Assembly: GCA_035536915.1 (NCBI GenBank)
Contig: DATLNE010000010.1
Location: forward strand, 62,001-126,000
Length of the DNA: 64,000 bases
Direction: 5' to 3'
Origin: Acidimicrobiales bacterium
GTDB taxonomy: Bacteria; Actinomycetota; Acidimicrobiia; Acidimicrobiales; JAHWLA01
Shown: positions 1 through 64,000 of the stretch, piece by piece
How positions within the stretch are numbered: the first letter of the stretch is position 1
Layout: every line of letters begins with the position of its first letter
Notes under the pieces: generated by a model
Told to the model about the DNA's origin: nothing
Database searches by the model: none
Seen by the model: only the letters and a program-made list of their open reading frames with translations
Position numbers and translations under genes: made by a program

Positions 1-45
1 GTCTCGCAGGACCTGCTGGCCATGGCCGACGCCGAGGCTGCTTGA
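1..45 (+). CDS. 3' end of a protein cut by the window start
   Basis: An open frame enters from the left edge and ends at TGA (43-45), giving a tail that reads VSQDLLAMADAEAA. It is too short to assign to a family. It converges on the PucR-like gene that follows. Confidence 0.3.
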   Translation, partial: VSQDLLAMADAEAA

Positions 46-98
46 GGGGCCGGCTCAGTCGTCGGCGGGCCGGGTGACGTCGTCGGGCAGGCGTTCGC

Positions 99-1196
99 TC
101 ATGGCGAGCGTGGTACCCAATCGTGGCGCCGCAACACGGCGGCCGTGTCGAGCCGCATGCGGTCGAAGGGCTGGTCGAGCGCGAGGCCGGTCTGCTCCTC
201 CACCCGCCGGCGGGCGTTGGGGTCGGCGTCGAGGCGGTCGAGCAGCGTGGTGACCTCGTCGTCGGGCAGGTCGAGCAGGCCGCCGAGCACCCGCCGCACG
301 AAGGCGCGAGCTTCGTCAGGCCCGGTGCCGGCCACGAACCGATAGACGCTGAGGTCGTCGGCCCGGCCGCCTCGGCCGACTTCGCGGGCCATGGGGACGA
401 GCGCAGCCACCTCCCGGTAGGCGTCGTACGCCGAGCCGGAGCCCCCCGTCGGTGCGGTCGCGAGTACAACCGCCCCATGCTCCTTTGCCGTCGCTTCAGC
501 CAGGGCGACGACGTGCGCCCACGCGCTCTCGTCGGCCGTCACCGCCACCGGGGCATGCATGGCCGGGGCCGAGCGCACCACTCCGCCGACGCCCCCCACC
601 TGCGCGGTGAAGGCGGACGCCGAGGCAGCCAACGGCGCCGGGTCGTCGCCTGCCGTGGCGGGGAGCGTGAACACGATGACACCGTGACGACGGGTGGGCT
701 CGAGCAGGTGGGCCAACTCGGAGGCACTGTCGAACGGGTCGACCCGCGGCGCCGGGCGACGACCCAGGGCATCGAGCCGGGTGCCCGCTGCGTGGCCTTG
801 CGCGACAGCTTCCACGGCGCGCTGGGCGAAGTCGAGCGCTTCGTCGGCCAGGCGGGCGAGTGCATCGACAGCGGCCTCCGGCGGGGCGGCAGGCGGCACC
901 AGCGAGACCAGGTAGTGCCATGAGGCGGCCATGGCAGCCCGCAAGTCGCACAGCACGTCGTCGACAGGTCGCCCTGCCGCCGCACGAACGCCGCCGACGG
1001 CTTCGATCTGTTCGAGTTCGGCCAGGGTCAGCCGTCGGCGGTTGCGTAAAAGGTCGGCGAAATGACGCACCACGTGCCGAGCAGGGTTGTCGTCCCCGAC
1101 CGCCGTCGCCATCCCGTTCGGGTCGACCTGCAACCGGTCGATCATCCCCTCGAAGATGTCGTTGTGCCACGCCAGCCCGCGTTCGGGCGTGTTCAT
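99..1196 (-). CDS. PucR/CdaR-like transcriptional regulator, C-terminal HTH degenerate
   Basis: 365 residues from the ATG at 1196. The open frame continues to 1256, but the extra residues look unlike protein. The middle resembles the ligand-binding part of PucR/CdaR-type activators. The C-terminus keeps the flanks of the PucR helix-turn-helix block: GLLDLPDDE, then an EEQTGLALDQPFDRMRLD segment like the usual EE.TGLDL.DP.DRL. The helix-turn-helix sequence expected between them is missing, so DNA binding is doubtful. The stop (99-101) overlaps an ATG at 100-102 that opens a 15-codon frame. Reading the last codons one frame over gives RLGTTLAMSERLPDD, a more natural tail, so a 3' frameshift is possible. 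Family call moderate; function unknown. Confidence 0.55.
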   Translation of the reverse strand: MNTPERGLAWHNDIFEGMIDRLQVDPNGMATAVGDDNPARHVVRHFADLLRNRRRLTLAELEQIEAVGGVRAAAGRPVDDVLCDLRAAMAASWHYLVSLVPPAAPPEAAVDALARLADEALDFAQRAVEAVAQGHAAGTRLDALGRRPAPRVDPFDSASELAHLLEPTRRHGVIVFTLPATAGDDPAPLAASASAFTAQVGGVGGVVRSAPAMHAPVAVTADESAWAHVVALAEATAKEHGAVVLATAPTGGSGSAYDAYREVAALVPMAREVGRGGRADDLSVYRFVAGTGPDEARAFVRRVLGGLLDLPDDEVTTLLDRLDADPNARRRVEEQTGLALDQPFDRMRLDTAAVLRRHDWVPRSP

Positions 1197-1271
1197 GATG
1201 AGGATACGTAGCAGTTCAAGAGGGGCCCTGCAAGCGGTGTCACCCGGGGGTGACACCGGGACCTGGACGCG

Positions 1272-1303
1272 AAAAGGGCCGGCGCCCGCGACGGACGCCG
1301 GCC
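1272..1303 (-). terminator. Terminator of the CBS-domain gene
   Basis: A perfect 8-bp stem GGCCGGCG (1277-1284) / CGCCGGCC (1296-1303). On the minus strand it is followed by TTTT (1275-1272). It lies just past the stop of the CBS gene. Confidence 0.6.
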
Positions 1304-1315
1304 TCCGCAGTTGCC

Positions 1316-1735
1316 TTACTCGTTCGGAGGAGCCGCACTGATGTCGGCCAGCGCCGAGTCCTCGTCGCGCTCCATGGCGAGGTCGCCGATCGACACGATG
1401 CCGACGGGCTTGCCGTTCTCCACCACGGGCAGGCGCCGCAGCGCCCGCTCCCGCATCAGGGTGACCGCCTCGTCGACTCCTGCGTCGGGCGAGAGCGTGG
1501 CCAACTCGGTGCTGCAGATCTCGCCCACCGTCGTGGAGCCGGTGTCGAGGCCGTCGGCCACGGCGCGGATCACGATGTCGCGGTCGGTCACGATGCCTCG
1601 CACGGTGTCGCCGTCGGTGACGATGACGTCGCCGATGCTCTCGTCGCGCATGTAGCGGGCAGCCTCGGCCACGGTCGTGTCTGCCGACACCGTCAGCGGG
1701 TTGGGGGTCATGAGGTCCTTGAGCGTCTGCGCCAC
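1316..1735 (-). CDS. CBS-domain pair protein
   Basis: 139 residues, essentially two CBS motifs (Bateman module). The first reads LMTPNPLTVSADTTVAEAA then GIVTDRDIV; the second reads LSPDAGVDEAVTLM then RRLPVVENGKPVGIVSIGDL. Such stand-alone proteins usually bind adenine nucleotides and act as cytosolic energy or stress sensors; the ligand here is unknown. The GTG at 1735 is chosen because GAGGAGG sits at ideal spacing; the frame upstream is shadow of the neighbouring gene. A terminator follows. Family certain, role not. Confidence 0.88.
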   Translation of the reverse strand: MAQTLKDLMTPNPLTVSADTTVAEAARYMRDESIGDVIVTDGDTVRGIVTDRDIVIRAVADGLDTGSTTVGEICSTELATLSPDAGVDEAVTLMRERALRRLPVVENGKPVGIVSIGDLAMERDEDSALADISAAPPNE

Positions 1736-1802
1736 GTGCGCCTCCTCGAAGGTGGTAGCCGTTGTCGCCTCGCGTCCTACCCGAGCCTCCGACGGCGGCA
1801 AC

Positions 1803-3428
1803 CTACGAGGGGGAGTGGCGCTCCACGATGCGGCGGGCATCGACGCCCGGCGGGAGGGTGCCGAAGGCGCGGCCGCCGTCGCCGTCGAGGCGCGAGGCGC
1901 AAAAGGCATCGGCTACGGCCGGGTCGCCCGAGCGCACCAGCAGCGAGCCCTGGAAGGCCAGCGCCATGGCCTCGACCACCCGGCGGGCGCGGCGTTCGAT
2001 GTCGTCGAGGTCGCCCAGCTCCTTGCGCAGGCGGGCCACGGCGTTGTCGAGGCGGGCGTCGGCCCCTGCCGCGCCGTCGAGCTCGGCCACGAAGGCCTCC
2101 ACCGACTCCGGGCTGCGGGCCATGGCCCGGAGCACGTCGAGGCAGATGACGTTGCCCGAGCCCTCCCACACGCCGTTGAGCGGGCTCTGGCGGAACAGCC
2201 GGGGCATGCCCGAGGCCTCGACGAAGCCGTTGCCGCCCAGGCATTCGAGCGACTCGGCCGCGTGCACCGGCGCCCGTTTGCAGACCCAGTACTTGCTGAC
2301 CGGGGTGGCCAACCGCTTGAGCAGGCGCTCGTGCTCGTCGTCGCCGCTGTCGTAGGCGCGGGCCAGCCGCAGGGCCGTGACGGTGGCCGCTTCCGACTCG
2401 ACGGCCAAGTCGGCCAGCACGGCCGACATGAGGGGCTGGTCGACCAGCGTCTTGCCGAAAGCAGCTCGGTGCGAAGCGTGGTGGATCGCCTGGGCGGTGC
2501 CGAGGCGCATGCCCGCAGCGGAGCCGAGCACGCAGTCGAGGCGCGTGTGGTTGACCATCTCGATGATGGTGCGGACACCGGCGCCCTCGTCGCCCACCCG
2601 TCGCGCCCAAGCAGCCGTCAGCTCGATCTCGCTGGAAGCGTTGGAGCGGTCGCCCAGCTTGTCCTTGAGCCGCTGGACGGCGACGGCGTTGCGGGTGCCG
2701 TCCGGGCGCCAGCGGGGGAGGAGGAAGCACGTCAAGCCGCCGGGTGCTTGGGCCAGCACCAGGAAGGCGTCCGACATCGGGGCCGAGCAGAACCACTTGT
2801 GGCCGGTGACGAGGTACTCGCCGTCGACCGCCCTGGGCTCGGCCCGGGTGGTGTTGGCCCGCACGTCGGAGCCGCCCTGCTTCTCGGTCATGGCCATGCC
2901 GAAGGTCACGCCCTGCTTCTGCGGGGCGGGGGCGAAGCGCCGGTCGTAGGTGCGCGACACCACCCGCGGTTCCCACTCGGCGGCCACGGCAGGCTCGTGG
3001 CGCAGCGCAGGCACCACCGAGTAGGTCATGGAGATGGGGCACGTGTGGCCCGCGTCGACCTGCGACCACACGATCATCTTGGCGGCCCGGGCCACGTGCG
3101 CCCCCGGCCGCTCGTCGGCCCACGGCGAGGCGTGCAGGCCGTGCGCCACCGACACGTCCATGAGCTGGTGGTAGGCGGGGTGGTAGCGCACCTCGTCGAG
3201 GCGGTGGCCGAAGCGGTCGTGGGTGTGCAGCACGGGCGGGTTCTCGTTGGCCAGGAAGCCCCACTCGATGGCCTCGGGCGTGCCCGCCTTGGCGCCAAGT
3301 TCGACGAGCTCGGCCTCGGCCCACTCGGCGCCCTCCCGACGCACCGCTTCTCCCAGCGCGGCGTCAGCGGTGAAGGCGTTGTGGTGCTCCAAGGGAGGTG
3401 CCTGGTTGAAGACCTCGTGGGTCGTCAT
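1803..3428 (-). CDS. aidB: AidB-type acyl-CoA dehydrogenase
   Basis: 541 residues, the same length as E. coli AidB, and collinear with it. Shared motifs include VFNQAPPL near the start, the NENPP..H.HD segment, CPISMTYSVVPAL, the FAD-site block GMAMTEKQGGSDVRANTT, RLKDKLGDRSNASSEIE, and LGGNGFVEASGMPRLFRQSPLNGVWEGSGNVICLDVLRA near residue 420. AidB is a flavoprotein of the acyl-CoA dehydrogenase family induced by alkylating agents in E. coli; its true substrate is debated. Start ATG 3428 overlaps the stop of the SRPBCC gene (ATGA, 3425-3428), so the two are translationally coupled. Confidence 0.93.
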   Translation of the reverse strand: MTTHEVFNQAPPLEHHNAFTADAALGEAVRREGAEWAEAELVELGAKAGTPEAIEWGFLANENPPVLHTHDRFGHRLDEVRYHPAYHQLMDVSVAHGLHASPWADERPGAHVARAAKMIVWSQVDAGHTCPISMTYSVVPALRHEPAVAAEWEPRVVSRTYDRRFAPAPQKQGVTFGMAMTEKQGGSDVRANTTRAEPRAVDGEYLVTGHKWFCSAPMSDAFLVLAQAPGGLTCFLLPRWRPDGTRNAVAVQRLKDKLGDRSNASSEIELTAAWARRVGDEGAGVRTIIEMVNHTRLDCVLGSAAGMRLGTAQAIHHASHRAAFGKTLVDQPLMSAVLADLAVESEAATVTALRLARAYDSGDDEHERLLKRLATPVSKYWVCKRAPVHAAESLECLGGNGFVEASGMPRLFRQSPLNGVWEGSGNVICLDVLRAMARSPESVEAFVAELDGAAGADARLDNAVARLRKELGDLDDIERRARRVVEAMALAFQGSLLVRSGDPAVADAFCASRLDGDGGRAFGTLPPGVDARRIVERHSPS

Positions 3429-3898
3429 GCCTCGGCCGTGGCCTTGATGCGGGCCAGGGTGGCCCGCATGCCCGCCATGTTGTGCTCCGTGCGTTCGCCC
3501 ACGCCGCTGGCCAGCAAGCCGAGGAACTTCAGGAGCCTGCCGCGCCGCTCCTCCCAGCGCTCCACCACTGTCGACCCGCCGTTGCCGTCGGCGCTGATGC
3601 GGTAGGTCCAGCGAGCCACGGGCAGCCCGAACACCGAGGTGACGTCGAAGGTCAGCTCCTCACCCGGGCTGGCCGTCACCACCGTGCCCGTCGTGCTCCA
3701 GCGGCGGAACCCGATGCGGTTGCGGCCTCTGAACTTGGCGCCCGGAGTGGCCGCGGTCGCGCCGCCCAGCCAGTCGCAGCGGACGCACTCGGGGCTCCAC
3801 TCGCCCATGCGGGGCAGGTCGGCCACCATGGCGTAGACGGCTTCGGGTGACGCCGCCACGTCGATGGATACTTCGTTCGATTCCCCCATGGCCGCCAT
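3425..3898 (-). CDS. SRPBCC (START-like) family protein
   Basis: 157 residues with the polyketide-cyclase/START-like pattern: VSIDVAASPEAVYAMVADLPRMGEWSPEC at the N-terminus, a FRGRNRIGFRRWSTT strand pair, and a C-terminal helix. This fold binds hydrophobic ligands in a deep pocket; ligand unknown. It ends in a 4-bp ATGA overlap with aidB, so it is the promoter-proximal gene of a two-gene operon. No good ribosome site precedes ATG 3898 or the internal ATG 3889, so the start is uncertain by three codons. The hairpin at 3903-3941 lies directly upstream. Confidence 0.8.
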   Translation of the reverse strand: MAAMGESNEVSIDVAASPEAVYAMVADLPRMGEWSPECVRCDWLGGATAATPGAKFRGRNRIGFRRWSTTGTVVTASPGEELTFDVTSVFGLPVARWTYRISADGNGGSTVVERWEERRGRLLKFLGLLASGVGERTEHNMAGMRATLARIKATAEA

Positions 3899-3902
3899 GT
3901 TA

Positions 3903-3941
3903 CGAGTACGGGCTGCCCGGCATCCGGGCAGCCCGTACTCG
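3903..3941 (-). terminator. Strong hairpin terminator of the large secreted protein gene
   Basis: A perfect 18-bp stem (3903-3920 with 3924-3941) around a 3-nt CAT loop, 5 nt past the stop of the secreted protein gene. No T-tract follows, which is common for terminators in GC-rich actinobacteria. It also sits directly before the SRPBCC start. Confidence 0.65.
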
Positions 3942-3946
3942 GGGTG

Positions 3947-6900
3947 TCACCGCTTGAAGTGGAACAGGGCCGGGTGTGTCGAGCCGTCGTCGAGGGTGAT
4001 GACGAAGCGGCGGCACGTGTCGGCCCACGCCTTGGCCGTCTTCCAGGTGTAGACGAACTGCTGGTCCAACTCGCTGTAGCGCAGGCCCGACGGCGATGTG
4101 GTGTCGAGCAGGTCGGGCGCGATTGTGGAGCTCGCCCCCGCGGCGCAGGCGATTCGTTCCGACACGCTCGAGGTGACGACGCCCGTGCGGGTGACGACGG
4201 TGCCGTCGGGTTCTTCCACCCGGAACTTCATCGGCACCGACGAACCCGCCTGCACGACGTTCCACACGCCGGGGTTCTCGACCGGGGCGAAGTAGCCCTC
4301 GAAGTCGTAGCCGCCTGCGTATGTGACGGTCACCGTGGTCTCGTTGCCCACCCGGTCGACGGCCTTGACCCGGAAGTCGTGGTTGCCGGCCGTGGTGTTC
4401 AGTGTGACCGGGTCGAGCGCAGTGCACGACTCGATGCCCGAGCCGATGTCGGCGCAGGAGAAGGCGGCTTCGGTGTTGCCGCCCAGGACGTGCTGGCCCT
4501 GCACCGGGTTGGTGATGGCCACCGTCGGTGCCGCGTTGTCGACGGCGACGACCGTGCGCCCTGTGGAGCCGTCGGAGCCCCGGACGTCGACGGTGTGCAG
4601 CCCCGGCCCTGCCACGGTGAGGCCCGTGCCCAAGGGCCGGAAGGCGTCGCCGTCGATGCTGGCCTCGTACGCCACCTGCTGGCCGCCGGTGGCGGTGACC
4701 GTCGGGGGAGCGGTGAACCAGCCGTTGTCCTGCGTGCCGTTGACTGTGATCGTCAGGCCGCTGGAGGCCGGCGTTGTGGGCCGGAAGTCGAGGCCCTTGG
4801 CCCGGGTGGTGCCGACTTGGCCGTCGCGCACGCCTTGCACGAAGAAGTCGCCGACGCCCGTGGTGGGCACGACCCCTGTCCAGGTGCGGGCTGTGGCCCC
4901 CGCTGTGGCGGGCAGCGCTGTCAGGTCCAAGGACTGCCACGTGGCCGAGTCGGCCCGGTACAGCACCATCACGTGGTCGGCATCACGGGCTTCGATGCGG
5001 AAGGCCGTGGTCGACTCACCGATGGCGGCGGCCTCGACGGCAGCGAACGACGGCCGCGGCCCGTTCAACGTCGTCGGGTACAGCACCTTGCCTGTGATGC
5101 GGCTGAAGGTGTGGCGGGTGCCTTCGCCGTCGCTGCCTTCCGACCGGTACTGCGACGGGAACAGCTGCACGCCCCCGCCGGGCGCCGTCGAGGCCACCGG
5201 CACGGGGAACACCGCGTCGCGGGCTGTGACCGTCTCGTTGAAGGCGCTGCGGTCGGACGTCGGCATGGAGATGAGGGGGCTGACACTCTCGTCCATCGGC
5301 CCTGAGGTGAGGCCGGTGATGAGCACGTCGCCCTGCACCACGCCTGCCGGCGTCGGCGGCAGTGTGATGCCCACGCTGGGCTCGAGCGGCCGGTAGTGCA
5401 CCGCTGTCGGCGACTGCCCGTTGGCTGTGAGGTAGGTGCCCTGGGGCGTCGAGACCGGGGTCAGTGTGATGTCCTGGTCGAACGGCGCGGCCTGCACGGC
5501 CAGTGTCGGGTCGACCGGCAACGCTGTGCCCGCTGTGGCGCCGACTGTCGCGGGCAGCTCGCCACCGTTGGCGCCCACCTTGGCGAAGGGGAAGCCGTAG
5601 AACGTCGACTCGTTCACGACCTTCTGGTCGTACACGCCGAGCGCCGCTTCCCTTGTGAACGCCTCGCGGGCCTTCATCACCGCTTGCCCGACGGTCATTG
5701 TGCCGTCGAGGTTCTTGGTGAACAGCTTCAGGAACAGCTCGCCGTAGGCCAGCGCCGCGGTGTCGCCGTAACCGAAGCCGGTGTTGGCCAGGAAGCCCAA
5801 CGCCCGCTTGTCACGGGCGACCACTTGGGCGAAGTCGTCGAGCCGCGAGGCGTCGGCCGCTGTGGCCCCCGACACCCAGGCACGGCCCGGCACGTTCAGG
5901 CCTGCGTTGCAGCCGATGGTGAAGAGCAGCGCGCCCAGGTCGAGCCCGCTTGTGCCCAGGTCGGTGCTGGAGAACAGCGTCGGGTTGGTGGCCAGCGACG
6001 AGTTGCCCTGGGCGGGCAGCGCGTCGGCATGGTCGTAGTGGGCGTTGAGCGAGGCCACGGTGGCGCCGTCGCTCAACGCTGTCAGCAGCTCGTCGCGCGT
6101 CCACGTCTCGTTGTTGAGTGTCTTGGCTGTGGCGCCCAGTGCTGTGAGCTGGGCTGTGATGGCTGTCGCCAGGTCGCTCACGAAGTCGTAGCCGGTTGTG
6201 ACCGTCTTCGACAGGTCGATGTAAGGCTTGGTTGTGTACTGGTCGATGGCGCCCAGGATCTCGGCGGGCGTCTCCACCAGGCGGCCGCCTGCCAGGTCGG
6301 GCACGAGCAGTTGGCCGGTGAGGTAGTCGACCCGGTCACGCTCGGTGTAGGCGTTGTCGGTCAGCAGCATCCCGTAGGCCGAGGCCGCCGAGATGGGGTT
6401 GTCGCCGCCGGGGAAGCGGACCGAGTCGTAGTAGTCGCGCTGGTTCGACAGCGACACGTTGTCGAGCTCGCGGGCGAACGGGATCATGTCGTCGTCGCCC
6501 ACGACCACGACGTACTGCGCCTTCTTCAGCGCTGTGAGGTACTGGTCGAGCACGGCGGTGATCGGTCGGACCACGCCGTTGGCGGCCTCGGGCGCGCAGC
6601 GGTCGGCGTCCCATGCGGCGTAGGCGGCCGCCACTGTGGCGTCGCCGTCGACCGGCAGGATGAGGCCGTTGACCTCAGGCCGGTCGGCCAGGCCTTCCAG
6701 CGCTGTGGCGAGGGCTGTGGCCGCTGTGGCGCCGTAGGCGTCGCCCATGCGCTTCTGGTTGACGAGGAAGATCGTCTTCGTCTCGGGGTCGAGGGTGGCC
6801 TTGTTCGGCAGTGTGCCGGTGGTGCCGCCTGTGCCCATCGAGAAGGTCGCCGCGCAGGTCAGTTCCGGCGGCGGGTCGAGTGTGATCTGGAGCAGGTACG

Positions 6901-8884
6901 GCATGGCGCTGTTGCTGCCGAGGTGGTGGCCCACTGTGACTGTGAAGGGCTCCGAGGTCTGGCGCCGCACGATGGTGGAGACCACTTCGGTCTCGGTGGC
7001 CCGGTTGTCGGAGATGCTCAACGGGGTCGAGCGGATGGGCAGGTCCTGCAAGCCTTCCGGCGGGGCCACGTCGGTGGGGCCGAAGTCCTCGATGGGCAGT
7101 TGCCGCAGTGTCTTCTGCGGCGCGGAGGCCAGGAACGGCGTCGCCGTGGGGCCGTCGAGGAACAGGTCGAAGTCGGCGGGCAGGTGGCTGAGGGTGGCGA
7201 TGATGCGCGTGCCCTCGGGCAGGTTGGCCGGGAGTGTGTAGTAGTCGACGTCGTCGCCGTCACCGATGTGCGAGAGGTACATCGTGTTGGCTGTCACGGC
7301 CGTGGCGTTTGTGACGCTGTCGTTGGGCTCGAGGGCATCGGCGACGGTGAACGGCGCGTTGCTCAGTGCGGTGGCGCCCGACGTCGAGTTGGACCGGGCG
7401 TGGAACGACGCCGTCTTGATGCCCAGCTCCACGCCGGGACGGGCCAGGAACGAGAGCTTGACGCTCTCTGTGCGCGGCATCTCCTCGGAGCTGCAGTCGG
7501 CCTCCTCGCCCATGTACCAACGAAGGATGCTGGTGTCGATCATGGCCGCCTGGGTCACCATCACGGTGTCGGTGTTCGACGACTCGATAGAGCTACCGAA
7601 GGGCTCGCCTGCCGAGACCTCGTCGCCGTTGTCGATCTGCTTGGTGGCCGAATCGGGCACGTAGGTGAAGCCGTTGGCCAGGCGGACGGAAAAGACCATG
7701 CCCGCGCTGGCCCAGCAGTTGAAGTTGGCCTCGGCGGTGTAGCGGACGAGGCCGGGGTCGTTCAGTGTGGGCAGGGGAGCAGCGCCGGTGACGTTCCGAA
7801 GTGTGAGGTTCTCGTACGCCAGCTTTGTGGGGTCGATGACCGCTGTGGCGAGGTCGCCGAAGGTCAGGTACGGCAGCAGCGACCCGCCGTCGTCGCGCGC
7901 CAGCACGCGGCTGAGCGGCGCGGGGTCGACGATGGTGCGGCGGGTCGGCGTGAGCGCGGCGATGGCATCGGCCAAGGTCGTGCCTTCACCGCATGTCAGC
8001 ACTGTGCAGTCGACGACGTCGGGAAGCTCCAGCGCAGGGATGTTGGCCAGGTCGGTGCCTGTCACGTCCATGGCCCCGACGTCGAAGAAGCCCAGCGGGC
8101 TGGCTGTGAGGTCGGCCTGGTTCACCAGCAGTGTGGGGAGGAACCACAGTTGGTGGATGGGGGCACCCTTGAGGTCGAGGTCGAGCAGGGTGGAGGTGGC
8201 CTCGTTGATGCCGTTGGCCGCGCAGTCGAAGCCCGGCAGGTTGGCGCACCAGTCGTAGGTGGACGAGAGCTGGTCGAGGGTGGGGCCTGCGAAGAGGAAG
8301 CCCTGGAGCGTCGTGCTGCGGATGGGGGTCGACGCGATGTCGATGTCGTTCAGTGTGAGCGCTGTGATCTGGGGCGCGTCGAGGGCCAGGGCCTGCTGCA
8401 GGGTGACGGCGTTGAGGGCGGCACCGTCGTAGATCGTGCCTTCCAGCAGTGTCGCCCAGCCGCCTTCAACGAAGACGGGCACGGTCGACAGCGGCATGGG
8501 CGGCAGGGCCGCGGCCGCCAACGGCGTTGACCGGATGGGCATGGTCGCCAGCGGCGTGGAGCGGATGGGCGTCGAACGGATGGGCGTCGACCGGATGGGG
8601 GTCGACCGGATCGGCGTCGAGCGGATGGGCGTCGAACGGATCGGCGCCGCCTCGGGCCCGCTGGTGAACAGCGGGATGGTGCTGATGTCGAGCGTCGACT
8701 TGTCGAGCTTCGACAGGCCCGCAGGCCCCGCCGCTGTTGCGGCTGTGAACGACATGCTCTCGATCGAGCCGTCGTCGACCACGAGGGCAGAGGCAGGCGA
8801 TGGGACACCGCTCGCTACTGCCGCCACCAGTACTGCGAGTGAGATCGCGACGCGCCGTCGCGCCGCCGCCCAGCTTCGTGCCAT
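3947..8884 (-). CDS. Giant secreted protein with PIRST repeats and gingipain-like (C25) peptidase domain
   Basis: 1645 residues; ATG 8884 is preceded by GGAGG at good spacing. Seen in order: a Sec signal peptide (about 1-33); six tandem PIRST pentapeptides (81-110) with further isolated copies near 116, 195 and 620; a leucine-rich stretch of TLND/DLDLKGAPI type (about 140-290); a DUF11-like adhesin segment (about 390-510); a PPC-type domain starting EPNDSVTNATAV (about 514-585); a C25/caspase-like domain with the usual VVVVGDDDMIPFAREL strand (about 785), candidate catalytic His949/His952 (NAHYDHAD) and Cys992 (FTIGCNAG); and a C-terminal PxKF-like domain (about 1526-1645) with VPMKFRV. No LPXTG or TM anchor is seen, so it is probably released or wall-associated. 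Thr codons are strikingly often ACA. The peptidase call rests on motifs; the target is unknown. Confidence 0.75.
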   Translation of the reverse strand: MARSWAAARRRVAISLAVLVAAVASGVPSPASALVVDDGSIESMSFTAATAAGPAGLSKLDKSTLDISTIPLFTSGPEAAPIRSTPIRSTPIRSTPIRSTPIRSTPIRSTPLATMPIRSTPLAAAALPPMPLSTVPVFVEGGWATLLEGTIYDGAALNAVTLQQALALDAPQITALTLNDIDIASTPIRSTTLQGFLFAGPTLDQLSSTYDWCANLPGFDCAANGINEATSTLLDLDLKGAPIHQLWFLPTLLVNQADLTASPLGFFDVGAMDVTGTDLANIPALELPDVVDCTVLTCGEGTTLADAIAALTPTRRTIVDPAPLSRVLARDDGGSLLPYLTFGDLATAVIDPTKLAYENLTLRNVTGAAPLPTLNDPGLVRYTAEANFNCWASAGMVFSVRLANGFTYVPDSATKQIDNGDEVSAGEPFGSSIESSNTDTVMVTQAAMIDTSILRWYMGEEADCSSEEMPRTESVKLSFLARPGVELGIKTASFHARSNSTSGATALSNAPFTVADALEPNDSVTNATAVTANTMYLSHIGDGDDVDYYTLPANLPEGTRIIATLSHLPADFDLFLDGPTATPFLASAPQKTLRQLPIEDFGPTDVAPPEGLQDLPIRSTPLSISDNRATETEVVSTIVRRQTSEPFTVTVGHHLGSNSAMPYLLQITLDPPPELTCAATFSMGTGGTTGTLPNKATLDPETKTIFLVNQKRMGDAYGATAATALATALEGLADRPEVNGLILPVDGDATVAAAYAAWDADRCAPEAANGVVRPITAVLDQYLTALKKAQYVVVVGDDDMIPFARELDNVSLSNQRDYYDSVRFPGGDNPISAASAYGMLLTDNAYTERDRVDYLTGQLLVPDLAGGRLVETPAEILGAIDQYTTKPYIDLSKTVTTGYDFVSDLATAITAQLTALGATAKTLNNETWTRDELLTALSDGATVASLNAHYDHADALPAQGNSSLATNPTLFSSTDLGTSGLDLGALLFTIGCNAGLNVPGRAWVSGATAADASRLDDFAQVVARDKRALGFLANTGFGYGDTAALAYGELFLKLFTKNLDGTMTVGQAVMKAREAFTREAALGVYDQKVVNESTFYGFPFAKVGANGGELPATVGATAGTALPVDPTLAVQAAPFDQDITLTPVSTPQGTYLTANGQSPTAVHYRPLEPSVGITLPPTPAGVVQGDVLITGLTSGPMDESVSPLISMPTSDRSAFNETVTARDAVFPVPVASTAPGGGVQLFPSQYRSEGSDGEGTRHTFSRITGKVLYPTTLNGPRPSFAAVEAAAIGESTTAFRIEARDADHVMVLYRADSATWQSLDLTALPATAGATARTWTGVVPTTGVGDFFVQGVRDGQVGTTRAKGLDFRPTTPASSGLTITVNGTQDNGWFTAPPTVTATGGQQVAYEASIDGDAFRPLGTGLTVAGPGLHTVDVRGSDGSTGRTVVAVDNAAPTVAITNPVQGQHVLGGNTEAAFSCADIGSGIESCTALDPVTLNTTAGNHDFRVKAVDRVGNETTVTVTYAGGYDFEGYFAPVENPGVWNVVQAGSSVPMKFRVEEPDGTVVTRTGVVTSSVSERIACAAGASSTIAPDLLDTTSPSGLRYSELDQQFVYTWKTAKAWADTCRRFVITLDDGSTHPALFHFKR
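8555..8644 (-). repeat. Tandem 15-bp coding repeat (six PIRST units)
   Basis: Six near-identical 15-bp units (plus-strand unit of the form CGGATGGGCGTCGAC) encode six PIRST pentapeptides in a row. A seventh unit lies at about 8525-8539 after a short spacer. The units differ mostly at third codon positions, so they have been kept at the protein level. Confidence 0.85.
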
Positions 8885-9011
8885 GAAAGTGCCTCCGCTC
8901 TTCGCCGCCTACCGTGGTTGGCAGGTCGACGCCCCAGGTGCGCAGTGCTGCTGACTGCTCCCACCATGGTGCCGGCTCGACAGGGGAAAAAGCGAGGGTT
9001 ACAACCTGCTT

Positions 9012-12000
9012 ATGGCAGAACGTCCGTTCGGGGCCTATCTGGCCCGCTGCCACGCGGAGTGGTTGGAGGTCGACGTCGGCGGCCCCGCCTGCCGCTCGCT
9101 CGACGCCACCTTGGTCTTCGCCGACGTCTCCGGCTTCACCCCGTTGACCGAGCGGCTGGCCCGCCTCGGACGGGTGGGAGCCGAGCGTTTGACCGACATC
9201 CTCAACGAGGTCATGGCGGGCTTGCTCGACGTGGCCGTCGAGCGCGGCGGCGACCTGTTGAAGTACGGCGGCGACGCGTTGCTGCTGCTGTTCTCGGGCG
9301 AGGGCCATGCGGAGCGGGCCGTCGAGGCCGCCCATGCCATGCAGAAGGCACTGCGGCCCTACCGCCGGCTGCGCACCGAGGCCGGGCCCGTGTCGTTGCG
9401 CATGTCGGTCGGCGTCGCATCGGGGCCGGTGCACCTGTTCCTGGTGGGCGACCGCCATCGCGAGCTGGTGGTGGGCGGGCCGACTGTCGACGAGGTGGTG
9501 GCCCAGGAGTCCGCCGCCGAGGCCGACCAGGTGTTGGTGGCTTCGGTGGCTGCGGGCGACGTTGCTCCCGTTGCGGTGGCACCCGGCGCGGGGTCGGCGT
9601 TCGAGGCGGGCGTGCCGGCGTCGCTGCGCGAGTGCCTGGCCGGCGAAGCGGGTGACGGCGAGCACCGCGTGGCTGTGCTCACGTTTGTCGAGGCACGGGG
9701 AACCTCCGACCTCTTGGCCACGTCGGGTCCGGCTGCGGTGGCCGCCGCGCTGCACGACGTGGTGTGCGCGGCCCAGGCGGCGTCGGAGAAGCACGGGGTC
9801 ACGTTCCTCGCCACCGACCTGTCGTCGAACGGCACCAAGGTGCTGCTCTCGGCGGGGGCGCCCGTGGCTTCCACCGAAGACGAAGACCGCATGCTGCACA
9901 CGTTGCTCGACGTGCTCGACGAGGTGGCCGACGGGCCGTTGGTCGTGCGGGCGGGCGTGAACCGAGGGCGGGCCTTCGCCGTCGACGTCGGGTCGCGCAC
10001 TCGCCGCACCTACGCGGTGATGGGCGACGCCACCAACCTGGCGGCTCGGGTGATGGGCAAGTCCGCCCCCGGCACAGTGCTGGCCACCCGCAGCGTGCTC
10101 GACCGGGTGCGAGGCGCCTACGAGACGGAGTGGTTGGCGCCCTTCCCGGTGAAGGGCAAGTCGCAACTGGTCGACGCCGCCGTGGTGGGTCGAGCGGTGG
10201 CCGCTGCGGCCGCGCCCGCCGCCGACGCGCCGTTGGTCGGCCGCGAGGGGGAGGTGGCCCTGCTGCGCGAGGCCGTGGCCTCGGGCGGGCGGGTGGTCGA
10301 GCTGGTGGGCGAGCCGGGCATCGGCAAGTCGCGATTGCTGACAGCGTTCTGCGGCTTGGTCGGCGGCGCGGCGATGCTGCAGGTCGAGGGCATGCCCTAT
10401 GCCACCAGCAGCCCGTACCTTGCATTGCGGGCGCCCTTGCGGCGACTGCTCGGCGTGGCCCCCGACTCGCCCGACGAGGCCGTGGTGCGCGCCCTCGTCG
10501 CACAGGCGCCCGACTTGGAGGACGAGCTGCCGTTGCTGGCGGTGCCCTTCGGCGTCGAGTTGGCCGACACGGCGACGACCGCCGCCGTCGACCCCGCCTT
10601 TCGCGCCGCCCGCATCCATTCGCTGGTGGTCGACGTGGTGGAGCGGGTGCTGCCCGAGCGAACCGCGTTGGCGGTGGAGGATGCCCACTGGCTCGATGCG
10701 GCATCGAGCGGACTGCTCGGCCACCTCCTCGACCTCGTCCCCGAGCGGCCGTGGGTGGCGTGCGTGACGCGGCGAGACGTCGAGGGCGGCTTGCGGCCCG
10801 CGGGCGAGCACGTGACGTCGGTGGCGGTGGAACCGCTGGGGCCGGAGGCGGCCAAGTCGCTCGTGCGCTCACTGGGCGGGCCGGGCGGCTTGGTGGCGGG
10901 CTCGTTGGTGGAGCGCAGCGGCGGCAACCCGTTGTTCCTGCAGGAGTTGCTGGCCATGGGCGATGACATCGCCGAGGTTCCCGACAGCGTGGAGGCGGTG
11001 GTGGCGGCCCGCATCGACACCCTGCCGCGCGACGGGCGCGCCGTGTTGCGGGGGGCGGCCGTGCTGGGTGGCCGGTTCGACGCCGGGATGCTGGCGTCGT
11101 TGTTGGGGCGCGACGTGGCGGGCGCCCTCGGCGCCATCGGCGGGTTCCTGGTGCAGGACGAGTCGGGCCGGTACCGCTTCCGCCATGCCCTGCTGCGCGA
11201 GGTGGCCTACGGGGGGCTGCCGTTCCGCCGACGCCGGGAGTTGCACGGCCGGGCGGGCGAGTTGGTCGAGGCCTCGGCGGGCGAGGCGGTGGAGGAGTGG
11301 TCCGACCTGTTGTCGCTGCACTTCAGCGCCGCGGGCCGTGACGCCGAGGCGTGGCGGTACTCGCGTCTCGCGGGCGAACGGGCGCGGCGTACGAGCGCGT
11401 TGGTGGAGGCCGAGACGTTCTACCGCCGCGCCGTCGACGCCGCCGCCGGGCTCGACGGCGTGGCACGCGACGAGGTGGCCGCCGTGTGGGAGGCGCTGGG
11501 CGACGTGGCCGAGTTGGGCGGTCGCTTCGCCGTCGCCCAGGAGGCGTACCGGCAGAGCCGCCGCCTGCGTGCCGCCGACGCCGCCGGGCTGGTACGCCTC
11601 TATCGCAAGGAAGGCCGGCTGCGCGAGCGGTGGGGCCGCTACGCCGACGGGCTGCGCTGGTACACCCGAGGCGAGCAGTTGCTGGCGTCGCTGCCTGCGG
11701 GCGCCGATGCCACCCGGGCGGCGGGGCGCATGGCGCTGGGCCGGGCCGCTTGCCGCTACCGACAAGGCCGCTACCGCGACTGCCTGGCTCCGTTGGAAGC
11801 GGCGGTGGCTGCGGCGTCGGCCGTCGACGACCTGCGCACGCTCGGCAACGCCTATTACATGCTCGACAACGTGCACACCGACCTTGGCACCGGCGAGGGG
11901 GCTCGGTTCCGCGAGCGGGCGTTGGAGATCTTCGAGGAACTGGGCGACGTGTGGCGCCAGGCCAACGTCTTCAACAACCTCGGCGTTGACGCCTACTACG

Positions 12001-12707
12001 AAGGCCGGTGGGACGACGCGCTGGCCCACTACCGCCGCTGCCGCGACCTGTTCGCCCGCTCCGGCGACACCGTGCAGGTGGGCTCGGCCGACAACAACAT
12101 CGGCGAGGTGCTGTCCGACCAAGGACGGCTGGTCGAAGCCGAGCCGCTGTTCGCCGAGGCGCTGGCCGTGTTCCGCGCCACCCGGTCGCCCGACTGGGTG
12201 GCGGTGGTGACGGCCAACCTCGGGCGGTTGGCCGTGCGGGCCGGCCGTTTCGCCGAGGGCGAGGCGTTGTTGGTCGAGGCGCGTGAAGAGTTCCGGCGTT
12301 TGCGGGCCGACGCCTTCTTGTTGGAGGCCGAGGCCCGGCTGGCCGAACGCGCCGTGCTCGCAGGCGTGGCTGCGCCGGGCTGCGTCGACGACGTGCGCCG
12401 CGCCGCCGTGCGGGCCGGGGGTATGCCGGTGCTGCTGGCCATGCTCGACCGGCTCGACGGCTGGGCGCTCGCCCAGGCCGGGCGAGTGCTGGAGGCGATT
12501 GACCGGTTGGAAGCCTCGCTGGCCCGTGCCGAGGCCGCGGGGGCCGACTACGAAGCGGCGTTGGCCTACGAGGGCCTTGCCCGGGTGGGCCGGTTGGCCG
12601 ACGACGAACGGGTAGATCGTTGGGCCAAGGAAGCGGCGGCCGCCTTCGACCGCCTCGGCGTCACCGCCACCCCGACCGTCCCCCTCCCCACCCCCGAAGT
12701 TGCGTAG
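9012..12707 (+). CDS. Tandem class III adenylate cyclase / ATPase / TPR protein (soluble-AC architecture)
   Basis: 1231 residues. Cyclase domain C1 (about 30-190) has VFADVSGFT with metal-binding Asp38, and LLKYGGDALLLLF with Asp88. Cyclase domain C2 (about 215-400) lacks both Asp positions but keeps the transition-state pair Asn342 and Arg346 (DATNLAAR). The two halves are thus complementary, as in animal soluble adenylyl cyclase. An STAND-like ATPase follows: Walker A GEPGIGKS at 433-440 and Walker B LAVEDAHWLD near 553-562. TPR-like helices fill about 780-1210. No membrane segment is seen. Likely a cytosolic signal-regulated cyclase; the activating signal is unknown. ATG 9012 has only a weak ribosome site. 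The stop codon is the last base triplet of an inverted-repeat arm. Confidence 0.85.
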   Translation: MAERPFGAYLARCHAEWLEVDVGGPACRSLDATLVFADVSGFTPLTERLARLGRVGAERLTDILNEVMAGLLDVAVERGGDLLKYGGDALLLLFSGEGHAERAVEAAHAMQKALRPYRRLRTEAGPVSLRMSVGVASGPVHLFLVGDRHRELVVGGPTVDEVVAQESAAEADQVLVASVAAGDVAPVAVAPGAGSAFEAGVPASLRECLAGEAGDGEHRVAVLTFVEARGTSDLLATSGPAAVAAALHDVVCAAQAASEKHGVTFLATDLSSNGTKVLLSAGAPVASTEDEDRMLHTLLDVLDEVADGPLVVRAGVNRGRAFAVDVGSRTRRTYAVMGDATNLAARVMGKSAPGTVLATRSVLDRVRGAYETEWLAPFPVKGKSQLVDAAVVGRAVAAAAAPAADAPLVGREGEVALLREAVASGGRVVELVGEPGIGKSRLLTAFCGLVGGAAMLQVEGMPYATSSPYLALRAPLRRLLGVAPDSPDEAVVRALVAQAPDLEDELPLLAVPFGVELADTATTAAVDPAFRAARIHSLVVDVVERVLPERTALAVEDAHWLDAASSGLLGHLLDLVPERPWVACVTRRDVEGGLRPAGEHVTSVAVEPLGPEAAKSLVRSLGGPGGLVAGSLVERSGGNPLFLQELLAMGDDIAEVPDSVEAVVAARIDTLPRDGRAVLRGAAVLGGRFDAGMLASLLGRDVAGALGAIGGFLVQDESGRYRFRHALLREVAYGGLPFRRRRELHGRAGELVEASAGEAVEEWSDLLSLHFSAAGRDAEAWRYSRLAGERARRTSALVEAETFYRRAVDAAAGLDGVARDEVAAVWEALGDVAELGGRFAVAQEAYRQSRRLRAADAAGLVRLYRKEGRLRERWGRYADGLRWYTRGEQLLASLPAGADATRAAGRMALGRAACRYRQGRYRDCLAPLEAAVAAASAVDDLRTLGNAYYMLDNVHTDLGTGEGARFRERALEIFEELGDVWRQANVFNNLGVDAYYEGRWDDALAHYRRCRDLFARSGDTVQVGSADNNIGEVLSDQGRLVEAEPLFAEALAVFRATRSPDWVAVVTANLGRLAVRAGRFAEGEALLVEAREEFRRLRADAFLLEAEARLAERAVLAGVAAPGCVDDVRRAAVRAGGMPVLLAMLDRLDGWALAQAGRVLEAIDRLEASLARAEAAGADYEAALAYEGLARVGRLADDERVDRWAKEAAAAFDRLGVTATPTVPLPTPEVA

Positions 12708-12749
12708 GAATCGCGCCGTTTTCCGCAACGTTTTCTACGCAACTTCGGG
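12693..12749. terminator. Inverted repeat spanning the cyclase stop codon
   Basis: A perfect 15-bp inverted repeat: CCCGAAGTTGCGTAG (12693-12707) and its complement (12735-12749), with a 27-nt loop. The left arm ends in the TAG stop of the cyclase gene and the right arm ends just before the PPTase promoter. Probable factor-dependent terminator or mRNA end structure; no T-tract. Confidence 0.5.
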
Positions 12750-12766
12750 CCGGTAGGGTCCCGCGG

Positions 12767-13345
12767 GTGGAGTCCGTGGACGTGTGGCTGGTCGATCTCA
12801 GGGGGGTGGAAGCATCGACCGACGCGCTGTCCGACGAGGAGCGGGAACGAGCGAGCCGCATGCGCCTCGACGAACCGCGGCGCCGGTTCCTGGCGTCGCA
12901 CATGGCGTTGCGGGCGGTGCTCTCGCAGTACGTCGAGCGGATCGACCTGCAGTCGGATGTCAACGGCAAGCCCCATCTCGCCGGCCGCGAGATCTGTTTC
13001 AACCTCTCGCATTCAGGCGAGCTCGCCGCCGTGGCGGTGGCCGGCCAAGAGATAGGCGTCGACGTGCAGGAGGTGCGTGCCCTCTACGACGCCGAGGCGC
13101 TGGCCCGCCGCATCCTGTCCCCGGCCGAAGCCGGCTCCGACATCCTGGGCGCGTGGACGCGCAAGGAGGCGGTGGTGAAGGCGACCGGGGAGGGCATCCG
13201 CCGCAGCCTCACCGAGGTGCAGGTGTACCCGCCCGCCGGGCCGTGGTGGGTGGAGGACCTCGACGTGCCCGACGGCTACGTCGGCGCGGTCGCAGGCCTG
13301 GGCCCGCGACCGCGCATCGACGTCAGGCGCTGGTGCTGGGAATGA
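12767..13345 (+). CDS. 4'-phosphopantetheinyl transferase (Sfp type)
   Basis: 192 residues from GTG 12767. It carries the three family motifs: [22 protein letters not shown] (near 62-85), GVDVQEVR, and [15 protein letters not shown]. The enzyme moves phosphopantetheine from CoA to a carrier-protein serine in polyketide, peptide or fatty acid synthesis. It is slightly shorter than Sfp. GTG 12767 is preceded by TAGGGT (12754-12759) 7 nt upstream, suggesting a leaderless transcript; the longer frame upstream would run through the preceding stop hairpin. It converges on gltD with a 23-bp overlap. Confidence 0.88.
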
Positions 13346-14762
13346 CGGCGGGCAGCACCGTCTCGCCCATGAGGTGACGGTCGACGGCCGCCGCGCAGGC
13401 CCGTCCTTCGGAGATGGCCCACACGATCAGGCTCTGGCCCCGGCCCATGTCGCCGCACACGAACACGTTGTCGACCGAGGTGGCCCACTCGTCGCGAGCC
13501 ACGTTGCCCCTCGGCGTGAGGTCGACGCCGAGCTGTTCGAGCAGCCCGCCGCGCTCAGGGCCCACGAAGCCCATGGCCAGCGTCACCAGTTCGCACGGCA
13601 GTTCGAAGTCGCTGCCTTCGATCTTCTGGAACCGCCCGTCGACCATCTCGACCTCGTGCGCCCGCAGCGCCCGCACGTTGCCGTCGTCGTCGCCCAGGAA
13701 GCACTCGGTGTTGACCGAGAACACCCGCTCGCCGCCCTCCTCGTGGGCCGACGACGTGCGGAACATGAGCGGCCACGTGGGCCACGGGGTGGAATCGGGC
13801 CGGGCGTCGGGCGGCCGGGGCATGATCTCGAACTGGTGCACCGAGGCCGCGCCTTGCCGGTGGGCGGTGCCCAGGCAGTCGGCGCCGGTGTCGCCGCCGC
13901 CGATGATGACCACGTGCTTGCCTGTGGCTGTGATCGGCGACTCGGCGATGTCGCCCTGCTGCACCCGGTTGGCGGGCGGCAGGTACTCCATGGCCTGGTA
14001 GATGCCGGTGAGCTCACGCCCCGGGATGGGCAGGTCGCGCCACTGGGTGGCGCCGCCCGCCAGCACGATGGCGTCGAACTCGGCCTGCAGGTCCGACACC
14101 GGGATGTCGACGCCGACATTGGCGTTGACCCGGAACTCGGTGCCCTCGGCCTCCATCTGCTCGACGCGGCGGTCGAGCACCCACTTCTCCATCTTGAACT
14201 CGGGGATGCCGTAGCGCATGAGCCCGCCGATGCGGTCGGCCCGTTCGAACACCACGACGTCGTGGCCGGCGCGCGTCAACTGCTGGGCGGCGGCCATGCC
14301 CGCCGGGCCTGACCCGACGACGGCGACCTTCTTGCCCGTCTTCACGTCGGGCGGCAGCGGCGTGACCCATCCCTCGTTGAAGGCCCGCTCGATGATCGAG
14401 ACCTCGACCTGCTTGATGGTCACCGGGTCCTGGTTGATGCCGAGCACGCACGCCGCTTCGCACGGCGCCGGGCACAGGCGGCCGGTGAACTCGGGGAAGT
14501 TGTTGGTGGCGTGCAGCCGCTCGATGGCCTCGTGCCAGTGGTCCTTGTAGACGAGGTCGTTCCAGTCGGGGATGAGATTGCCCAGCGGGCAGCCGTTGTT
14601 GCAGAAGGGGATGCCGCAGTCCATGCAGCGCGACGCCTGGGTCTGCAGGCGCTCGGCCGGATACGGCTCGTAGACCTCTTTCCAGTCGCGCAGGCGGACG
14701 GGCACGGGACGCCTCGTCGGCATGTCCCGCCCGTGCTTCATGAAGCCGGTGACATCTCCCAT
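13323..14762 (-). CDS. gltD: Glutamate synthase small (beta) subunit
   Basis: 479 residues. The N-terminal half has the Fe-S cluster cysteines ([18 protein letters not shown] and [13 protein letters not shown]). A first dinucleotide fold [18 protein letters not shown] (about 146) binds FAD and a second, [15 protein letters not shown] (about 290), binds NADPH. The C-terminus has [18 protein letters not shown]. It feeds electrons from NAD(P)H to the large subunit to make glutamate from glutamine and 2-oxoglutarate. It lies 99 bp downstream of gltB on the same strand, separated by a 13-bp hairpin that may tune subunit ratio. Confidence 0.96.
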
Positions 14763-14826
14763 TAGAAAGTGCCTTTCAGTGCGGAAGCCGAGCCGGCTTT
14801 GCCGGTCGGCCGGAGCGCCGTCGAGC

Positions 14827-14855
14827 TCGCCGCCGAACCTCCGGTTCGGCGGCGA
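14827..14855 (-). promoter_or_regulatory. gltB-gltD intercistronic hairpin
   Basis: A perfect 13-bp stem (14827-14839 with 14843-14855) around a 3-nt loop in the 99-bp gap between the two subunit genes. It may be an mRNA-stability element or partial terminator; no T-tract. Confidence 0.5.
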
Positions 14856-14861
14856 AGGGCC

Positions 14862-17800
14862 TTAGCCATGCGCTGCCGCCATGATCGCCTCGTCCACTGA
14901 TTCCCCTCGTTCCTCTGCGATGCGGGCCGCTTCCAGCACCCGCTTGTAGTCCTTGGGCATGACCTTCACGAACCGCCGCACCTCGTCGTGCCAACGAGCG
15001 AGCAAGCGTTGCGCCACCGCCGAGCCGGTCTCGGCCTGGTGCTTGCGCACCGTGTCGCGCAGCCACTCGACGTCCTCGGCCTCCATGGGGTCGAGGTCGA
15101 CCATCTCCTTGTTGAGCCGGTTGGCGAAGGTGGCGTCGGCGTCGTAGACGTAGGCCACGCCGCCCGACATGCCGGCGCCGAAGTTGCGCCCGGTGGGGCC
15201 GAGCACGACCACCCGGCCACCGGTCATGTACTCGCACCCGTGGTCGCCGATGCCCTCGACGACGGCGGTGGCACCGGAGTTGCGCACGCAGAACCGTTCG
15301 CCGACCAGGCCCCGGATGAACACCTCGCCTTGCGTCGCCCCGTAGAGGATGACGTTGCCGGCGATGACGTTCTCTTCGGCCACGAACGGCGACTCGGCGG
15401 GCGGGTGCACGATGAGCCGTCCGCCCGACAGCCCCTTGCCGAGGTAGTCGTTGGTGTCGCCCTCCAGCCGCAGGGTGATCCCCCGAGGCACGAAGGCGCC
15501 GAAGCTCTGTCCGGCCGATCCGCGGAAGTGGAACGACACGGTGTCGTCGGGCAGGCCCTCGCCGCCGTAGCGCTTGGTCAGCTCGTAGCCGAGCATGGTG
15601 CCGACGGTGCGGTTGACGTTGCGGATGGCCAGTTCGTGCGAGACCGACCGGGCGTCGAGCAAGGCGGGCTGCGCCAACTCGATGAGCGTGACGTCGAGCG
15701 CCCGGTCGAGCCCGTGGTCCTGCGTGGTCACCTGGTGCCGCGGCCCCTCGACCTCGGGCACGTGCAGGATCGGCGTGAGGTCGAGCCCCGATGCCTTCCA
15801 GTGGTCGACCGCCTCGCGGGTGTCGAGCAGCTCGGCGTGGCCGATGGCTTCCTCCAGGGACCGGAAGCCCAACTCGGCCAGCAGCTCGCGCACCTCCTCG
15901 GCGATGTACTCGAAGAAGGTGACGACGAACTCGGGCTTGCCGGTGAAGCGCTTGCGCAGTTCGGGGTTCTGGGTGGCCACGCCGACGGGGCAGGTGTCGA
16001 GGTGGCAGACGCGCATCATGATGCAGCCGCTCACCACCAGCGGGGCGGTGGCGAAGCCGAACTCCTCGGCACCGAGCAAAGCGGCGATGACCACGTCGCG
16101 GCCGGTCTTCAACTGGCCGTCGACCTGCACGACGATGCGGTCGCGCAGCCCGTTGAGCAAGAGCGTCTGCTGGGTCTCGGCCAGGCCCAGTTCCCACGGC
16201 CCGCCTGCGTGCTTGAGCGACGTGAGCGGCGAGGCGCCGGTGCCGCCGTCGTGGCCGGAGATGAGCACCACGTCGGCGTGCGCTTTCGACACGCCCGCGG
16301 CCACCGTCCCCACGCCGACCTCGGCCACCAGCTTCACGTGCACCCGGGCCTCGGGGTTGGAGTTCTTGAGGTCGTGGATGAGCTGCGCCAGGTCCTCGAT
16401 GGAGTAGATGTCGTGGTGGGGCGGGGGCGAGATGAGGCCCACGCCGGGGGTGGAGTGCCGGGTGCGGGCGATCCACGGGTAGACCTTGTGGCCGGGCAGC
16501 TGGCCGCCCTCGCCGGGCTTGGCGCCCTGGGCCATCTTGATCTGCAGGTCGTCGGCGTTGACCAGGTACTCGCTGGTGACGCCGAAGCGGCCCGACGCCA
16601 CCTGCTTGATGGCGCTGCGCCGCAGGTCGCCGTTGGCCTCGGGCGTGAAGCGGTCGGCGTCTTCGCCGCCCTCGCCGGTGTTCGACTTGCCGCCCAGGCG
16701 GTTCATGGCGATTGCCAGCGTCTCGTGGGCCTCGGCCGAGATGGAGCCGTACGACATGGCCCCGGTGGCGAAGCGTTTGACGATCTCGGAGATCGGCTCG
16801 ACTTCCTCGATGGGCACCGGCGGGCGCTCGTCCGTCTTCAGCTTGAACAGGCCGCGCAGGGTGGCGAGCTTGGCCGACTGCTCGTCGACCATCTCGGTGT
16901 ACTGCTTGTAGATGTCGTAGCGCTTGGTGCGGGTGGCGTGCTGGAGGCGGAAGACGGTCTCGGGGTTGAACAGGTGGTACTCGCCCTCCCGCCGCCACTG
17001 GTACTCGCCGCCCACCTCGAGGTCGCGGTGCGCCAATTCGGTGGGCCGGGACGGGTAGGCGAGCGCATGGCGGGTGGCGACCTCTTGGGCCAGCACGTCG
17101 AGGCCGATGCCGCCGAGGCGGCTGACGGTGCCGGTGAAGTACTCGTCGACGAGCTCCTGCGACAGGCCGATGGCCTCGAAGACCTGGGCGCCGCAGTACG
17201 ACGCCACCGTGGAGATGCCCATCTTCGACATGACCTTCAAGACGCCCTTGCCGCACGCCTTGATGTAGTTGCGCACGGCCTTGCGCGGCGTGAGGCCGGG
17301 CAGGGCGTGGCTGCGGATCATGTCCTCGATGGTCTCGAAGGCCAGGTACGGGTTGACGGCGGCCGCGCCGTAACCGATGAGCAACGCCATGTGATGCACT
17401 TCGCGGGCGTCGCCCGCCTCCACCACCAGGCCCACCTTGGTGCGGGTCTTCTCGCGGATGAGGTGGTGGTGCACCGCCGCGGTGAGGAGCAGCGACGGGA
17501 TGGGCGCCAGCTCTTCGTTGGAGTGGCGGTCGGACAGCACGATGACCTTGGCGCCCTCGGCGATGGCCGAGGTCACCTTGGCCCGGATGTCCTCCAGCGC
17601 CCGGCGCATGCCCTCGCCGCCTTCGGCCACGGGGTAGAGGCCGTCGATGGCGAAGGCCTGGAAGCCCGGCATGTCGCCGTTCTCGTTGATGTAGAGGAGC
17701 TTGGCCAGGTCCTCGTTGGAGATGATCGGGAACGGCAGCACGATCTGCCGGCACGACGCCGCCGTAGGTTCCAGCAGGTTGGCCTCAGGGCCGATGCGCT

Positions 17801-19385
17801 GATGCAACGACGTCACCAGTTCCTCGCGGATGGCGTCGAGGGGCGGGTTGGTGACCTGGGCGAAGAGCTGGGTGAAGTAGTCGAAGAGCAGGCGCGAGCG
17901 GTCGCTCAGCACGGCGATGGGCGTGTCGGTGCCCATCGACCCGATCGGTTCCATGCCGTTCTTGGCCATGGGGGCGAGGAGGATCTTGAGCTCTTCGTGG
18001 GTGTAGCCGAACGTGCGCTGGTGCTTGACCACCGAGGCGTGCTGGGGGATCAGCATGGTGCGCGGCGGCAGGTCCTCCAGGTGGACGAGGCCCGCGTGCA
18101 GCCACTCCTGGTACGGCTGCTCGGAGGCCAACTGCTCCTTGATCTCGTCGTCTTCGATGATGCGGCCCTGCGAGGTGTCGACCAGGAACATGCGGCCGGG
18201 CTGGAGGCGGCCCTTGCGCACGACCTTGGCGGGCGGCACGTCGAGCACGCCGACCTCCGACGCCATGATCACCAGGTCGTCGCTGGTGACCCAGTAGCGG
18301 CTGGGGCGCAGGCCGTTGCGGTCGAGCACGGCACCGATGACGGTGCCGTCGGTGAAGGCCACCGACGCGGGGCCGTCCCACGGCTCCATCAGGGAAGCGT
18401 GGTACTGGTAGAAGGCCCGCTTGGCGGGCGACATCGACTCGTGGTTCTCCCACGCCTCGGGGATCATCATGAGCACGGCGTGGGGGAGCGGCCGCCCGCC
18501 GAGGTGGAGCAGTTCGAGCACCTCGTCGAAGCTGGCGCTGTCGGACGCGCCGGGCGCGCAGATGGGGTACATGCGCTCGAGGTCGCCGGGAAGCAGGTCG
18601 CTCTCCAGCAGGGCCTCGCGCGCCCGCATCCAGTTGCGGTTGCCCTGCACCGTGTTGATCTCGCCGTTGTGGGCGATGTAGCGGTACGGATGCGCCAGCG
18701 GCCACGACGGGAAGGTGTTGGTGGAGAAGCGGCTGTGCACCAACGCCATGGCGCTGTCCATGCGCTCGTCGTTGAGGTCGAGGAAGAACTCGGGCAGCTG
18801 CGGGGTGGTGAGCATCCCCTTGTAGACGAGCGTGCGGGCCGACAGGCTCGGGAAGTAGACGCCTTCGACCTCGTGCTCGATGCGCTTGCGCAGCACGAAG
18901 GCCCGGCGCTCCAGGTCCATGCCCGAGGCGCCGCCGACGAACAGTTGGCGGAACGTCGGCTCCACCGCCTTGGCCGTGTCGCCGATCATCGAGTCGTCGA
19001 CGGGCACGTCGCGCCAGCCGAGCAGTTGCAGCCCCTCGGAGTCGACGATCTTGTCGACGGCCGCCGCGGCGGCGTCGGCCGCGGCGGCGTCCGTGGGCAG
19101 GAAGGCGCAGCCGACGGCGTAGCTGCCTGCCTCGGGCAGGTCGAACCCGGCCACGGCGCGGAGGAAGGCGTCGGGGACCTGGAGCAGGATGCCCGCCCCG
19201 TCGCCGGTGTTGGCCTCGCTGCCGGAGGCGCCGCGGTGCTGGAGGTTGCAGAGGGCGTTGATGCCCATCTGCACGATGTCGTGGCTGCGACGACCCTTCA
19301 TGTCGACCACGAACGACACGCCACAGGCGTCGTGTTCGTAGGCGGGATCGTAGAGACCCTGGGCCTCGGGGAGGTCCTGGCGCAT
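14862..19385 (-). CDS. gltB: Glutamate synthase large (alpha) subunit
   Basis: 1507 residues from ATG 19385. This start is preferred because AAGGA lies 8 nt before it; the open frame extends 30 codons further. An N-terminal propeptide of 20 residues precedes the amidotransferase nucleophile Cys21 (HDACGVSF). The glutaminase domain has [15 protein letters not shown] and HNGEINT. The synthase half has GEGGED and the FMN/3Fe-4S region [19 protein letters not shown]. The GXGXG beta-helix closes the protein. Divergent from the FIST gene; the intergenic region holds a large inverted repeat. Confidence 0.97.
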
Positions 19386-19505
19386 GCTCGTCATCCTTCG
19401 TCGGGCTGGTGGTGCCGATGGTTCTGCGTAGCCCGGGACGACGTTGGCCCTGCCGCAGGTCGCAACAGGGTACACCGCGCTCCCGCTCGCCGACAGATTG
19501 CGCCG

Positions 19506-19553
19506 TTCTGGTCCGGGTATCCCGCGCCGTGGCGCGGGATTCCCGGACCAGAA
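19506..19553. repeat. 23-bp inverted repeat between gltB and the FIST gene
   Basis: Arms 19506-19528 and 19531-19553 pair over 23 bp with one T-T mismatch and a 2-nt spacer. It lies between two divergent genes, about 120 bp from gltB and 110 bp from the FIST start, so it is not a conventional terminator. It could be an operator, a 5'-UTR structure or an extragenic palindrome. Confidence 0.6.
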
Positions 19554-19663
19554 GCGGGGACGGCGTCACATGCCGGACAGGAAGGCACAATTCACGCGCT
19601 TTGCGTGGTTATTTGCGCGTGGAAAGTCTCTGATCACCGCGGTGCGTGCCGATAACACAAGTG

Positions 19664-20866
19664 ATGAGCGTGTCAACCACTGCGACCCCGACTGCGAACG
19701 CGCATGCGTCCAGCCGTTGGCTGGGCGTCGGTCGGTCCGACGACGCCGACGCCTACACCGCGGGCGCCGCCGCCGCCCGACAGGCCTTGGCGGGCGACGA
19801 CGCCAAGCTGCTGATCGTCTTCTGCTCCGACGCCTACGACCTGCCCGCCCTCCTGCGCGGCGTGAACGAGACCTCCGGCGGGGTGCCCCTCGTGGGCTGC
19901 TCCACTGCGGGCGAGATCTCCAGCACCGGCCCGGGCGACGCGGGCGTGGTGGTCACTGCTATCGGCGGCGACGGTTTCTCGGTGGCTACCGGCTCGGCCG
20001 AGGACGCCTCCGCCCACCTGCGTGAGGCCAGCGCCCGCGCCGCCTTCTGCATCGACCACGTCGAGGACCGCCCCTATCGCGTCCTGCTCCTGCTCACCGA
20101 CGGCCTGGCCGGCGACCAGCAGGAGATCGTGCGGGGCGCCTACAGCGTCGTCGGCGCCGAGGTCCCGCTTGTCGGCGGGTGCGCTGGCGACGACCTCAAG
20201 ATGAAGCGCACCTATCAGCTCCACGACGGCAAGGTGCTCGGCAACGCCGTGGTGGCAGCCGCCATCGCGTCGGACGCCCCCATGGGCATCGGCGTGCGCC
20301 ACGGTTGGCGCCGCGTGGGCGAGCCGATGCTGGTGACGAGCAGCGACAGCAACCGGGTCTTCACCCTCGACGACGAGCCTGCCCTCGACGTCTACCTTCG
20401 CCGCCTCGATGCGCCCGCGGAGGCGCACACCGACGCGGCCGCCTTCACCCGTTTCGCCCTCACCCACCCCCTCGGCCTCAGCCGCCGCAGTGGGGAAGAG
20501 GTGCGGTTCGTGGCCGAGGCCGATTTCGAGCAACGGTCGATCGTCTGCATCGCCCAAGTGCCACAAAGTGGCTTGGCCTGGTTCATGGAAGGCGACGACG
20601 AATCGGTGCTGGAAGCGACCGATGCGGCGTGCACCGACGCACTGGCGGCCCTCGGTTCCACCGAGCCGCTCGGGGTGGTCGCCTTCGATTGCATTGCCCG
20701 ACGGGGGGTCCTTGGAGAGCACGGCATCCAGCAGGAAGTGGACCGCATCGCCGAGCATGCGAGAGGCGCCCCCGTGGCCGGCTTCTACACGTACGGCGAG
20801 ATCGCCCGCACGCACGGGATGAGCGGTTTCCACAACCAGACGCTGGTCGTGCTGGCCCTGGGCTAG
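19664..20866 (+). CDS. FIST-domain sensory protein
   Basis: About 400 residues. FIST N domain (about 25-215) shows LLIVFCSDAYDLPALLRGV, VPLVGCSTAGEISS, and VGGCAGDDLKM. FIST C domain (about 230-390) ends with GFYTYGEIARTHG.SGFHNQTLVVLAL, the family signature. FIST proteins are thought to be intracellular small-ligand (amino acid) sensors. It sits 2 nt ahead of a GGDEF-EAL gene, implying it supplies input to c-di-GMP signalling. The start is uncertain: GTG 19646 is also in frame and neither start has a ribosome site. Confidence 0.85.
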   Translation: MSVSTTATPTANAHASSRWLGVGRSDDADAYTAGAAAARQALAGDDAKLLIVFCSDAYDLPALLRGVNETSGGVPLVGCSTAGEISSTGPGDAGVVVTAIGGDGFSVATGSAEDASAHLREASARAAFCIDHVEDRPYRVLLLLTDGLAGDQQEIVRGAYSVVGAEVPLVGGCAGDDLKMKRTYQLHDGKVLGNAVVAAAIASDAPMGIGVRHGWRRVGEPMLVTSSDSNRVFTLDDEPALDVYLRRLDAPAEAHTDAAAFTRFALTHPLGLSRRSGEEVRFVAEADFEQRSIVCIAQVPQSGLAWFMEGDDESVLEATDAACTDALAALGSTEPLGVVAFDCIARRGVLGEHGIQQEVDRIAEHARGAPVAGFYTYGEIARTHGMSGFHNQTLVVLALG

Positions 20867-20868
20867 CC

Positions 20869-23190
20869 GTGGTTGCATCCGCCAACTGGTCGGCACAGCA
20901 ACTGGCGGAGTTCCTGGCCGCCGTGTCGTCGCTGCCGGACGAACATGCTGCTGTCGTCAGCGCCGTCGAACGCGCGGCGGAGTCGGTGGAGGCCGAGGTC
21001 GCCGTCATGGTCCGCGATGGCAAGGACGTCGCCGCCATCGGCTTCCCCCGCGGCCGGGTTCCCCTTGAGGCGATCCTGCACGTCGCCACCGGCCGATGTC
21101 GCGAGCTCGACGTGCCCGGGGTGGGGCCGTGCGCGACCTTGGCCATCCCGCTCGACGGGGCCATGGTCGGCACACTCGTGCTGGCCCGCTCCGGCGGCCC
21201 CTTCGCCCACGAAGAGGCCAGCCTGCTGCGGGGCATGGCCCGGGTGCTCGGCCTCACCGTGGAGATGCTCCGGGTGGTCGAGCGCGAGCGCGAGCTGCGC
21301 CAGGAGAGCGAGACGCAAGCCGACGAGAACGCCCGGCTGTTGGCGGGGTTGCAGGAACGCCAGAGCCTGTTGGAGCGGCTGTTCAAGATCCAGCGTTCGA
21401 TCTCGCACCGCGCCCCTATCCAGAGCGTGCTCGACGCCATCACCGAAGGCGCCGCCGAACTGCTGGGCGACGAGGTCGTCGCCCTCCGCCTCCTCGACGA
21501 GGACGATCCCAACACGACCCTGCTCGTCTCTTCCGTGGGCCTCGACGACGAGACGCTCACCCGCCTGCGCCGGGCGCCGCTGTCGGACGGCGTGGCCGCC
21601 CGTTCCATCCGCGAAGAGCGCATGGTCATCGCCGAGGACTACGCCAACGAACCAGGTGCGCTGACGCCCCTCATCGAGGTGGGCCTCCAGTCGGTCATGG
21701 CCGCCCCCGTGCACCGCAACGGCACCGTCGTCGGGAGCCTGGTGGTCGGCGGGCGCGATGCCAGTCGGTCCTACAGCTCGGCCGAGCAGGAACTGTTGCT
21801 CGCCTTCGCCGAGCACGCCAGCCTCGCCCTCAACGACGCCAGCGCCGTCGAGGCCATGCGCCGCGCCTTCGGCGAAGCGGTCCACCAAGCCACCCACGAC
21901 GCCCTCACCGGCCTGCCCAACCGGACCCTTGTCGTCGACCGCCTGACCCACGCCTTGGCCCGGGCCAAGCGCCGCCCGCACGGGCCCGCCGTGTTGTTCG
22001 TCGACCTCGACCGCTTCAAGGTGGTGAACGACTCGCTGGGCCACTCTGTGGGCGACGAGGTGTTGATCCAGGTGGCGCAGCGGTTGCAGGACGCAGTGCG
22101 GCCGGGCGACACCGTGGCCCGGCTGGCGGGCGACGAGTTCGTCGTGGTGTGCGAGGACGTGGAGTCCGACTGCGAAGTGATGACATTGGCCGAACGCATC
22201 GCCGATGCCGTGGCCGTGCCCATCCCGCTCTACGGCCGCGACGCCATCATCACCGCCAGCATCGGCATTGCCGTGGCCGCCCCCGACGCCCGCGCCGAGG
22301 ACCTGCTGCGCGACGCCGACGTCGCCATGTACCGGGCCAAGGAACGAGGTCGCGCCCGCCTGGAGTTGTTCGACGCCGCCATGCGCACGCGCATGCTCGA
22401 GCGCCTGGAGATGGAACACGCTTTGCGGCGGGCGCTGCACCACGAGGAGTTCGTCCTCTACTACCAGCCGACCGTCTCGTTGAAGACGGGCCGCATCGAG
22501 TCGCTCGAAGCGCTGTTGCGCTGGCCCGACCCCAACCGTGGCCTGGTGCTGCCCGACGAGTTCATCCCGGTGGCCGAAGAGAACGGCCTGATCGTCCCGC
22601 TGGGGCAATGGGCGCTGCGCGAAGCGTGCCGCCAACTGGCCGAGTGGCGACGGGACCACGAGGAGTGCGCCGACCTGCATGTGGGCGTCAACCTCTCGGC
22701 TCGCCAGTTCGGCGATGCCGACTTGGTCCCCGTCGTGGCCGCCGCCTTGCGCGACTCGGGCCTGCCCCCGTCCGCCCTGTGGCTGGAAATCACCGAGAGC
22801 GTCCTCATGGAGGAGGCCGAGGCGACCATCGAGACGTTGATGGCCTTGCGCAGCCTCGGCGTCCACCTGTCGATCGACGACTTCGGCACCGGCTACTCCT
22901 CGCTCAGCTACCTCAAGCGCTTTCCCGTCGACGTGCTGAAGATCGATCGATCGTTCGTCGACGGCCTGGGCGACGACGCCGAGGACGAAGCCATCGTCAC
23001 CGCCGTGGTGCGACTGGCCCAAGCGCTGGAGCTCGGCGTGGTGGCCGAGGGCGTGGAGACCGCCGTGCAGCTCGCCCACCTGCGCCGGCTCGGCTGCAAC
23101 TCGGTGCAGGGCTACTACTTCGGTCGCCCCAAGGCGGCCGACGACACCATCGCCATGCTCACGTCGTCGCCTGGCCCCGGGCTGTCGTAG
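20869..23190 (+). CDS. GAF-GGDEF-EAL c-di-GMP signalling protein (AGDEF variant)
   Basis: 773 residues from GTG 20869, 2 nt after the FIST stop. The longer open frame upstream is shadow of the FIST gene. Order: an N-terminal GAF-like segment (about 1-130), a coiled-coil linker, a second GAF domain (about 165-325), GGDEF (about 335-495) and EAL (about 515-765). The cyclase signature is AGDEF (420-424) instead of GGDEF; some AGDEF enzymes are active. The phosphodiesterase side looks intact: EALLRW at 547, N of NLSARQF, ITESVLME, DDFGTGYSSLSYL, and the VAEGVET loop. Probably cytosolic and driven by the GAF domains. Confidence 0.9.
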   Translation: MVASANWSAQQLAEFLAAVSSLPDEHAAVVSAVERAAESVEAEVAVMVRDGKDVAAIGFPRGRVPLEAILHVATGRCRELDVPGVGPCATLAIPLDGAMVGTLVLARSGGPFAHEEASLLRGMARVLGLTVEMLRVVERERELRQESETQADENARLLAGLQERQSLLERLFKIQRSISHRAPIQSVLDAITEGAAELLGDEVVALRLLDEDDPNTTLLVSSVGLDDETLTRLRRAPLSDGVAARSIREERMVIAEDYANEPGALTPLIEVGLQSVMAAPVHRNGTVVGSLVVGGRDASRSYSSAEQELLLAFAEHASLALNDASAVEAMRRAFGEAVHQATHDALTGLPNRTLVVDRLTHALARAKRRPHGPAVLFVDLDRFKVVNDSLGHSVGDEVLIQVAQRLQDAVRPGDTVARLAGDEFVVVCEDVESDCEVMTLAERIADAVAVPIPLYGRDAIITASIGIAVAAPDARAEDLLRDADVAMYRAKERGRARLELFDAAMRTRMLERLEMEHALRRALHHEEFVLYYQPTVSLKTGRIESLEALLRWPDPNRGLVLPDEFIPVAEENGLIVPLGQWALREACRQLAEWRRDHEECADLHVGVNLSARQFGDADLVPVVAAALRDSGLPPSALWLEITESVLMEEAEATIETLMALRSLGVHLSIDDFGTGYSSLSYLKRFPVDVLKIDRSFVDGLGDDAEDEAIVTAVVRLAQALELGVVAEGVETAVQLAHLRRLGCNSVQGYYFGRPKAADDTIAMLTSSPGPGLS

Positions 23191-23204
23191 GCGACCGGAG
23201 CACG

Positions 23205-25682
23205 ATGCCCGACACGCTGCTCACGCGGGTGATGGCCGAGGCACCCCGCCTCGCATGCATGCTCGACGCCGGCGGCACGGTGACCACGGCCCGGGCCCAC
23301 AACGCGGGGCCGTTGCCCCGGACGGTCGACGACCTCGGCGTGGCTGCCGACGCGGCGCGAGCGGCACTGGGGGGCGAGCAGACGCGCACCTTCGCCTCCG
23401 CCGACGACCGCCTGTACGAGGTGTGGTGCGAGCCGGTGGGCGACGGCGCCATGGTCGTGGTCACCGACCTCACCGACGTGCAGGTCATCGAGGACCGGTG
23501 GCGGGCACTGGTGCGCGACTCGGGCCAGTTGCTGGCCGTGCTCGGGCGGACCGGGAGCCTGGAGTACGTCTCTCCCGCCCTACGCCGCCTCGTGGGCTGG
23601 TCGCAGACGCACCAACCGGCCCGCGTGCCCGACGACACCGTGCACCCCGAGGACCGCCCGCGCTTCCGGGCCGAGCTGACCGAGCTGGTGGCCGCCGGTG
23701 CGCCGCGGCTGGAATCGGAACTGCGGCTGGCCGGCCCGGACGGCTCGTGGCGTCACGTCGAAGTGATCGTCGCCAACCTGGCCGACGACAGCCGGGTGCG
23801 AGGGCTCGTGCTCAACATGCGCGACGTGACCGAGCGCCGCCTGGCCGAAGCCGAACTGCGTCGCCGGGCCCGGCAGCAGGAGATCGTCGCAGTGCTCGGC
23901 CACCGGGCGTTGAGCGGCGTCGACCTCGACGTGCTCGCCTCGGAGGCGGCCGCCATGGTGCGCACCACGCTCGGCGCCGACCTCTCCAGCGTGTTCGCCG
24001 TCGATGCCGAACAGGCCAAGCTCGTGCTGCGCGCCGGGTCGGGGTGGGACCCCGACATGGTCGGCACCTTCCGCCGACCGGTGACGCTCGGCACCCACGC
24101 AGGCCAGGCGTTGGCCACCGGCGCCGCCGTCGTCGTCGAGGACTTGGGCCGCGACGTACGCGTCGAGGGCTCCAACACGTTGCGCCGCCTGGGCATGGTC
24201 AGCGGCGTCATGGTCCCCATCCAAGGAGCCGAACGAGCCTTCGGTGTGCTCGGCGTGCACACCAAGGAACGTCGCCGCTTCGGCGCCGACGACATCCACT
24301 TCCTCGAAGCGGCGGCCAACGTGCTGGCCACCGCGGCGGAACGGCACCAGGCGGAAGAGGAGATACGCCTCCAGTCGGTCCACGACGCGTTGACGAAGCT
24401 GCCCAACCGCACGCTGTTCCTCGACCGGCTGCAACAAGCGCTGCGGCGCAGCGCCCGAAGCGGGCGGACGGTGGCCGTGCTCTTCCTCGATATCGACCGC
24501 TTCAAGGTCGTCAACGACGGGCTCGGCCATGTGGTGGGCGACATGCTGCTCAAGGAGGTGGCGTCGCGGCTGCAGGACCTCGTGCGCCCCAGCGACACCG
24601 TGGCCCGCTTCGGTGGCGACGAGTTCGTGGTGTTGTGCGACGACCTCGACGCCGAGAGCGATGCGGTCGACGTGGCCGAACGGGTGGCCCAGGCGTTGCG
24701 GCGGCCGTTCGTCCTGAGCGGCCGCGAGGTGGTGTCTGGGGCCAGCGTCGGCATTGCCGCCGCAACCGGCAACGACCACGACGGCGCCGAGGCCCTGGTG
24801 CGTGACGCCGATGCCGCCATGTACCGAGCGAAGGACCGAGGCAAGGGCCGTTACGAGGTCTTCAACGAGGCCATCCGCCGCCAGGCGGTGCGGCGGTTGG
24901 AGACCGAGCAGGCCTTGGGCCGGGCCGTGGCCCGCGGCGAGTTGCGGGTCGAGTTCCAACCCGGCATCAACCTGCAGACCGGCAACATCGCCGCCGTCGA
25001 AGCGCTGGTGCGCTGGCAGCATCCCCAACGAGGGCTGGTCGGCCCCGCCGACTTCATCCCCGTCGCCGAGGAGACCGGGCTCATCGTGCCCGTGGGGGAG
25101 TGGGTGCTGGCCCAGGCCGTCGACCTGGCGGCGCAACTGCAGTGGGCGGCGTCCGACGGCGGGGCGATGACGGTGGCGGTCAACCTCTCCGCCCGCCAGT
25201 TGGCCGCGCCGGGCTTGGTCGACCGGGTGGCGGGGTTGCTGCGGGAGTACGACCTGCCGCCGCGGGCGCTGTCGTTGGAGATCACCGAGAGCGTGTTGAT
25301 GGAAGACGCCGAGGCCGCCCGCCGGATGCTCGTGTCGTTGAAGGACGTCGGCGTGTACCTCGCCGTCGACGACTTCGGCACGGGTTACTCGTCGCTCGCC
25401 TACCTGCGGCGCTTCCCCGTCGACGCCTTGAAGATCGACAAGTCGTTCGTCGACGGCCTGGGCCGGGAGGCGGAGGACTCGGCCATCGTGCGCGCCATCG
25501 TCAGCCTGGCCAAGACGCTGGGGCTCGACACGGTGGCCGAGGGCGTGGAGACCGAAGCGCAACGGGACGAGCTCGTCGCCCTCGAATGCACCTATGCCCA
25601 GGGTTTCCTGTGGTCCCCGGCCGTGCCTGTGGCCGAGTTGGAGCTGCTGCTGCGGGCCGAGGTGCCGCTGGCCTCAGCCTGA
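23205..25682 (+). CDS. PAS-GAF-GGDEF-EAL c-di-GMP signalling protein
   Basis: 825 residues from ATG 23205, with GGAG 5 nt upstream and 14 nt after the previous stop. Two N-terminal PAS-like segments come first (about 1-90 and 95-220, the second with VHPEDRPRF and MRDVTERRLAEAEL). A GAF domain follows (about 225-385), then GGDEF with an intact GGDEF at 470-474, and EAL with EALVRW at 599 and conserved NLSARQL, EITESVLME, DDFGTGYSSLAYL. It may both make and degrade c-di-GMP. It forms a probable operon with the FIST and GAF-GGDEF-EAL genes. Confidence 0.92.
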   Translation: MPDTLLTRVMAEAPRLACMLDAGGTVTTARAHNAGPLPRTVDDLGVAADAARAALGGEQTRTFASADDRLYEVWCEPVGDGAMVVVTDLTDVQVIEDRWRALVRDSGQLLAVLGRTGSLEYVSPALRRLVGWSQTHQPARVPDDTVHPEDRPRFRAELTELVAAGAPRLESELRLAGPDGSWRHVEVIVANLADDSRVRGLVLNMRDVTERRLAEAELRRRARQQEIVAVLGHRALSGVDLDVLASEAAAMVRTTLGADLSSVFAVDAEQAKLVLRAGSGWDPDMVGTFRRPVTLGTHAGQALATGAAVVVEDLGRDVRVEGSNTLRRLGMVSGVMVPIQGAERAFGVLGVHTKERRRFGADDIHFLEAAANVLATAAERHQAEEEIRLQSVHDALTKLPNRTLFLDRLQQALRRSARSGRTVAVLFLDIDRFKVVNDGLGHVVGDMLLKEVASRLQDLVRPSDTVARFGGDEFVVLCDDLDAESDAVDVAERVAQALRRPFVLSGREVVSGASVGIAAATGNDHDGAEALVRDADAAMYRAKDRGKGRYEVFNEAIRRQAVRRLETEQALGRAVARGELRVEFQPGINLQTGNIAAVEALVRWQHPQRGLVGPADFIPVAEETGLIVPVGEWVLAQAVDLAAQLQWAASDGGAMTVAVNLSARQLAAPGLVDRVAGLLREYDLPPRALSLEITESVLMEDAEAARRMLVSLKDVGVYLAVDDFGTGYSSLAYLRRFPVDALKIDKSFVDGLGREAEDSAIVRAIVSLAKTLGLDTVAEGVETEAQRDELVALECTYAQGFLWSPAVPVAELELLLRAEVPLASA

Positions 25683-25692
25683 TTGACCTGAG

Positions 25693-26259
25693 TCAGCTGG
25701 CGTCGCCCAACCACCCCGGCGCCCGTTCGAGCAGGTGTTGGCTCACGGCCAGGCAGCGGTCGAGGGTGTCGCACAGGAGTTCCTCGCCCGCCAGCACGTG
25801 GGCCAGCGACACCCGTTGGCGGGCGATGATGGTGAGGCTGCGCTCGGGGGCGTCGGTGGCCGAGGGGAACGAGTCGATGGCCGACACTTCGAGGGGCAGG
25901 TCGACGCCGCCCACGGCTGCCAGGTCGAGGTGGACCTGCAGCAGGTCGGGGCCGAGCGGCAGCGGCGGCAGCGCCCACGTGAAGGTGAGGGGGAAGTGGA
26001 ACTCGTCGGGCGGTTCGTCGTCTTCGGGCAGCGCCATCACCACGTCCTCGAACGACAGCAGCACGCGTGGGTCGACTTCGAGGGCGAGGTGGAGGTCGAG
26101 CGGGCCGCCACAGCCTTCCTCGGGGTGGAGGTCGACCTCCCAGGCTTGGCGCAACGAGTAGGTCTCCACGAAGTGCCGTTCGTCGTGCACGTGGAACCCG
26201 TGGTCGCTCGCATGCACCTTTAGATCGGCCACGTAGCCGGCGACGTCGATGACTGCCAT
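25693..26259 (-). CDS. Conserved-looking hypothetical protein
   Basis: 188 residues from ATG 26259. No family is recognised. It is acidic and soluble, rich in DLHL and VDLPLEV strand-like segments; no signal peptide or TM helix is seen. It converges on the GGDEF-EAL gene (10-bp gap) and diverges from the inositol-phosphatase-like gene (38-bp gap), so any promoters must overlap. Codon use matches its neighbours, supporting it as real. Confidence 0.6.
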   Translation of the reverse strand: MAVIDVAGYVADLKVHASDHGFHVHDERHFVETYSLRQAWEVDLHPEEGCGGPLDLHLALEVDPRVLLSFEDVVMALPEDDEPPDEFHFPLTFTWALPPLPLGPDLLQVHLDLAAVGGVDLPLEVSAIDSFPSATDAPERSLTIIARQRVSLAHVLAGEELLCDTLDRCLAVSQHLLERAPGWLGDAS

Positions 26260-26297
26260 CGACCGCAACTCTACGACCAGCGGTAGCGTCGGCACCC

Positions 26298-27029
26298 GTG
26301 CTCGACGTCCTCGACGAAGCCGCCGCCGCTGTCGCGCGGATGCTGGGCGGCCTCGACGACTGGGGACTGGCAGGCACCCGCGAAGGCCAGTACCGCAGCG
26401 ACCTGGCGGCCGACGAGGCGGTGCTGGCGGTGTTGGACGCCGCGGGCTTCGGGGTGTTGAGCGAAGAGTCGGGGTTGCACGAGCCGGCGCGTGACGTGCT
26501 TGTGGTGGTCGACCCGGTGGACGGGTCGACCAACGCATGGCGGGGGATCCCGTGGTTCGCCACGTCGTTGTGCGCCGTGGATGCCGACGGGCCCGCGGCT
26601 GCCCTGGTGGTGAACCTGGCGTCGGGCACGCGGTTCTCGGCGGTGCGAGGCGAGGGCGCGTTCCGCGACGGCGTGCGCGTGCGGCCGTCGGGCTGCTCGT
26701 CGTTGGGCGAGGCTGTTGTCGGGTTGTCGGGGTACCCGTCGGCGCCGCTCGGGTGGCGCCAGTTCCGCGCACTGGGCGCCGCGGCCCTCGACCTGTGCGC
26801 GGTGGCGTGCGGGTGGCTCGACGGCTACGTCGACTGCTCGGTCGACGCCCACGGCGTGTGGGACTACCTCGGCGGGCTGCTGGTGTGCCAGGAAGCGGGG
26901 GCGTTCGTGGCGGAGGCCTTCGACCGTGACCTGGTGGTGCGTGACCCGGCGCTGCGACGGACGCCCTTGGCGGCGGGGAGCGAGCCACTGCTGGCGGAGA
27001 TCGTGGCCGCCCGCAGAAATCTCGTTTAA
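26298..27029 (+). CDS. Inositol monophosphatase-family protein
   Basis: 243 residues from GTG 26298; TAGCGT lies 8 nt upstream, as in leaderless genes. The metal-binding motifs are present: SEESG (55-59), VDPVDGSTNAWRGIPWFATSL (71-91) and VWDYLGGLLVCQEAG (about 194-208). The family includes inositol-1-phosphatase, fructose-bisphosphatase and 3'(2'),5'-bisphosphate nucleotidases (CysQ); substrate cannot be assigned. It is somewhat shorter than typical (about 260). Its TAA stop falls inside the AT-rich promoter element of whiB7. Confidence 0.85.
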   Translation: MLDVLDEAAAAVARMLGGLDDWGLAGTREGQYRSDLAADEAVLAVLDAAGFGVLSEESGLHEPARDVLVVVDPVDGSTNAWRGIPWFATSLCAVDADGPAAALVVNLASGTRFSAVRGEGAFRDGVRVRPSGCSSLGEAVVGLSGYPSAPLGWRQFRALGAAALDLCAVACGWLDGYVDCSVDAHGVWDYLGGLLVCQEAGAFVAEAFDRDLVVRDPALRRTPLAAGSEPLLAEIVAARRNLV

Positions 27030-27066
27030 TTCGGTTGACGCCTCCGGGCAGTCGTGATCGGATAAC
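27024..27066 (+). promoter_or_regulatory. Probable WhiB7-type autoregulated promoter of whiB7
   Basis: TTTAATT (27024-27030) is followed by CGG and TTGACG (27035-27040). An AT-rich patch three bases before a -35 element reading GGTTG is the known layout of WhiB7-activated promoters, where the AT-hook contacts the AT patch. A -10 lies around 27058-27066 (TCGGATAAC). Transcription would start near 27070, leaving a leader of about 350 nt. Confidence 0.6.
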
Positions 27067-27112
27067 CAAGCCGGAGGAGTTCCCTCAGGCGGCGACGCGA
27101 GGACGGATCGAG

Positions 27113-27304
27113 ATGGCAGGCATTCGCTGGCAGACCGGAGAGCCCCAGGGCTACGCCGGCACCAGCGCGTCCGCGCGTCGGTCCGGCGTCCCGGCCTTTG
27201 GCACCGACCATGTGGTGGTTCGCGACTGCGCCGCCAACGCCATGGTCCTCACTGCCAAGGCCACGGCACTGCGGCCCCTGGGCTTCGGAGGTTCGACCGG
27301 GTAA
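27113..27304 (+). CDS. Leader ORF (uORF) of whiB7
   Basis: A 63-codon frame, ATG 27113 with AGGA upstream, ending at TAA 27302-27304. The sequence (MAGIRWQTGEPQGYAGT...) matches no family I know. Its end covers the upstream arm of a candidate antiterminator (27272-27283), so ribosome movement along it could decide between terminator and antiterminator. It probably acts in regulation rather than as a functional protein; the true uORF could start at a later codon. Confidence 0.5.
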   Translation: MAGIRWQTGEPQGYAGTSASARRSGVPAFGTDHVVVRDCAANAMVLTAKATALRPLGFGGSTG

Positions 27305-27338
27305 CCGGCACCAACCTTCGAGCAAGGCCCAGAGGCCG
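27272..27338 (+). promoter_or_regulatory. Candidate antiterminator in the whiB7 leader
   Basis: CGGCCCCTGGGC (27272-27283) pairs with GCCCAGAGGCCG (27327-27338) at 11 of 12 positions. Inside, CGGAGGTT (27286-27293) pairs with AACCTTCG (27313-27320). The outer helix sequesters 27334-27338, the first half of the terminator's 5' arm, so the two structures exclude each other. Confidence 0.55.
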
Positions 27339-27368
27339 TCGGGATATCCCGGCGGCCTTTCTGTTTTT
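27334..27368 (+). terminator. Attenuator terminator of whiB7
   Basis: GGCCGTCGGG (27334-27343) pairs with CCCGGCGGCC (27348-27357) around a 4-nt loop, with one G-U, followed by TTTCTGTTTTT (27358-27368). This is the only textbook rho-independent terminator with a long T-tract in the window. It ends 54 nt before the whiB7 start. Confidence 0.85.
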
Positions 27369-27422
27369 CAGGTTCGGCGGAGGACGACACGAGTTTCGAA
27401 CGAGAGTGAAGGGAAGGGCGAC

Positions 27423-27740
27423 ATGTTCGCCGAGTTGGTTGCAGAGGCAGTCCGAACAACCGAAGAGGCCGCAGAGGTCGACTGGGCGCAGGCGCGCTGC
27501 CGTGACGGGGCCGCCACCATGTTGAGCCTGTTCTTCTCCGAGCAGCTTGACGACATCGCGCGGGCCAAGGCCATCTGCGGCAAGTGCCCCGTGATCGACG
27601 CCTGCTTCGAGGGCGCCGTGGCTCGTCGTGAGCCGTGGGGTGTGTGGGGTGGCCAGCTGTTCGCCAACGGGCGGGTGCTCGCCTTCAAGCGGCCGCGAGG
27701 GCGACCCCCGAAGAACCGTCAGGCCCAGCTGACCGCCTGA
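27423..27740 (+). CDS. whiB7: WhiB7-type transcriptional regulator
   Basis: 105 residues; ATG 27423 with GGGAAGGG ideally placed. The four Fe-S cluster cysteines are C26, C52, C55 and C61, followed by the GVWGG turn (73-77) and a C-terminal AT-hook RPRGRPPK (90-97). The AT-hook is what separates WhiB7 from other Wbl proteins. WhiB7 binds the principal sigma factor and activates intrinsic antibiotic-resistance genes when translation is inhibited. The upstream leader with uORF and attenuator supports this. The last 22 bp overlap the convergent sigma factor gene. Confidence 0.92.
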
Positions 27741-28708
27741 TCAACGTCCCCCCGGAGAGGTGCCTGCCGGGCCCCGTCGTTCCCCACGAGCGCACGGAGG
27801 CCCGGCGGGCTGGTGGGGTGGCGGAGCTTGGTGAGCGCCTTTGCCTCGATCTGGCGGATGCGCTCACGGGTGACGCGGAAGTGACGGCCGACTTGTTCGA
27901 GGGTGCACGGCTCGCTGCCTTCGAGGCCGAAGCGCAGGCGCAGCACCTCTTGCTCGCGGGCGGTGAGGCGGCCGACCGCGTGTTGCACCGAGTCCTGGGC
28001 CATGGCCGCCACTGCCGACTCGAAGGGGCTGTCGGCACCGGCGTCGCCGGTGGCGGGCACGAGGTCGGCGAGCTCGCCGTCGTCGTCGTCGCCCACGGGC
28101 AGGTGTAGGGAGATGGGGTCGGGGATGAGGGCGCGGGCGTCCTTGACGGTCTCGGCGGGCAGGCCGGTGATGGCGGCCACTGCTTCGTGGCTGGGGTCGC
28201 CGTCGCCCCGGTCAGTGAGGTGAGCGACGGCCTTGTTGACCTTGCGGGCGGTGTCGAGCATGTGTACCGGCACGCGGATGGTGCGGGCTTTGTCGGCGAT
28301 GGCCCGGCTGATGGCCTGGCGGATCCACCACGTGGCGTAGGTGGAGAACTTGCAGCCTCGTTCGTGCTCGAACTTCTCGACGGCGCGGATGAGGCCGAGG
28401 TTGCCCTCTTGGACGAGGTCGAGGAGGGGGAGGCCGACGGAGTGGTAGCGCTTGGCGATGGAGACCACGAGGCGGAGGTTGGCCTGGATGAAGCGCTGCT
28501 TGGCCGCTTTGCCCGCGGCCACGGCGGCGGTGCGCTCCGGAGTCGGGTCGGCGCCGGCGTCGAGTTCGGCCTGAGCAGTGGCGCCGACGTGGATGGCTTC
28601 GGCCAGCTGGACCTCGTCGGCCCCCGTGAGGAGGGGGTAGACGCCGATCTCCCGGAGGTAGCGGCGGACCAAGTCGTCCGCGGTGTCGGTGTCGCTCCGC
28701 CCTGCCAT
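27719..28708 (-). CDS. RpoD-like sigma factor (sigma-70 group 2)
   Basis: 329 residues from ATG 28708, with GAGGAG 8 nt upstream; the frame extends further but is shadow. Region 1.2 [25 protein letters not shown]; region 2 [30 protein letters not shown], then [25 protein letters not shown]; region 3 [13 protein letters not shown]; region 4 [30 protein letters not shown]. It lacks the long N-terminal region of a principal sigma, so it is a group 2 factor. The KLRHP stretch at the region 4 end is like the part of SigA contacted by WhiB proteins. It converges on whiB7 with a 22-bp overlap. Confidence 0.9.
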
Positions 28709-28776
28709 GCGCGTGCTCCTCATGGAACGTGTCGTGCTCGTGGAACGTGGGTGCCCCCGACCCCTACCGTGGCCGC

Positions 28777-28989
28777 ATGAGCGAGGGTACTGGTCGGCCG
28801 GCCGCGATCGTGGTATCCGCCTGCCTGCTCGGGGTGCCGAGGAACCACGTTGGGAAGGGGCGCCCGTCTGGGGCTGTCGCGGTGGCCGCGCTGCGGGCTG
28901 CGGGGTGCGAGTGCGGTCCGACGAGGATGTGGAAGGCGGGGTGGCAGGCCAGGAACGCTCAGGTTCGGCGCGAAGCGGCCGAAAAATGA
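28777..28989 (+). pseudogene. Truncated DUF523-like gene
   Basis: 70 codons. It opens with [20 protein letters not shown], matching the start of DUF523 proteins, but normal ones continue for well over 100 residues with a CPE..GG segment. Here a short arginine-rich tail ends at TGA. In another frame [13 protein letters not shown] resembles a decayed VCPEV.GGL. TACCGT lies exactly 6 nt before the ATG, so the promoter of a leaderless gene seems kept. Confidence 0.4.
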
Positions 28990-29017
28990 ACGAGGGGCGT
29001 CCGGGGAGGGACAACAC

Positions 29018-29263
29018 GTGTCAGATGCAATGAGCTTTACCGTTCTCGTGTGCGTGGCCGCCATGGGGCTGCTCCACTTGGCTGTGCATGCCGAGGCGCG
29101 AGAGCACGCCATCGCCTCGTCGATCGTGGCCGCCGTGGCGTTGCCGCTCGCACTGGTGCGACCCGAGGTGGCCGTGCTGCTCTTCCTGGTCGCCGTCGGC
29201 AGCCGCCGCCTCCGCAACCCCGCCGTGCCCGACCGAGTGCCTGCGGAGTGGGCCGACCGGTAG
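29018..29263 (+). CDS. Small membrane protein
   Basis: 81 residues from GTG 29018 with GGGGAGGG about 7 nt upstream. Two hydrophobic segments: [20 protein letters not shown] (about 5-24) and [16 protein letters not shown] followed by AVLLFLVAV. The C-terminal tail is basic. No family recognised. It precedes tRNA-Val by about 50 bp. Confidence 0.6.
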
Positions 29264-29315
29264 CCCGCTCAACTGGAGCGACGCCGCCCGAGCCGTGCGA
29301 AGATGACGGGCTTCC

Positions 29316-29389
29316 GGGCGTTTAGCTCAGTTGGCTAGAGCACTTCCCTTACAAGGAAGGGGTCGGGGGTTCGAGTCCCTCAACGCCCA
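29316..29389 (+). tRNA. tRNA-Val (anticodon TAC)
   Basis: Acceptor GGGCGTT (29316-29322) pairs with AACGCCC (29382-29388); D-arm GCTCAGTTGGCTAGAGC; anticodon stem CTTCC/GGAAG around CTTACAA with anticodon TAC; T-arm GGGGGTTCGAGTCCCT; discriminator A at 29389. The CCA end is not encoded. The 3' end lies inside the recombinase coding region on the other strand, making it the likely integration site. Confidence 0.95.
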
Positions 29390-30956
29390 CCGAGCCTGTC
29401 ATTGTACGAACCGGGCTTTCCCCGGCTTCGGTGCTGACAGGCAGCCCCGGCAGCACGCGGAACGTCGGCAGGATCAGGTCTTTCCGCTCGACGCGTAGCT
29501 CGTGCACGAACGCCTGGGCGACGGCCTTGCGCAGTTCCAGCGGCCCGCCCTTGCTCACGACGACGAGCTCTTCGTGCACGGCGGCGATCGTCTCGACGTC
29601 GGGCAGCGCTCCGGCGTGCTGCTCGGCCTCGGCGTCGGCCAGCAGTTGGACGTGGCGGGCGCGCAGCACCTCGGCGCGCTCGGTCAGCCCGCGCACGCGG
29701 CCGGCGAAGGCGTCGGCGGTGAGCGACCCTTCCTCGAACGCCGCCATCCAGCGCTCGACGGCGGCCTCGACCTTGCGCAACTCGGCCGCGACGGCGGCCG
29801 CATCGGCCTCGTGTCGCGCCGTTGTCATGGTCGTGTGACGCTTCTGTCGCGCTGCGGCGTCGAGAAGGGCGGTCGGCTCGGCGTAGAGGTCGACCAGCGC
29901 GTCGAGAACGGCACGCTCCAAGGCGTCGGCGCGCACGGACTCGGCCTCGCACGCCTGCCGGCCGCTGCGGTTGCGGCTCCAGCAGGTGTAGTACCGGTAG
30001 CGCTCGGAGCGGCCGCGGGCCGACACGCCGACGTATCGCTGGGCACAGCGGCCGCAGCGGACGAGCCCGGTCAACAGGTACTCGCGGTCCCGCGCCCGGA
30101 ACCGGCGGTCGTAATTCTCGCCTCGGGTTGCGAGCGTGGCCTGCACCCGGTCGAACACCGTCGGGTCGAGGAAGGGGTGCTCGGCGCTTCGGTGCCAGGT
30201 GCCCCGGAAGAACACCTCGCCGACATAGGCGCGGTTGCGGAGCATCTCCAGCAGCACCTGGCGGCTCCACAGCTTGCCGGTTCGGGTGCGCAGCCCCGCC
30301 TCGTTCAACTCGCTGGCCAGCGCGGTGCAGCCGACGACGCCCTCGGCGTAGCGACTGAAGACCCGCTCGACCGTCGTGAACTCCTCGGGCACCGTTGCGA
30401 GCCGCCCGTCGTCGTCGAGGCGGAGGCCGTAGGGGAGCCGCCCTCCGGGCCAGCCGCCGCGGGCCGCCTTGCGCTCCATGCCGTTGACGACGCGGTCGAT
30501 GATCGTGGCCCGCTCGAACTCGGCGAAGACGCCTAGCAGTTGCACGAGCATCCGGCCCGTCGCCGTCGAGGTGTCGATGGGCTCGGTGGCCGAGCGGAAG
30601 GCGACGCCGGCGGTCTCCAGCTCCTCCAGCAGGTGCACGAGCACCTTGAGCGACCGGGCGAAGCGGTCCACCCGGTAGACCAGCAGCACGTCGAAGCGGC
30701 CGAGCTTGGCGTCGCGCACGGCGCGGTCGAGTTCGGGGCGGCTGGCCTTGGCCCCGCTCACCTGGTCCTCGTAGGTGGCGGTGTGGACCCAGCCGGGCTG
30801 GGTGGGCACGAACGCCTCCAGCTTGAGCCGCTGGGCCTCCAGCGAGAACGGCTGGTGCTCCTCGTCGGTGGAGATGCGCAGGTACAACGCCACTCGCACG
30901 CTGCGTGCGGGCGTGGTGGCGTCGCTCTTGCGCTTGGGCTGTGCGGTCCGGGTCAT
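29349..30956 (-). CDS. Large serine recombinase (integrase)
   Basis: 535 residues from ATG 30956. Resolvase domain with catalytic Ser29 (VALYLRISTDEEHQPFSLEAQ), YEDQVSGAK.SRPEL and VYRVDRFARSL. A recombinase domain follows (about 165-265, GGRLPYGLRLDDDG), then a zinc-ribbon (LVRCGRCAQRYVGV and YYTCWSRNRSGRQAC) and a coiled coil. The last residues (VGVEGLEPPTPSL) are encoded by the tRNA-Val 3' half, a hallmark of integrases sitting next to their attachment site. The start overlaps the stop of the upstream small gene (ATGA, 30953-30956). Half of the island repeat (29397-29412) lies within its last codons. Confidence 0.93.
   Translation of the reverse strand: MTRTAQPKRKSDATTPARSVRVALYLRISTDEEHQPFSLEAQRLKLEAFVPTQPGWVHTATYEDQVSGAKASRPELDRAVRDAKLGRFDVLLVYRVDRFARSLKVLVHLLEELETAGVAFRSATEPIDTSTATGRMLVQLLGVFAEFERATIIDRVVNGMERKAARGGWPGGRLPYGLRLDDDGRLATVPEEFTTVERVFSRYAEGVVGCTALASELNEAGLRTRTGKLWSRQVLLEMLRNRAYVGEVFFRGTWHRSAEHPFLDPTVFDRVQATLATRGENYDRRFRARDREYLLTGLVRCGRCAQRYVGVSARGRSERYRYYTCWSRNRSGRQACEAESVRADALERAVLDALVDLYAEPTALLDAAARQKRHTTMTTARHEADAAAVAAELRKVEAAVERWMAAFEEGSLTADAFAGRVRGLTERAEVLRARHVQLLADAEAEQHAGALPDVETIAAVHEELVVVSKGGPLELRKAVAQAFVHELRVERKDLILPTFRVLPGLPVSTEAGESPVRTMTGSVGVEGLEPPTPSL
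29397..29412 (-). repeat. Island repeat, half copy F (recombinase/tRNA junction)
   Basis: On the minus strand this reads GGTTCGTACAATGACA, 15/16 identical to the left part of copies A and D. Similarity ends at TGACA, and the sequence then runs into tRNA-Val 8 nt away. This is what a recombined hybrid att junction would look like. Confidence 0.6.
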
Positions 30957-31183
30957 GCCGCGGCTCCTTCGCTGTCGTGGGTGGTCGGGTCCGCCGACAA
31001 GCACACGTCGTCTCCACGCCCCCCTTCAAGCACCGCCCGCCGCCGGCGTGCGTGGGCGAGCAGCGCCGCCATGGCAGCCACGGCGGCTTCGCGCTGCTCG
31101 GGCGTCATCGGCACGTAGCGGGCCACTGCGAGCCGCAGATCGGCGTCGGCGGCGGCTTGGTCGTCGGGTCGGGTCCTCGGCAT
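30953..31183 (-). CDS. Small protein coupled to the serine recombinase
   Basis: 76 residues, ATG 31183 with GGGAG upstream. It is mainly helical (LAVARYVPMTPEQREAAVAAMAALLAHARRRR). Its TGA overlaps the recombinase ATG by the ATGA arrangement, so the two are translated together. No domain recognised; the position suggests an accessory or directionality factor for the recombinase, which is inference only. Confidence 0.6.
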   Translation of the reverse strand: MPRTRPDDQAAADADLRLAVARYVPMTPEQREAAVAAMAALLAHARRRRAVLEGGRGDDVCLSADPTTHDSEGAAA

Positions 31184-31290
31184 CGGCGCTCCCAGGTCGA
31201 GTAGTTGCCTCCACCGGAAAAGACGCGGAAAACCTCGATTCGCGGGTCGGTTCCTCCAGATTTCGCGGATTTCTCCCCGGCCGAGGCGAC

Positions 31291-31329
31291 CTAGGACGCC
31301 TGCAGTCCTACGGAGTCCGGGTTCTCGCC
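31291..31329 (+). repeat. Palindromic repeat near recombinase, copy 1
   Basis: TAGGAC (31292-31297), 7-nt spacer, GTCCTA (31305-31310), then GGAGTC and GGGTTCTCGCC. Same order as copy 2 about 220 bp away. Possible att arms or operators. Confidence 0.5.
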
Positions 31330-31510
31330 TCCCAGGGTTGCAGTGTGGCGACCAGCGCCGTCGCCGCACCGACGCCGTTGCCGGCCTTCTCGCGCACAAC
31401 CCGGTCGCCGGCCCGGTTCCCAGCCCGGCCTCCCACCCGGTTGCCCGCGTCGTTCTGTGAGGCCCCGAGTGGAGTCCTTTTCACGCATCGGTCCGTGCGG
31501 AGGGGAGGAC

Positions 31511-31547
31511 ATAGGACGTTCGAGTCCTATGGAGTCGGGTTCCCGCC
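31511..31547 (+). repeat. Palindromic repeat near recombinase, copy 2
   Basis: TAGGAC (31512-31517), 6-nt spacer GTTCGA, GTCCTA (31524-31529), then GGAGTC and GGGTTCCCGCC. Same layout as copy 1. Confidence 0.5.
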
Positions 31548-31732
31548 ATCCCCACCCTGCGAGGCCGTGACCAGCGTCTTGGCGGTGTCGCGGGTGGCAT
31601 TGGGGGGCTTCTCGCATCCCCCCGGAGATCCCCCCTGACTTCCCCCCGGAGATCCCCCCGGATTTCACCCCCCTCTTTCAGCCTGGCGCGGGTGGAGAGG
31701 GACCGCCGAAGCGGTCCCTCTCCGGAACGCCA

Positions 31733-31963
31733 TCAAGCAGCGGCGTCCTCGGACTGGAAGACGTCGTACCAGTCCGGCCAGACCTCGACCGGGTGCAGTC
31801 CGAGCGCCACGGCCACCGCGTCGGCCGTCGTGGCAGGCAGTCCCCGGCTGCGCCACTTGCTCACCTGGGCGCGCTCACGGCCGAGCGCCCGGGCGAGTCC
31901 GCTGACGCCGCCGTAGCGGCCCACCAGCGGCTCCAGGGACAGTCGCGGAGCCGCGGCCGTCAT
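31733..31963 (-). CDS. Small helix-turn-helix DNA-binding protein
   Basis: 76 residues, ATG 31963. The core YGGVSGLARALGRERAQVSKWRSRGLPATTADAVAVALGLHPVEVWPDW is a Cro/XRE-type helix-turn-helix. Its start overlaps the previous stop (ATGA, 31960-31963). It is likely the island's own regulator or an excision/replication control protein. Confidence 0.75.
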   Translation of the reverse strand: MTAAAPRLSLEPLVGRYGGVSGLARALGRERAQVSKWRSRGLPATTADAVAVALGLHPVEVWPDWYDVFQSEDAAA

Positions 31964-32253
31964 GCGGCTTCCTCGGCGTCGCAAGTGCCGCCGAGCGCCC
32001 CGGCCAGCGCCTCGGTCATGCGCTCCACCAGGGCGTGCAGTACCCCCAGGCCGCACCGGACCGCGGCACGGTCGAGCGCAGGGCCGTCGAGGTGCGGCCC
32101 CACCTCGCCGTCGAAATCCCGCGCCAGCTCGCACGCCTCTGTGGCGAAGGCGAGCACCCGGCTCTCGAGTTCCAGGCCCTCCTCGGTCAGCACGGCGACG
32201 CGGTCGCACAGTGCCGAGGACGGCAGTTCGGACGATGACGTAGCTTCGGCCAT
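31960..32253 (-). CDS. Hypothetical protein coupled to the HTH gene
   Basis: 97 residues; ATG 32253 with GGAGG 8 nt upstream. Acidic and helical, with cysteines at C16, C41, C67 and C91. No family recognised. It is the first gene of a two-gene operon with the HTH regulator. Confidence 0.6.
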   Translation of the reverse strand: MAEATSSSELPSSALCDRVAVLTEEGLELESRVLAFATEACELARDFDGEVGPHLDGPALDRAAVRCGLGVLHALVERMTEALAGALGGTCDAEEAA

Positions 32254-32455
32254 GTCGGTTCCTCCAATACAGGAATCGGCCGGGCCGGGGGCTGTTGACG
32301 CAGCGCCCCGGCCACCAGATTGTTGGTAGGCGGCCCAAGGGGCGCATCACCGGTCCGGGGCTGCGACTGACCGGCACGGGGATGTGGTACAGCCCCTTCG
32401 TCCGCAGATGCAAGCAGTGGGCGCTGTTACCTCTACCGCAGCGCGAGGCCCATAG

Positions 32456-32480
32456 GGTTCGTCCACTGTCAGCCCAGGTG
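32456..32480 (+). repeat. Island repeat, copy G
   Basis: GGTTCGTCCACTGTCA then GCCCAGGT: 21/24 identical to copy A. It lies just beyond the 3' end of the desaturase gene and separates it from the HTH operon. Confidence 0.6.
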
Positions 32481-32496
32481 TCGACGCGCAAGCGAC

Positions 32497-33255
32497 CTAC
32501 TGAACTTGTGGCACCGACCGATCGGTCTGGCGATCTCGCGAAGTCAGAAGTGGGAGCGCGGACCAATGTGCAGACGGATACCTATGGTGTGCCGAGTGGT
32601 AGCCAATATTGAAGGCGATCCATCGGTTGAGGAAGCCATAGTTATCGTTAGCGATGTCGCCTTCTTCGAAAGAACGGCCATCATGGTGCAGCCAGTTAGC
32701 GACAGCCGTGCCCAGCCAGAGAAGTACCCACGGCACCAGAAAAAAGATCACGAATTCGGCCGTTCGGTAAGTGGCTAGCGCAACGGCGAATATGGCAAGT
32801 ACGGCGACGCTCCCGAGGAAGATCGTCTGGCGTTCCCGCTTCGACCAGACGATCGGCACGCCTCGACGCCACGCCCTGCCAGGGAACGTGGCGACGTAGA
32901 CTACAAAATGAACGGGGCGATCAGGGAAACGAGCGCCCTTATACGCGAACGGACTCGTCCAGTCGCCCGGACCGTTGTCATAGCGGTGATGAGTCTCAAC
33001 GTGGTGAGCTCTATACAGATCCACCGGAACCGCCGTCGAGAGCGTCAAGACCATTTCGAAGAGGTTGCTGCATACCCGTCCGTCGAACACGGACTTGTGA
33101 GCCTGGTTGTGCTCCGCGAGGTGTGCCCACCGGCCAGCGAACAGAATGAGCGCCAGCCAGCCGACATGGGCGCCAGAAAGATAAAGCGACAGTTGCAGGA
33201 GCAGCACACCGCATCCCACAGCAACGACGGCGGCATCTGCGCGTCGGCGATTCAT
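32497..33255 (-). CDS. Membrane fatty acid desaturase-like protein
   Basis: 252 residues with the three histidine clusters of membrane desaturases: HLAEHNQAH (about 47-55), HHVETHH (about 84-90) and the distal HSAHHRYPSAHW (about 220-231). Hydrophobic segments lie near 8-42 and 150-190. The di-iron site is complete, but at 252 residues it is shorter than typical acyl desaturases, and the substrate is unknown. Base use is less GC-biased than flanking core genes. Island repeat copy G lies right past its stop. Confidence 0.8.
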   Translation of the reverse strand: MNRRRADAAVVAVGCGVLLLQLSLYLSGAHVGWLALILFAGRWAHLAEHNQAHKSVFDGRVCSNLFEMVLTLSTAVPVDLYRAHHVETHHRYDNGPGDWTSPFAYKGARFPDRPVHFVVYVATFPGRAWRRGVPIVWSKRERQTIFLGSVAVLAIFAVALATYRTAEFVIFFLVPWVLLWLGTAVANWLHHDGRSFEEGDIANDNYGFLNRWIAFNIGYHSAHHRYPSAHWSALPLLTSRDRQTDRSVPQVQ

Positions 33256-33309
33256 CCGCGGCTCAGGTCTGCTTCCAACGTGTCGCCCTGTTCACTACAC
33301 ATCCGATCC

Positions 33310-33323
33310 GTCATTGGACCAAC
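33310..33323 (-). repeat. Island repeat, possible half copy F2
   Basis: On the minus strand GTTGGTCCAATGAC, 13/14 identical to copy A. Like half copy F, it covers the 3' end and stop codon of a minus-strand gene and diverges right after TGAC. Confidence 0.4.
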
Positions 33324-34147
33324 AGCAGGGCAGCGACGATCGAGCCAGCGAGGGCTACCGCCACGAACGCCCACGGGTGGCCACGCACCGTCAAGTACGC
33401 CCTGTGAGTCAGGGAGCCTACTCGGCGGGCAGAGAGAGTAATCGCGTCAGCAAGCGTCTGTTCCCTCGCCCGCGCGACGAAGTAGACGCTGATGAACGCG
33501 ATAAGCGCAGTCGTCGACCAGTACACCCATGGCGCTACGTCACCCGGGAGAGCGGTCGCCTGGTCTGTCTCCGATAGAAGCCAGCCAAAGAACCCGAGGC
33601 CGCCGATGAGGTTGAGCCATGGCGTCAATGCACCCGTCATGATGTAAGGACTCAGGGCTATTACAGCCACGAGGAGAGTTGCGAACGGGCTCGACGTCGC
33701 ACCGCCAGTCTGCTGCACGAGGATCCCCAAGGCTCCATAGTTTCCGAGAGTGATCGCCCACAACGCGACCACTCCGCCTCGCTGACCGGCCGTCGAGGGA
33801 CGTCTCCCAAAGATCGTCGCGCCGAGTCGGGCCAACCGAGCTCCGACCAGAAGGACCCCGAACTCGATAGTAAAAAATTCGCGGGACGGATACTTGGTGT
33901 CATTATCGACGTCCGAAAAGCCGTAAGCCATGCACATCGACACAACGACGACGATGGCGATCGTGGCGACAGTGATCGCTTCCGCTTTCTCCTTGTCACT
34001 TAGGTTCGGCGTTCGCGCATCAGCTTCAAGCGGTTGCGTCACGAGGCCGGGCACCCCCTCGCTACAGCGGAGGAGAGCAGCGTTGTCAACGCGATGTGCG
34101 CTCGTGGCCGCAATCGGCGCGTTGCGACATCTTTCGAGCGGCCCCAC
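33311..34147 (-). CDS. Integral membrane protein of unknown function
   Basis: 278 residues from GTG 34147 (AGGGG upstream); a later GTG near residue 36 is also possible. About six hydrophobic segments: 58-78, 91-110, 125-145, 155-190, 203-225 and 258-277. The N-terminal 55 residues look soluble and low-complexity. No family recognised. It has less GC-biased codon use than its surroundings. Confidence 0.6.
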   Translation of the reverse strand: MGPLERCRNAPIAATSAHRVDNAALLRCSEGVPGLVTQPLEADARTPNLSDKEKAEAITVATIAIVVVVSMCMAYGFSDVDNDTKYPSREFFTIEFGVLLVGARLARLGATIFGRRPSTAGQRGGVVALWAITLGNYGALGILVQQTGGATSSPFATLLVAVIALSPYIMTGALTPWLNLIGGLGFFGWLLSETDQATALPGDVAPWVYWSTTALIAFISVYFVARAREQTLADAITLSARRVGSLTHRAYLTVRGHPWAFVAVALAGSIVAALLLVQ

Positions 34148-34734
34148 TTCACCCCTGTGAGCCTCATGATCGCGTGGTCCCCCCGGAGCAACACGGAGAA
34201 ATCATGTGGGATCCGTTGGTGTGGTGCAAGTCTCGAAGGCCCCAGCTATGACTAGCGAGGCGATTTCGAGGAGCAATAAGTCACTCGCGCGGCGTCAAGG
34301 GCGGACGGGGTGATTCGAGGGCCCAGCCCTGGGCTCTTTCGTCATAGGTCGCCGTGAACGGTCCTTCGTCGTGCTTGCCCGCCGGGTCGGTACTCCTTTG
34401 GTGACTACTGAAGAAGCACTTGCCGAGCGCCTTCCTCGCCGTCGACGCGATCATGCCGTAGGCACCCGTAGGAGCGCCGGGCCTGTCACGAGTGCCGCTT
34501 GGTTCGTCCAATGACAACCCAGGTCCACAGAGAAACGGCCCGGCCGGGGTGTGTTCGTGCACGGTCTCGGCCGCACGTCGTCGCTGTCGCTTGACCAGCT
34601 ACCGCGCTTTCACGGCGCAGTGGCGGAGACGCGCGCATGCCGCGACACCCGACCCGGACCAACGCAGTCACCGGGTCGAGATCGGACCGAGCGGACTGGG
34701 TCCTGCGCTGGTCTGACTCACGTACGCTCTCCGA
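34148..34734. other. Non-coding region with repeat copy A
   Basis: No supportable gene in about 590 bp. It contains a small hairpin followed by TCTTTC (about 34318-34345), island repeat copy A, and the promoter of the DUF3800 gene. Confidence 0.5.
34501..34528 (+). repeat. Island repeat, copy A
   Basis: GGTTCGTCCAATGACA followed by ACCCAGGTCCAC. Differs from copy D at only one of 28 positions although they are 3.5 kb apart and their flanks are unrelated. Confidence 0.75.
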
Positions 34735-35661
34735 ATGGCGTACCTCCTGTTCGTAGACGAGTCGGGCCAGGACCAGGGGGCGTCTCCGTACGAAGTGCTC
34801 GCAGGTATCGCCGTTCGAGATAGCGACCTGTGGCCGCTCATCAAGGAGGTAGGGCGACTTGAGCAACACCACTTCGGTGGTCGTTATAGCGGTGGCGGTC
34901 GTGAGCTCAAGGCGAAGAATCTCCTCAAGAAAAAGGCGTACAGGCAAGCGGCATCTCATGACCCTATCGATGAGGACGAGCGACAGCGCCTAGCGAGGGC
35001 GTGCCTCGACCGCGGCGACGGCGCCGGTCCCAGGATGCAGGCCGCTCTAGCGCAGGCGAAGATCGCGTTCGTTGAAGCGGTTCTCCAGGCGTGTGCGGAA
35101 TCCCGCGCCCGCGTCTTCGCAACGATGGTTCCCCAGAGCGCGCCTCGACCGACGGGTACGGCGCTGCGCAAGGACTACGCGTACCTCTTCGAGCGCTTTT
35201 CCTACTTCCTCGAGGATGATGCCGGCGGGGACCACCAGGGGATCGTGGTCTTCGATGAGCTTGAGCGGTCGCGAAGCCACCTGCTCTTGGATCAAATGCA
35301 CAAGTACTTCATCGAGACCCAAAAGGGTCAGCGCCGAGCAGCCTGGATCATCCCACAACCCTTCTTCGTGCATAGCGATCTCACGACGGGTGTTCAGCTG
35401 GCCGATCTCATCGCTTACATCGTCAGTTGGAACTTCAGGTACATCCAGACCCCCCTGCCAGCCCGGGGCGAACTGGACCCGTTGGGTCGCATCGTTGCCG
35501 ACATGCGCTATCGCGCTGTTCGCGATCAGGATGGCCGCCCAGGCTTCAACATCTGGAGCATCACCAAGATCGACGACCTTCGACCGCGCAGCGAGCGTGA
35601 GCCGAAACAAGAAAAGGCAATGCCGACCGACGGCCGGCAAAGCCTCCGCTTGCAATCCTAG
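34735..35661 (+). CDS. DUF3800 family protein
   Basis: 308 residues. N-terminal LLFVDESGQ (D8-E9-S10), central GIVVFDELERSR and C-terminal TTGVQLADLIAYIV are the DUF3800 landmarks. They sit where the acidic residues of an RNase H-like nuclease fold would be. DUF3800 genes are frequent in prophages and islands, and an anti-phage or nuclease role is suspected but unproven. TACGCT lies exactly 6 nt before ATG 34735, so the mRNA is probably leaderless. The tail after about 280 is basic and low-complexity, possibly a fusion to the following remnant. Confidence 0.82.
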   Translation: MAYLLFVDESGQDQGASPYEVLAGIAVRDSDLWPLIKEVGRLEQHHFGGRYSGGGRELKAKNLLKKKAYRQAASHDPIDEDERQRLARACLDRGDGAGPRMQAALAQAKIAFVEAVLQACAESRARVFATMVPQSAPRPTGTALRKDYAYLFERFSYFLEDDAGGDHQGIVVFDELERSRSHLLLDQMHKYFIETQKGQRRAAWIIPQPFFVHSDLTTGVQLADLIAYIVSWNFRYIQTPLPARGELDPLGRIVADMRYRAVRDQDGRPGFNIWSITKIDDLRPRSEREPKQEKAMPTDGRQSLRLQS

Positions 35662-35714
35662 GGATTTTCGTTACTCCTGGCAAGCGCCTCGGTCGCCTCG
35701 GGATCGCTGCTCTG

Positions 35715-35966
35715 GAGGGGGCTGGCGTTGAACTCACGGCGGACGTCCTCGATCGGATGGCGGCGGACGCAGAGCGAGGGCTGGACGTGACGAAGCTCCG
35801 CCGGCGGCCCGGTCGCCCAGCGATGGGCGAGGGACCGGCCGACACGCTCCCCATCCGGCTCGACCCAGCCCTGCGCAAGGCGGTCGACGACAGGGCAGCC
35901 TCGGACCACACCACGGCGTCCGAGGTCGTTCGCAAGGCGTTGCGCCGCCTCCTCAAGGTCAGTTGA
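35715..35966 (+). pseudogene. 5'-truncated copy of the ribbon-helix-helix antitoxin gene
   Basis: The frame GVELTADVLDRMAADAERGLDV continues to LRRLLKVS and is about 80% identical to the intact gene at 36451-36732, but its first roughly 14 codons are replaced by unrelated sequence. An internal ATG (35757) could still give 69 residues. The similarity continues about 130 bp past the stop, so this is a segmental duplication. Confidence 0.65.
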
Positions 35967-36065
35967 CGGGCACGCGCACCGACGTCACCGGTCGCCGTCC
36001 CCCGATCGAAGGACAGCATTCGGTTCGCTGAGCGTGATCGCCGGCCCGGTGACGAGCGGCCAGCG

Positions 36066-36095
36066 GGTGTTAGTACAAAGACAAGCCAAGTCCAC
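36066..36095 (+). repeat. Island repeat, copy B
   Basis: GGTGTTAGTACAAAGAC followed by AAGCCAAGTCCAC. It also forms the left arm of a local inverted repeat (right arm 36136-36146). Confidence 0.7.
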
Positions 36096-36150
36096 TGGCA
36101 GCCTGACCAGCATCTTCGTGGCAGTCGGGCAGTCTGTACTAACACTCCCC
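36066..36150. repeat. 85-bp structure with 11-bp inverted ends
   Basis: GTGTTAGTACA (36067-36077) and TGTACTAACAC (36136-36146) are perfect complements about 58 bp apart, with weaker pairing inside. It lies directly upstream of the toxin-like gene. Confidence 0.5.
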
Positions 36151-36205
36151 TGGGCTTCTCGGCGTGCCCTCCGGCACGCGGAGTTTCGCGATACGATATT
36201 CGTAC

Positions 36206-36421
36206 GTGGACTTCTACGCCTCCGCACGCAAGCACGGCATCGCCGAAGACGACGCGATCTACGCCGTCGAGCATGCGCTCGTCGCGGCCGAGGACGACGA
36301 GGGCAAGTGTCTCTACCTCGGCCCCGACCGAGCCGGGAACGTGCTCGAAGTCGTCTCGGTGCTGCGCGTGGACGGCACCGAGGTGGTGATCCACGTAGAT
36401 GCGGATGCGCCGCATCTATGA
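36206..36421 (+). CDS. Putative toxin of a toxin-antitoxin pair
   Basis: 71 residues from GTG 36206; TACGAT lies 8 nt upstream. The sequence VDFYASARKHGIAEDDAIYAVEHAL...GKCLYLGPDRAGNVLEVVSVL...IHVDA resembles small BrnT/RelE-like proteins found next to ribbon-helix-helix antitoxins; activity is not established. Its TGA overlaps an ATG (36418) in frame with the downstream antitoxin, giving coupling. Confidence 0.6.
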   Translation: MDFYASARKHGIAEDDAIYAVEHALVAAEDDEGKCLYLGPDRAGNVLEVVSVLRVDGTEVVIHVDADAPHL

Positions 36422-36450
36422 GTCGTGGCTCCGCGACGTTGGAGAGGCCG

Positions 36451-36732
36451 ATGAGTGAAAAGCGAAAGACCTATGGGCGCTCGAAGACGGGCGTCGAGCT
36501 CACGGAGGAAGTCCTCGACCGGATGGCGGCTGAGGCGGAGGAGGGCCTCGATGTGACCCGGCTGCGGCGGCGGCCGGGGAGGCCTGCCATGGGCGACGGG
36601 CCGGCAGACACCCTGCCCGTCCGACTCGACCCAGCGCTTCGAAAGGCCGTCGACGAGCGGGCGTCAAGCGAGAAGACGACGGCGTCGGAGGTCGTGCGCG
36701 AGGCGCTGCGCCGTTACCTCAAGGTCAGCTGA
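36451..36732 (+). CDS. Ribbon-helix-helix (CopG-like) antitoxin
   Basis: 93 residues from ATG 36451, with GGAGAGG 3 nt upstream; ATG 36418 would add 11 residues. The C-terminal half, TLPVRLDPALRKAVDERASSEKTTASEVVREALRRYLKVS, is a ribbon-helix-helix DNA-binding domain; the basic LRRRPGRPAMG stretch precedes it. It is the likely antitoxin and autorepressor for the upstream gene. A truncated duplicate lies at 35715-35966. Confidence 0.75.
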   Translation: MSEKRKTYGRSKTGVELTEEVLDRMAAEAEEGLDVTRLRRRPGRPAMGDGPADTLPVRLDPALRKAVDERASSEKTTASEVVREALRRYLKVS

Positions 36733-36818
36733 ACGGCGTCACCGGTCGCCGTCCCCGTCCCGAAGTGCGGTGTTCGGGGCGCTGAGTTCGACCGCTGGCC
36801 CGCCCACGAGCGGCCACC

Positions 36819-36849
36819 GGGTCTTAGTACATAGACAAGCCAAGTCCAC
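36819..36849 (+). repeat. Island repeat, copy C
   Basis: GGGTCTTAGTACATAGAC followed by AAGCCAAGTCCAC; closest to copy B, with which it shares the duplicated flank downstream of the antitoxin gene. Confidence 0.7.
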
Positions 36850-36887
36850 GAAATCGCTCGGTGTCGTTTCGTCCGCGCAACTGTGTT

Positions 36888-36905
36888 GCATATATGCTAT
36901 GAGGG
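36888..36905 (+). promoter_or_regulatory. Promoter/operator of the XRE-nucleotidyltransferase pair
   Basis: A perfect palindrome GCATATATGC (36888-36897) overlaps the -10 box TATGCT (36893-36898), 7 nt before GTG 36906. This is suited to autorepression by the XRE protein. Confidence 0.5.
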
Positions 36906-37481
36906 GTGAGTTCGCCCTCCGCTCTCGTCCGTGAAGCCCGGATCGCAGCCGGGCTGTCCCGTCGTGCCCTCGCGCTGCGAGCAGGTGTTCCGACGTCGAC
37001 TGTGTCCCGCATCGAGGACGACGACGTCGACCCGACGTTCACGATGCTCGAACGCGTTCTCGCCGCGGCCGGACGGCAGATGGGGATCTCTGCCACGGCT
37101 CTCGACCGCGATCGCACGCTCGCCGGTCTCGTGGACATCTACGACGTTTTGCTCCCGGGCACGGGGATCGACTGGACGCGCCTGCGGGGGTTCATCGACT
37201 GGATCCGGCTCCACCCCGACCAAGCCGAGGCTGCAATCTCCACGCCACCGCCGCGCACCGGCCCGTTCGTCGCCGCGCTTCTCGCCGCCGTGGCGGATCA
37301 GGTCGCACACGACGCAGGCGTCGCATCGCCTCGGTGGACCCGGTCGGTCCCACCACTCCGCGAGGAATGGGTGCCTCCCGGCACCCCGCGGATGGTCGCT
37401 GCCGCACGCCGACGAACGTCCGAGCCCTTCAGGCGCCGCAACATCGTCCTCGCTGTCGACGACCTCTGGCGCGCCGCGTGA
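36906..37481 (+). CDS. XRE-family antitoxin-like regulator
   Basis: 191 residues from GTG 36906. The N-terminal helix-turn-helix SALVREARIAAGLSRRALALRAGVPTSTVSRIEDDDVDPTFTMLERVLAAAG is clear (about 4-57). The rest is helical and family-specific. Its stop overlaps the GTG start of the nucleotidyltransferase (GTGA, 37478-37481). This pairing is typical of two-gene toxin-antitoxin or abortive-infection modules (AbiE-like). Confidence 0.78.
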   Translation: MSSPSALVREARIAAGLSRRALALRAGVPTSTVSRIEDDDVDPTFTMLERVLAAAGRQMGISATALDRDRTLAGLVDIYDVLLPGTGIDWTRLRGFIDWIRLHPDQAEAAISTPPPRTGPFVAALLAAVADQVAHDAGVASPRWTRSVPPLREEWVPPGTPRMVAAARRRTSEPFRRRNIVLAVDDLWRAA

Positions 37482-38029
37482 GTGTCGGCGTCCTCTCCGG
37501 CGAAGACATCCTCGGCCTGCTGGATGCAGTCGCCCATCGGCTCGAGAAGTCCCCCGGTGGCGAGCCTGCGACCATCGTCGTGGTCGGTGGCTCATTCATG
37601 GCCTTGCACGGGCTTCGGGCGGGGACCGCCGACGTCGACACGATCACGCGCATCGACGACCGGTTGCGCAAGGTCATTGAGGACATCGCGGCCGAGCGCG
37701 ATCTGCGTCCGGACTGGCTTAACGATCGCTCGGCAGCGTTTGCGCCTATCGGCCTCGACGTCATGAGCTGTACCACGCTGTTCGAGCGCAGGTCTCTCAT
37801 CGTCCTTGGCCCGCCCGCCCACTTCGTGTTCCTGATGAAACTCTTTGCGGCGCGATCGGTCGACTACGACGACATGGTCGCCCTTTGGCCGGTGTGCTCG
37901 TTCGGGTCCGCGGCCGACGCCGTCAGCCGCTTCTATGCCGCGTACCCTCACGTCGAGCGCGACCCGCACCTCGTCGACTTCGTCCAGGGCATCGCATCGC
38001 AGAGCGGTGGCAGGCCGTCACCCGAGTGA
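37478..38029 (+). CDS. Nucleotidyltransferase-like protein (probable toxin partner)
   Basis: 183 residues from GTG 37478. VVVGGSFMALHGLRAGTADVDTITRID shows the GG/S...DxD pattern of the polymerase-beta-type nucleotidyltransferase fold seen in DUF6036 and AbiEii proteins. Translationally coupled to the XRE gene. AbiEii toxins transfer nucleotides to RNA; whether this one does is inference. Island repeat copy D lies 30 bp past the stop. Confidence 0.7.
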   Translation: MSVGVLSGEDILGLLDAVAHRLEKSPGGEPATIVVVGGSFMALHGLRAGTADVDTITRIDDRLRKVIEDIAAERDLRPDWLNDRSAAFAPIGLDVMSCTTLFERRSLIVLGPPAHFVFLMKLFAARSVDYDDMVALWPVCSFGSAADAVSRFYAAYPHVERDPHLVDFVQGIASQSGGRPSPE

Positions 38030-38058
38030 GAGTGGCGGCGCGGCGAGCAGTGGAACGC

Positions 38059-38086
38059 GGTTCGTGCAATGACAACCCAGGTCCAC
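38059..38086 (+). repeat. Island repeat, copy D
   Basis: GGTTCGTGCAATGACA followed by ACCCAGGTCCAC; one mismatch to copy A over 28 bp. Confidence 0.75.
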
Positions 38087-38690
38087 TAGTCCATCCGGTC
38101 TCCTCGGACGGGGCTTCAGGCTGCGGCCGGTCGAGGATGTCCTGTAGCTCCTCACGGCGACGCGCGCAGACCTGCCCTTGGGTATGGAGCCAACTGTCTG
38201 CAGACGCTCCACGGTGCGTGGTGGAGCTACTACTGCGGGTCAACGACGTACGCCACGCCTCCGTCCACGACGTCGGACCAACGGATCGAACCTGCCTTCA
38301 CCAGTGACGACATCGTGGGTCCGGCCATGGACTTCGAGACCACCTTTCACAACTACTCGTGCTCACTTCGATGCTGCTGGCGACTGTCGGCTGGTTGGCC
38401 AACCACGAGCCGCACCCTCGCCCTCATACACGGTCGTCGCATGAGGGAGACGGGAAGCCACTTGCGGGTGCTTGGCGCCGCCTACGACGAGAGTTTCTGG
38501 GTTCGACGTTGTTTTCGGCCACAGCCGCACGTTGTCCATGTGAGAAAACCGGGAGGACAACAACCCCCTCCGCACGAATGACTCGGGAAACGGAGGAACG
38601 AAGGTCCGGGGGGTTCGGTGCCGCAAGGCTGCTTCATTGCGTACCTCGCGTTCTGGGCCACTCGTGCCAAATGAAAGAAAGAGAAACGCG
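38087..38690. other. Region without an intact gene, possible gene remnant
   Basis: One frame over about 38172-38390 looks protein-like (ANCLQTLHGAWWSYYCGST, later GPAMDFETTFHNYSCS) but has no start and no clear end, so it may be a decayed secreted-protein gene. The rest is unremarkable and less GC-rich than the core. Confidence 0.4.
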
Positions 38691-39281
38691 ATGAAAATGA
38701 CGGGATGGAGAAGGTCGCTTGCCATGCTCGCGGTCGCAGCGGCGATCGTGACTGCGGCGCCGGCGCCAGGGGCACAGGCTTTGAGCACCGTGGTTCGCGA
38801 TGAGGGGCACGGATGGTTCAGCACCACGAACGTCTCGGCATTCGTGGACGTCGCCGGTGCCGCCGACACGCACCACGGCCCCAACTACTGGGAGTTCACG
38901 GTCACCTACCGTTGCAACACCGGCGTGTGGGAGACCTTGGGTGCCAACTCGATCTATACGACCGATGGCAACGCCAGCGCGGGTGACACGTCGGGCACCC
39001 TGGACGTCTGGGGCTGGGGACGGTTCTGCGGCGATGTCGTCGCGCAGCGCTACCACTTCCGCGCCGATATGACCGGAACCACGAGTTGCGGCTCGAGCGA
39101 CTCCGGTCCGACCGTGAGCGCGGGACCGGTCGGTGCCAACTATGCGAAGTTCCGCTGCAATACGGGCCCGGGCACTGCATTGTTCGACTTCTACTCGGCC
39201 TTCGGGGGCGGTTACCACTACAACAACTACACGGGCGGTTCCCGTCTCGAATACTGGAACAGCGTGACGATCACGGGATAA
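38691..39281 (+). CDS. Secreted protein of unknown function
   Basis: 196 residues; ATG 38691 after AAAGAAAGAG. Basic start MKMTGWRR, hydrophobic core and AxA site (APGAQA, about residue 32) form a Sec signal peptide. The mature part is rich in Gly, Tyr, Thr and Asn with four cysteines (C74, C106, C128, C148) that could pair as disulfides, suggesting a small beta-rich extracellular domain. No family recognised. It is alone between repeats D and E. Confidence 0.65.
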   Translation: MKMTGWRRSLAMLAVAAAIVTAAPAPGAQALSTVVRDEGHGWFSTTNVSAFVDVAGAADTHHGPNYWEFTVTYRCNTGVWETLGANSIYTTDGNASAGDTSGTLDVWGWGRFCGDVVAQRYHFRADMTGTTSCGSSDSGPTVSAGPVGANYAKFRCNTGPGTALFDFYSAFGGGYHYNNYTGGSRLEYWNSVTITG

Positions 39282-39318
39282 CCGTGTCGTGACGATTGCA
39301 CCCTAGGCGTCGTTCCTC

Positions 39319-39352
39319 GGGGGGTGAGCGGCGATCGCGCCGCCCACCCCCC
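39319..39352 (+). terminator. Hairpin terminator after the secreted protein gene
   Basis: GGGGGGTG (39319-39326) pairs with CACCCCCC (39345-39352), continued by GCGGCG/CGCCGC across one mismatch, 4-nt loop. Lies 38 bp past the stop; no T-tract. Confidence 0.55.
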
Positions 39353-39597
39353 GATGACATCGACGGAGGGGGGGGAGGGCCGAACACGGCGGCGCTGGCT
39401 CGCCACCCGCCGACCTACTTGCCCAACGGAGCTACGGTGACGACCGGGACTGCCGGTGGGTTGCCACCCAGTGACCCTGACCTGACCCCCTGAAATCGGT
39501 CCACCTGATGGACCGAAGATCGGGGTTCGGCCACCATCACCGTGCCGTAGAACCGTTGTTCGGCGCGATAGAAGATGGGGGCACCCTTGACGCTCGG

Positions 39598-39627
39598 GGT
39601 GTTTACATAATGACACCTCAGGTCCAC
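39598..39627 (+). repeat. Island repeat, copy E
   Basis: GGTGTTTACATAATGACA followed by CCTCAGGTCCAC; intermediate between the A/D and B/C forms. It precedes the VapBC module. Confidence 0.6.
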
Positions 39628-39673
39628 TCGAATCACAACGTTGTAGTTGTCTGGGTGCCGATATGCATGTGTC

Positions 39674-39695
39674 AGCGCCACAATGGCGCTACACT
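39674..39695 (+). promoter_or_regulatory. vapBC promoter and operator
   Basis: Inverted repeat AGCGCC-N5-GGCGCT (39674-39690) abuts a -10 box TACACT (39690-39695) that ends 6 nt before the vapB ATG. Suits autoregulation by VapB and a leaderless transcript. Confidence 0.6.
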
Positions 39696-39701
39696 GGCAA
39701 C

Positions 39702-39932
39702 ATGCCGAGCATCCAGGTGAAAGACGTTCCGGAGGATGTCCACTCCGTGCTACGGCGACGGGCCGGCGCGTCCGGTCAATCTCTGCAGGAGTACCTCCTT
39801 GCCCGACTGGTGGATGAGGCGCGTACTCCCACGCTCGACGAGGTCCTCGGACGCATCGAGCATCGAACGGGTGGCCGCGTCGCCTTGAAGGAAGCCGTGC
39901 GGGCGGTGCGCGCCGATCGCGACGCCAGTTGA
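39702..39932 (+). CDS. vapB: VapB/FitA-like antitoxin
   Basis: 76 residues from ATG 39702. The start SIQVKDVPEDVHSVLRRRAGASGQSLQEYLLARL is the ribbon-helix-helix of FitA/VapB antitoxins; the C-terminal half (TPTLDEVLGRIEHRTG) is the toxin-binding tail. Its TGA overlaps the TTG start of the PIN toxin gene. Confidence 0.88.
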   Translation: MPSIQVKDVPEDVHSVLRRRAGASGQSLQEYLLARLVDEARTPTLDEVLGRIEHRTGGRVALKEAVRAVRADRDAS

Positions 39933-40321
39933 TCGTTGTCGACGCGAGCGTGCTCGCGACCGCTTTGGCGGACGACGACGCCGGTGGCCGCCGTGTGCGA
40001 GAGCGATTAGCCGGTGAACGCCTTGCGGCACCCGAACTGCTGGACCTCGAAGTCATCTCTGCCTTCCGTCGCCTGTGTGCCGCCGGGACACTGACGGCCG
40101 AACGGGCGGAAGCCGCTGTCATCGACCTCCACGATCTCCGGGTCCAGCGAGTGCCCCACCGCCCCCTTTTGGATCGCTGCTGGGAACTGCGCAAGAACGT
40201 GACGGTCTACGACGCCGCCTACATCGCCCTCGCAGAGAGCCTCGATGTCACGCTGCTCACTGCAGATCGCCGGCTCGTCAATGCACCAGGCGCTCAGTGC
40301 AGCTTCGAGTTGGTGATGTGA
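39929..40321 (+). CDS. vapC: VapC-like PIN-domain toxin
   Basis: 130 residues from TTG 39929 (TTGA overlap with vapB). PIN-domain acidic residues are in place: D5 (VVDAS), E41 (LDLEVISAF), D95 (VYDAAYIALAE) and D113 (LLTADRRL). PIN toxins are Mg-dependent RNases that cut tRNA or rRNA. Forms a complete toxin-antitoxin cassette after repeat E. Confidence 0.92.
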   Translation: MIVVDASVLATALADDDAGGRRVRERLAGERLAAPELLDLEVISAFRRLCAAGTLTAERAEAAVIDLHDLRVQRVPHRPLLDRCWELRKNVTVYDAAYIALAESLDVTLLTADRRLVNAPGAQCSFELVM

Positions 40322-40487
40322 CGACGCCCCGCGAGTGATCGCCATTGCCGCGCCGGGCTTCGTGTTCTTGGTCATGGGAGCAGCGTGCGCCTTAGCCCGG
40401 GCGGGCGTCACGTGCGACGTTCGTTACGCGACAACCCGCAGACGCTGACGAAACGCCCCGAGCGTCAGGAGCAACGTCCTCCCCGCA

Positions 40488-41360
40488 GTGGCGTCCAACG
40501 TGGGCGAGACTCGCGGCATGGTGGTTGTGATCGCCTGCGGACTGCTGGTGGCCGTCGGGCTCACCGCCGGCGTCCGTTGGGGTGGGCTCAAGTTCCAGCC
40601 GCCGCCGCCGTCGTCGGACGCGGAGGCGCGAGTCGACGTAGCCCGTCGTTATGTGTGGTACCTGGCGGTGGCCGCAGTCTCGGGGCTCGGCGCGGGTGTC
40701 CTTGTAGCCGGCGCCGGCGGACGGTTGGTGATGCGGCTGCTGGCCGTCACCTCGCCTGGGGCGGCACGGGGCCGGGTCACGGAGGCCAACGAGATCGTTG
40801 GCGAGATCACGGTCGGCGGCACCGTCGGCTTCGTCGTGTTCACCGGGCTCTTCTTCGGACTGGGGACCGGCGTCCTCTACCTTCTGGTGCGCCGGTGGCT
40901 GCCGGCCGGACGGCTTGGCGGCCTCGCTTTTGGCGGGCTGCTCCTGGTTGTGGCCGGGACTCGGATCGAGCCGCTCAGACCCGACAACGCGGACTTCGAC
41001 ATCGTCGGCCCGTCCTCGGTCGCGCTGCTCGCCTTCGGCGCGCTCGTCGTTCTCCATGGTGTGGTCGTTGCGGCACTCGCTGCCCGCTACGCAACCACGC
41101 TGCCGCTCCTGGCGCGGGAGCGGCGGGCCCTCGTCGGCCACGCGCCGCTGTTGTTGCTCCTGCCCGCTGTGTTCCCTCTGCTCCTGCTCGCGTTGGTTGG
41201 ACTGGTCGCGGTCGCGCTGAGCCAGGTGGAGCCGATCAGGACAGGTCTGCACGGACCGAAGGCAACCTTCTTCGGACGCGTGATCCTCGCGGGTGTGGCG
41301 CTTGTGGCACTGCCCGGCTTCGTCACCGCCGTGGTGGACATCGCCGGCAGCGGCCCATAG
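40488..41360 (+). CDS. Polytopic membrane protein
   Basis: 290 residues from GTG 40488; ATG 40518 would give 280. About six to seven hydrophobic segments: near 11-32, 56-90, 105-130, 144-160, 178-200, 220-245 and 265-288. A conserved-looking EANEIVGEITVGGTVGF sits between the second and third. No family recognised. No RBS at either start. Its codon use is closer to core genes than that of the island. Confidence 0.6.
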   Translation: MASNVGETRGMVVVIACGLLVAVGLTAGVRWGGLKFQPPPPSSDAEARVDVARRYVWYLAVAAVSGLGAGVLVAGAGGRLVMRLLAVTSPGAARGRVTEANEIVGEITVGGTVGFVVFTGLFFGLGTGVLYLLVRRWLPAGRLGGLAFGGLLLVVAGTRIEPLRPDNADFDIVGPSSVALLAFGALVVLHGVVVAALAARYATTLPLLARERRALVGHAPLLLLLPAVFPLLLLALVGLVAVALSQVEPIRTGLHGPKATFFGRVILAGVALVALPGFVTAVVDIAGSGP

Positions 41361-41643
41361 CCACCGGGAGCGAGGAACATCTCGGCGGCGGCTTCCCGTC
41401 GTCGCAGGCGGGCGGCTTCCCGTCTCGCAGGCGTGATCCCTGCGCCCGCGTGGGATGCTTGCCAACAGTCCACAAAGCGAATCCACGTCATGCTCGTAGG
41501 TGACGAATTGGTCGTAGAGCGTGTCGTCTTTGAAGCAGTCGGCTGTACCTGAAAACGCCGGAGCAACTCGCGTCGGCTTGGGTTCGGCGATTGACCAGCT
41601 GCCTCTCTATCGGCGTTTCACCGGGGAGCGCCCCGGCCGAACG
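41361..41643. other. Non-coding stretch with a tandem repeat
   Basis: A 24-bp and a 23-bp unit in tandem (41387-41410 and 41411-41433), each reading GGCGGCTTCCCGTC then TCGCAGGCG. No gene seen in the rest of the gap. Confidence 0.5.
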
Positions 41644-41829
41644 TCATCGGCGCCAGAACAGCAGGTGCGTCACCCCGCTCGGGCTGGGCACCGATTCCGA
41701 ATGGAAGCGGTCGAGCAGATCCTCGGGGGAGTGCCACAGACGTTCGCCCCGTCCGAGCTCGACGGGTGCAACGGCGATGTGCATGGCGTCGACCAGGTCG
41801 GCCTCGAGCCAGGCGTCGAGTTCCATCAA
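41644..41829 (-). pseudogene. Dihydrofolate reductase-like (RibD C-terminal) gene remnant
   Basis: 61 codons reading LEADLVDAMHIAVAPVELGRGERLW then DRFHSESVPSPSGVTHLLFWRR, the typical C-terminus of the DHFR-like (RibD_C) family. The first roughly 120 residues of the family, including the NADPH site, are missing; the frame runs straight into the stop region of the neighbouring surface-protein gene. A 3' fragment, not a functional enzyme. Confidence 0.7.
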
Positions 41830-41863
41830 GGGTTCCGGCCGCAGCCGGTACAGCCGCCGCGCG

Positions 41864-42889
41864 CTAGACGGGGAGAGCCGCCTGTCGGCGACCGTGCGAA
41901 CGTCGGCGCCGTCCCTTCATGTGGGCCATCCCGAAAACGACGAGGCCCACGCCTGCCGCCGTGGCTCCGGCGACCATCGGCCACCCGACCATCGAGTCTT
42001 TTCGTGCGGCCACGGCGTCGCCTTCACCAGCGTTGGGGAAGGTGATGGTGGCTTCACCTCGACGTTCGGTTACGCCGCTGGCCAGCGCCACCGTCGCGTC
42101 CCACGGCCCCGCCGGCAGGCGCTCGTCCAAGGTGATGGTGACCTTTTTGGTGTCGCCGACGGCGAGGGTGGTGTTGAGCTCGGCGGGGAACGGGCCGGCG
42201 CTGAGGCCGCCGGGGCCGTTGGACAGCAGCAGCGTCCCCGTCACGTCGAGCGCTCGGCCGCCGGTGTTGCGAACCGTGGCGGTGACCATCGGCGCCCCCT
42301 TGGCCGATCGGGCAGGGGTGAGGGCTTCAACGGCGAAGTCGGGGGCGGGAGCGCCGCCGGGCCCGACCGACAGGTAGAGGCGGATGCCGACGCGACTCAC
42401 CTGCACGACGCCGCCGGGCGCAGGCTGGGAGCGGGCTTCGGCCCACACGACGCCGTACTGCTCACCGGGTGCGGCATCGTCGGGCACGGCGACCTTGACG
42501 ACGGCCGTGAGCTTGGCGCCCGCGGCGACGTCGATGGTGCCGGGGCTGACGGTGGTCCATCTGGAGACGTCGTTCGGCGTGCGCCCTTCGGCGCCCACGA
42601 AGGCGCCGTCCTCGATGGTGGCAGCGGAGGAGTACAAGGCCACGTGATGGCTCGACGTGGTCGAGTTCGAGACTTCCACCCGACGCTCGATGACGGTGCC
42701 GGGGGCCAGGTGGTCGACGATGTAGATGCGCGCCCGTGGATCGTCCTTGGCGGCGACCGGCGCCTCGACCAGCCGGAGGCCGATGCCGCCCGCTGCTCCC
42801 TGGGCGGCGGCCGTCAACGGTGTTGCCGAAAGCCCGGCGGTCAGTACCAGTGCGGCAAGGGCGACCCGGCGGGACCGCGACCTAGACAA
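41864..42889 (-). CDS. DUF916-like cell-surface protein, membrane anchored
   Basis: 341 residues from TTG 42889. N-terminal signal (SRSRSRRVALAALVLTAGLSA), a DUF916/WxL-interacting-type beta domain (GIGLRLVEAPV...IYIVDHLAPGTVIERRVEVSNST), a second beta domain like DUF3324 (ALTPARSAKGAPMVTATVRNTGGRALDVTGTL), a C-terminal TM helix (MVAGATAAGVGLVVFGMAHM) and a basic tail. In Firmicutes such proteins partner WxL proteins on the wall. Start and upstream stop overlap by 8 nt, coupling it to the WxL-like gene. Confidence 0.78.
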   Translation of the reverse strand: MSRSRSRRVALAALVLTAGLSATPLTAAAQGAAGGIGLRLVEAPVAAKDDPRARIYIVDHLAPGTVIERRVEVSNSTTSSHHVALYSSAATIEDGAFVGAEGRTPNDVSRWTTVSPGTIDVAAGAKLTAVVKVAVPDDAAPGEQYGVVWAEARSQPAPGGVVQVSRVGIRLYLSVGPGGAPAPDFAVEALTPARSAKGAPMVTATVRNTGGRALDVTGTLLLSNGPGGLSAGPFPAELNTTLAVGDTKKVTITLDERLPAGPWDATVALASGVTERRGEATITFPNAGEGDAVAARKDSMVGWPMVAGATAAGVGLVVFGMAHMKGRRRRSHGRRQAALPV

Positions 42890-43412
42890 CGGAGTGCGTG
42901 ATCGTCGCGGAGTAGACGTTGGCGGCCATGCCTCCGGGGACGGCGACGCTGATGGTCGGGTTCCACGTGGCCGAGTTGTCGCCGGTGATGCCGGTGGCGG
43001 TGACCGCAGGTGCAACGCCGGTCAGGTTCGGCGGGTTGTTGGCCGTGTAGGTGGCAGTGCCGACCTTGACGATGTCGCCGGCGGTGTAGCCGACCGCGCT
43101 GGCGGCGATGGCCGGGCCTGACGGCGGCGTGAACGCAGTGGAGATCACGCTTGCCACCCATCCCGATCCGGCGGCGGCGCTACGGGCGTCGTTGACCTGC
43201 ACCTGGCCCAGCGGCCCGCTGATCGTCCCGCCTTGGACCGAGTTGGCCCGCGTGCCGAGGCTTCCGGCGTCGGCGGGCACGGTGATCGTCAACGCGCCGC
43301 CGGTGACCGACACGGTCGCGCTCGTGGGTTCTGCCGCCGTCGCTGGTGCCGCGGCGACGCCGAGCGCAAGCACCAAGGAAGCGATGCTGAGAAAGGGAAG
43401 CGACCTGCTCAT
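42882..43412 (-). CDS. WxL-like secreted surface protein 1
   Basis: 176 residues; ATG 43412 with GAGGA 8 nt upstream. Signal peptide ending ATAAEP, then SVTGGALTITV, VNDARSAAAGSGWVASVISTAF and C-terminal SATWNPTISVAVPGGMAANVYSATITHSVV. The W-containing segment and the terminal YxATIT strand recall WxL domains, though the Leu is not kept. Translated together with the DUF916-like partner. A paralogue is encoded divergently. Confidence 0.7.
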   Translation of the reverse strand: MSRSLPFLSIASLVLALGVAAAPATAAEPTSATVSVTGGALTITVPADAGSLGTRANSVQGGTISGPLGQVQVNDARSAAAGSGWVASVISTAFTPPSGPAIAASAVGYTAGDIVKVGTATYTANNPPNLTGVAPAVTATGITGDNSATWNPTISVAVPGGMAANVYSATITHSVV

Positions 43413-43658
43413 GAGTGCGTCCTCGCCGACTGGTTCGACGCGCCGGGTGCGGCAGCCTCGTGCCTCTTTGATCGACATCCGGCATCACATCTGTGCTCAA
43501 CAGCGGCTCAATGCTGCCGCCGCGCAGCCACCGTTTCTGGCCCGGGCCACCCGTGCTCAACGTCTTCTCAACGCGGCTATAGCCACCGAGGAATGCCACC
43601 GACAGTGGTCATCAGATACGGGAGTCGACCGACCCCCACATCATCAAAAAGGATCCTC
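43413..43658. promoter_or_regulatory. Divergent intergenic region with spaced direct repeats
   Basis: Two copies of GTGCTCAAC-N5-CTCAA (43493-43511 and 43553-43571), exactly 60 bp apart, lie between the two divergent WxL-like genes. Possible binding sites of a shared activator. Confidence 0.4.
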
Positions 43659-44174
43659 ATGCAACTCCGTAAGCCTCTTATCATCCTCGCCACCGCGGCC
43701 ACGCTGGTCGTCGGTGCCGCTCTTCCGGCATCCGCCGACGACACCGACGCAACCTTCAGCCTCACCGGCGGGACGCTCACCCTCAGTGTGGGAGCGAGTG
43801 CTGCTCTCACCAATGAAGCGTCGGGCGTCGACGCCAACGTCATCACCGGCACCCTCGGCGAAGTGGCCGTGACCGATGCACGTGGCGGCACCGCCGGCTG
43901 GGTCACCTCCGCAGCGTCGACCACCTTCACGGGCGAGGGCCTGTCCGTCTCCACCGGCGTCGCCTACACCAACGGCACCGTCACGGAGACCGGGACCAAC
44001 ACCGTCGCCGCTGTCACCTCGAAAGCGCTCACGACGACCGCTGGCGCCGTGGCGACCGCGACCGCAGTGTCGGGCAACAACACCGCCTCGTGGAGCCCCA
44101 CCCTCGACGTCAGCATGCCCGCCGGCGCGCTCGCCGGCGCCTATGCAGGCACGGTGACCACGTCACTCGTCTGA
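43659..44174 (+). CDS. WxL-like secreted surface protein 2
   Basis: 171 residues; ATG 43659 with AAAGGA upstream. Signal peptide ends near LPASADD. The mature domain parallels protein 1: SLTGGTLTLSV, GEVAVTDARGGTAGWVTSAASTTF, and NNTASWSPTLDVSMPAGALAGAYAGTVTTSLV. Almost no charged residues and very rich in Thr/Ala. Divergent from protein 1, it could be a stand-alone wall component. Confidence 0.7.
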   Translation: MQLRKPLIILATAATLVVGAALPASADDTDATFSLTGGTLTLSVGASAALTNEASGVDANVITGTLGEVAVTDARGGTAGWVTSAASTTFTGEGLSVSTGVAYTNGTVTETGTNTVAAVTSKALTTTAGAVATATAVSGNNTASWSPTLDVSMPAGALAGAYAGTVTTSLV

Positions 44175-44292
44175 CGCCCAACGCTCGTCCATCGAGCTCA
44201 ACCCGACGACGGTCGAAGAGGCTCGCTGCGCTGATGCGTGGCGGGCCTCTTCCGCGCCGTGTCCGGCGAGGTCGGACGGCTACCGTGACCGC

Positions 44293-44559
44293 ATGGCCGG
44301 CTCGCCCTTGCCCGGTGGGGTAGTACACAAGCTTCCAGGCGACTTGCGCAACGTGCTCGTCGCCAACCCTGCGGCGCTGGAGGCATGGAAGGACATCACG
44401 CCTCTGGCCCGCAACGAGTTCATCTGCTGGGTAGAAGACGCCAAGCAGGACACGACCCGAGAACGCCGCATTCGGCGGACGAAGGAAGAGCTGGAGGAAG
44501 GCAAGCGCCGGCCCTGTTGCTGGCCGGGCTGCAAGCACCGCGAGCGCAACGGCGCGTAG
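44293..44559 (+). CDS. YdeI/OmpD-associated (OmdA) family protein
   Basis: 88 residues. DLRNVLVANPAALEAWKDITPLARNEFICWVEDAKQDTTRERRIRRTKEELEEGKRRPCCWPGCKHR matches the C-terminal bacteriocin-protection (YdeI/OmdA) module almost end to end. Function in actinobacteria is unclear. TACCGT (44281-44286) lies exactly 6 nt before the ATG: leaderless layout. Confidence 0.85.
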   Translation: MAGSPLPGGVVHKLPGDLRNVLVANPAALEAWKDITPLARNEFICWVEDAKQDTTRERRIRRTKEELEEGKRRPCCWPGCKHRERNGA

Positions 44560-44608
44560 GCCTGCACCACAGGCCGCTCGATGCCGATGGGCGCGCCATG
44601 ATGGACGC

Positions 44609-45154
44609 ATGGACCGCGACGAGCTCATCGGGGCGTGCCTCGCCGCCCGACCCGACGGCATGGCCGCGGTCAAAGAGGTCGTGGAACAGGCGCTGGCCGA
44701 CGGGCTCGCCGTGGGCGACGACGCCTACGTCGAGCTCTACCGGAGCGACGACCTGCTCGTCCAGCAGTTCCTCTGGCCGCCGGGCTACAGCACGCAGGCG
44801 CACGACCACGGCGGGCTGTGGGCGGTCGTGGGCATCGCCGCGGGAGTCGAGGAGAACCGGCTGTTCCGAGCGAGAGGCGACACCCTCGAGCACGTCGTCT
44901 CCCGTGAGTACCACCGCGGCCAGGTGGGAGCCCTCGGGCCCGACGTGATCCATGCGGTGCGCAACCCGCGGTCGCAGGAGTGGAGCGCGGCGCTGCACGT
45001 CTACAGCGGCGACCTCACGCGGGCGCCCGAGCCACGCAGCGAATGGTGGGAGCCTGATCTCTGCCGGCGCCCGTACGACAGCGAAGGCAACGTCGCCACC
45101 TACTTCGCCGCGGTGGAGTCGGCGCGTCGCGCCGACTCGTCCCCACGAAGCTGA
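44609..45154 (+). CDS. Cysteine dioxygenase-like cupin protein
   Basis: 181 residues. The cupin metal motif QAHDHGGLWAVVGIAAGVEENRLF (about 68-92) and distal LGPDVIHAVRNP...ALHVYSGDL (about 110-135) match cysteine-dioxygenase-type proteins, with iron ligands His70, His72 and His117. Members oxidise cysteine or related thiols to sulfinates. The substrate is not certain. Nearby homocysteine S-methyltransferase gives a loose thiol-metabolism context. Confidence 0.75.
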   Translation: MDRDELIGACLAARPDGMAAVKEVVEQALADGLAVGDDAYVELYRSDDLLVQQFLWPPGYSTQAHDHGGLWAVVGIAAGVEENRLFRARGDTLEHVVSREYHRGQVGALGPDVIHAVRNPRSQEWSAALHVYSGDLTRAPEPRSEWWEPDLCRRPYDSEGNVATYFAAVESARRADSSPRS

Positions 45155-45276
45155 GACTCGCGTCGGCGCCCCGCATCCTGCTCCTGTAGAGCCACGGTGA
45201 CGGCACAGTGGGTCCGCGGTCGCGGCCGCACGCGCCCTAACCTCCGGGCGCGACCGGCGCGAGGTGGGAGGCAGGC

Positions 45277-46179
45277 ATGCAAGCACCGTGGCTGACCGAC
45301 AGTGGCTTGGAGACCTGGCTGGTCTTCCACCGCGGCATCGACCTGGCGGACTTCGCGGCGTTCCCGCTCTTGGACGACGCCGACGGCCGGGAGTTGCTGG
45401 CCACGTACTTCCGCGACCACCTGCGGGTAGCCCAGGAGGCGGGTACCGGCTTCGTCCTGGAAACCCCGACGTGGCGGGCCAATGCCGATTGGGGAGCGCG
45501 GCTGGGCTACGACGCCGATGCCCTGGACCGGGTGAACCGCGACGCCGTGGCATTCGTCCGGGGAGTCGGTGCCGAGTTCCCCGGCGTCGACGCAGTGGTG
45601 AGCGGCAACATCGGCCCGCGCGGCGACGGCTACAGCCCGGCCGAGCTCCTCACCCCGGACGTGGCGGCTTCGTACCACGGGCCGCAGGTCGCATCGTTCG
45701 CGGGGGCAGGCGCCGACCGGGTGACGATGCTCACGGCCACGCATGCGGGCGAGGCCATCGGTGTCGTCCACGCCGCGAGCGCGGCGGGCATGCCGGTCGT
45801 CGTCGCCTTCACCGTCGAGACCGACGGCAGGCTCCCCGACGGGCAGCCGCTGCACGAGGCGATCGAGGAGGTCGACGCCTCGACGGGCGCGGCAGCGTTG
45901 TACTTCGGGATCAACTGCGCCCACCCCGACCACTTCACCGACGCGCTCGCCGTCGGATCCGACGCCGTCGAACGGGTGAAGCTCCTACGGGCGAACTCGT
46001 CGCGCGCCAGCCACGCCGAGCTCGACGAAGCCGAGGAGCTCGACGAGGGCGACCCGGCGGAGTTGGCCGGCCAATACGCCGAGTTGTCGGAGCAACATCG
46101 CTTCGCCGTGCTCGGCGGATGCTGCGGTACCGATGTGCGCCACGTCCAGGCCATCGCGGGCGCCTGCGTGCGCCGATGA
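45277..46179 (+). CDS. Homocysteine S-methyltransferase family protein
   Basis: 300 residues; ATG 45277 with GGGAGG upstream. TIM-barrel start LTDSGLETWLVFHRGIDL, LETPTWRAN, and the zinc ligands Cys in YFGINCAHP (about 213) and the Cys pair in VLGGCCGTD (about 285). The family moves a methyl group from S-methylmethionine or betaine-type donors to homocysteine, or acts on related thiols. Its TGA overlaps the ATG of the next gene (46176-46179). Confidence 0.85.
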   Translation: MQAPWLTDSGLETWLVFHRGIDLADFAAFPLLDDADGRELLATYFRDHLRVAQEAGTGFVLETPTWRANADWGARLGYDADALDRVNRDAVAFVRGVGAEFPGVDAVVSGNIGPRGDGYSPAELLTPDVAASYHGPQVASFAGAGADRVTMLTATHAGEAIGVVHAASAAGMPVVVAFTVETDGRLPDGQPLHEAIEEVDASTGAAALYFGINCAHPDHFTDALAVGSDAVERVKLLRANSSRASHAELDEAEELDEGDPAELAGQYAELSEQHRFAVLGGCCGTDVRHVQAIAGACVRR

Positions 46180-47126
46180 AGAGCCTTCGCCAGGGGTTGG
46201 CAGTACTGGGCCACACCGGCCCGTTCAGTTGGCAGGAGCACCTGCACTGCCCGCCCCCAAGCGTGCGGGAACTCCTCGGCTACTGCACCGATTCCCGCGT
46301 CAATGAGTGGGTGCGGTGGCCCGAGCCCATGTGGCAGGTCGACAACGAGGCGTGGACCGAGGAGGCCCAAGGGGTCACTTGGGGACGGGACGGGTGGTAC
46401 GTCGCCACCAACGCAGACGACGGCCGAGAGGGCCTCTACCGACTGGTTCCCGGCACGTCGTCGGCGACGTGGACACGCCTGGCACCCCGCCTCGCCACAG
46501 GGACCGTGCACCACGGGGCACCGTGCGAGTGGGAGGAGTGGATCTACGTTCCCGTGCAACACGCGACATGGGGCGTGTGGAAGGTGCGGGCCGACTTCAC
46601 CGCCGATGCCGTCCTCACCGCCGCCGACCGACCGGCCGACGACCTGTTCCCGTGGTGCGACGTCAATCCCGCCAACGGCCTGCTCTACACCTGCAACTTC
46701 TCGTTCCCCACCAAGTTGTACGCCTACGACGCCAGCGCCACCGTCGACGGCGTGATGCCTCGTGTCGACAAGGAGGACATCACCTTGCACTGGGGCGACC
46801 CCCCACCCAACGGGGTGCAGGGCGCATGCTTCACCACCAACCGACGGTTGCTGATGATCCACGACGTCAAGGACGACGACGAGGACGAACTGGTGCAGTG
46901 CTACAGCGCCATCACCGGACGCCTGCTCGGGCAGATGTCGTTGCACGCCGACGCCGACGAGTCCACGCCCACCACGTTGAACGAGTTGGAGTCGGTGCGC
47001 CTCGCCACGGTGACAGCCAAGGGGGTTACCACCCACATCCAGGTGCTCGAACTGAACAACGAAGGGTTCAGCGAAGACGACTTCTACCTGTGGGGCATCG
47101 CCGTGCCGGACCCCTCGCTGCTCTGA
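46176..47126 (+). CDS. Unknown protein coupled to homocysteine S-methyltransferase
   Basis: 316 residues from ATG 46176 (ATGA overlap). Many W- and Y-rich beta-strand segments (TWGRDGWYVATNADDGREGLYRL, EEWIYVPVQHATWGVWKV, GLLYTCNFSFPTKLYAYDAS) suggest a beta-propeller. No family, signal peptide or TM helix recognised. Coupling implies co-production with the methyltransferase, yet no functional link is evident. Confidence 0.6.
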   Translation: MKSLRQGLAVLGHTGPFSWQEHLHCPPPSVRELLGYCTDSRVNEWVRWPEPMWQVDNEAWTEEAQGVTWGRDGWYVATNADDGREGLYRLVPGTSSATWTRLAPRLATGTVHHGAPCEWEEWIYVPVQHATWGVWKVRADFTADAVLTAADRPADDLFPWCDVNPANGLLYTCNFSFPTKLYAYDASATVDGVMPRVDKEDITLHWGDPPPNGVQGACFTTNRRLLMIHDVKDDDEDELVQCYSAITGRLLGQMSLHADADESTPTTLNELESVRLATVTAKGVTTHIQVLELNNEGFSEDDFYLWGIAVPDPSLL

Positions 47127-47136
47127 GCACGCCTGG

Positions 47137-48126
47137 TCACGGCGTGCCGGTGACGACCCCGTAGAGGTATTCGGAGAAGGCGTCGACCGTCCCGCTCAGT
47201 TCGAACTCCGAGCCCCACGACCACACTCGGAACAGCACGGGGTCGTCGTCGTCGGGGTCGGCACCCAGGTTCAGGCCACCCAGGTAGATCACCCAGTGGT
47301 CGGGTGGGTAGTCGTCGTCCTTGCTGTGTACCCAACCCCCGAAGCCGCTGGGCGCCTGGCGGGCGCCGTGCCCCGAGCTCCGGTAGTGGATGGGCTCCTC
47401 ATCGTCGTCGCCCCCGTTTTTGATGAGGTTGGCGTCGATGAGGAAGAAGGCCACGCCTCCTGCGTTCACCGCGTCCTGGGCCTTGCGCATGCAGCGCACT
47501 TCGCCTTCGACGAAGCACGTCTCCCACCCGCCGTTGGGCAGGTCGAGCACGTCGCGCGTCCACCCTCGCTCCTCACCCCAGAGGGTGATCGTCTCCAGCC
47601 CGTTGGCGTCGTCGTCGACGTCTTCCCAGATGTTCTCGTCGTCGCGCATGGTCGCGGCCAGCAGCCAGTCCACTTGGCCGATGGTCCCGGAGGCGACCGG
47701 CTCCTTGCGCAATTCCGCTTCGGCCACGATGACGCGCCCCGTCGGGCACACGAGCTTGCCCGTCTCCAACAACTGCTTGGCGGCCAGCACGTACTGGACG
47801 GGCCGGCGACGGGCGAACTCGACGACGATGCTGATGGGCCCGCACAAGCCCGTTGGGTTCTGCCGGATGATCGCCGGGTCGCGCAACCGGTCGCGGAGCT
47901 CGGCCACCACCGTGGCCCGGTCGATGTGCGACCACAGGTTCACGCTGCCGTCGGCCAACGAGCGCAGGGCTGTGCCCGCCGGGCTGAACCGCTGGGCCAA
48001 GTCGCGGACCGACACCGTGCCCGACGGCATGGGCTGCGGCCACGTGGGCACGCCGAGCGACTGGCGCAGGCTCCACGAGCCGGACGGGTTGTCGAGGGCA
48101 AAGGCGGTGTCGCGCAGGGAGAGCAC
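47137..48126 (-). CDS. Putative papain-fold (cysteine peptidase-like) protein
   Basis: 329 residues from GTG 48126, preceded by GGGGGCGAGG. NPTGLCGPISIVVEFARRRP (Cys at about 94) and the late PDHWVIYLGGLNLG (His at about 278) followed by LFRVWSWGSEFEL have the order and spacing of a papain-like Cys-His pair. No signal peptide. It lies 11 bp after the fibre-like gene in the same operon, which is reminiscent of a delivered effector or processing enzyme, but the catalytic assignment is motif-based inference. Confidence 0.5.
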   Translation of the reverse strand: MLSLRDTAFALDNPSGSWSLRQSLGVPTWPQPMPSGTVSVRDLAQRFSPAGTALRSLADGSVNLWSHIDRATVVAELRDRLRDPAIIRQNPTGLCGPISIVVEFARRRPVQYVLAAKQLLETGKLVCPTGRVIVAEAELRKEPVASGTIGQVDWLLAATMRDDENIWEDVDDDANGLETITLWGEERGWTRDVLDLPNGGWETCFVEGEVRCMRKAQDAVNAGGVAFFLIDANLIKNGGDDDEEPIHYRSSGHGARQAPSGFGGWVHSKDDDYPPDHWVIYLGGLNLGADPDDDDPVLFRVWSWGSEFELSGTVDAFSEYLYGVVTGTP

Positions 48127-48137
48127 GGCCTCGCCCC

Positions 48138-49433
48138 CTACTGGAGGGTGACGAGGACGGGCAACAGGGCCGTGCCCGCGTCGAGCGGGGCCAGCGCCTT
48201 GCCGAGCACGGCGCCGAAGGCGCGTTCACGATCGACGGCGGCCATGGCCACGCCAGGCCGCTCCGAGGTGGTCAGCAACGTGCCCGGCGCGATGGGGGCG
48301 CTGTCGGCCTCGACCTGGCAGAAGACCTTGCCGACCAGTGCCACCGGCACCCGCTCGGCGCCGGTGGCCCGCCGGTCGAGCACGATGCCCGGACGGTAGG
48401 CGCCCGCCCCGGAGACGACGCCGGCCACCCGGGTGTCGTAGGGCTCGGCGCTCCTGCGCAAGCGGCCCGGGTCGTCGTCGAGCACGAGCACGCTGCCCGG
48501 TTCGGGCTTGTCGCCCGCCACGTCGAACTCCTCGGCACAGTCGGCATTGGTGAGCACGATGTCGCCGGTATCGGCGTCGAGCACGATCTGGTCCTCGAAC
48601 TGTCCCTTGCGCAGGACGATGCGACCGGGCAGGCGGCCTTCACCGCCCAAAGCGAGGCCGCCGTAACCGTCGAACTCGCCGAGGTAGGCGAAGGCCGCCC
48701 CGTTGGCGTCGTACAGCCGCAAGCTGCCGCCGTCGGCGCTGGGGCCGAGCACCGCCTGCACGTTCTCGTTGGTGCCGCGCACGCGGATGGCGCACTCCGC
48801 ACCGTCGAGCACGATGCGAGCTTTGGCGTTGCCCGCCCGCACCACCACTCGCCCGGGGAGCTTGTCGTCGATGCCCACCCAAAGGCCGGACCTGCCGTCC
48901 CACTCACCGAGGTGGGCGTGGGTGCGGGTGCCGCGGCGCACTTGCACCGATGTCGCCTTCTTGGCGTCGACCAACTCGATTGCCGGGGTGCTCGCCACCA
49001 CCTTCTGGGCCAACGTCGCCGCGCCGCCGCCGTAGCCGGCGTCGACTGCCACGTTGCGGGCCTTGAGGTGCTTGAACTCGGCGTCGGGTGCGGGGGCGTC
49101 GACGCCTGTGGCCTTGATGCCGCCGGCGCCCGTCTGCTTGACCGAGCGGGAGCCTGCCTTCTCCGGCTTGAGCGCGGAGGTGTCGGCCTTGATCGGCGTG
49201 AGGTCGTCGTGGTCGAAGGGGATCGATTCCCTCATGGCGATGTCGAGGCCGCTGCGCCGCTTGCGCACCGGCCTGCCCGTCACCTCGGCCTTGGCCTTCG
49301 TCGTGGCCTTCGTCGTGGCCTTCCCCGTGGCCGCTTTGGCGGCTTTGGCGACCGGCACCTTGGCTGCCTGCTGCTTGCCTGCAGTGAGCCTGCTGGCTTT
49401 CACCGGTGTCGTGGACTGCCGCTTCGGGCTCAT
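48138..49433 (-). CDS. Fibre-like protein with phage-tail-type C-terminal domain
   Basis: 431 residues; ATG 49433 with AGGGGG upstream. The first 60 residues are Lys/Ala/Thr-rich and disordered. The middle is a stack of repeated beta strands (THAHLGEWDGRSGLWVGIDDKLPGRVVVRAGN, then FAYLGEFDGYGGLALGGEGRLPGRIVLRKG). The C-terminus (PGSVLVLDDDPGRLRRSAEPYDTRVAGVVSGAG...VPVALVGKVFCQV...FGAVLGKALAPL) resembles domains ending phage tail or spike proteins. No phage genes surround it. Role unknown. Confidence 0.6.
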   Translation of the reverse strand: MSPKRQSTTPVKASRLTAGKQQAAKVPVAKAAKAATGKATTKATTKAKAEVTGRPVRKRRSGLDIAMRESIPFDHDDLTPIKADTSALKPEKAGSRSVKQTGAGGIKATGVDAPAPDAEFKHLKARNVAVDAGYGGGAATLAQKVVASTPAIELVDAKKATSVQVRRGTRTHAHLGEWDGRSGLWVGIDDKLPGRVVVRAGNAKARIVLDGAECAIRVRGTNENVQAVLGPSADGGSLRLYDANGAAFAYLGEFDGYGGLALGGEGRLPGRIVLRKGQFEDQIVLDADTGDIVLTNADCAEEFDVAGDKPEPGSVLVLDDDPGRLRRSAEPYDTRVAGVVSGAGAYRPGIVLDRRATGAERVPVALVGKVFCQVEADSAPIAPGTLLTTSERPGVAMAAVDRERAFGAVLGKALAPLDAGTALLPVLVTLQ

Positions 49434-49657
49434 GGATGCCCCCTGTCGAGGTCGAATAGGACGAATCGCCCGGAGCGTACGTCGCGTATGGAGCGACGAC
49501 GTGGAGGATCGTTCCCAAGCCGTACGGCGTCCGTATTGAGTTGCGAGCAAGCGGTGTACCCTCACCCGTGGGGGCCCATTTTCGGGCGACCCGAAATGGC
49601 AGTTGCGTTGCTCCTGACCCTGGTGGCGCCCAAGCGTGTCGGTGAGGAGCGTTCGCT

Positions 49658-51373
49658 GTGGGAGTCACTCAGGTCGACCCGATGCTCGGTCCGGGGCTCG
49701 ACCGCGTGGTCACACTGGGCTCGCCCGACCTGCACACGGTGGCGACGCTCGACGGCGTCTACCGGTTCGTGTCTCCCGCCGCCCGTGCGCTTTTCGGATG
49801 GGAACCCGACGACTTCGTGAGCCGGCCCCAGGCCGCCTTCACACATCCCGATGACGTGGGGCTCGTCGACGACGCCCGCAGGCTCGTCACGGCCGACCCG
49901 GGCTGCACGTCGACCACCGTCTTCCGGTTCCGCTGTGCGAGCGGCATCTACCGGTGGACCGAGGCCGTGTCGCGGCTGGTCGACGGTGAGGACGGGCCGC
50001 TGATCGTCTCCAGCATCCGCGACATCGGCGACCGCAAGAAGTCCGAGGTCGAGCTCAGGCACAAAGCCAGCACCGATCCCTTGACCGGCGTCGCCAACCG
50101 CACCGTGTTCATGGACCGCCTGCACCAAGCGCTGCTCAGGCTCGAGCGCAAGGACGGCCTCGTCGCCGTGCTGTTCCTCGACCTCGACCGGTTCAAGTTG
50201 ATCAACGATTCCGTCGGGCACCTGGCGGGCGACGCCGTCCTCCTGAAGATGGCCGAGCGCCTCAGCAAGTTCCTGCGCCCGCAGGACACGTTGGCACGCC
50301 TGGGTGGCGACGAGTTCGCCGTGGTGGTCGAGGACATGTCGCAGGCCGAGGAGGCAGTGGCCTTGGGCCGGCGGATCGTCGAAGCCGGCCGCACCCCGTT
50401 CCAGGTGGGCGACGAGCGGTTCGTCTGCACGACCAGCGTGGGGATCGCCGTGACGTCGGACGCCCGCTACAGCGCCGAGGGCCTCCTTCAAGAGGCCGAC
50501 CTCGCCCTGTACCGCGCCAAGGACCGGGGGCGGGACCGGGCCGAGGTCTTCGACGAGGACTTGCGCACGCGGGCGGTCGGCCGGTTGGGCACCGAGCGCA
50601 TGCTGCGGCGGGCCATCGCCGAGGGTCGGCTCCGGCTCGACTACCAGCCCATCGTCGAGCTCCGCACCGGTGACACCGTGGCGGTCGAGGCGCTGGTGCG
50701 GGTATGGGACCCCGACCAGGACCACCTCATCGAGGCCGAGTCGTTCATCGAAGTGGCCGAGGAGGTCGGCCTCCTGGCGCAGATGGACGAATGGGTCCTC
50801 GGCCAGGCCGTGGGCCAGGCCGGTGCATGGCGAGGGTTGTTTGCAGGCACCGCCTTTGCCGACGTCGCCATCAACGTCACCGCTCGCCACCTGTCCGACG
50901 CCGGGTTCGCCCAGTCGGTCATCGCCGACCTGGCCGCCCACGGCCTGCCCGCTGCCGCGCTCCAGGTCGAGGTCACCGAGCGGGTGCTCATGGAAGCGTC
51001 GAACTCGGCCATGAGCGGCCTCAAGGTCCTGCGTGACGCCGGGGTGAAAGTCGGCCTCGACGACTTCGGCACCGGCTACTCGTCGCTGTCGTACCTGCGG
51101 CTGTTCCCGCTCGACTTCGTCAAGATCGACCGCTCGTTCATCAGCGAGCTCGCCCTCGGTGCCACAGAACGGGCCATCGTCGCCTCGATCATCGACCTCT
51201 CCCACGCGTTGGGGATGGCTGTCGTCGCCGAAGGGGTGGAGACCCAGGCCCAGGTGGAGCAGCTGATGACGCTGGGGTGCGACCGAGCCCAAGGCTTCCT
51301 TTTCGCCGTCCCGGGGCCTCCGCAGGCCATCGAGGACCGGGTCTTGACCGGACGGCGCACAGAAAGAAAGTGA
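49658..51373 (+). CDS. PAS-GGDEF-EAL c-di-GMP signalling protein
   Basis: 571 residues from GTG 49658 with GAGGAG about 8 nt upstream. A PAS domain (about 20-130, FTHPDDVGLVDDAR and DIGDRKKSEVELRHKAS) precedes GGDEF (intact GGDEF at 216-220) and EAL (EALVRVWDP at 344; INVTARHL; VTERVLME; DDFGTGYSSLSYL; VVAEGVET). Both activities look possible. It heads a block of stress- and signal-response genes. Confidence 0.92.
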   Translation: MGVTQVDPMLGPGLDRVVTLGSPDLHTVATLDGVYRFVSPAARALFGWEPDDFVSRPQAAFTHPDDVGLVDDARRLVTADPGCTSTTVFRFRCASGIYRWTEAVSRLVDGEDGPLIVSSIRDIGDRKKSEVELRHKASTDPLTGVANRTVFMDRLHQALLRLERKDGLVAVLFLDLDRFKLINDSVGHLAGDAVLLKMAERLSKFLRPQDTLARLGGDEFAVVVEDMSQAEEAVALGRRIVEAGRTPFQVGDERFVCTTSVGIAVTSDARYSAEGLLQEADLALYRAKDRGRDRAEVFDEDLRTRAVGRLGTERMLRRAIAEGRLRLDYQPIVELRTGDTVAVEALVRVWDPDQDHLIEAESFIEVAEEVGLLAQMDEWVLGQAVGQAGAWRGLFAGTAFADVAINVTARHLSDAGFAQSVIADLAAHGLPAAALQVEVTERVLMEASNSAMSGLKVLRDAGVKVGLDDFGTGYSSLSYLRLFPLDFVKIDRSFISELALGATERAIVASIIDLSHALGMAVVAEGVETQAQVEQLMTLGCDRAQGFLFAVPGPPQAIEDRVLTGRRTERK

Positions 51374-51443
51374 CGATTATCCGATTCGTTCGGCCCCAAC
51401 CTGTGTATCTTGAGGAGTGACACGACAAAAACCCTGACGTGTC

Positions 51444-51463
51444 GAGCCGGCTCCCGCCGGCTC
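51444..51463 (+). terminator. Hairpin terminator after the PAS-GGDEF-EAL gene
   Basis: GAGCCGGC (51444-51451) and GCCGGCTC (51456-51463), perfect 8-bp stem, TCCC loop; 70 bp past the stop, no T-tract. Confidence 0.45.
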
Positions 51464-51528
51464 GGGAGCGATACCCCGGACCCCGGTAACGCGTCATCGT
51501 GATGGCGCTTGTGGCCGAGGGGGTCTCA

Positions 51529-51885
51529 ATGAAACGAACCGTGGGTTTTTGCGGGCCAACCTCTGTGCAAGACGGCGTCGTGTCAGCGGGGCCCACGGTC
51601 GTCCGCCTTTCTGGCGAGCACGACATGTTCACCGTCGATGCCTTGACGGACGCCATCGCTCAGGCGACAGCCGTCGGGGACGGCGACCTGGTCGTCGACC
51701 TGGGCGACGTGGAGTTCATGTCGGTGGCCACCGTCCGTGTGTTGCTCCACGCCCAACTGGTCCTTCAACGGCAGGCACGGACGATCGTGTTGCGTTCGCC
51801 ACCGGCGTGCGCACAGCGCGTTCTCGATCTTTGCGGAGTCGCCGACCTCTTCGAGTTGAGCGCCGCCGCGGACGAGGGGCCGTGA
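51529..51885 (+). CDS. STAS-domain anti-anti-sigma factor-like protein
   Basis: 118 residues from ATG 51529, preceded by GAGGGGG. TVVRLSGEHDMFTVDALTDAI and LVVDLGDVEFMSVATVRVLLHA follow the STAS pattern. The usual DSSG phospho-site is replaced by MSVAT, so regulation by a serine kinase is uncertain. The following gene starts 4 nt later. Possible partner of the kinase-phosphatase fusion at 54440-56626. Confidence 0.82.
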   Translation: MKRTVGFCGPTSVQDGVVSAGPTVVRLSGEHDMFTVDALTDAIAQATAVGDGDLVVDLGDVEFMSVATVRVLLHAQLVLQRQARTIVLRSPPACAQRVLDLCGVADLFELSAAADEGP

Positions 51886-51889
51886 AGCG

Positions 51890-52615
51890 GTGGCGGGCGA
51901 ACGGCGACTACGGATCCTCGATCTGCTCGGCTTCGGCGCCGCCTCCGGGTCGGAGACCAAACGGCTGTGTGAGGTGTGTGCCGAGGCCACGGGGATGACC
52001 GGCGCGGGCATCATGCTGATGTCCGGTGACGTGTCGCGGGGCTCGGTGTGCACCACCGGCGATGTGAGCGACCTCATCGAACAGCTCCAGTACGACCTCG
52101 GGGAGGGGCCGTGCGTGGACGCCTACCACAGCGACCGTCCGGTGTTGGAACCCGACCTGGCTCGCCCCTACACACCTCGATGGCCGGCGTTCTCCGGCCC
52201 GGCGGTCGACGCCGGGGTGCGAGCCGTCTTCGGCTTCCCGTTGCAAGTAGGTGCGGTGCGCCTCGGCGCCCTCAACCTGCACCGCGAGCAACCGGGCCCG
52301 CTCACCGACGACCAGTATGCCGACGCGGTGGTCATGGCCGACATCGCCGCTCAAGTCGTGCTCGTGCTGCAAGCCGACGCGCCGGAGGGGACGCTGGCGG
52401 GCGAGCTCGAGGTGGGCGCCGATTTCCACTACGTGGTGCACCAGGCCGCAGGCATGGTGGCCGCCCAGTTAGACGCCAGCGTCGGCCACGCGCTCATCCG
52501 GCTACGGGCCTATGCCTTCGGCAACGACCGCAAGCTGGCCGACGTGGCCGTCGACGTGGTGTCGCGGAAGCTGCGTTTCGACGCCGACAGCGGCGAGAAG
52601 GACCCGGGGCCGTGA
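51890..52615 (+). CDS. GAF-ANTAR RNA-binding regulator 1
   Basis: 241 residues from GTG 51890, 4 nt after the STAS gene. GAF domain (about 20-165: LCEVCAEATGMTGAGIMLMSGD, LGEGPCVDAYHSDRPVLEPDL, GFPLQVGAVRLGALNLHR). The C-terminal ANTAR helices (VHQAAGMVAAQLDASVGHALIRLRAYAFGNDRKLADVAVDVVSRKL) bind stem-loop pairs in mRNA leaders to block termination. Signal and targets unknown. Confidence 0.88.
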   Translation: MAGERRLRILDLLGFGAASGSETKRLCEVCAEATGMTGAGIMLMSGDVSRGSVCTTGDVSDLIEQLQYDLGEGPCVDAYHSDRPVLEPDLARPYTPRWPAFSGPAVDAGVRAVFGFPLQVGAVRLGALNLHREQPGPLTDDQYADAVVMADIAAQVVLVLQADAPEGTLAGELEVGADFHYVVHQAAGMVAAQLDASVGHALIRLRAYAFGNDRKLADVAVDVVSRKLRFDADSGEKDPGP

Positions 52616-52721
52616 CCGGGCAACGCCAACGTGTCGCCGCCTTCGTCCGTACCATGACGCCAGAGGTCACGCGCCGGACCGAAGGCCGAAGCAGTACCGA
52701 GTCGTCGTGACAGGAGATTCC

Positions 52722-53453
52722 ATGTCCAGAGAAATAATGCTCGCCAGGACCTTCGTCGAGTTGGCCGACACCCTCGTGGCCGACTTCGACGTGGTGGAAC
52801 TGCTCTCGCTGCTCACGGACCGCTGCGTCGAAGTGCTCGACGTGGGCGCCGCCGGGCTCATGCTGGCCGCGCCAGGAAGCGGGCTGCGGGTCATGGCCTC
52901 GTCGAGCGAGACCATGCGAGTGCTCGAGCTCTTCGAGCTTCAATCCCAAGAAGGCCCGTGCCTCGATGCCTTTCACACCGGCCAGGCGGTGATGAGCCCG
53001 GACTTGGCTGCCGCCAACGACCTGTGGCCTCACTTCGCGCCCGAGGCGCTGGCCGCCGGGTTCCAATCGGTGCAGGCACTTCCCATGCGCTTGCGAGGCT
53101 CTGTCATCGGCGCCCTCAACCTGTTCCACGTCGAGCGGGGGGAGATGCGCAAAGCCGACATCGATGCCGCCCAGGCACTGGCCGACGTGGCCACCATCGC
53201 CGTCCTCCAGCACCGTGCCGCACTCGAAGCCCAGGTCCTCAACGACCAGCTCAACCATGCGCTCAACAGCCGCATCGTCATCGAACAGGCCAAGGGAGTG
53301 GTGGCCGAACGGAGGAACCTCGACATGGAAGCGGCGTTCTCCGCCTTGCGCACCTACGCCCGCAACCACAACCTCCGCCTGGCCGATGTCGCCCGGGGCG
53401 TGATCGACGGCACTATGTCCGTCCTTGACGTCGACGGCGTCTTGCCCGACTGA
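52722..53453 (+). CDS. GAF-ANTAR RNA-binding regulator 2
   Basis: 243 residues; ATG 52722 with AGGAG 6 nt upstream. GAF domain (about 8-165: LTDRCVEVLDVGAAGLMLAAPG, QEGPCLDAFHTGQAVMSPDL) and ANTAR tail (SRIVIEQAKGVVAERRNLDMEAAFSALRTYARNHNLRLADVARGVIDG). It is a paralogue of the preceding gene, closer to the ANTAR consensus (IEQAKG). Tandem duplication followed by divergence is likely. Confidence 0.9.
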   Translation: MSREIMLARTFVELADTLVADFDVVELLSLLTDRCVEVLDVGAAGLMLAAPGSGLRVMASSSETMRVLELFELQSQEGPCLDAFHTGQAVMSPDLAAANDLWPHFAPEALAAGFQSVQALPMRLRGSVIGALNLFHVERGEMRKADIDAAQALADVATIAVLQHRAALEAQVLNDQLNHALNSRIVIEQAKGVVAERRNLDMEAAFSALRTYARNHNLRLADVARGVIDGTMSVLDVDGVLPD

Positions 53454-53500
53454 CTCCTGCTCGGGCGACACTGCGGCAGCGACACCAATCGGAGGGCCCC

Positions 53501-53923
53501 ATGGCACAAGCGGACGGCGAGGCGCCGAGCGACAAGGTCGACCGGATCATCGAGGGGATCGGTGACTGGCGCGGGCAGGCACTGAGCAGGATGCGCAACC
53601 TCGTCAAGGAGGCCGACGAGCGCATCGTGGAAGAGGTCAAGTGGGTGAAGCCCACGAACCCGAACGGCGTGCCGACGTGGTCACTCGACGGGCTCATTTG
53701 CACCGGTGAGGTCTACAAGTCGACGGTGAAGCTCACGTTCGCCTCCGGCGCCGCGCTCGACGACCCGGCCGGGTTGTTCAACGCCGGCTTCGGTGGCAAC
53801 ACCAGGCGTGCCATCGACATCGGTAAGGACGACGAGGTCGACGCCGATGCGTTCAAAGCGCTCGTCCGCGCGGCCGTCGCCCACAACGAGGCCAAGGCGG
53901 CGGGCAAGCGCAAGAAGCAGTAG
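53501..53923 (+). CDS. DUF1801 family protein
   Basis: 140 residues; ATG 53501 with GGAGGG. DKVDRIIEGIGDWRGQALSRMRNLVKEADERIVEEVKWVKPT and YKSTVKLTFASGAALDDPAGLFNAGFGGNTRRAIDI match DUF1801 (YdhG-like), a small soluble fold of unknown biochemistry. The tail is lysine-rich. It converges on crcB. Confidence 0.88.
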   Translation: MAQADGEAPSDKVDRIIEGIGDWRGQALSRMRNLVKEADERIVEEVKWVKPTNPNGVPTWSLDGLICTGEVYKSTVKLTFASGAALDDPAGLFNAGFGGNTRRAIDIGKDDEVDADAFKALVRAAVAHNEAKAAGKRKKQ

Positions 53924-53939
53924 CTCCGCCGCCGGCCGG

Positions 53940-54302
53940 TCAACGGCGCAAGCTGCCCCCCGCCGTGTAGCCCAGCGCGGCGGCGGCCACCCCGGCGCAC
54001 ACCGAGCCCACCACGTAGGCGGCCGACGCTGCCGCCCGCCCCTCGCGCAGCAGCGTCTGCGACTCGTAGCCGAAGGTCGAGAACGTGGTGAACCCGCCCA
54101 GGAACCCCACGCTGACGGCGACCACGAGGTCACGTGGCCATCGCGACGGCCCGGCCACCAGCACCACGCCGAGGGCGAAGGAACCCACGGTGTTGACGGC
54201 CAAGGTCGCCCACGGGAACGACTGGACGCCCACCCGCACCCCGACGGCATACCGCACGACGGTGCCCAACGCTCCGGCGGCGGCGACCATGGCGATTCGC
54301 AT
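53940..54302 (-). CDS. crcB: Fluoride exporter CrcB/FluC
   Basis: 120 residues from ATG 54302 (ATG 54314 adds four). Four TM helices. Family motifs GALGTVVRYAVG, the NTVGSFALG turn, and GFLGGFTTFSTFGYE with the pore TTFSTF are present. FluC works as a dual-topology dimer exporting fluoride. Only one copy is seen here, whereas many actinobacteria encode a heterodimer pair. No fluoride riboswitch was recognised upstream. Confidence 0.93.
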   Translation of the reverse strand: MRIAMVAAAGALGTVVRYAVGVRVGVQSFPWATLAVNTVGSFALGVVLVAGPSRWPRDLVVAVSVGFLGGFTTFSTFGYESQTLLREGRAAASAAYVVGSVCAGVAAAALGYTAGGSLRR

Positions 54303-54439
54303 GGCGCACAGCATGCCCGAGCCCGTTGGCCGGGCTCGTGTGCGCTGCCGCCCGTGCGCGGAAAAATCAAGGTCGGCGGCGGCAGCACGACGGGCATAGA
54401 GCAGGCGGTCGGGGCGGGTTCGCTACCCTGGCCTTGCAG

Positions 54440-56626
54440 ATGGGTGTCCACGGAGCCGAGACCGGCGACCCCGTGCTCGAAGGGCGCAGCGTTGTCACGC
54501 ACGCACGAGCGCTCGCCGTGCAACGCGCCGTCGAAGCGGGGCGGGCCGACGTGGCCGACGACCTCGCCCTCGTGGCCAGCGAGCTGGTGACCAACGCCCT
54601 GTTCCACGGCGGTGGCTGCCGGGGCATCGAGTTCGCCGCCGTGGCCGACGGCGTGCGCATCGAGGTGCGCGACCACACGACGGCGCCTCCCGTGTTCGGC
54701 CATGCGTCGGAAACGTCACTGACGGGACGCGGCGTACGCCTCGTGGCCGGCCTGTCGGCCCGCTGGGGCGTCGACCTCGAACCGGGCGGCAAGGTGGTCT
54801 GGGCCGAGGTGACGGGGGAGGTGCACGACGGCACCGGCGTCGACGAACAGGCGTTGTTGGCCATGTGGGGCGACGACGAGTGGGACGTGGACCAGCCCCG
54901 CCGCTTCCACGTCGAGTTGGGCGACGTGCCTACCGACCTCCTGCTGGCGGCCAAGTCGCACGTCGACAACATCGTGCGGGAGTTCGCCCTGGCGTCGGGC
55001 GGTGCCGACTCCGGCGTCACCGCCGAGCTGCCGCAGCACCTGAGCACCCTTCTCGATGCTGTCGATCGTTTCGCCGAAACCCGCCTCGCCGTGAAGCACC
55101 ATGCGCTCGACGCCGTGCATCGAGGCGAACAGATGACGCGCCTCGCCCTCGACCTCCCTGCCTCGGCGGCCGACGCGGCCGAGGAGTACCTCTCGGCCCT
55201 CGACGAGGTCGATGTCTATTGCCGGGCCATGCGCATGCTCACCCTGGAGACGCCTCCGCAGCACCGCCTGTTCCGTCATTGGTACGTGAGCGAACTGGTC
55301 ACGCAGCTGCGGGCTGCAGCCGCCGGACAAGAGCCGCCGCCCCCGCAGCCGTTCGAGCGTCGCATCCTCACCGAGCTCGACCGGTTGGTGACCGCCCACC
55401 GCGCCTCCGACCGGGCGGCGCGCCTCTACTCGGTAGCCGCCGCGCTGGCCACGGCCGACACGCCTGAAGCGGTAGCCGCCGCCGTGCTCGGCGAGGGCGT
55501 TGCTGCGCTCGGCGCGGCGGGTGGCGGCATCCTGCTGGCCACCGACGCCGACAAGCTCGCGGTGCCCGGTGCCGTCGGGTACGACGAGAAGGTGTTGGAA
55601 CGACTGCGCAACGAATCCCGTGACGCCGAGCTCCCCGCCGCCGTCGCCCTGCGCACGGGCGCGGCGGTGTGGCTGGAGTCCCGCGCCGAACGCGACAGCC
55701 GCTTCCCGGAACTGGCCGACCTGGAAGCGCGCACGGTGTCGCTGTGCGCAGTGCCCCTCGAAGTGCAGGGCCGCCGCCTCGGCGCCATCCGCTTCAGCTT
55801 CAACAAGCCCCGCTTGTTCGGCGAGGACGAGCGGCGCTTCGTGCTCACGTTGGCGGCCCAGGCGGCGCAGGCACTGGACCGCACCCAGCTCCAGAACGCC
55901 CGGTTCGACGCCAGTCGCCGGCTCCAGCGCAGCCTGCTGCCTCGCACCTTGCCCGACATCCCGGGCGTCGGCCTGGCCGCCATCTACCACCCGTTCGGCG
56001 ACGGCATGGAAGTGGGCGGCGACTTCTACGACGTGTGGCCCATCGGGGCGGGGCGCTGGGCCCTCGCCATAGGCGACGCCACCGGCACGGGCCCTGAGGC
56101 CGCCGCCCTCACGGCCTTGGTGCGCAACACCTTGCGCACGCTGACGATGACGGAGTCCGAACCAGGCGCCATCGTGCGCAGGCTCAACAGCGTGTTGGTG
56201 GCTGCCTCCGAGCCCGACGAGGAACGGTTCTGCACGGCGATGTTCGGCGTGCTCGACACCAACGAGGGCGTCGAGCTGGTGCTCGCCGGCGGTGGGCACC
56301 CGCCCTTGTTCGTCCGCCGGGCCGGGGGCGCCGTTGAGATCGTGCCCGTCGGCGGCGCACTGTTGGGCGCCTTTGCCGAGCCCGAGGTCGACACGGCCCG
56401 CGTCTCGCTGGTGCCCGGCGACACCGCCGTGCTCCTGACCGACGGGGTGCTGGAGGCCCGCCGAGACGGCGTGTTGTTCGACACCGACGGCGTGGTGCGG
56501 GTGCTGAGCGACGAGCTCGGCGACGCCCACACCGTCGGCGTCGCGCTGCAGGAGGCGGTCCTGGCCCACACCGACGGGCAGTTGAGCGACGACATGGCTG
56601 CCGTCGTCGTCAACGTCGTCGGCTGA
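54440..56626 (+). CDS. Serine kinase-like / GAF / PP2C phosphatase fusion (RsbW-RsbU-like)
   Basis: 728 residues from ATG 54440; TACCCT lies 10 nt upstream. N-terminal HATPase_c_2 kinase-like domain (about 15-115: LVASELVTNALFHGG, then TGRGVRLVAGLSARWGV), a helical linker (about 150-310), GAF (about 320-475), and SpoIIE-type PP2C (about 485-728) with metal sites VGGDFYDVW (D528) and AIGDATGTGPEAAALTALVRN, ending SDDMAAVVV. Having kinase-like and phosphatase domains in one chain suggests a self-contained partner-switch control of STAS proteins, such as the one at 51529. Confidence 0.9.
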   Translation: MGVHGAETGDPVLEGRSVVTHARALAVQRAVEAGRADVADDLALVASELVTNALFHGGGCRGIEFAAVADGVRIEVRDHTTAPPVFGHASETSLTGRGVRLVAGLSARWGVDLEPGGKVVWAEVTGEVHDGTGVDEQALLAMWGDDEWDVDQPRRFHVELGDVPTDLLLAAKSHVDNIVREFALASGGADSGVTAELPQHLSTLLDAVDRFAETRLAVKHHALDAVHRGEQMTRLALDLPASAADAAEEYLSALDEVDVYCRAMRMLTLETPPQHRLFRHWYVSELVTQLRAAAAGQEPPPPQPFERRILTELDRLVTAHRASDRAARLYSVAAALATADTPEAVAAAVLGEGVAALGAAGGGILLATDADKLAVPGAVGYDEKVLERLRNESRDAELPAAVALRTGAAVWLESRAERDSRFPELADLEARTVSLCAVPLEVQGRRLGAIRFSFNKPRLFGEDERRFVLTLAAQAAQALDRTQLQNARFDASRRLQRSLLPRTLPDIPGVGLAAIYHPFGDGMEVGGDFYDVWPIGAGRWALAIGDATGTGPEAAALTALVRNTLRTLTMTESEPGAIVRRLNSVLVAASEPDEERFCTAMFGVLDTNEGVELVLAGGGHPPLFVRRAGGAVEIVPVGGALLGAFAEPEVDTARVSLVPGDTAVLLTDGVLEARRDGVLFDTDGVVRVLSDELGDAHTVGVALQEAVLAHTDGQLSDDMAAVVVNVVG

Positions 56627-56635
56627 ACGCGGGCG

Positions 56636-56896
56636 TCACCACTCCATGCGATCGACCAAGTCGGTCGGTTCGAACTGCGCGTACCCGTCCTCGTCGGCCG
56701 CAGGAGGCGGGCCGAGCTCCACGTCGACGTCCAAGATGCCGGTGCGGGGTGCGGCCGTGGCGTGGGCCATGGCGGCCAAGGCGATGGCCTTGCGTTCGCC
56801 GTACCAGGTGACCACCCGATAGCGGGTCCACTTGTCGGTACCGGTGTTGAGAGACCGGAACGACACGATGTAGCGGCGCAGCTCCTCCTCGGGCAT
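56636..56896 (-). CDS. Small hypothetical protein
   Basis: 86 residues from ATG 56896. LRRYIVSFRSLNTGTDKWTRYRVVTWYGERKAIALAAMAHA suggests a small mixed fold; the C-terminal part is acidic. No RBS is obvious and no family recognised. It converges on the kinase-phosphatase gene. Confidence 0.6.
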   Translation of the reverse strand: MPEEELRRYIVSFRSLNTGTDKWTRYRVVTWYGERKAIALAAMAHATAAPRTGILDVDVELGPPPAADEDGYAQFEPTDLVDRMEW

Positions 56897-56910
56897 GCGC
56901 GGGACGGCCG

Positions 56911-57003
56911 CTACCGGCGGCCGCGGCTCCACCGGTCGAGCAGCGACAGCACGGCGAACAGGCCGACGAATCGGTCGTCCGTCGGGACGAGGGGGAACCG
57001 CAT
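56911..57003 (-). CDS. Possible 30-residue ORF upstream of the small hypothetical gene
   Basis: MRFPLVPTDDRFVGLFAVL followed by SLLDRWSRGRR, ending 14 nt before ATG 56896. It has a plausible amphipathic helix and could be a small protein or leader peptide. Evidence is limited to its protein-like composition. Confidence 0.25.
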   Translation of the reverse strand: MRFPLVPTDDRFVGLFAVLSLLDRWSRGRR

Positions 57004-57109
57004 GGCGGGCACCGTAGTCAGCGCAACGCTCGCATGTCACCGACGTGCGAGCGTCACGCCGCCGGACTTCGCGACAAGATGGCGACGACCATCGATCGAG
57101 GGAGGCACC

Positions 57110-57484
57110 ATGCCCAAGTCCGCCGCAGAACTCGTCGCAGAGGCCAAGCAGCGCATCGAGAACTTGAACCCCGACCAGGTCGAGCAGGAGATGGCGGCCG
57201 GGGCTGTCGTCGTCGACCTGCGGGAACCCGAGGAGCTGGAGGCCAACGGCCGCATCCCCGGTGCGGTGCATGTCCCTCGCGGCATGCTCGAGTTCCGGGC
57301 CGACCCCACCAGCTCGTACCACCTGGCGCCTCTCGACCCCTCGGCCCGCGTCATCGTCCATTGCGCAGCGGGCGGGCGTTCGGCCCTTGCCGCCGCGGCC
57401 TTGGCCGACATGGGCTACGAGCGAGTTGCCCACCTCGACGGTGGCATGGCCGCATGGCGCGAGGCGGGCAAGCCCGTCGAGTAA
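57110..57484 (+). CDS. Rhodanese-like domain protein
   Basis: 124 residues; ATG 57110 with GGGAGG. Single rhodanese domain: VVDLREPEELEANGRIPGAVHVPRGML and the active-site loop VHCAAGGRSALAA with Cys, then VAHLDGGMAAWREAGKPVE. Catalyses sulfane-sulfur transfer from a carrier to thiophilic acceptors; partner unknown. A good terminator follows. Confidence 0.92.
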   Translation: MPKSAAELVAEAKQRIENLNPDQVEQEMAAGAVVVDLREPEELEANGRIPGAVHVPRGMLEFRADPTSSYHLAPLDPSARVIVHCAAGGRSALAAAALADMGYERVAHLDGGMAAWREAGKPVE

Positions 57485-57521
57485 CGCAACGGCGCAGACA
57501 GTCCAGCGGTTTCGGTTGAAC

Positions 57522-57553
57522 GGCCCGGCGGCTGCAATCTCAACCGCCGGGCC
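57522..57553 (+). terminator. Hairpin terminator after the rhodanese gene
   Basis: GGCCCGGCGG (57522-57531) and CCGCCGGGCC (57544-57553), perfect 10-bp stem with a 12-nt loop, 38 bp past the stop. Confidence 0.6.
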
Positions 57554-57641
57554 TCGACTGCACCGTGACCGCGGCCACCGCACGTCGTGCGCGCCGTCCT
57601 ACCCGGGGTGGCGTCCTGTCACCCGTGGTAAACGAGTGGCC

Positions 57642-58523
57642 ATGCCTATCGACGTACCCGCCGCCGCTCGCTTCCTGGCTACCTCGGGCCGCCTGGTCGA
57701 CCGTCGCCGTTTCGAGTTGTTGGTGGGCGAGGGCGACACAGAGGCGGTGCTGGCTGCGCTCGACGCCTACCGCAATGCCGACGGCGGCTACGGCTGGGGG
57801 CTCGAACCTGACCTGCGGTCGCCCGAGAGCCAGCCCATCCAGGCCCTGCACGCCTTCGAGGTGATGGCCGAGTGCGGGGTGGTCACCGGTCGGGCTGTCG
57901 AGTTGTGCGACTGGTTGGCGACGGTGGCCCTCGACGACGGCGGCTTGCCGTTCACCCTGCCGATCGGCGACCCCGCAGGGTGCGCGCCGTGGTTCGGAGG
58001 CGCCGACCCCACAACCTCGTCGTTGCAGGGGACGGCGGCGGTGCTGAGCGAGGCAACGCGGGTGGCGCACCAGGATGCGGCGGTCGCCGCGCACCCGTGG
58101 TTCCGCGGGGCCACGGCGTACTGCCTCGACGCCATCGGGGCGGCCGCGCGGTTGTCGGCCTACGAGACGTTGTTCGCCCTCCGCTTCCTCGAGGCGGTGG
58201 GGGAGGCGGGGGCCGCGCTGCTGGCTCGGCTCGCTGGCGGGCTGCCGGCGTCAGGGGCCATCGCCGTCGAGGGTGGCCTGGAGGGCGAGCACATCCACCC
58301 GCTCGACTACGCGCCTGCGCCCGGCTCGGCGCTGCGCTCGGCGGTGCCCGCGGACGTGGTGGATGCCGACTTGCTGCGGGTGGAGACAGGGCAGCAGCCC
58401 GACGGCGGTTGGACCGTCGATTTCGCCTCGTTCTCGCCGCGGGCGGCGTTGGACTGGCGGGGCTACGCAACGTTGCAGGCGGTGCGGGTGCTGATCGACA
58501 ACGGGCGGCAAAAACCCTTGTAA
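57642..58523 (+). CDS. Alpha-alpha barrel (terpene cyclase/prenyltransferase-like) protein
   Basis: 293 residues from ATG 57642. Repeated QW-like elements NADGGYGWGLEPDLRSPESQP (about 46-67) and QQPDGGWTVDF (about 254-264) and the helical repeats between them fit the squalene-cyclase/prenyltransferase-beta fold. At 293 residues it is too short for a full cyclase and lacks a DxDD motif, so a non-cyclase role is likely. The stop codon lies in the loop of a small CCCTT/AAGGG hairpin. Confidence 0.65.
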   Translation: MPIDVPAAARFLATSGRLVDRRRFELLVGEGDTEAVLAALDAYRNADGGYGWGLEPDLRSPESQPIQALHAFEVMAECGVVTGRAVELCDWLATVALDDGGLPFTLPIGDPAGCAPWFGGADPTTSSLQGTAAVLSEATRVAHQDAAVAAHPWFRGATAYCLDAIGAAARLSAYETLFALRFLEAVGEAGAALLARLAGGLPASGAIAVEGGLEGEHIHPLDYAPAPGSALRSAVPADVVDADLLRVETGQQPDGGWTVDFASFSPRAALDWRGYATLQAVRVLIDNGRQKPL

Positions 58524-58551
58524 ACAAAGGGAAATTACTTGATAAGGTGGA

Positions 58552-58567
58552 TCGAACATGTGTCCGA
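58552..58567 (+). promoter_or_regulatory. LexA-type SOS box
   Basis: TCGAACATGTGTCCGA matches the actinobacterial/Bacillus SOS consensus TCGAAC-N4-GTTCGA at all but one defined base. It ends 7 nt before the HNH gene start. Confidence 0.65.
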
Positions 58568-58574
58568 TTAAGGC

Positions 58575-59702
58575 GTGATCGGCGCACTACGGGAAGCGGT
58601 CGAAGCACCGGATGTTCCCCTCGACGGCGACGCCTTGGCCGAGGTGTTGAAGCTGGTCGACCTGCTGAACGCCAAGGTGTCGCGGGTGATCGGCGAGTTC
58701 GACGCCGAGGCCCTGTGGGAGCTCGACGGCGCCACCTCGATGACGGCCTGGCTGCGGCACCACGCAGGCATGACGGCGAGTACTGCTAAGTCGACGGCTT
58801 CGACGGCAAAGAAGCTCCGGTCGTTGCCGCTGACCGCGGAATGCTGGTTGTCGGGCAGCCTGTCCGGCGGACAGGTGCAGGCCATAGTGCGCAACGCCAC
58901 GCCGGAGTTCGCCGAGCACGAGGCGGCGGTCGTCCCGGTGTTGGTGGATCTGTCGGTGGCCGACACCACGCTGGCCATGCAGCAGTGGAAAGCGATGCTC
59001 GACATCGAGCCGACGTTCGACCACGGCGTGCACCTGTCACAGACGTTGGACGGCCAATGGGAACTGACGGGATCACTCGACTCGCTCGGCGGCGAGACGG
59101 TGGCCACCGCATTGCGGTTGGCGATGGTCGACGACCCCGACGTGCTGCCGTCGCAGCGCCGGGCTGACGCGCTGGTCGACGTGTGCCGGTTCTTCCTCGA
59201 CCACCAGAGCGGTCGGCGGGGTGGCAGGCACCGCCCGCACCTGAACGCGGTCGTCGACTACGACGCCCTGCTCGCCGGCAAGGGCGGCAGCTTCGTCGGC
59301 GGTGGCCTGCTCGACGGTGCGTCGGTCCAGGCGCTGGCGTGCGACGCAGCGATCCACCGAGTGGTGACGGACGGCCGCAGCACGATCCTCGACTACGGCA
59401 CGTCCACCAGGACCATCCCGGCCCCGCTGTGGTCGGCGTTGGTGCTGCGGGATCGGCACTGCCGGTTCGAGGGCTGCGACCGCCCGTCGCAGTGGTGCGA
59501 GGCGCACCACGTGGTGCCCTGGCACGACGGCGGTACGACGAGCCTCGACAACCTGGTGCTCAAGTGCAGCAGGCACCACCACATGGGCCACCAACCGGGG
59601 TGGTCCGAGAAGCTCGAACCGGATGGCACCTTGGTGGTCACCGACCCAAGGGGCCGCACGAGAACCACCCGACCACCCGGCAGTCTGCCGATCGCTGCCT
59701 GA
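58575..59702 (+). CDS. DUF222 / 13E12-type HNH endonuclease
   Basis: 375 residues from GTG 58575. N-terminal DUF222 helical region (about 1-270: LVDLLNAKVSRVIGEFDA, MTAWLRHHAGMTASTA, LPLTAECWLSGSLSGGQVQAIV). C-terminal HNH nuclease with RHCRFEGCDRPSQWCEAHHVVPWHDGGTTSLDNLVLKC then HHHMGH; both the zinc-binding cysteines and the HH dyad are present. Such genes (REP13E12 in mycobacteria) are often DNA-damage-inducible, and an SOS box lies directly upstream. Converges on the hydroxylase gene. Confidence 0.93.
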   Translation: MIGALREAVEAPDVPLDGDALAEVLKLVDLLNAKVSRVIGEFDAEALWELDGATSMTAWLRHHAGMTASTAKSTASTAKKLRSLPLTAECWLSGSLSGGQVQAIVRNATPEFAEHEAAVVPVLVDLSVADTTLAMQQWKAMLDIEPTFDHGVHLSQTLDGQWELTGSLDSLGGETVATALRLAMVDDPDVLPSQRRADALVDVCRFFLDHQSGRRGGRHRPHLNAVVDYDALLAGKGGSFVGGGLLDGASVQALACDAAIHRVVTDGRSTILDYGTSTRTIPAPLWSALVLRDRHCRFEGCDRPSQWCEAHHVVPWHDGGTTSLDNLVLKCSRHHHMGHQPGWSEKLEPDGTLVVTDPRGRTRTTRPPGSLPIAA

Positions 59703-59708
59703 AGTTGC

Positions 59709-60563
59709 TCAGCCCAGGCGGGCGGTTCGGAAGGGGAGGGCGAGGTGGCCGAGGTAGTCGGTGGCCTCCAGGTCGCGGGTGCCGATGCCGTACTCCTCGG
59801 GGAACTCGTCGTGGTCGAGTGCGGTGCCGAACAGGTGGTCCCAGAGCGACAGGAACGTGCCGAAGTTGCGATCGTGGGCCTCGCCCGCGGCCGCGTGGTG
59901 CCAGTGGTGGAAGGCGGGCGTGACGAGCACGGCGCCCACCGAGCGCATGCGGAGCCGGGCGTTGGCGTGCATCACGAACGGGTGCACGAAAAAGAAGGTG
60001 ACGAGCCAGGGCGCCAGTTCCACTTGGCCCAGGGCATAGGTGGGCAGCGTGACGGCCACGATGTTCACGGCCAGGTCGATCGGGTGCGCCCGTGACGTGG
60101 CCAGCCAGTCGAGGCGCTCGCTGGAGTGGTGCACGGCATGGAACGCCCACAGGAACTGCACCCGGTGCAGGGCCCGATGGGCCAGGTAGTTGGTGAAGTC
60201 GGTGACGACCAGCGTCACGCCCACCAGCGCCAGCCACGGCAGGGCGGCGAGGGCATCGCGAGCGGAGCCGGGCACCGCCGCTTCCACCGCCGGGCCGACC
60301 ACGCCCAAGGCCACGGCCACCAGCGGCACGATCATGCTGCGGTCGGCCAGGGCGTGCGTGAGGTCGACGGCATAGGCCCGGCGTGAGCGTGCGCCCTCGT
60401 GGAGCGGGGCCAGCACCTCGCACGACATACCCAAGGCGGCGGCCACCGCCAGGCCCACGAGCAGTTCGGGGGCCGTGCGGATGCCGACGGCGGCCAACGC
60501 CACCGATACGACGACGTTGGCCGCTGTGCGCACCCCAGGGCGGGCCGGAGTCGACAACAACAT
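59709..60563 (-). CDS. Sterol desaturase/fatty acid hydroxylase family protein
   Basis: 284 residues; ATG 60563. Di-iron histidine motifs HRALH (about 128), HAVHHSS (about 141), HPFVMH (about 193) and HHWHH (about 218), embedded in four or so TM helices. Members hydroxylate or desaturate sterols, fatty acids or carotenoids; substrate unknown. It starts 3 nt after the stop of a small secreted peptide gene, so the two are co-translated. Confidence 0.88.
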   Translation of the reverse strand: MLLSTPARPGVRTAANVVVSVALAAVGIRTAPELLVGLAVAAALGMSCEVLAPLHEGARSRRAYAVDLTHALADRSMIVPLVAVALGVVGPAVEAAVPGSARDALAALPWLALVGVTLVVTDFTNYLAHRALHRVQFLWAFHAVHHSSERLDWLATSRAHPIDLAVNIVAVTLPTYALGQVELAPWLVTFFFVHPFVMHANARLRMRSVGAVLVTPAFHHWHHAAAGEAHDRNFGTFLSLWDHLFGTALDHDEFPEEYGIGTRDLEATDYLGHLALPFRTARLG

Positions 60564-60566
60564 TGC

Positions 60567-60677
60567 TCAGAAGCCGTTGGCTCGGCTGCTCTCCTGCAGA
60601 GCGGCCATGGCGGCGGGCGCATGCAGGGCAACGGCGGTGGCGGCGACGACGACGGCAGCAGCGATCTTCTTCTTCAT
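60567..60677 (-). CDS. Small secreted peptide coupled to the hydroxylase gene
   Basis: 36 residues; ATG 60677 with AAAGGGA 6 nt upstream. A textbook Sec signal (MKKKIAAAVVVAATAVAL, then APAAMA) is followed by only about 11 residues, ALQESSRANGF. It is too short for an enzyme; the mature product would be a peptide. The stop lies 3 nt before the hydroxylase ATG. Could be a pheromone-like signal, or a leader that couples translation. Confidence 0.6.
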   Translation of the reverse strand: MKKKIAAAVVVAATAVALHAPAAMAALQESSRANGF

Positions 60678-60798
60678 GGGAATCCCTTTCGGAACGGTTC
60701 GGACGCTTGACCCCAGTCTGCGGACAACCGCCGTCCCCGTCTGTCACCTGGCGCGCACAACGAATGTCGTCCAGGCGAATGAAATCCGTCACACCGCC

Positions 60799-60827
60799 TT
60801 GACCGGCGCACCCGCCCGACCTAGAGA
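60799..60827 (+). promoter_or_regulatory. Predicted promoter of the P450 gene
   Basis: TTGACC (60799-60804), 17-bp spacer, TAGAGA (60822-60827), 29 bp before the start codon. Confidence 0.4.
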
Positions 60828-60856
60828 GGAACAGGCGCGATCAGTTTGGGGGAGCA

Positions 60857-62083
60857 ATGAGCACGGTCGAGGCGACATTCAACCCGTTCGACCCGGAGTT
60901 CGCCCAGGACCCGTACCCGCAGTGGCGCCTCCTGCGCGAGCACGACCCGGTACACGAGACGCCCTTCGGCATCTGGACGCTCTTGCGCTACGAAGACGTG
61001 CACCGCTTTGTGCGCGACCCCGCCCTCAGCGTCGAGGACCGCCACGCCACGCCCGGCATGCTCGACGCCGTGGCCCGGGAGGCGCTCGGCGACCGCTACG
61101 ACGAGATGCAGCAGCGCGGCACCCACGCCATGCTCAACCTCGACCCGCCCGACCACACCCGCCTGCGCCGCCTCGTCAGCAAGGCGTTCACGCCCCGGGT
61201 CGTCGAGCAGCTGCGCCCCCGCATCCAGCAACTCGTCGACGACGCCCTCGACCAGGCGGCCGGAGCGGGCGAGCTCGAACTCATCGGCGACCTCGCCTTC
61301 CCGCTGCCGTTCGCCGTCATCAGCGACATGCTCGGCATGCCCGAGACCGACGCCGATCAGTTGCGGGAATGGTCGGGCACGCTCGTGCGCACGCTCGAAC
61401 CGTTGGCCAACCCCGACCTCATCCGGGCCATCGCCAGCGCGGGCGAGCACATGCGCAACTTCACCGCGGAGGTCATCGCCTGGAAGCGCGACAACCCGGG
61501 CGACGACCTGCTGACCGCGCTCATCGCCACCGAGCACGACGGCGACGTGCTGTCCGACGAGGAGCTGGTCGAGCAGGTGATGCTGCTCTACATCGCGGGC
61601 CACGAGACGACCGTGAACCTCATCGGCAACGGCATGCTCGCCTTGCTGCGCAACCGCGACCAGCTCGACCTCCTGCGCAACGATGCCAGCCTGGAAGCCA
61701 ACGCAGTGGAAGAGCTGCTGCGTTACGACCCACCCGTGCAGATGACCCGGCGCATCACCCTCGGCGACGTGGAGGTCGGCGGCAAGGCCATCGCGGCAGG
61801 GACCTTCGTGGTGTGCGTGATCGCCTCGGCCAACCGCGACGCCGAGCAGTGGGGCGCCGACGCCGAGACGCTCGACATCACCCGCGAGGGTGCCAACAAC
61901 CACTTGGCCTTCGGCGGCGGCGTGCACTACTGCCTCGGCGCCGCGCTGGCCCGCCTCGAAGGACGCGTGGCCATCGGCACGTTGTTGCGCCGGTTCGACG
62001 ACATCGAGCTGGCGGGGGACCCGGTGTGGAGCGGGCGCATCAACCTGCGCGGGCTCGACCGCCTGCCCCTGGCCGTTCGCTGA
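60857..62083 (+). CDS. Cytochrome P450
   Basis: 408 residues; ATG 60857 after GGGGGAG. Soluble bacterial class I type, normal length. NLDPPDHTRLRRLVSKAFTPR, the I-helix oxygen-binding AGHETT (247-252), ExxR pair (E286, R289), and haem loop AFGGGVHYCLGAALARLEG with Cys359. Catalyses NADPH/ferredoxin-dependent mono-oxygenation; substrate unknown. No ferredoxin or reductase gene is adjacent. It converges on rsgA with zero gap. Confidence 0.95.
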   Translation: MSTVEATFNPFDPEFAQDPYPQWRLLREHDPVHETPFGIWTLLRYEDVHRFVRDPALSVEDRHATPGMLDAVAREALGDRYDEMQQRGTHAMLNLDPPDHTRLRRLVSKAFTPRVVEQLRPRIQQLVDDALDQAAGAGELELIGDLAFPLPFAVISDMLGMPETDADQLREWSGTLVRTLEPLANPDLIRAIASAGEHMRNFTAEVIAWKRDNPGDDLLTALIATEHDGDVLSDEELVEQVMLLYIAGHETTVNLIGNGMLALLRNRDQLDLLRNDASLEANAVEELLRYDPPVQMTRRITLGDVEVGGKAIAAGTFVVCVIASANRDAEQWGADAETLDITREGANNHLAFGGGVHYCLGAALARLEGRVAIGTLLRRFDDIELAGDPVWSGRINLRGLDRLPLAVR

Positions 62084-63103
62084 CTACTCCTCCCGGTCGC
62101 GGTACAGGCGGCGCTGGGCCTTGGTGTGCACCTTCCACACCTTGGTGACTTCCTTGCGAGCCACCGGGTCGGCCCGCAGGCGCTCGGCCGTCGTCTCTCG
62201 CACGAGCTTGCGGTAGCTGGCCAGCCGGGCCGGATGGAGGTCGCCGCTCGCCACAGCGGCAGCCACCGCGCAGTCGGGTTCGACCTCGTGGGTGCAGTCG
62301 GAGAACCGGCATTGGCCCGCGAGGGCTTCGATGTCGGGGAACGTGGCCGCCACGGCATCGTCGCTCGCGTCGGTGCCCAGGCTGCGCAGGCCGGGCATGT
62401 CGATGAGCGAGCCCCCGCTGGGCAGCGGCACCAACTGGCGTGACGTGGTGGTGTGACGGCCGCGGTGGTCGTCCTCGCGCACGGCGCCCACGGCCAGGCG
62501 TTCCTCGCCCAGCAGGGCGTTGACCAACGTCGACTTGCCCGCGCCGGACGGGCCGAGGAACACCGCCGTCACCGGGTGGCGCAGCAGCGCTCGCAACTCG
62601 TCGAGCCCTTGTCCGGCGACGGCACTGGTGGCCACGAGGTCGACGGGGCCCAGGCGGCCCGCCATGTCGGCCACGGTGTCAGGCGGAGCCACGTCGAGCT
62701 TGGTCAGCACCACGACGGGCTGGGCGCCGCTGTCCCAGGCGATGACCAGTTCGCGTTCGACGCGCGTGGACGACAGGCGGTCGCCCGGTGCGGTGATCAG
62801 CACGAGGTCGACGTTGGCGGCCAGCACTTGGCGTCCGCCGTCGGGGTCGAGGCGACCGAGCGACGACCAACGAGGCAAGACCTCCACGACGGCATCGCCG
62901 TCGAGCACCACCCAGTCGCCAACTGCGGTGCCGGGGAAGGGCAGGAACTGCTCGCCGTCGAGGGTGGCGAGGCGACACCAACCCCGCTCCACGGCGACGA
63001 CACGGCCAGGCGCGGCACGGGGGTGCTCGGCAGCGGCGAAGAGCGCTTGCACGCGGTCGGACCATCCGACGGGCGCAAGCGGGTGCTGCAGAAGGTCTGA
63101 CAA
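62084..63103 (-). CDS. rsgA: Ribosome small subunit-dependent GTPase A
   Basis: 339 residues; TTG start 63103 with GAGGAG 8 nt upstream. OB-fold N-terminus, then a circularly permuted GTPase: G4 TKLD (134-137) precedes G1 GPSGAGKST (184-192) and G3 IDMPG. Zinc-finger tail CRFSDCTHEVEPDC. RsgA helps release RbfA during late 30S maturation. Confidence 0.95.
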   Translation of the reverse strand: MSDLLQHPLAPVGWSDRVQALFAAAEHPRAAPGRVVAVERGWCRLATLDGEQFLPFPGTAVGDWVVLDGDAVVEVLPRWSSLGRLDPDGGRQVLAANVDLVLITAPGDRLSSTRVERELVIAWDSGAQPVVVLTKLDVAPPDTVADMAGRLGPVDLVATSAVAGQGLDELRALLRHPVTAVFLGPSGAGKSTLVNALLGEERLAVGAVREDDHRGRHTTTSRQLVPLPSGGSLIDMPGLRSLGTDASDDAVAATFPDIEALAGQCRFSDCTHEVEPDCAVAAAVASGDLHPARLASYRKLVRETTAERLRADPVARKEVTKVWKVHTKAQRRLYRDREE

Positions 63104-63273
63104 ACGGGAGTCTCCTCGGACAGGGGCGCTCCCGGTCGGCTCAGCCGGTGGGAGCGCCTTGCGACAGGGAACGGGCGGCGCCGGCAGTCGTCGGCGTCAT
63201 GGCCCTCCCTTTCGTGTCGTAGGCGTTGGTTCGAACGGTACCGCACCTTCCAAGGCGTTGTTACGCTCGCCCG

Positions 63274-64000
63274 ATGGCGGCCCCCGAATCGACGCAGCAT
63301 CGCGTCAGCGCCGTCGTGCTCGCCTACAACCGCCGTGACGCGGTGGCCGAAGTGCTGGGCCACCTCGACAAGCTCCCCGCGGTCGACGAGGTGCTCGTGG
63401 TCGACAACGGGTCAGAGGACGACACCGCCGCGCTGGTGTCGTCGTGGGGCGGCAAGGTGCGGCTGGTCGACGCGGGGGGCAACTCCGGCATCGCCGGGCG
63501 CAACCTCGGTGGGCGAGAGGCCACCGGCGACCTCGTCGTGTTCCTCGATGACGACTCCTACCCGCTGCCCGGTGCGGTGGAGACGCTCACGGCCTTGTTC
63601 GACCGCGTGCCCCGCTTGGCGGTGGCGGGCGGGCTGGTGCGCGACGTCGACCCCGACAAGCGCGTCGTGCTCGACACCCAGGTCGGCACCTTCGACTGGT
63701 GGCTGCGGGGCGGTGCCAAGGGGGATCCGCCGCCGGAGGGCTTTCCCGCCTTCTTCTTTCCCGAGGGTGCCTGCATGGTGCGCCGCGCCGCCTTCCTCGA
63801 GGTCGGCGGCTTTTACGAGCCGTTCTTCTTTGCCTCGGTCGAAGTCGACCTCACCACCCGCCTGCTGGCTCGCGGCTGGGACGTTCGGTACCTGCCCACT
63901 GCGCCGTTCGACCACATGAAGGTGGGCACTGGACGCAAGCCGGTGCACGACGTGCTGGCACTGCGGGTGCGCAACCAGCTCTGGTATTTCTGGCGCCACT
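63274..64000 (+). CDS. Family 2 glycosyltransferase (3' end outside window)
   Basis: At least 242 residues from ATG 63274, open to the window end. GT-A start VSAVVLAYNRRDAVAEVLGHL, VVDNGSEDDTAAL, NSGIAGRNLGGREATGDLVVFLDDDSYP with the DDD metal-binding site, and FPEGACMVRRAAFLEVGGFYEPFFFASVEVDLTTRLLARGW. Rhamnosyltransferase-like wall or capsule enzymes have this pattern. TACGCT lies exactly 6 nt before the ATG, a leaderless arrangement. Confidence 0.92.
   Translation, partial: MAAPESTQHRVSAVVLAYNRRDAVAEVLGHLDKLPAVDEVLVVDNGSEDDTAALVSSWGGKVRLVDAGGNSGIAGRNLGGREATGDLVVFLDDDSYPLPGAVETLTALFDRVPRLAVAGGLVRDVDPDKRVVLDTQVGTFDWWLRGGAKGDPPPEGFPAFFFPEGACMVRRAAFLEVGGFYEPFFFASVEVDLTTRLLARGWDVRYLPTAPFDHMKVGTGRKPVHDVLALRVRNQLWYFWRH

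Follow-up and report, generated by a model that had tools for sequence, protein, structure and literature searches.

A predicted secreted C25-like peptidase with a protein-private, concertedly switching pentapeptide word is encoded beside a cyclase/AAA/TPR gene in Acidimicrobiales

Pentapeptide repeat proteins follow the consensus [STAV][DN][LF][STR][G] (PMC8145042). Among C25 cysteine peptidases, the gingipain RgpB has its S1 residue, Asp163, in the first helix of the subdomain with the caspase-like fold, and an arginine of the prodomain sits in S1 and is later cut (PMC4357240). Repeated peptides are also known from precursors of peptide signals: the yeast alpha-factor is a single peptide encoded by 16 synonymous repeats (PMC5850478), and in Bacillota, genes of pheromone propeptides in tandem are linked to that of a TPR receptor (PMC11343458). 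In a search of the openly accessible literature, we found no description for PIRST, for C25 with pentapeptide repeats or for PxKF. Here we analysed a stretch of 64,000 nucleotides of Acidimicrobiales DNA, which we call the window, and compared one of its genes with relatives. The gene and the parts that concern the repeat are as follows.

3947..8884, minus strand: coding sequence of the C25-like peptidase, predicted to be secreted, 1645 amino acids, stop codon included; ATG start, open throughout, with a 62% identical ortholog
8786..8884, minus strand: putative Sec-type signal peptide at the N-terminus (residues ~1-33), recognised in the sequence MARSWAAARRRVAISLAVLVAAVASGVPSPASA by RRR, a hydrophobic core and PSPASA
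8525..8644, minus strand: PIRST array, made of six tandem units (residues 81-110), PLATM and the PIRST at 116
8312..8326, minus strand: isolated PIRST at residue 187, with the Ser codon AGC, against TCN in all array copies
7025..7039, minus strand: isolated PIRST at residue 616, within the PPC-like region

Despite a 1044-codon antisense ORF that overlies the coding sequence, we take the sense frame to be real because it is uninterrupted and because the sister genome (G001) has an ortholog that is 62% identical across residues 4-1644. The protein contains PIRST nine times, in tandem at residues 81, 86, 91, 96, 101 and 106 and in isolation at 116, 187 and 616. Tandem Repeats Finder assigned the array DNA a period of 15 with 6.3 copies and a score of 132, and six units in tandem far exceed chance expectation. 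A first-pass annotation of this DNA had reported six consecutive units plus isolated copies in the same chain, which is confirmed and understated the case.

About 27 relatives were found across the order and the phylum, at loci drawn from draft genomes in which contig ends cut several. A profile of the C25 core matched 16 genomes out of the 148 covered in the order and 5 out of 297 in the phylum, and a wider search over a sample of 59 genomes gave matches in 20, some through tail domains or short repeats alone; no relatives appeared in the viral collection and plasmids searched. When 84,980 genomes were scanned for a DNA pattern of three PI[RS]xT units, 11 loci were returned, and the eight with at least three in-frame copies proved to be short simple-repeat frames and not relatives. 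Weak matches at L024-L030, L038 and L039 were likewise unrelated to the peptidase. The reverse strand of L024 encodes a protein of 195 residues that bears a signal peptide and an array of PVRDV/PERDV pentapeptides but lacks a C25 domain; it possibly shares a repeat style with the peptidase. The loci L071 and L093, in two different families, hold almost the same PISSL protein (73% in the peptidase), and this likeness across families suggests horizontal transfer.

Nearly every complete relative has a repeat word of its own. The words include PMRST, PLRSV, PLAAV (36 copies), PISSL (50 and 53), PLGAI (30), PIRFS and GLRTF, and further PLGAV/PLSAV, ALRSI, AFLHS, PTSRV, SPSAF, SPSVF and SNSAF; some members have repeat units of 6, 10, 11 or 12 residues (L046, L044, L043, L087). 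The own word was found outside the longest block in 14 of the 18 proteins with 5-residue words, foreign words turned up in 2 of 234 protein-word pairs, and in most N-terminal arrays the copies off the main block bear the word of the array. At one homologous isolated site, 52 of 60 residues agree with the protein's own array, compared with 23.7 in permutations (p=5e-6, with phylogeny not corrected). Since genome G186 holds two paralogs with different words, GLRTF and PTSRV, the word belongs to the protein and not to the genome.

The words change in concert. Between the window protein and its sister, the Ile of PIRST is replaced by Met at 9 of 9 copies, as against none of 51 other isoleucines, while the P, R, S and T of the copies are unchanged at all 36 residues with identical codons at 19 of the 36. 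Likewise, L045 and L071, which share 71% peptidase identity, differ by PLAAV to PISSL at 33 of 34 aligned units, and the interrupting units between them are still homologous; in the SPSAF group, one member with 69% peptidase identity reads SNSAF in 11 of 11 copies. Homogeneous repeats are usually credited to DNA recombination, and unequal crossing-over with gene conversion could in principle homogenise both the array and the scattered copies without selection, a view to which the tandem DNA repeats and the recent multi-unit duplications of some genes lend support. Conversion, however, should homogenise codons too, whereas in most genes codon identity from copy to copy resembles random draws from the gene itself: it is 0.58 for PIRST against 0.50 expected (95% range 0.43-0.59) and 0.41 against 0.41 for PLAAV, and an excess, marking recent duplication, was found for six arrays (L046, L047, L094, L096, L086 and L087). 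Moreover, the isolated copy at residue 187 has kept AGC as its serine codon in each of the two sisters, yet its Ile/Met state tracks the array, so that conversion from the array fails to explain that state, and the interruptions survive between the switched PLAAV/PISSL copies. Taken together, we regard neutral homogenisation as very unlikely. The near-random codons and the retained AGC indicate that selection on the protein, and not simple DNA copying, keeps the copies uniform: the codons are scrambled and the amino acids identical. Because whole copy sets have switched between close relatives, this is a natural case of selection for uniformity in which the state itself is free to change. In the L048 array (residues 553-612), the codons have a period of four pentapeptides, that is, 20 residues or one putative coil; among the arrays this DNA periodicity was seen in L048 only, the others showing periods of three or five.

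The array lies within an N-terminal domain that has a five-residue phase of its own.

7880..8713, minus strand: putative divergent pentapeptide-repeat-like domain, residues 58-335, with a lag-5 hydrophobic period and, in relatives, canonical in-phase interruptions

With PIRST masked, hydrophobic residues of this domain recur at lag 5 with 1.55-fold enrichment (p=0.001) and also at lag 10, lags 4 and 6 are depleted, and several relatives agree in the lag-5 period. Short gaps between copies in the relatives are multiples of five in 75 of 79 cases, and the units that fill them follow [D/E]-[L/V/I]-x-[G/A]-[T/S], in other words T-D-L-A-G in phase, with a hydrophobic second position in 77 of 78. 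Measured against the consensus of pentapeptide repeat proteins, the array units keep positions i-2 and i and have P, A or G at i-1; if P is accepted there, the window protein has nine in-phase units with a hydrophobic centre from residue 80. These in-phase gaps and their consensus-like filling suggest that the domain is most likely a divergent pentapeptide-repeat beta-helix. Pfam pentapeptide families gave no match in the window protein, and Pentapeptide_4 reached sub-threshold values in relatives (best 8e-6; 15-26 bits against a cut-off of 38). In the 148 genomes of the order, the domain occurs only where the peptidase is also present. Alternatively, the array could be a disordered linker rich in Pro, Ser and Thr, as a weak Extensin_1 match in the window protein might indicate, and AlphaFold2, run on residues 58-335 as a single sequence without relatives, showed no order (pLDDT 35). 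Yet the five-residue hydrophobic phase of the flanks, the hydrophobic in-phase interruptions and the exact conservation of the word are unlike linkers, and we hold this explanation to be highly improbable. The earlier suggestion that PIRST seeds a beta-solenoid finds support in the sequence as far as the solenoid is concerned, with PIRST more likely a part of it than its seed.

Downstream of the repeat domain, the protein shows further regions.

6860..7387, minus strand: PPC-like region, residues ~500-675; Pfam PPC (PF04151) E=1.4, below threshold
5555..6817, minus strand: putative C25 peptidase domain, residues 690-1110; PF01364 in 7 of 10 members, best 8e-11
6185..6187, minus strand: Asp900 of a GYDF motif, candidate S1 aspartate, in 22 of 23; role proposed from RgpB Asp163
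6038..6040, minus strand: candidate catalytic His949, invariant in 23 of 23 by sequence comparison of relatives
5909..5911, minus strand: candidate catalytic Cys992, invariant in 23 of 23 by the same comparison
3950..4297, minus strand: PxKF C-terminal domain, residues 1530-1645; NF038114 E=5e-33, 113.8 bits against a cut-off of 35

The window protein is probably an active C25 (gingipain-like) cysteine peptidase, judging from its motifs and profile matches. In addition to the Pfam C25 matches of the core family members, PF01364 was detected at residues 778-1077 in the scan of the whole window protein (E=0.0019), and when the domain was scanned alone it scored E=7.5e-5 with 22.6 bits, the gathering cut-off being 23. 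Profile searches of the PDB gave no match to any solved structure, and AlphaFold2 on residues 685-1110, again as a single sequence without relatives, returned a pLDDT of about 35-36. The first-pass annotation had proposed a gingipain-like His/Cys domain and had placed His949, His952 and Cys992 correctly; the conservation of His949 and Cys992 and the C25 matches agree with such a domain, but His952 is not conserved. Its proposal of a PxKF-like C-terminus is upheld by the strong NF038114 match. As for the PPC-like region, four relatives checked gave no PF04151 match; it hosts SPSAF-type arrays in L042, L047, L048, L073, L084, L085 and L159.

The RgpB precedent raised the possibility that the C25 peptidase cuts its own protein at the copies or is inhibited by them, in which case words and peptidase would change together. 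PIRST, PMRST, PLRSV, ALRSI, GLRTF and PIRFS all contain Arg, the word follows the protein and not the genome, and the repeat domain is found only with the peptidase, all of which would suit such a role. On the other hand, about half of the words lack Arg (PLAAV, PISSL and SPSAF, for example), and the idea is weakened by Asp900, the candidate equivalent of RgpB Asp163, being kept in 22 of 23 members whether the word has Arg or not. No peptidase column, those of the S1 pocket included, split Arg from non-Arg words beyond permutation, with phylogeny again not corrected, and we consider self-processing or self-inhibition distinctly unlikely.

The peptidase gene is flanked by a divergent gene.

9012..12707, plus strand: partner gene, 1231 amino acids, with tandem nucleotide cyclase domains, AAA_16 and TPR (PF00211, PF13191, PF13424), divergent from the peptidase gene

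A homolog of this partner adjoins the peptidase gene in 20 loci, with the two genes divergent in 5, convergent in 8, in the order peptidase to cyclase in 3 and cyclase to peptidase in 4. Chance adjacency is negligible because genomes contain only 1 to 9 such cyclases each, and adjacency through four orientations argues for a functional pair. L096 is without a partner despite long flanks, and the other partner-less loci have contig ends nearby. In the 12 genomes with about 15 kb of flanks, no family recurred in more than about five as a third conserved neighbour, and no permease gene is linked to the peptidase loci. In 15-16 partners, nearly all of them, the C1 domain has both metal-binding Asp motifs and C2 has the transition-state motif N..AAR; these motifs would together form one composite class III cyclase site. 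The private, concertedly changing word and the nearly constant neighbour gene point to an undescribed two-gene system of peptidase and cyclase/AAA/TPR protein, in which the linked gene offers a concrete partner candidate. Two further observations concern the neighbourhood. At L144 (6244-9981, G106:C16), a cyclase closely homologous to the partner is encoded with no C25 gene near, an orphan partner; and downstream of the peptidase gene the window encodes an AidB-like acyl-CoA dehydrogenase and a polyketide-cyclase-type (SRPBCC) protein (1803-3428 and 3425-3898, minus strand), which are not conserved beside the relatives.

We favour, with a confidence that stops somewhat short of an even chance, the reading that the protein is a self-matching pentapeptide-repeat stalk that presents a C25 peptidase, and that it forms the secreted component in a conserved module of two genes. 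In this proposal, some rungs of the helix and a loop of the PPC-like domain would carry one protein-private word, PIRST here, which protein-level selection keeps identical across copies and for which relatives have substituted another word in every copy at once. We infer as the likeliest cause that copies must match each other or one common binding surface: each rung would stack on the next, and the loop of the PPC-like domain would dock on this stack, be it of its own molecule or of another. The solenoid may then serve as a stiff stalk with the peptidase presented at the cell surface, a location suggested by the sequence together with knowledge of the family, and with PxKF at the far end, while the cyclase/AAA/TPR neighbour probably controls, or responds to, production of the peptidase. 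Stacking alone leaves the uniformity at all five positions unexplained, since outward-facing rungs need not be identical, and repeats of 6, 10, 11 or 12 residues are hard to place in a helix with a strict period of five. The excess codon identity of six arrays, the restriction of the four-unit DNA period to L048, and the lack of a PDB profile match and of above-threshold Pfam pentapeptide matches also count against this reading.

The uniform positions and the varied repeat lengths are better accommodated if many copies of a short signal peptide are contained in the protein as a precursor, whose word would be freed by the C25 or another peptidase and sensed by the neighbouring TPR protein, as Rap-type receptors sense Phr pentapeptides. 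Such a precursor would account better than the stalk for the uniformity of the outward residues, for repeats of varied length and for a partner with TPR: identical words with varied codons are typical of peptide precursors, the identity of the word appears to count above its length (5, 6, 10, 11 or 12), and in 20 loci the gene beside that of the peptidase encodes a protein with TPR. The copies, however, have neither a spacer nor a common cut site, the flanks of isolated copies vary, the in-phase pentapeptide interruptions indicate a folded repeat, and a linked permease gene is missing. Yeast alpha-factor precursors contain spacers and processing sites. Weighing both sides, we think a signal precursor unlikely, though by no means negligible. 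Two candidate signatures in the TPR region were also tried and rejected: an acidic column that split Arg from non-Arg words perfectly failed in the added partners L153 and L154 and the presumed partner L143, and extra TPR divergence between partner pairs with different words was not specific to TPR.

A broader possibility, speculative and improbable in our estimate but of real weight, is that the locus represents a new cell-to-cell or self-recognition system, in which a species-private word would be read by a cognate partner, either the TPR-cyclase or the word on another cell, and all copies would be rewritten when specificity changes. If the word is indeed a ligand, a specificity code could be read straight from genome sequence.

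Setting the favoured self-matching stalk and its partner beside described systems, the locus shares with Rap-Phr and other RRNPPA systems (PMC11343458) a repeated short secreted peptide sequence and an adjacent TPR protein, but the would-be precursor is a large peptidase, apparently folded, the TPR belongs to a cyclase, and the free peptide is a hypothetical one. With yeast alpha-factor precursors (PMC5850478) it has in common identical peptides from many synonymous repeats, and it differs in that the copies of the window protein stand without spacers or processing sites. The five-residue phase, the hydrophobic centre and the T-D-L-A-G interruptions are those of pentapeptide repeat proteins (Rfr fold; PF00805, PF13599); in contrast to these, the arrays have P, A or G instead of D/N at i-1, repeat one word exactly, stay below Pfam thresholds, and belong to a predicted secreted protein fused to C25. 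C25 peptidases such as gingipain RgpB and PorU resemble it in the PF01364 match of 7 of 10 members, in the conserved His followed by Cys in the same order and in the candidate S1 Asp, whereas here no gingipain-type prodomain was detected, the PorU_rel match is weak and a PxKF C-terminus is fused. The partner, finally, presumably resembles soluble adenylyl cyclase-like proteins (cyclase-cyclase-AAA-TPR), from which it is set apart by its linkage, in 20 loci, to the gene of a putatively secreted peptidase.

Follow-up and report, generated by a model that had tools for sequence, protein, structure and literature searches.

A composite island at a tRNA-Val gene, probably formed by serial insertion of units through a CcrB-related large serine recombinase

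Repeats and modules of the island

The window analysed here is a 64,000-nucleotide stretch of a contig from an Acidimicrobiales bacterium. From a tRNA-Val gene onwards it holds a large serine recombinase (LSR) gene, a series of small modules, several of them toxin–antitoxin (TA) pairs, and a repeat that occurs as left (L) half-sites and, beside the tRNA, as a right (R) half-site. The features are as follows, with the basis of each assignment in brackets.

29316-29391, + strand: tRNA-Val, its 3' end being the predicted target (ARAGORN)
29389-29412, − strand: 24-nt R half-site (P half, GGTTCGTACAATGACAGGCTCGGT), which with the adjoining tRNA half makes a hybrid att site (exact match)
29349-31004, − strand: CcrB-like LSR (Pfam, NCBIfam, homologues)
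31733-31963, − strand: small HTH protein (YdaS/HTH_35-like), adjoining the LSR in relatives too (domain search, relatives)
32456-32479, + strand: degenerate L half-site in which the CCAC core is lost and reads GTCG (sequence inspection)
34364-34500, + strand: remnant of a VapC cassette before copy A (similarity to contig 54)
34501-34528, + strand: copy A, L half-site with CCAC (28-mer match)
34735-35661, + strand: DUF3800 protein, uncertain as a module (domain search)
35724-36095, + strand: truncated tandem copy of the next TA cassette, with an L half-site at its end (sequence comparison)
36068-36095, + strand: L half-site ending this truncated copy (sequence inspection)
36094-36849, + strand: TA cassette with a DUF4258-like protein (36164-36421) and an RHH antitoxin (36451-36732) (domains, relatives)
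36822-36849, + strand: L half-site ending the DUF4258-like TA cassette (sequence inspection)
36850-38086, + strand: module of an XRE antitoxin (36906-37481) and a nucleotidyltransferase (37478-38029) (domains, NCBIfam)
38059-38086, + strand: copy D, L half-site ending the XRE/nucleotidyltransferase module (28-mer match)
39600-39627, + strand: L half-site with an altered outer arm and CCAC, the last clear site of the island (sequence inspection)
39702-40321, + strand: FitA/VapB-like antitoxin and PIN toxin pair, past the last clear site (homology)

The initial annotation had listed full copies of the repeat at six positions. A copy was present at each of them, but only those at 34501 and 38059 are really full: both match the 28-mer with zero mismatches outside N (0 expected in shuffles), and they are the only two that fit it at ≤3 mismatches (none expected in shuffles). 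The copies at 32456, 36068, 36822 and 39600 are weaker and have mainly the inner part in common; in the last three the outer arm differs while the inner part (...GACA..CC.A.GTCCAC) is kept. A loose core, GTTCGT-N5-GACAACCC, at ≤2 mismatches, gave six matches in the window against 0.57 expected. All L copies in the window lie on the + strand. A further copy at 40419 was discounted for want of the CCAC core; chance or decay may account for it. The inverted left half described at 29397-29412 proved to be exact and to stand at the 3' end of tRNA-Val.

In the rest of the 3.23-Mb genome to which the window belongs, clear copies of the repeat were found only on contig 54 and beside a tRNA-Ala gene on contig 44. 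An exact 23-mer gave zero matches over 85k species genomes, a set from which the window's own genome and close relatives may have been left out, and a 19-mer at 1 mismatch was found, among 395 genomes of the class, in the window's own genome only. The exact arm is therefore lineage-specific, and the family was traced through the LSR instead.

The open reading frame of the LSR runs through the att site into tRNA-Val. Its product matched PF00239 (resolvase), PF07508 (recombinase) and PF13408 (zinc ribbon) of Pfam, all over the cut-off, and its catalytic motif (YLRIS) is intact; with these three domains, this motif and a size within ∼500-600 aa it has the make-up of a serine integrase. The best curated equivalog in NCBIfam was CcrB, with 159 bits, and since the cut-off is 900 we regard the LSR as related to CcrB and not as a member. 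No phage or plasmid LSR of >60% identity was found, the top-ranked phage match being 28.6% identical. The small HTH protein at 31733-31963 is a speculative candidate for a regulator or directionality factor. A run of 12-bp units (TCCCCCCGGAGA-type) occupies 31617-31676 of the LSR unit, between the LSR and HTH genes. The same genome encodes a second LSR of the family (L038, G000:C21:197-1699; 47% identity), which is followed by an arm and then a tRNA-Arg-like end at the contig edge.

The first unit of the island begins at tRNA-Val and carries the LSR, and the half-site at 32456 is its probable end. Further along, 34364-34529 is ∼74% identical to positions 1591-1755 of contig 54, and the start of the TA cassette at 36094-36849 is conserved in two relatives, G396 and G001. 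Five of the six L halves in the window are without a recognisable R half after them, and the R half following the sixth is atypical: the right arm at the 36066 junction is unusually long in form and could be recognised because relatives conserve it. The missing partner arms, the truncated tandem copy and the VapC remnant indicate that the island is an eroded composite, partly decayed, and the desaturase, the DUF3800 protein and the secreted protein cannot confidently be called cassettes. No site was found after the FitA/VapB-PIN pair (39702-40321).

Two details of the modules were observed in addition. In the long right end of the DUF4258-like cassette, an arm complementary to the left arm (GTACTAACAC) lies within 36096-36141, ∼35 bp farther out than in other cassettes; this long end is conserved in three genomes (also L048 ∼170-226 and L122). 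In G001 the homologue of the secreted-protein gene (38637-39281 in the window; L124 1706-2254) lies directly beside the homologue of window positions 62181-63157, and this adjacency suggests that the gene may have been moved or copied from elsewhere in the genome neighbourhood.

Attachment-site geometry of the recombinase family

Homologues of the LSR were searched for in 84,980 species genomes and 395 genomes of the class, which yielded 46 loci, the window itself and a few duplicates included. The C-terminus is present at 41 of the 46, and at 30 of these 41 an intact tRNA gene stands 3'-to-3' with the LSR gene (Ala 9, Val 8, Arg 4, Glu 4, Leu 2, Lys 2, Met 1). At several other loci the contig ends inside tRNA-like sequence or a degenerate tRNA end adjoins. 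At every locus with an intact tRNA (30/30, 7 isotypes) the distance between the start of the outer arm motif and the end of the T-arm motif CGAACC is exactly 45 bp; the consensus of the outer motif is GGTTCG, with GGTTAG in one case. In tRNA-Val of the window GGTTCGA, the T-arm motif, begins at position 29368 and is 19 nt away from the core CC (29387-29388, inside CCAC 29387-29390), and this T-arm-to-core spacing is the same as at the 30 family loci.

The P half-site reads GGTTCG, 24 nt to the CC core, itself within CCAC, and after it comes a partner arm that runs the other way. Sites with both a left and a right half are 48-50 bp long, and those of 50 bp are built as 24+2+24 around GTGG/CCAC. 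From the 45-bp spacing and the 50-bp complete sites it follows that the P (attP) half measures 24, the core 2 and the tRNA (attB) half 19. The zinc-ribbon motif of serine integrases has been placed at positions 16-24 of attP and 11-19 of attB, a shift of 5 bp (PMC3783163); the half-sites of 24 and 19 agree exactly with these published positions, and the complete sites with a length of ∼50 bp (PMC3783163). On sequence evidence the repeat is thus identifiable as the putative P half-site of an LSR that inserts at tRNA 3' ends. The earlier proposal of an att-like site, tied to the tRNA-adjacent serine recombinase and joining modules, is borne out by this geometry and by the core-precise joins described below.

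The crossover, however, had tentatively been placed at TGACA. With the 24+2+19 geometry it should lie in CC instead: homology switches at CCAC, 8-12 bp beyond TGACA, and GGTTCG...TGACA, present on both half-sites, is the predicted outer binding arm. We propose CC only as the probable dinucleotide, given that tRNA-Arg, tRNA-Glu and one tRNA-Lys have a different core. At the target, CCAC presumably comprises the end of the acceptor stem together with A73 and C74 (tRNA numbering). The conserved T-arm GGTTCGA occupies the position of the attB zinc-ribbon motif, which would explain why so many tRNA genes are open to a single family of serine integrases.

The arms around the core vary: cassette right arms are mostly 22 nt and not 24, and GGTTCTTATT arms and TGTTAGTAC arms also occur. 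A second half-site family, GGTTCTTATT...AGGCCCAC, agrees with the main one in its 24-nt spacing; its arms are different, so that in sequence the two have only GGTTC and the core in common. Its half-sites bound the DUF5615/DUF433 cassette and others, and were found on contig 54 of the same genome (L005:230-1022), at L048:1780-1805 and twice in contig 47 of G001 (L123:5737 and 7894).

Distal L halves were sought at all LSR loci and were clear only in L030/L056, L058 and L071. The last two are Dormibacterota contigs with a compact LSR element of ∼4.3 kb that has both half-sites (L058:5159-9515, L071:5068-9503); the arms of these half-sites are alike at 15/16 positions, and a degenerate tRNA end adjoins. 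An identity of the family's sites with attC, which reads RYYYAAC...GTTRRRY and has a terminal crossover, was rejected, as the sites read GGTTC...GAACC and switch at the central CCAC.

Cassettes at other loci and in relatives

The array on contig 54 (L005) is made up of two cassettes, a VapBC-type pair and a DUF433/DUF5615 pair, which are separated by a complete site (GGTTCGTCCAATGACAACCCAGGTCCACAACCAGTCATTGCTCGAACC, 1727-1774); a right half stands at the start of the array (1019-1046) and a left half at its end (2485-2512). The tRNA-Ala gene on contig 44 (L013) ends in TCTCCAC and is followed directly by a right half, then by a single VapBC cassette; the left half after it ends in GATGACAACCCGGGTCCAC. 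These two layouts give the general order [target]CCAC-R-cassette-L-CCAC[next], in which neighbours have one common core.

Three loci of this genome have the same TA cassettes, which in a relative directly adjoin one another, and the homology runs as far as CCAC. Locus L048 of genome G396 has an LSR that is 93% identical over the part of the gene covered by the match. The array there opens with the start of the window toxin cassette. A junction leads on to the DUF433/DUF5615 cassette that is also present on contig 54, and a complete site separates this one from a VapBC cassette, after which a right half follows. This VapBC cassette is 91% identical to that at tRNA-Ala on contig 44, and base-level alignments showed that the homology breaks off at CCAC at either end, where the neighbour is a different one. 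The DUF433/DUF5615 and toxin cassettes likewise recur in relatives. In G001, which belongs to the same genus, the junction region of the window (35983-36238) lies downstream of tRNA-Ala, behind another cassette. One and the same cassette was accordingly seen at different loci and in different orders, with one fixed cut point.

Arrays were found in three genomes. The independent lineage L056 (genome G664) has the same array as L030 (G302), located at tRNA-Val, in which two units, a metabolic one of 3.7 kb and one of 1.8 kb with the LSR only, are marked off by a left half, a complete site of 49 bp and a right half; all four arm matches of the G664 genome fall within this array. Empty sites were sought in two relatives and none was found, because the flanks are too little conserved in them. 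Genome G396 also has two tRNA-Ala 3'-half fragments 4.7 kb apart (L129:927-977 and 5600-5649), which may mark the borders of another island that targets tRNA genes.

Assembly of the island and related systems

Judging from these comparisons, we consider it probable that the segment from 29389 to ∼39627 is a composite island formed by serial LSR insertion at the tRNA-Val 3' end, with TA cassettes presumably inserted in trans. The inserting enzyme would belong to the CcrB-related LSR family and have the tRNA-Val 3' end as its site. The mobile unit would be a circle with an attP of 48-50 bp, laid out as L(24)-CC-R(22-24) with arms reading GGTTCG inward, and the attB half would be made up of the T-arm GGTTCGA, 19 nt from the core, and the acceptor-stem end (CCAC). 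Integration would give tRNA-CC-R ... L-CC-downstream, and units joined together would have a single L-CC-R junction in common. The cassettes of ∼0.75 kb, mostly TA or PIN-toxin pairs, would be non-autonomous, their movement and excision presumably catalysed in trans by the LSR. The L-R junctions could result from insertion beside an earlier unit or from attL x attR recombination between neighbours, and a directionality factor would take part, perhaps the small HTH protein adjoining the LSR. Standard LSR rules alone do not yield attP-like L-R junctions on insertion, which counts against serial insertion as the explanation, as do the R halves missing from the window, the 22-nt right arms of the cassettes and the other arm families around the same core.

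The initial annotation had also offered serial decay of integrated elements. In its ordinary form, a few large elements integrated at tRNA-Val by LSRs, one after another, would have decayed; the repeats would then be what is left of their att ends, and the small modules surviving fragments that do not move. For the window this is partly right: partner arms are absent from most modules, and both the truncated tandem copy (35724-36095) and the VapC remnant before copy A are found. Against it, cassettes of ∼0.75 kb with both ends intact recur at separate loci and in varying order, with cuts at CCAC at either end, and one of them stands alone at tRNA-Ala. We regard decay as an unlikely account. 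The MITE family raised at the same time, or a transposon family with terminal inverted repeats that targets CCAC, would agree with arms that are inverted at the unit ends and with CCAC at both ends, as in a target duplication. The copies per genome are few, however, their arms are in fixed register with tRNA T-arms, with the LSR gene and with other cassettes, the genes enclosed are different and unrelated, and adjacent units have a single common core; this alternative is disfavoured and very improbable.

The array had been called integron-like, and so it is in appearance: small TA cassettes form arrays joined at imperfect palindromes with varied arms. We give almost no credence, however, to a true integron or CALIN, with folded attC cassettes moved by a tyrosine integron integrase. 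No match to TIGR02249 exceeded the cut-off in four genomes (best in the window's own genome 39.5 bits against 265), the sites track the LSR gene, an enzyme of another class, and no attI was seen. The crossover is central and not at one end, and the polarity GTT...AAC is opposite to that of attC.

Serial LSR insertion is best read as a process like that of SCC elements and ssrA islands, the nearest systems described so far, generalised to many tRNA genes. The ssrA islands of Dehalococcoides have a CcrB-like serine recombinase (DsiB) with a gene overlapping the RNA gene 3' end, and form tandem series with and without an integration module, att being repeated at each boundary (PMC3146451). The tandem units at an RNA gene, the integrase overlap and the integrase-less units are features in common. 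The ssrA islands are large, use one RNA gene and insert in the T-loop with a 20-bp direct repeat, whereas the family described here uses many tRNA isotypes, inserts at the acceptor end with a core of ∼4 bp and has single-operon cassettes at several loci of one genome. SCC elements (CcrA/B/C) are similar in that CcrB is the best curated model and composite element arrays occur at one att site. The target of SCC is protein-coding, in contrast to the tRNA 3' end used here by one recombinase with no CcrA partner seen beside it, and no match exceeded the CcrA/B/C cut-offs (best 159 bits against 900). Integration of serine recombinases at tRNA genes has been called rare, with Mycobacterium AICEs at tRNA-Leu and phiRSM1 at tRNA-Ser (PMC3218068); these elements also integrate at a tRNA gene but are isotype-specific and without cassette arrays, unlike the present family. 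In a large survey of LSRs, tRNA targets go unmentioned in the main text (PMC10083194).

The targeting of T-arms of multiple isotypes by one family is new, as are TA cassettes of a single operon that turn up at several loci with their ends cut at the core; no description of such targeting together with recurring cassettes was found in a literature search that covered some but not all journals. We suggest tentatively that the CcrB-like LSR family acts as a counterpart of integrons, collecting, excising and reordering ∼0.75-kb non-autonomous TA cassettes in trans, with the near-universal tRNA T-arm as attB, at several tRNA genes per genome and between species. Cassette arrays in Actinobacteria would thus be built without an integron, by a route that can be tested. 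The fixed 24+2+19 geometry makes att sites of the family predictable from sequence alone, and integrases that address tRNA genes are a possible use. Elsewhere in the window, three paralogous stretches of ∼1.2 kb within 21894-25554 and 50094-51252 were judged by eye to encode ordinary GGDEF-EAL signalling proteins.
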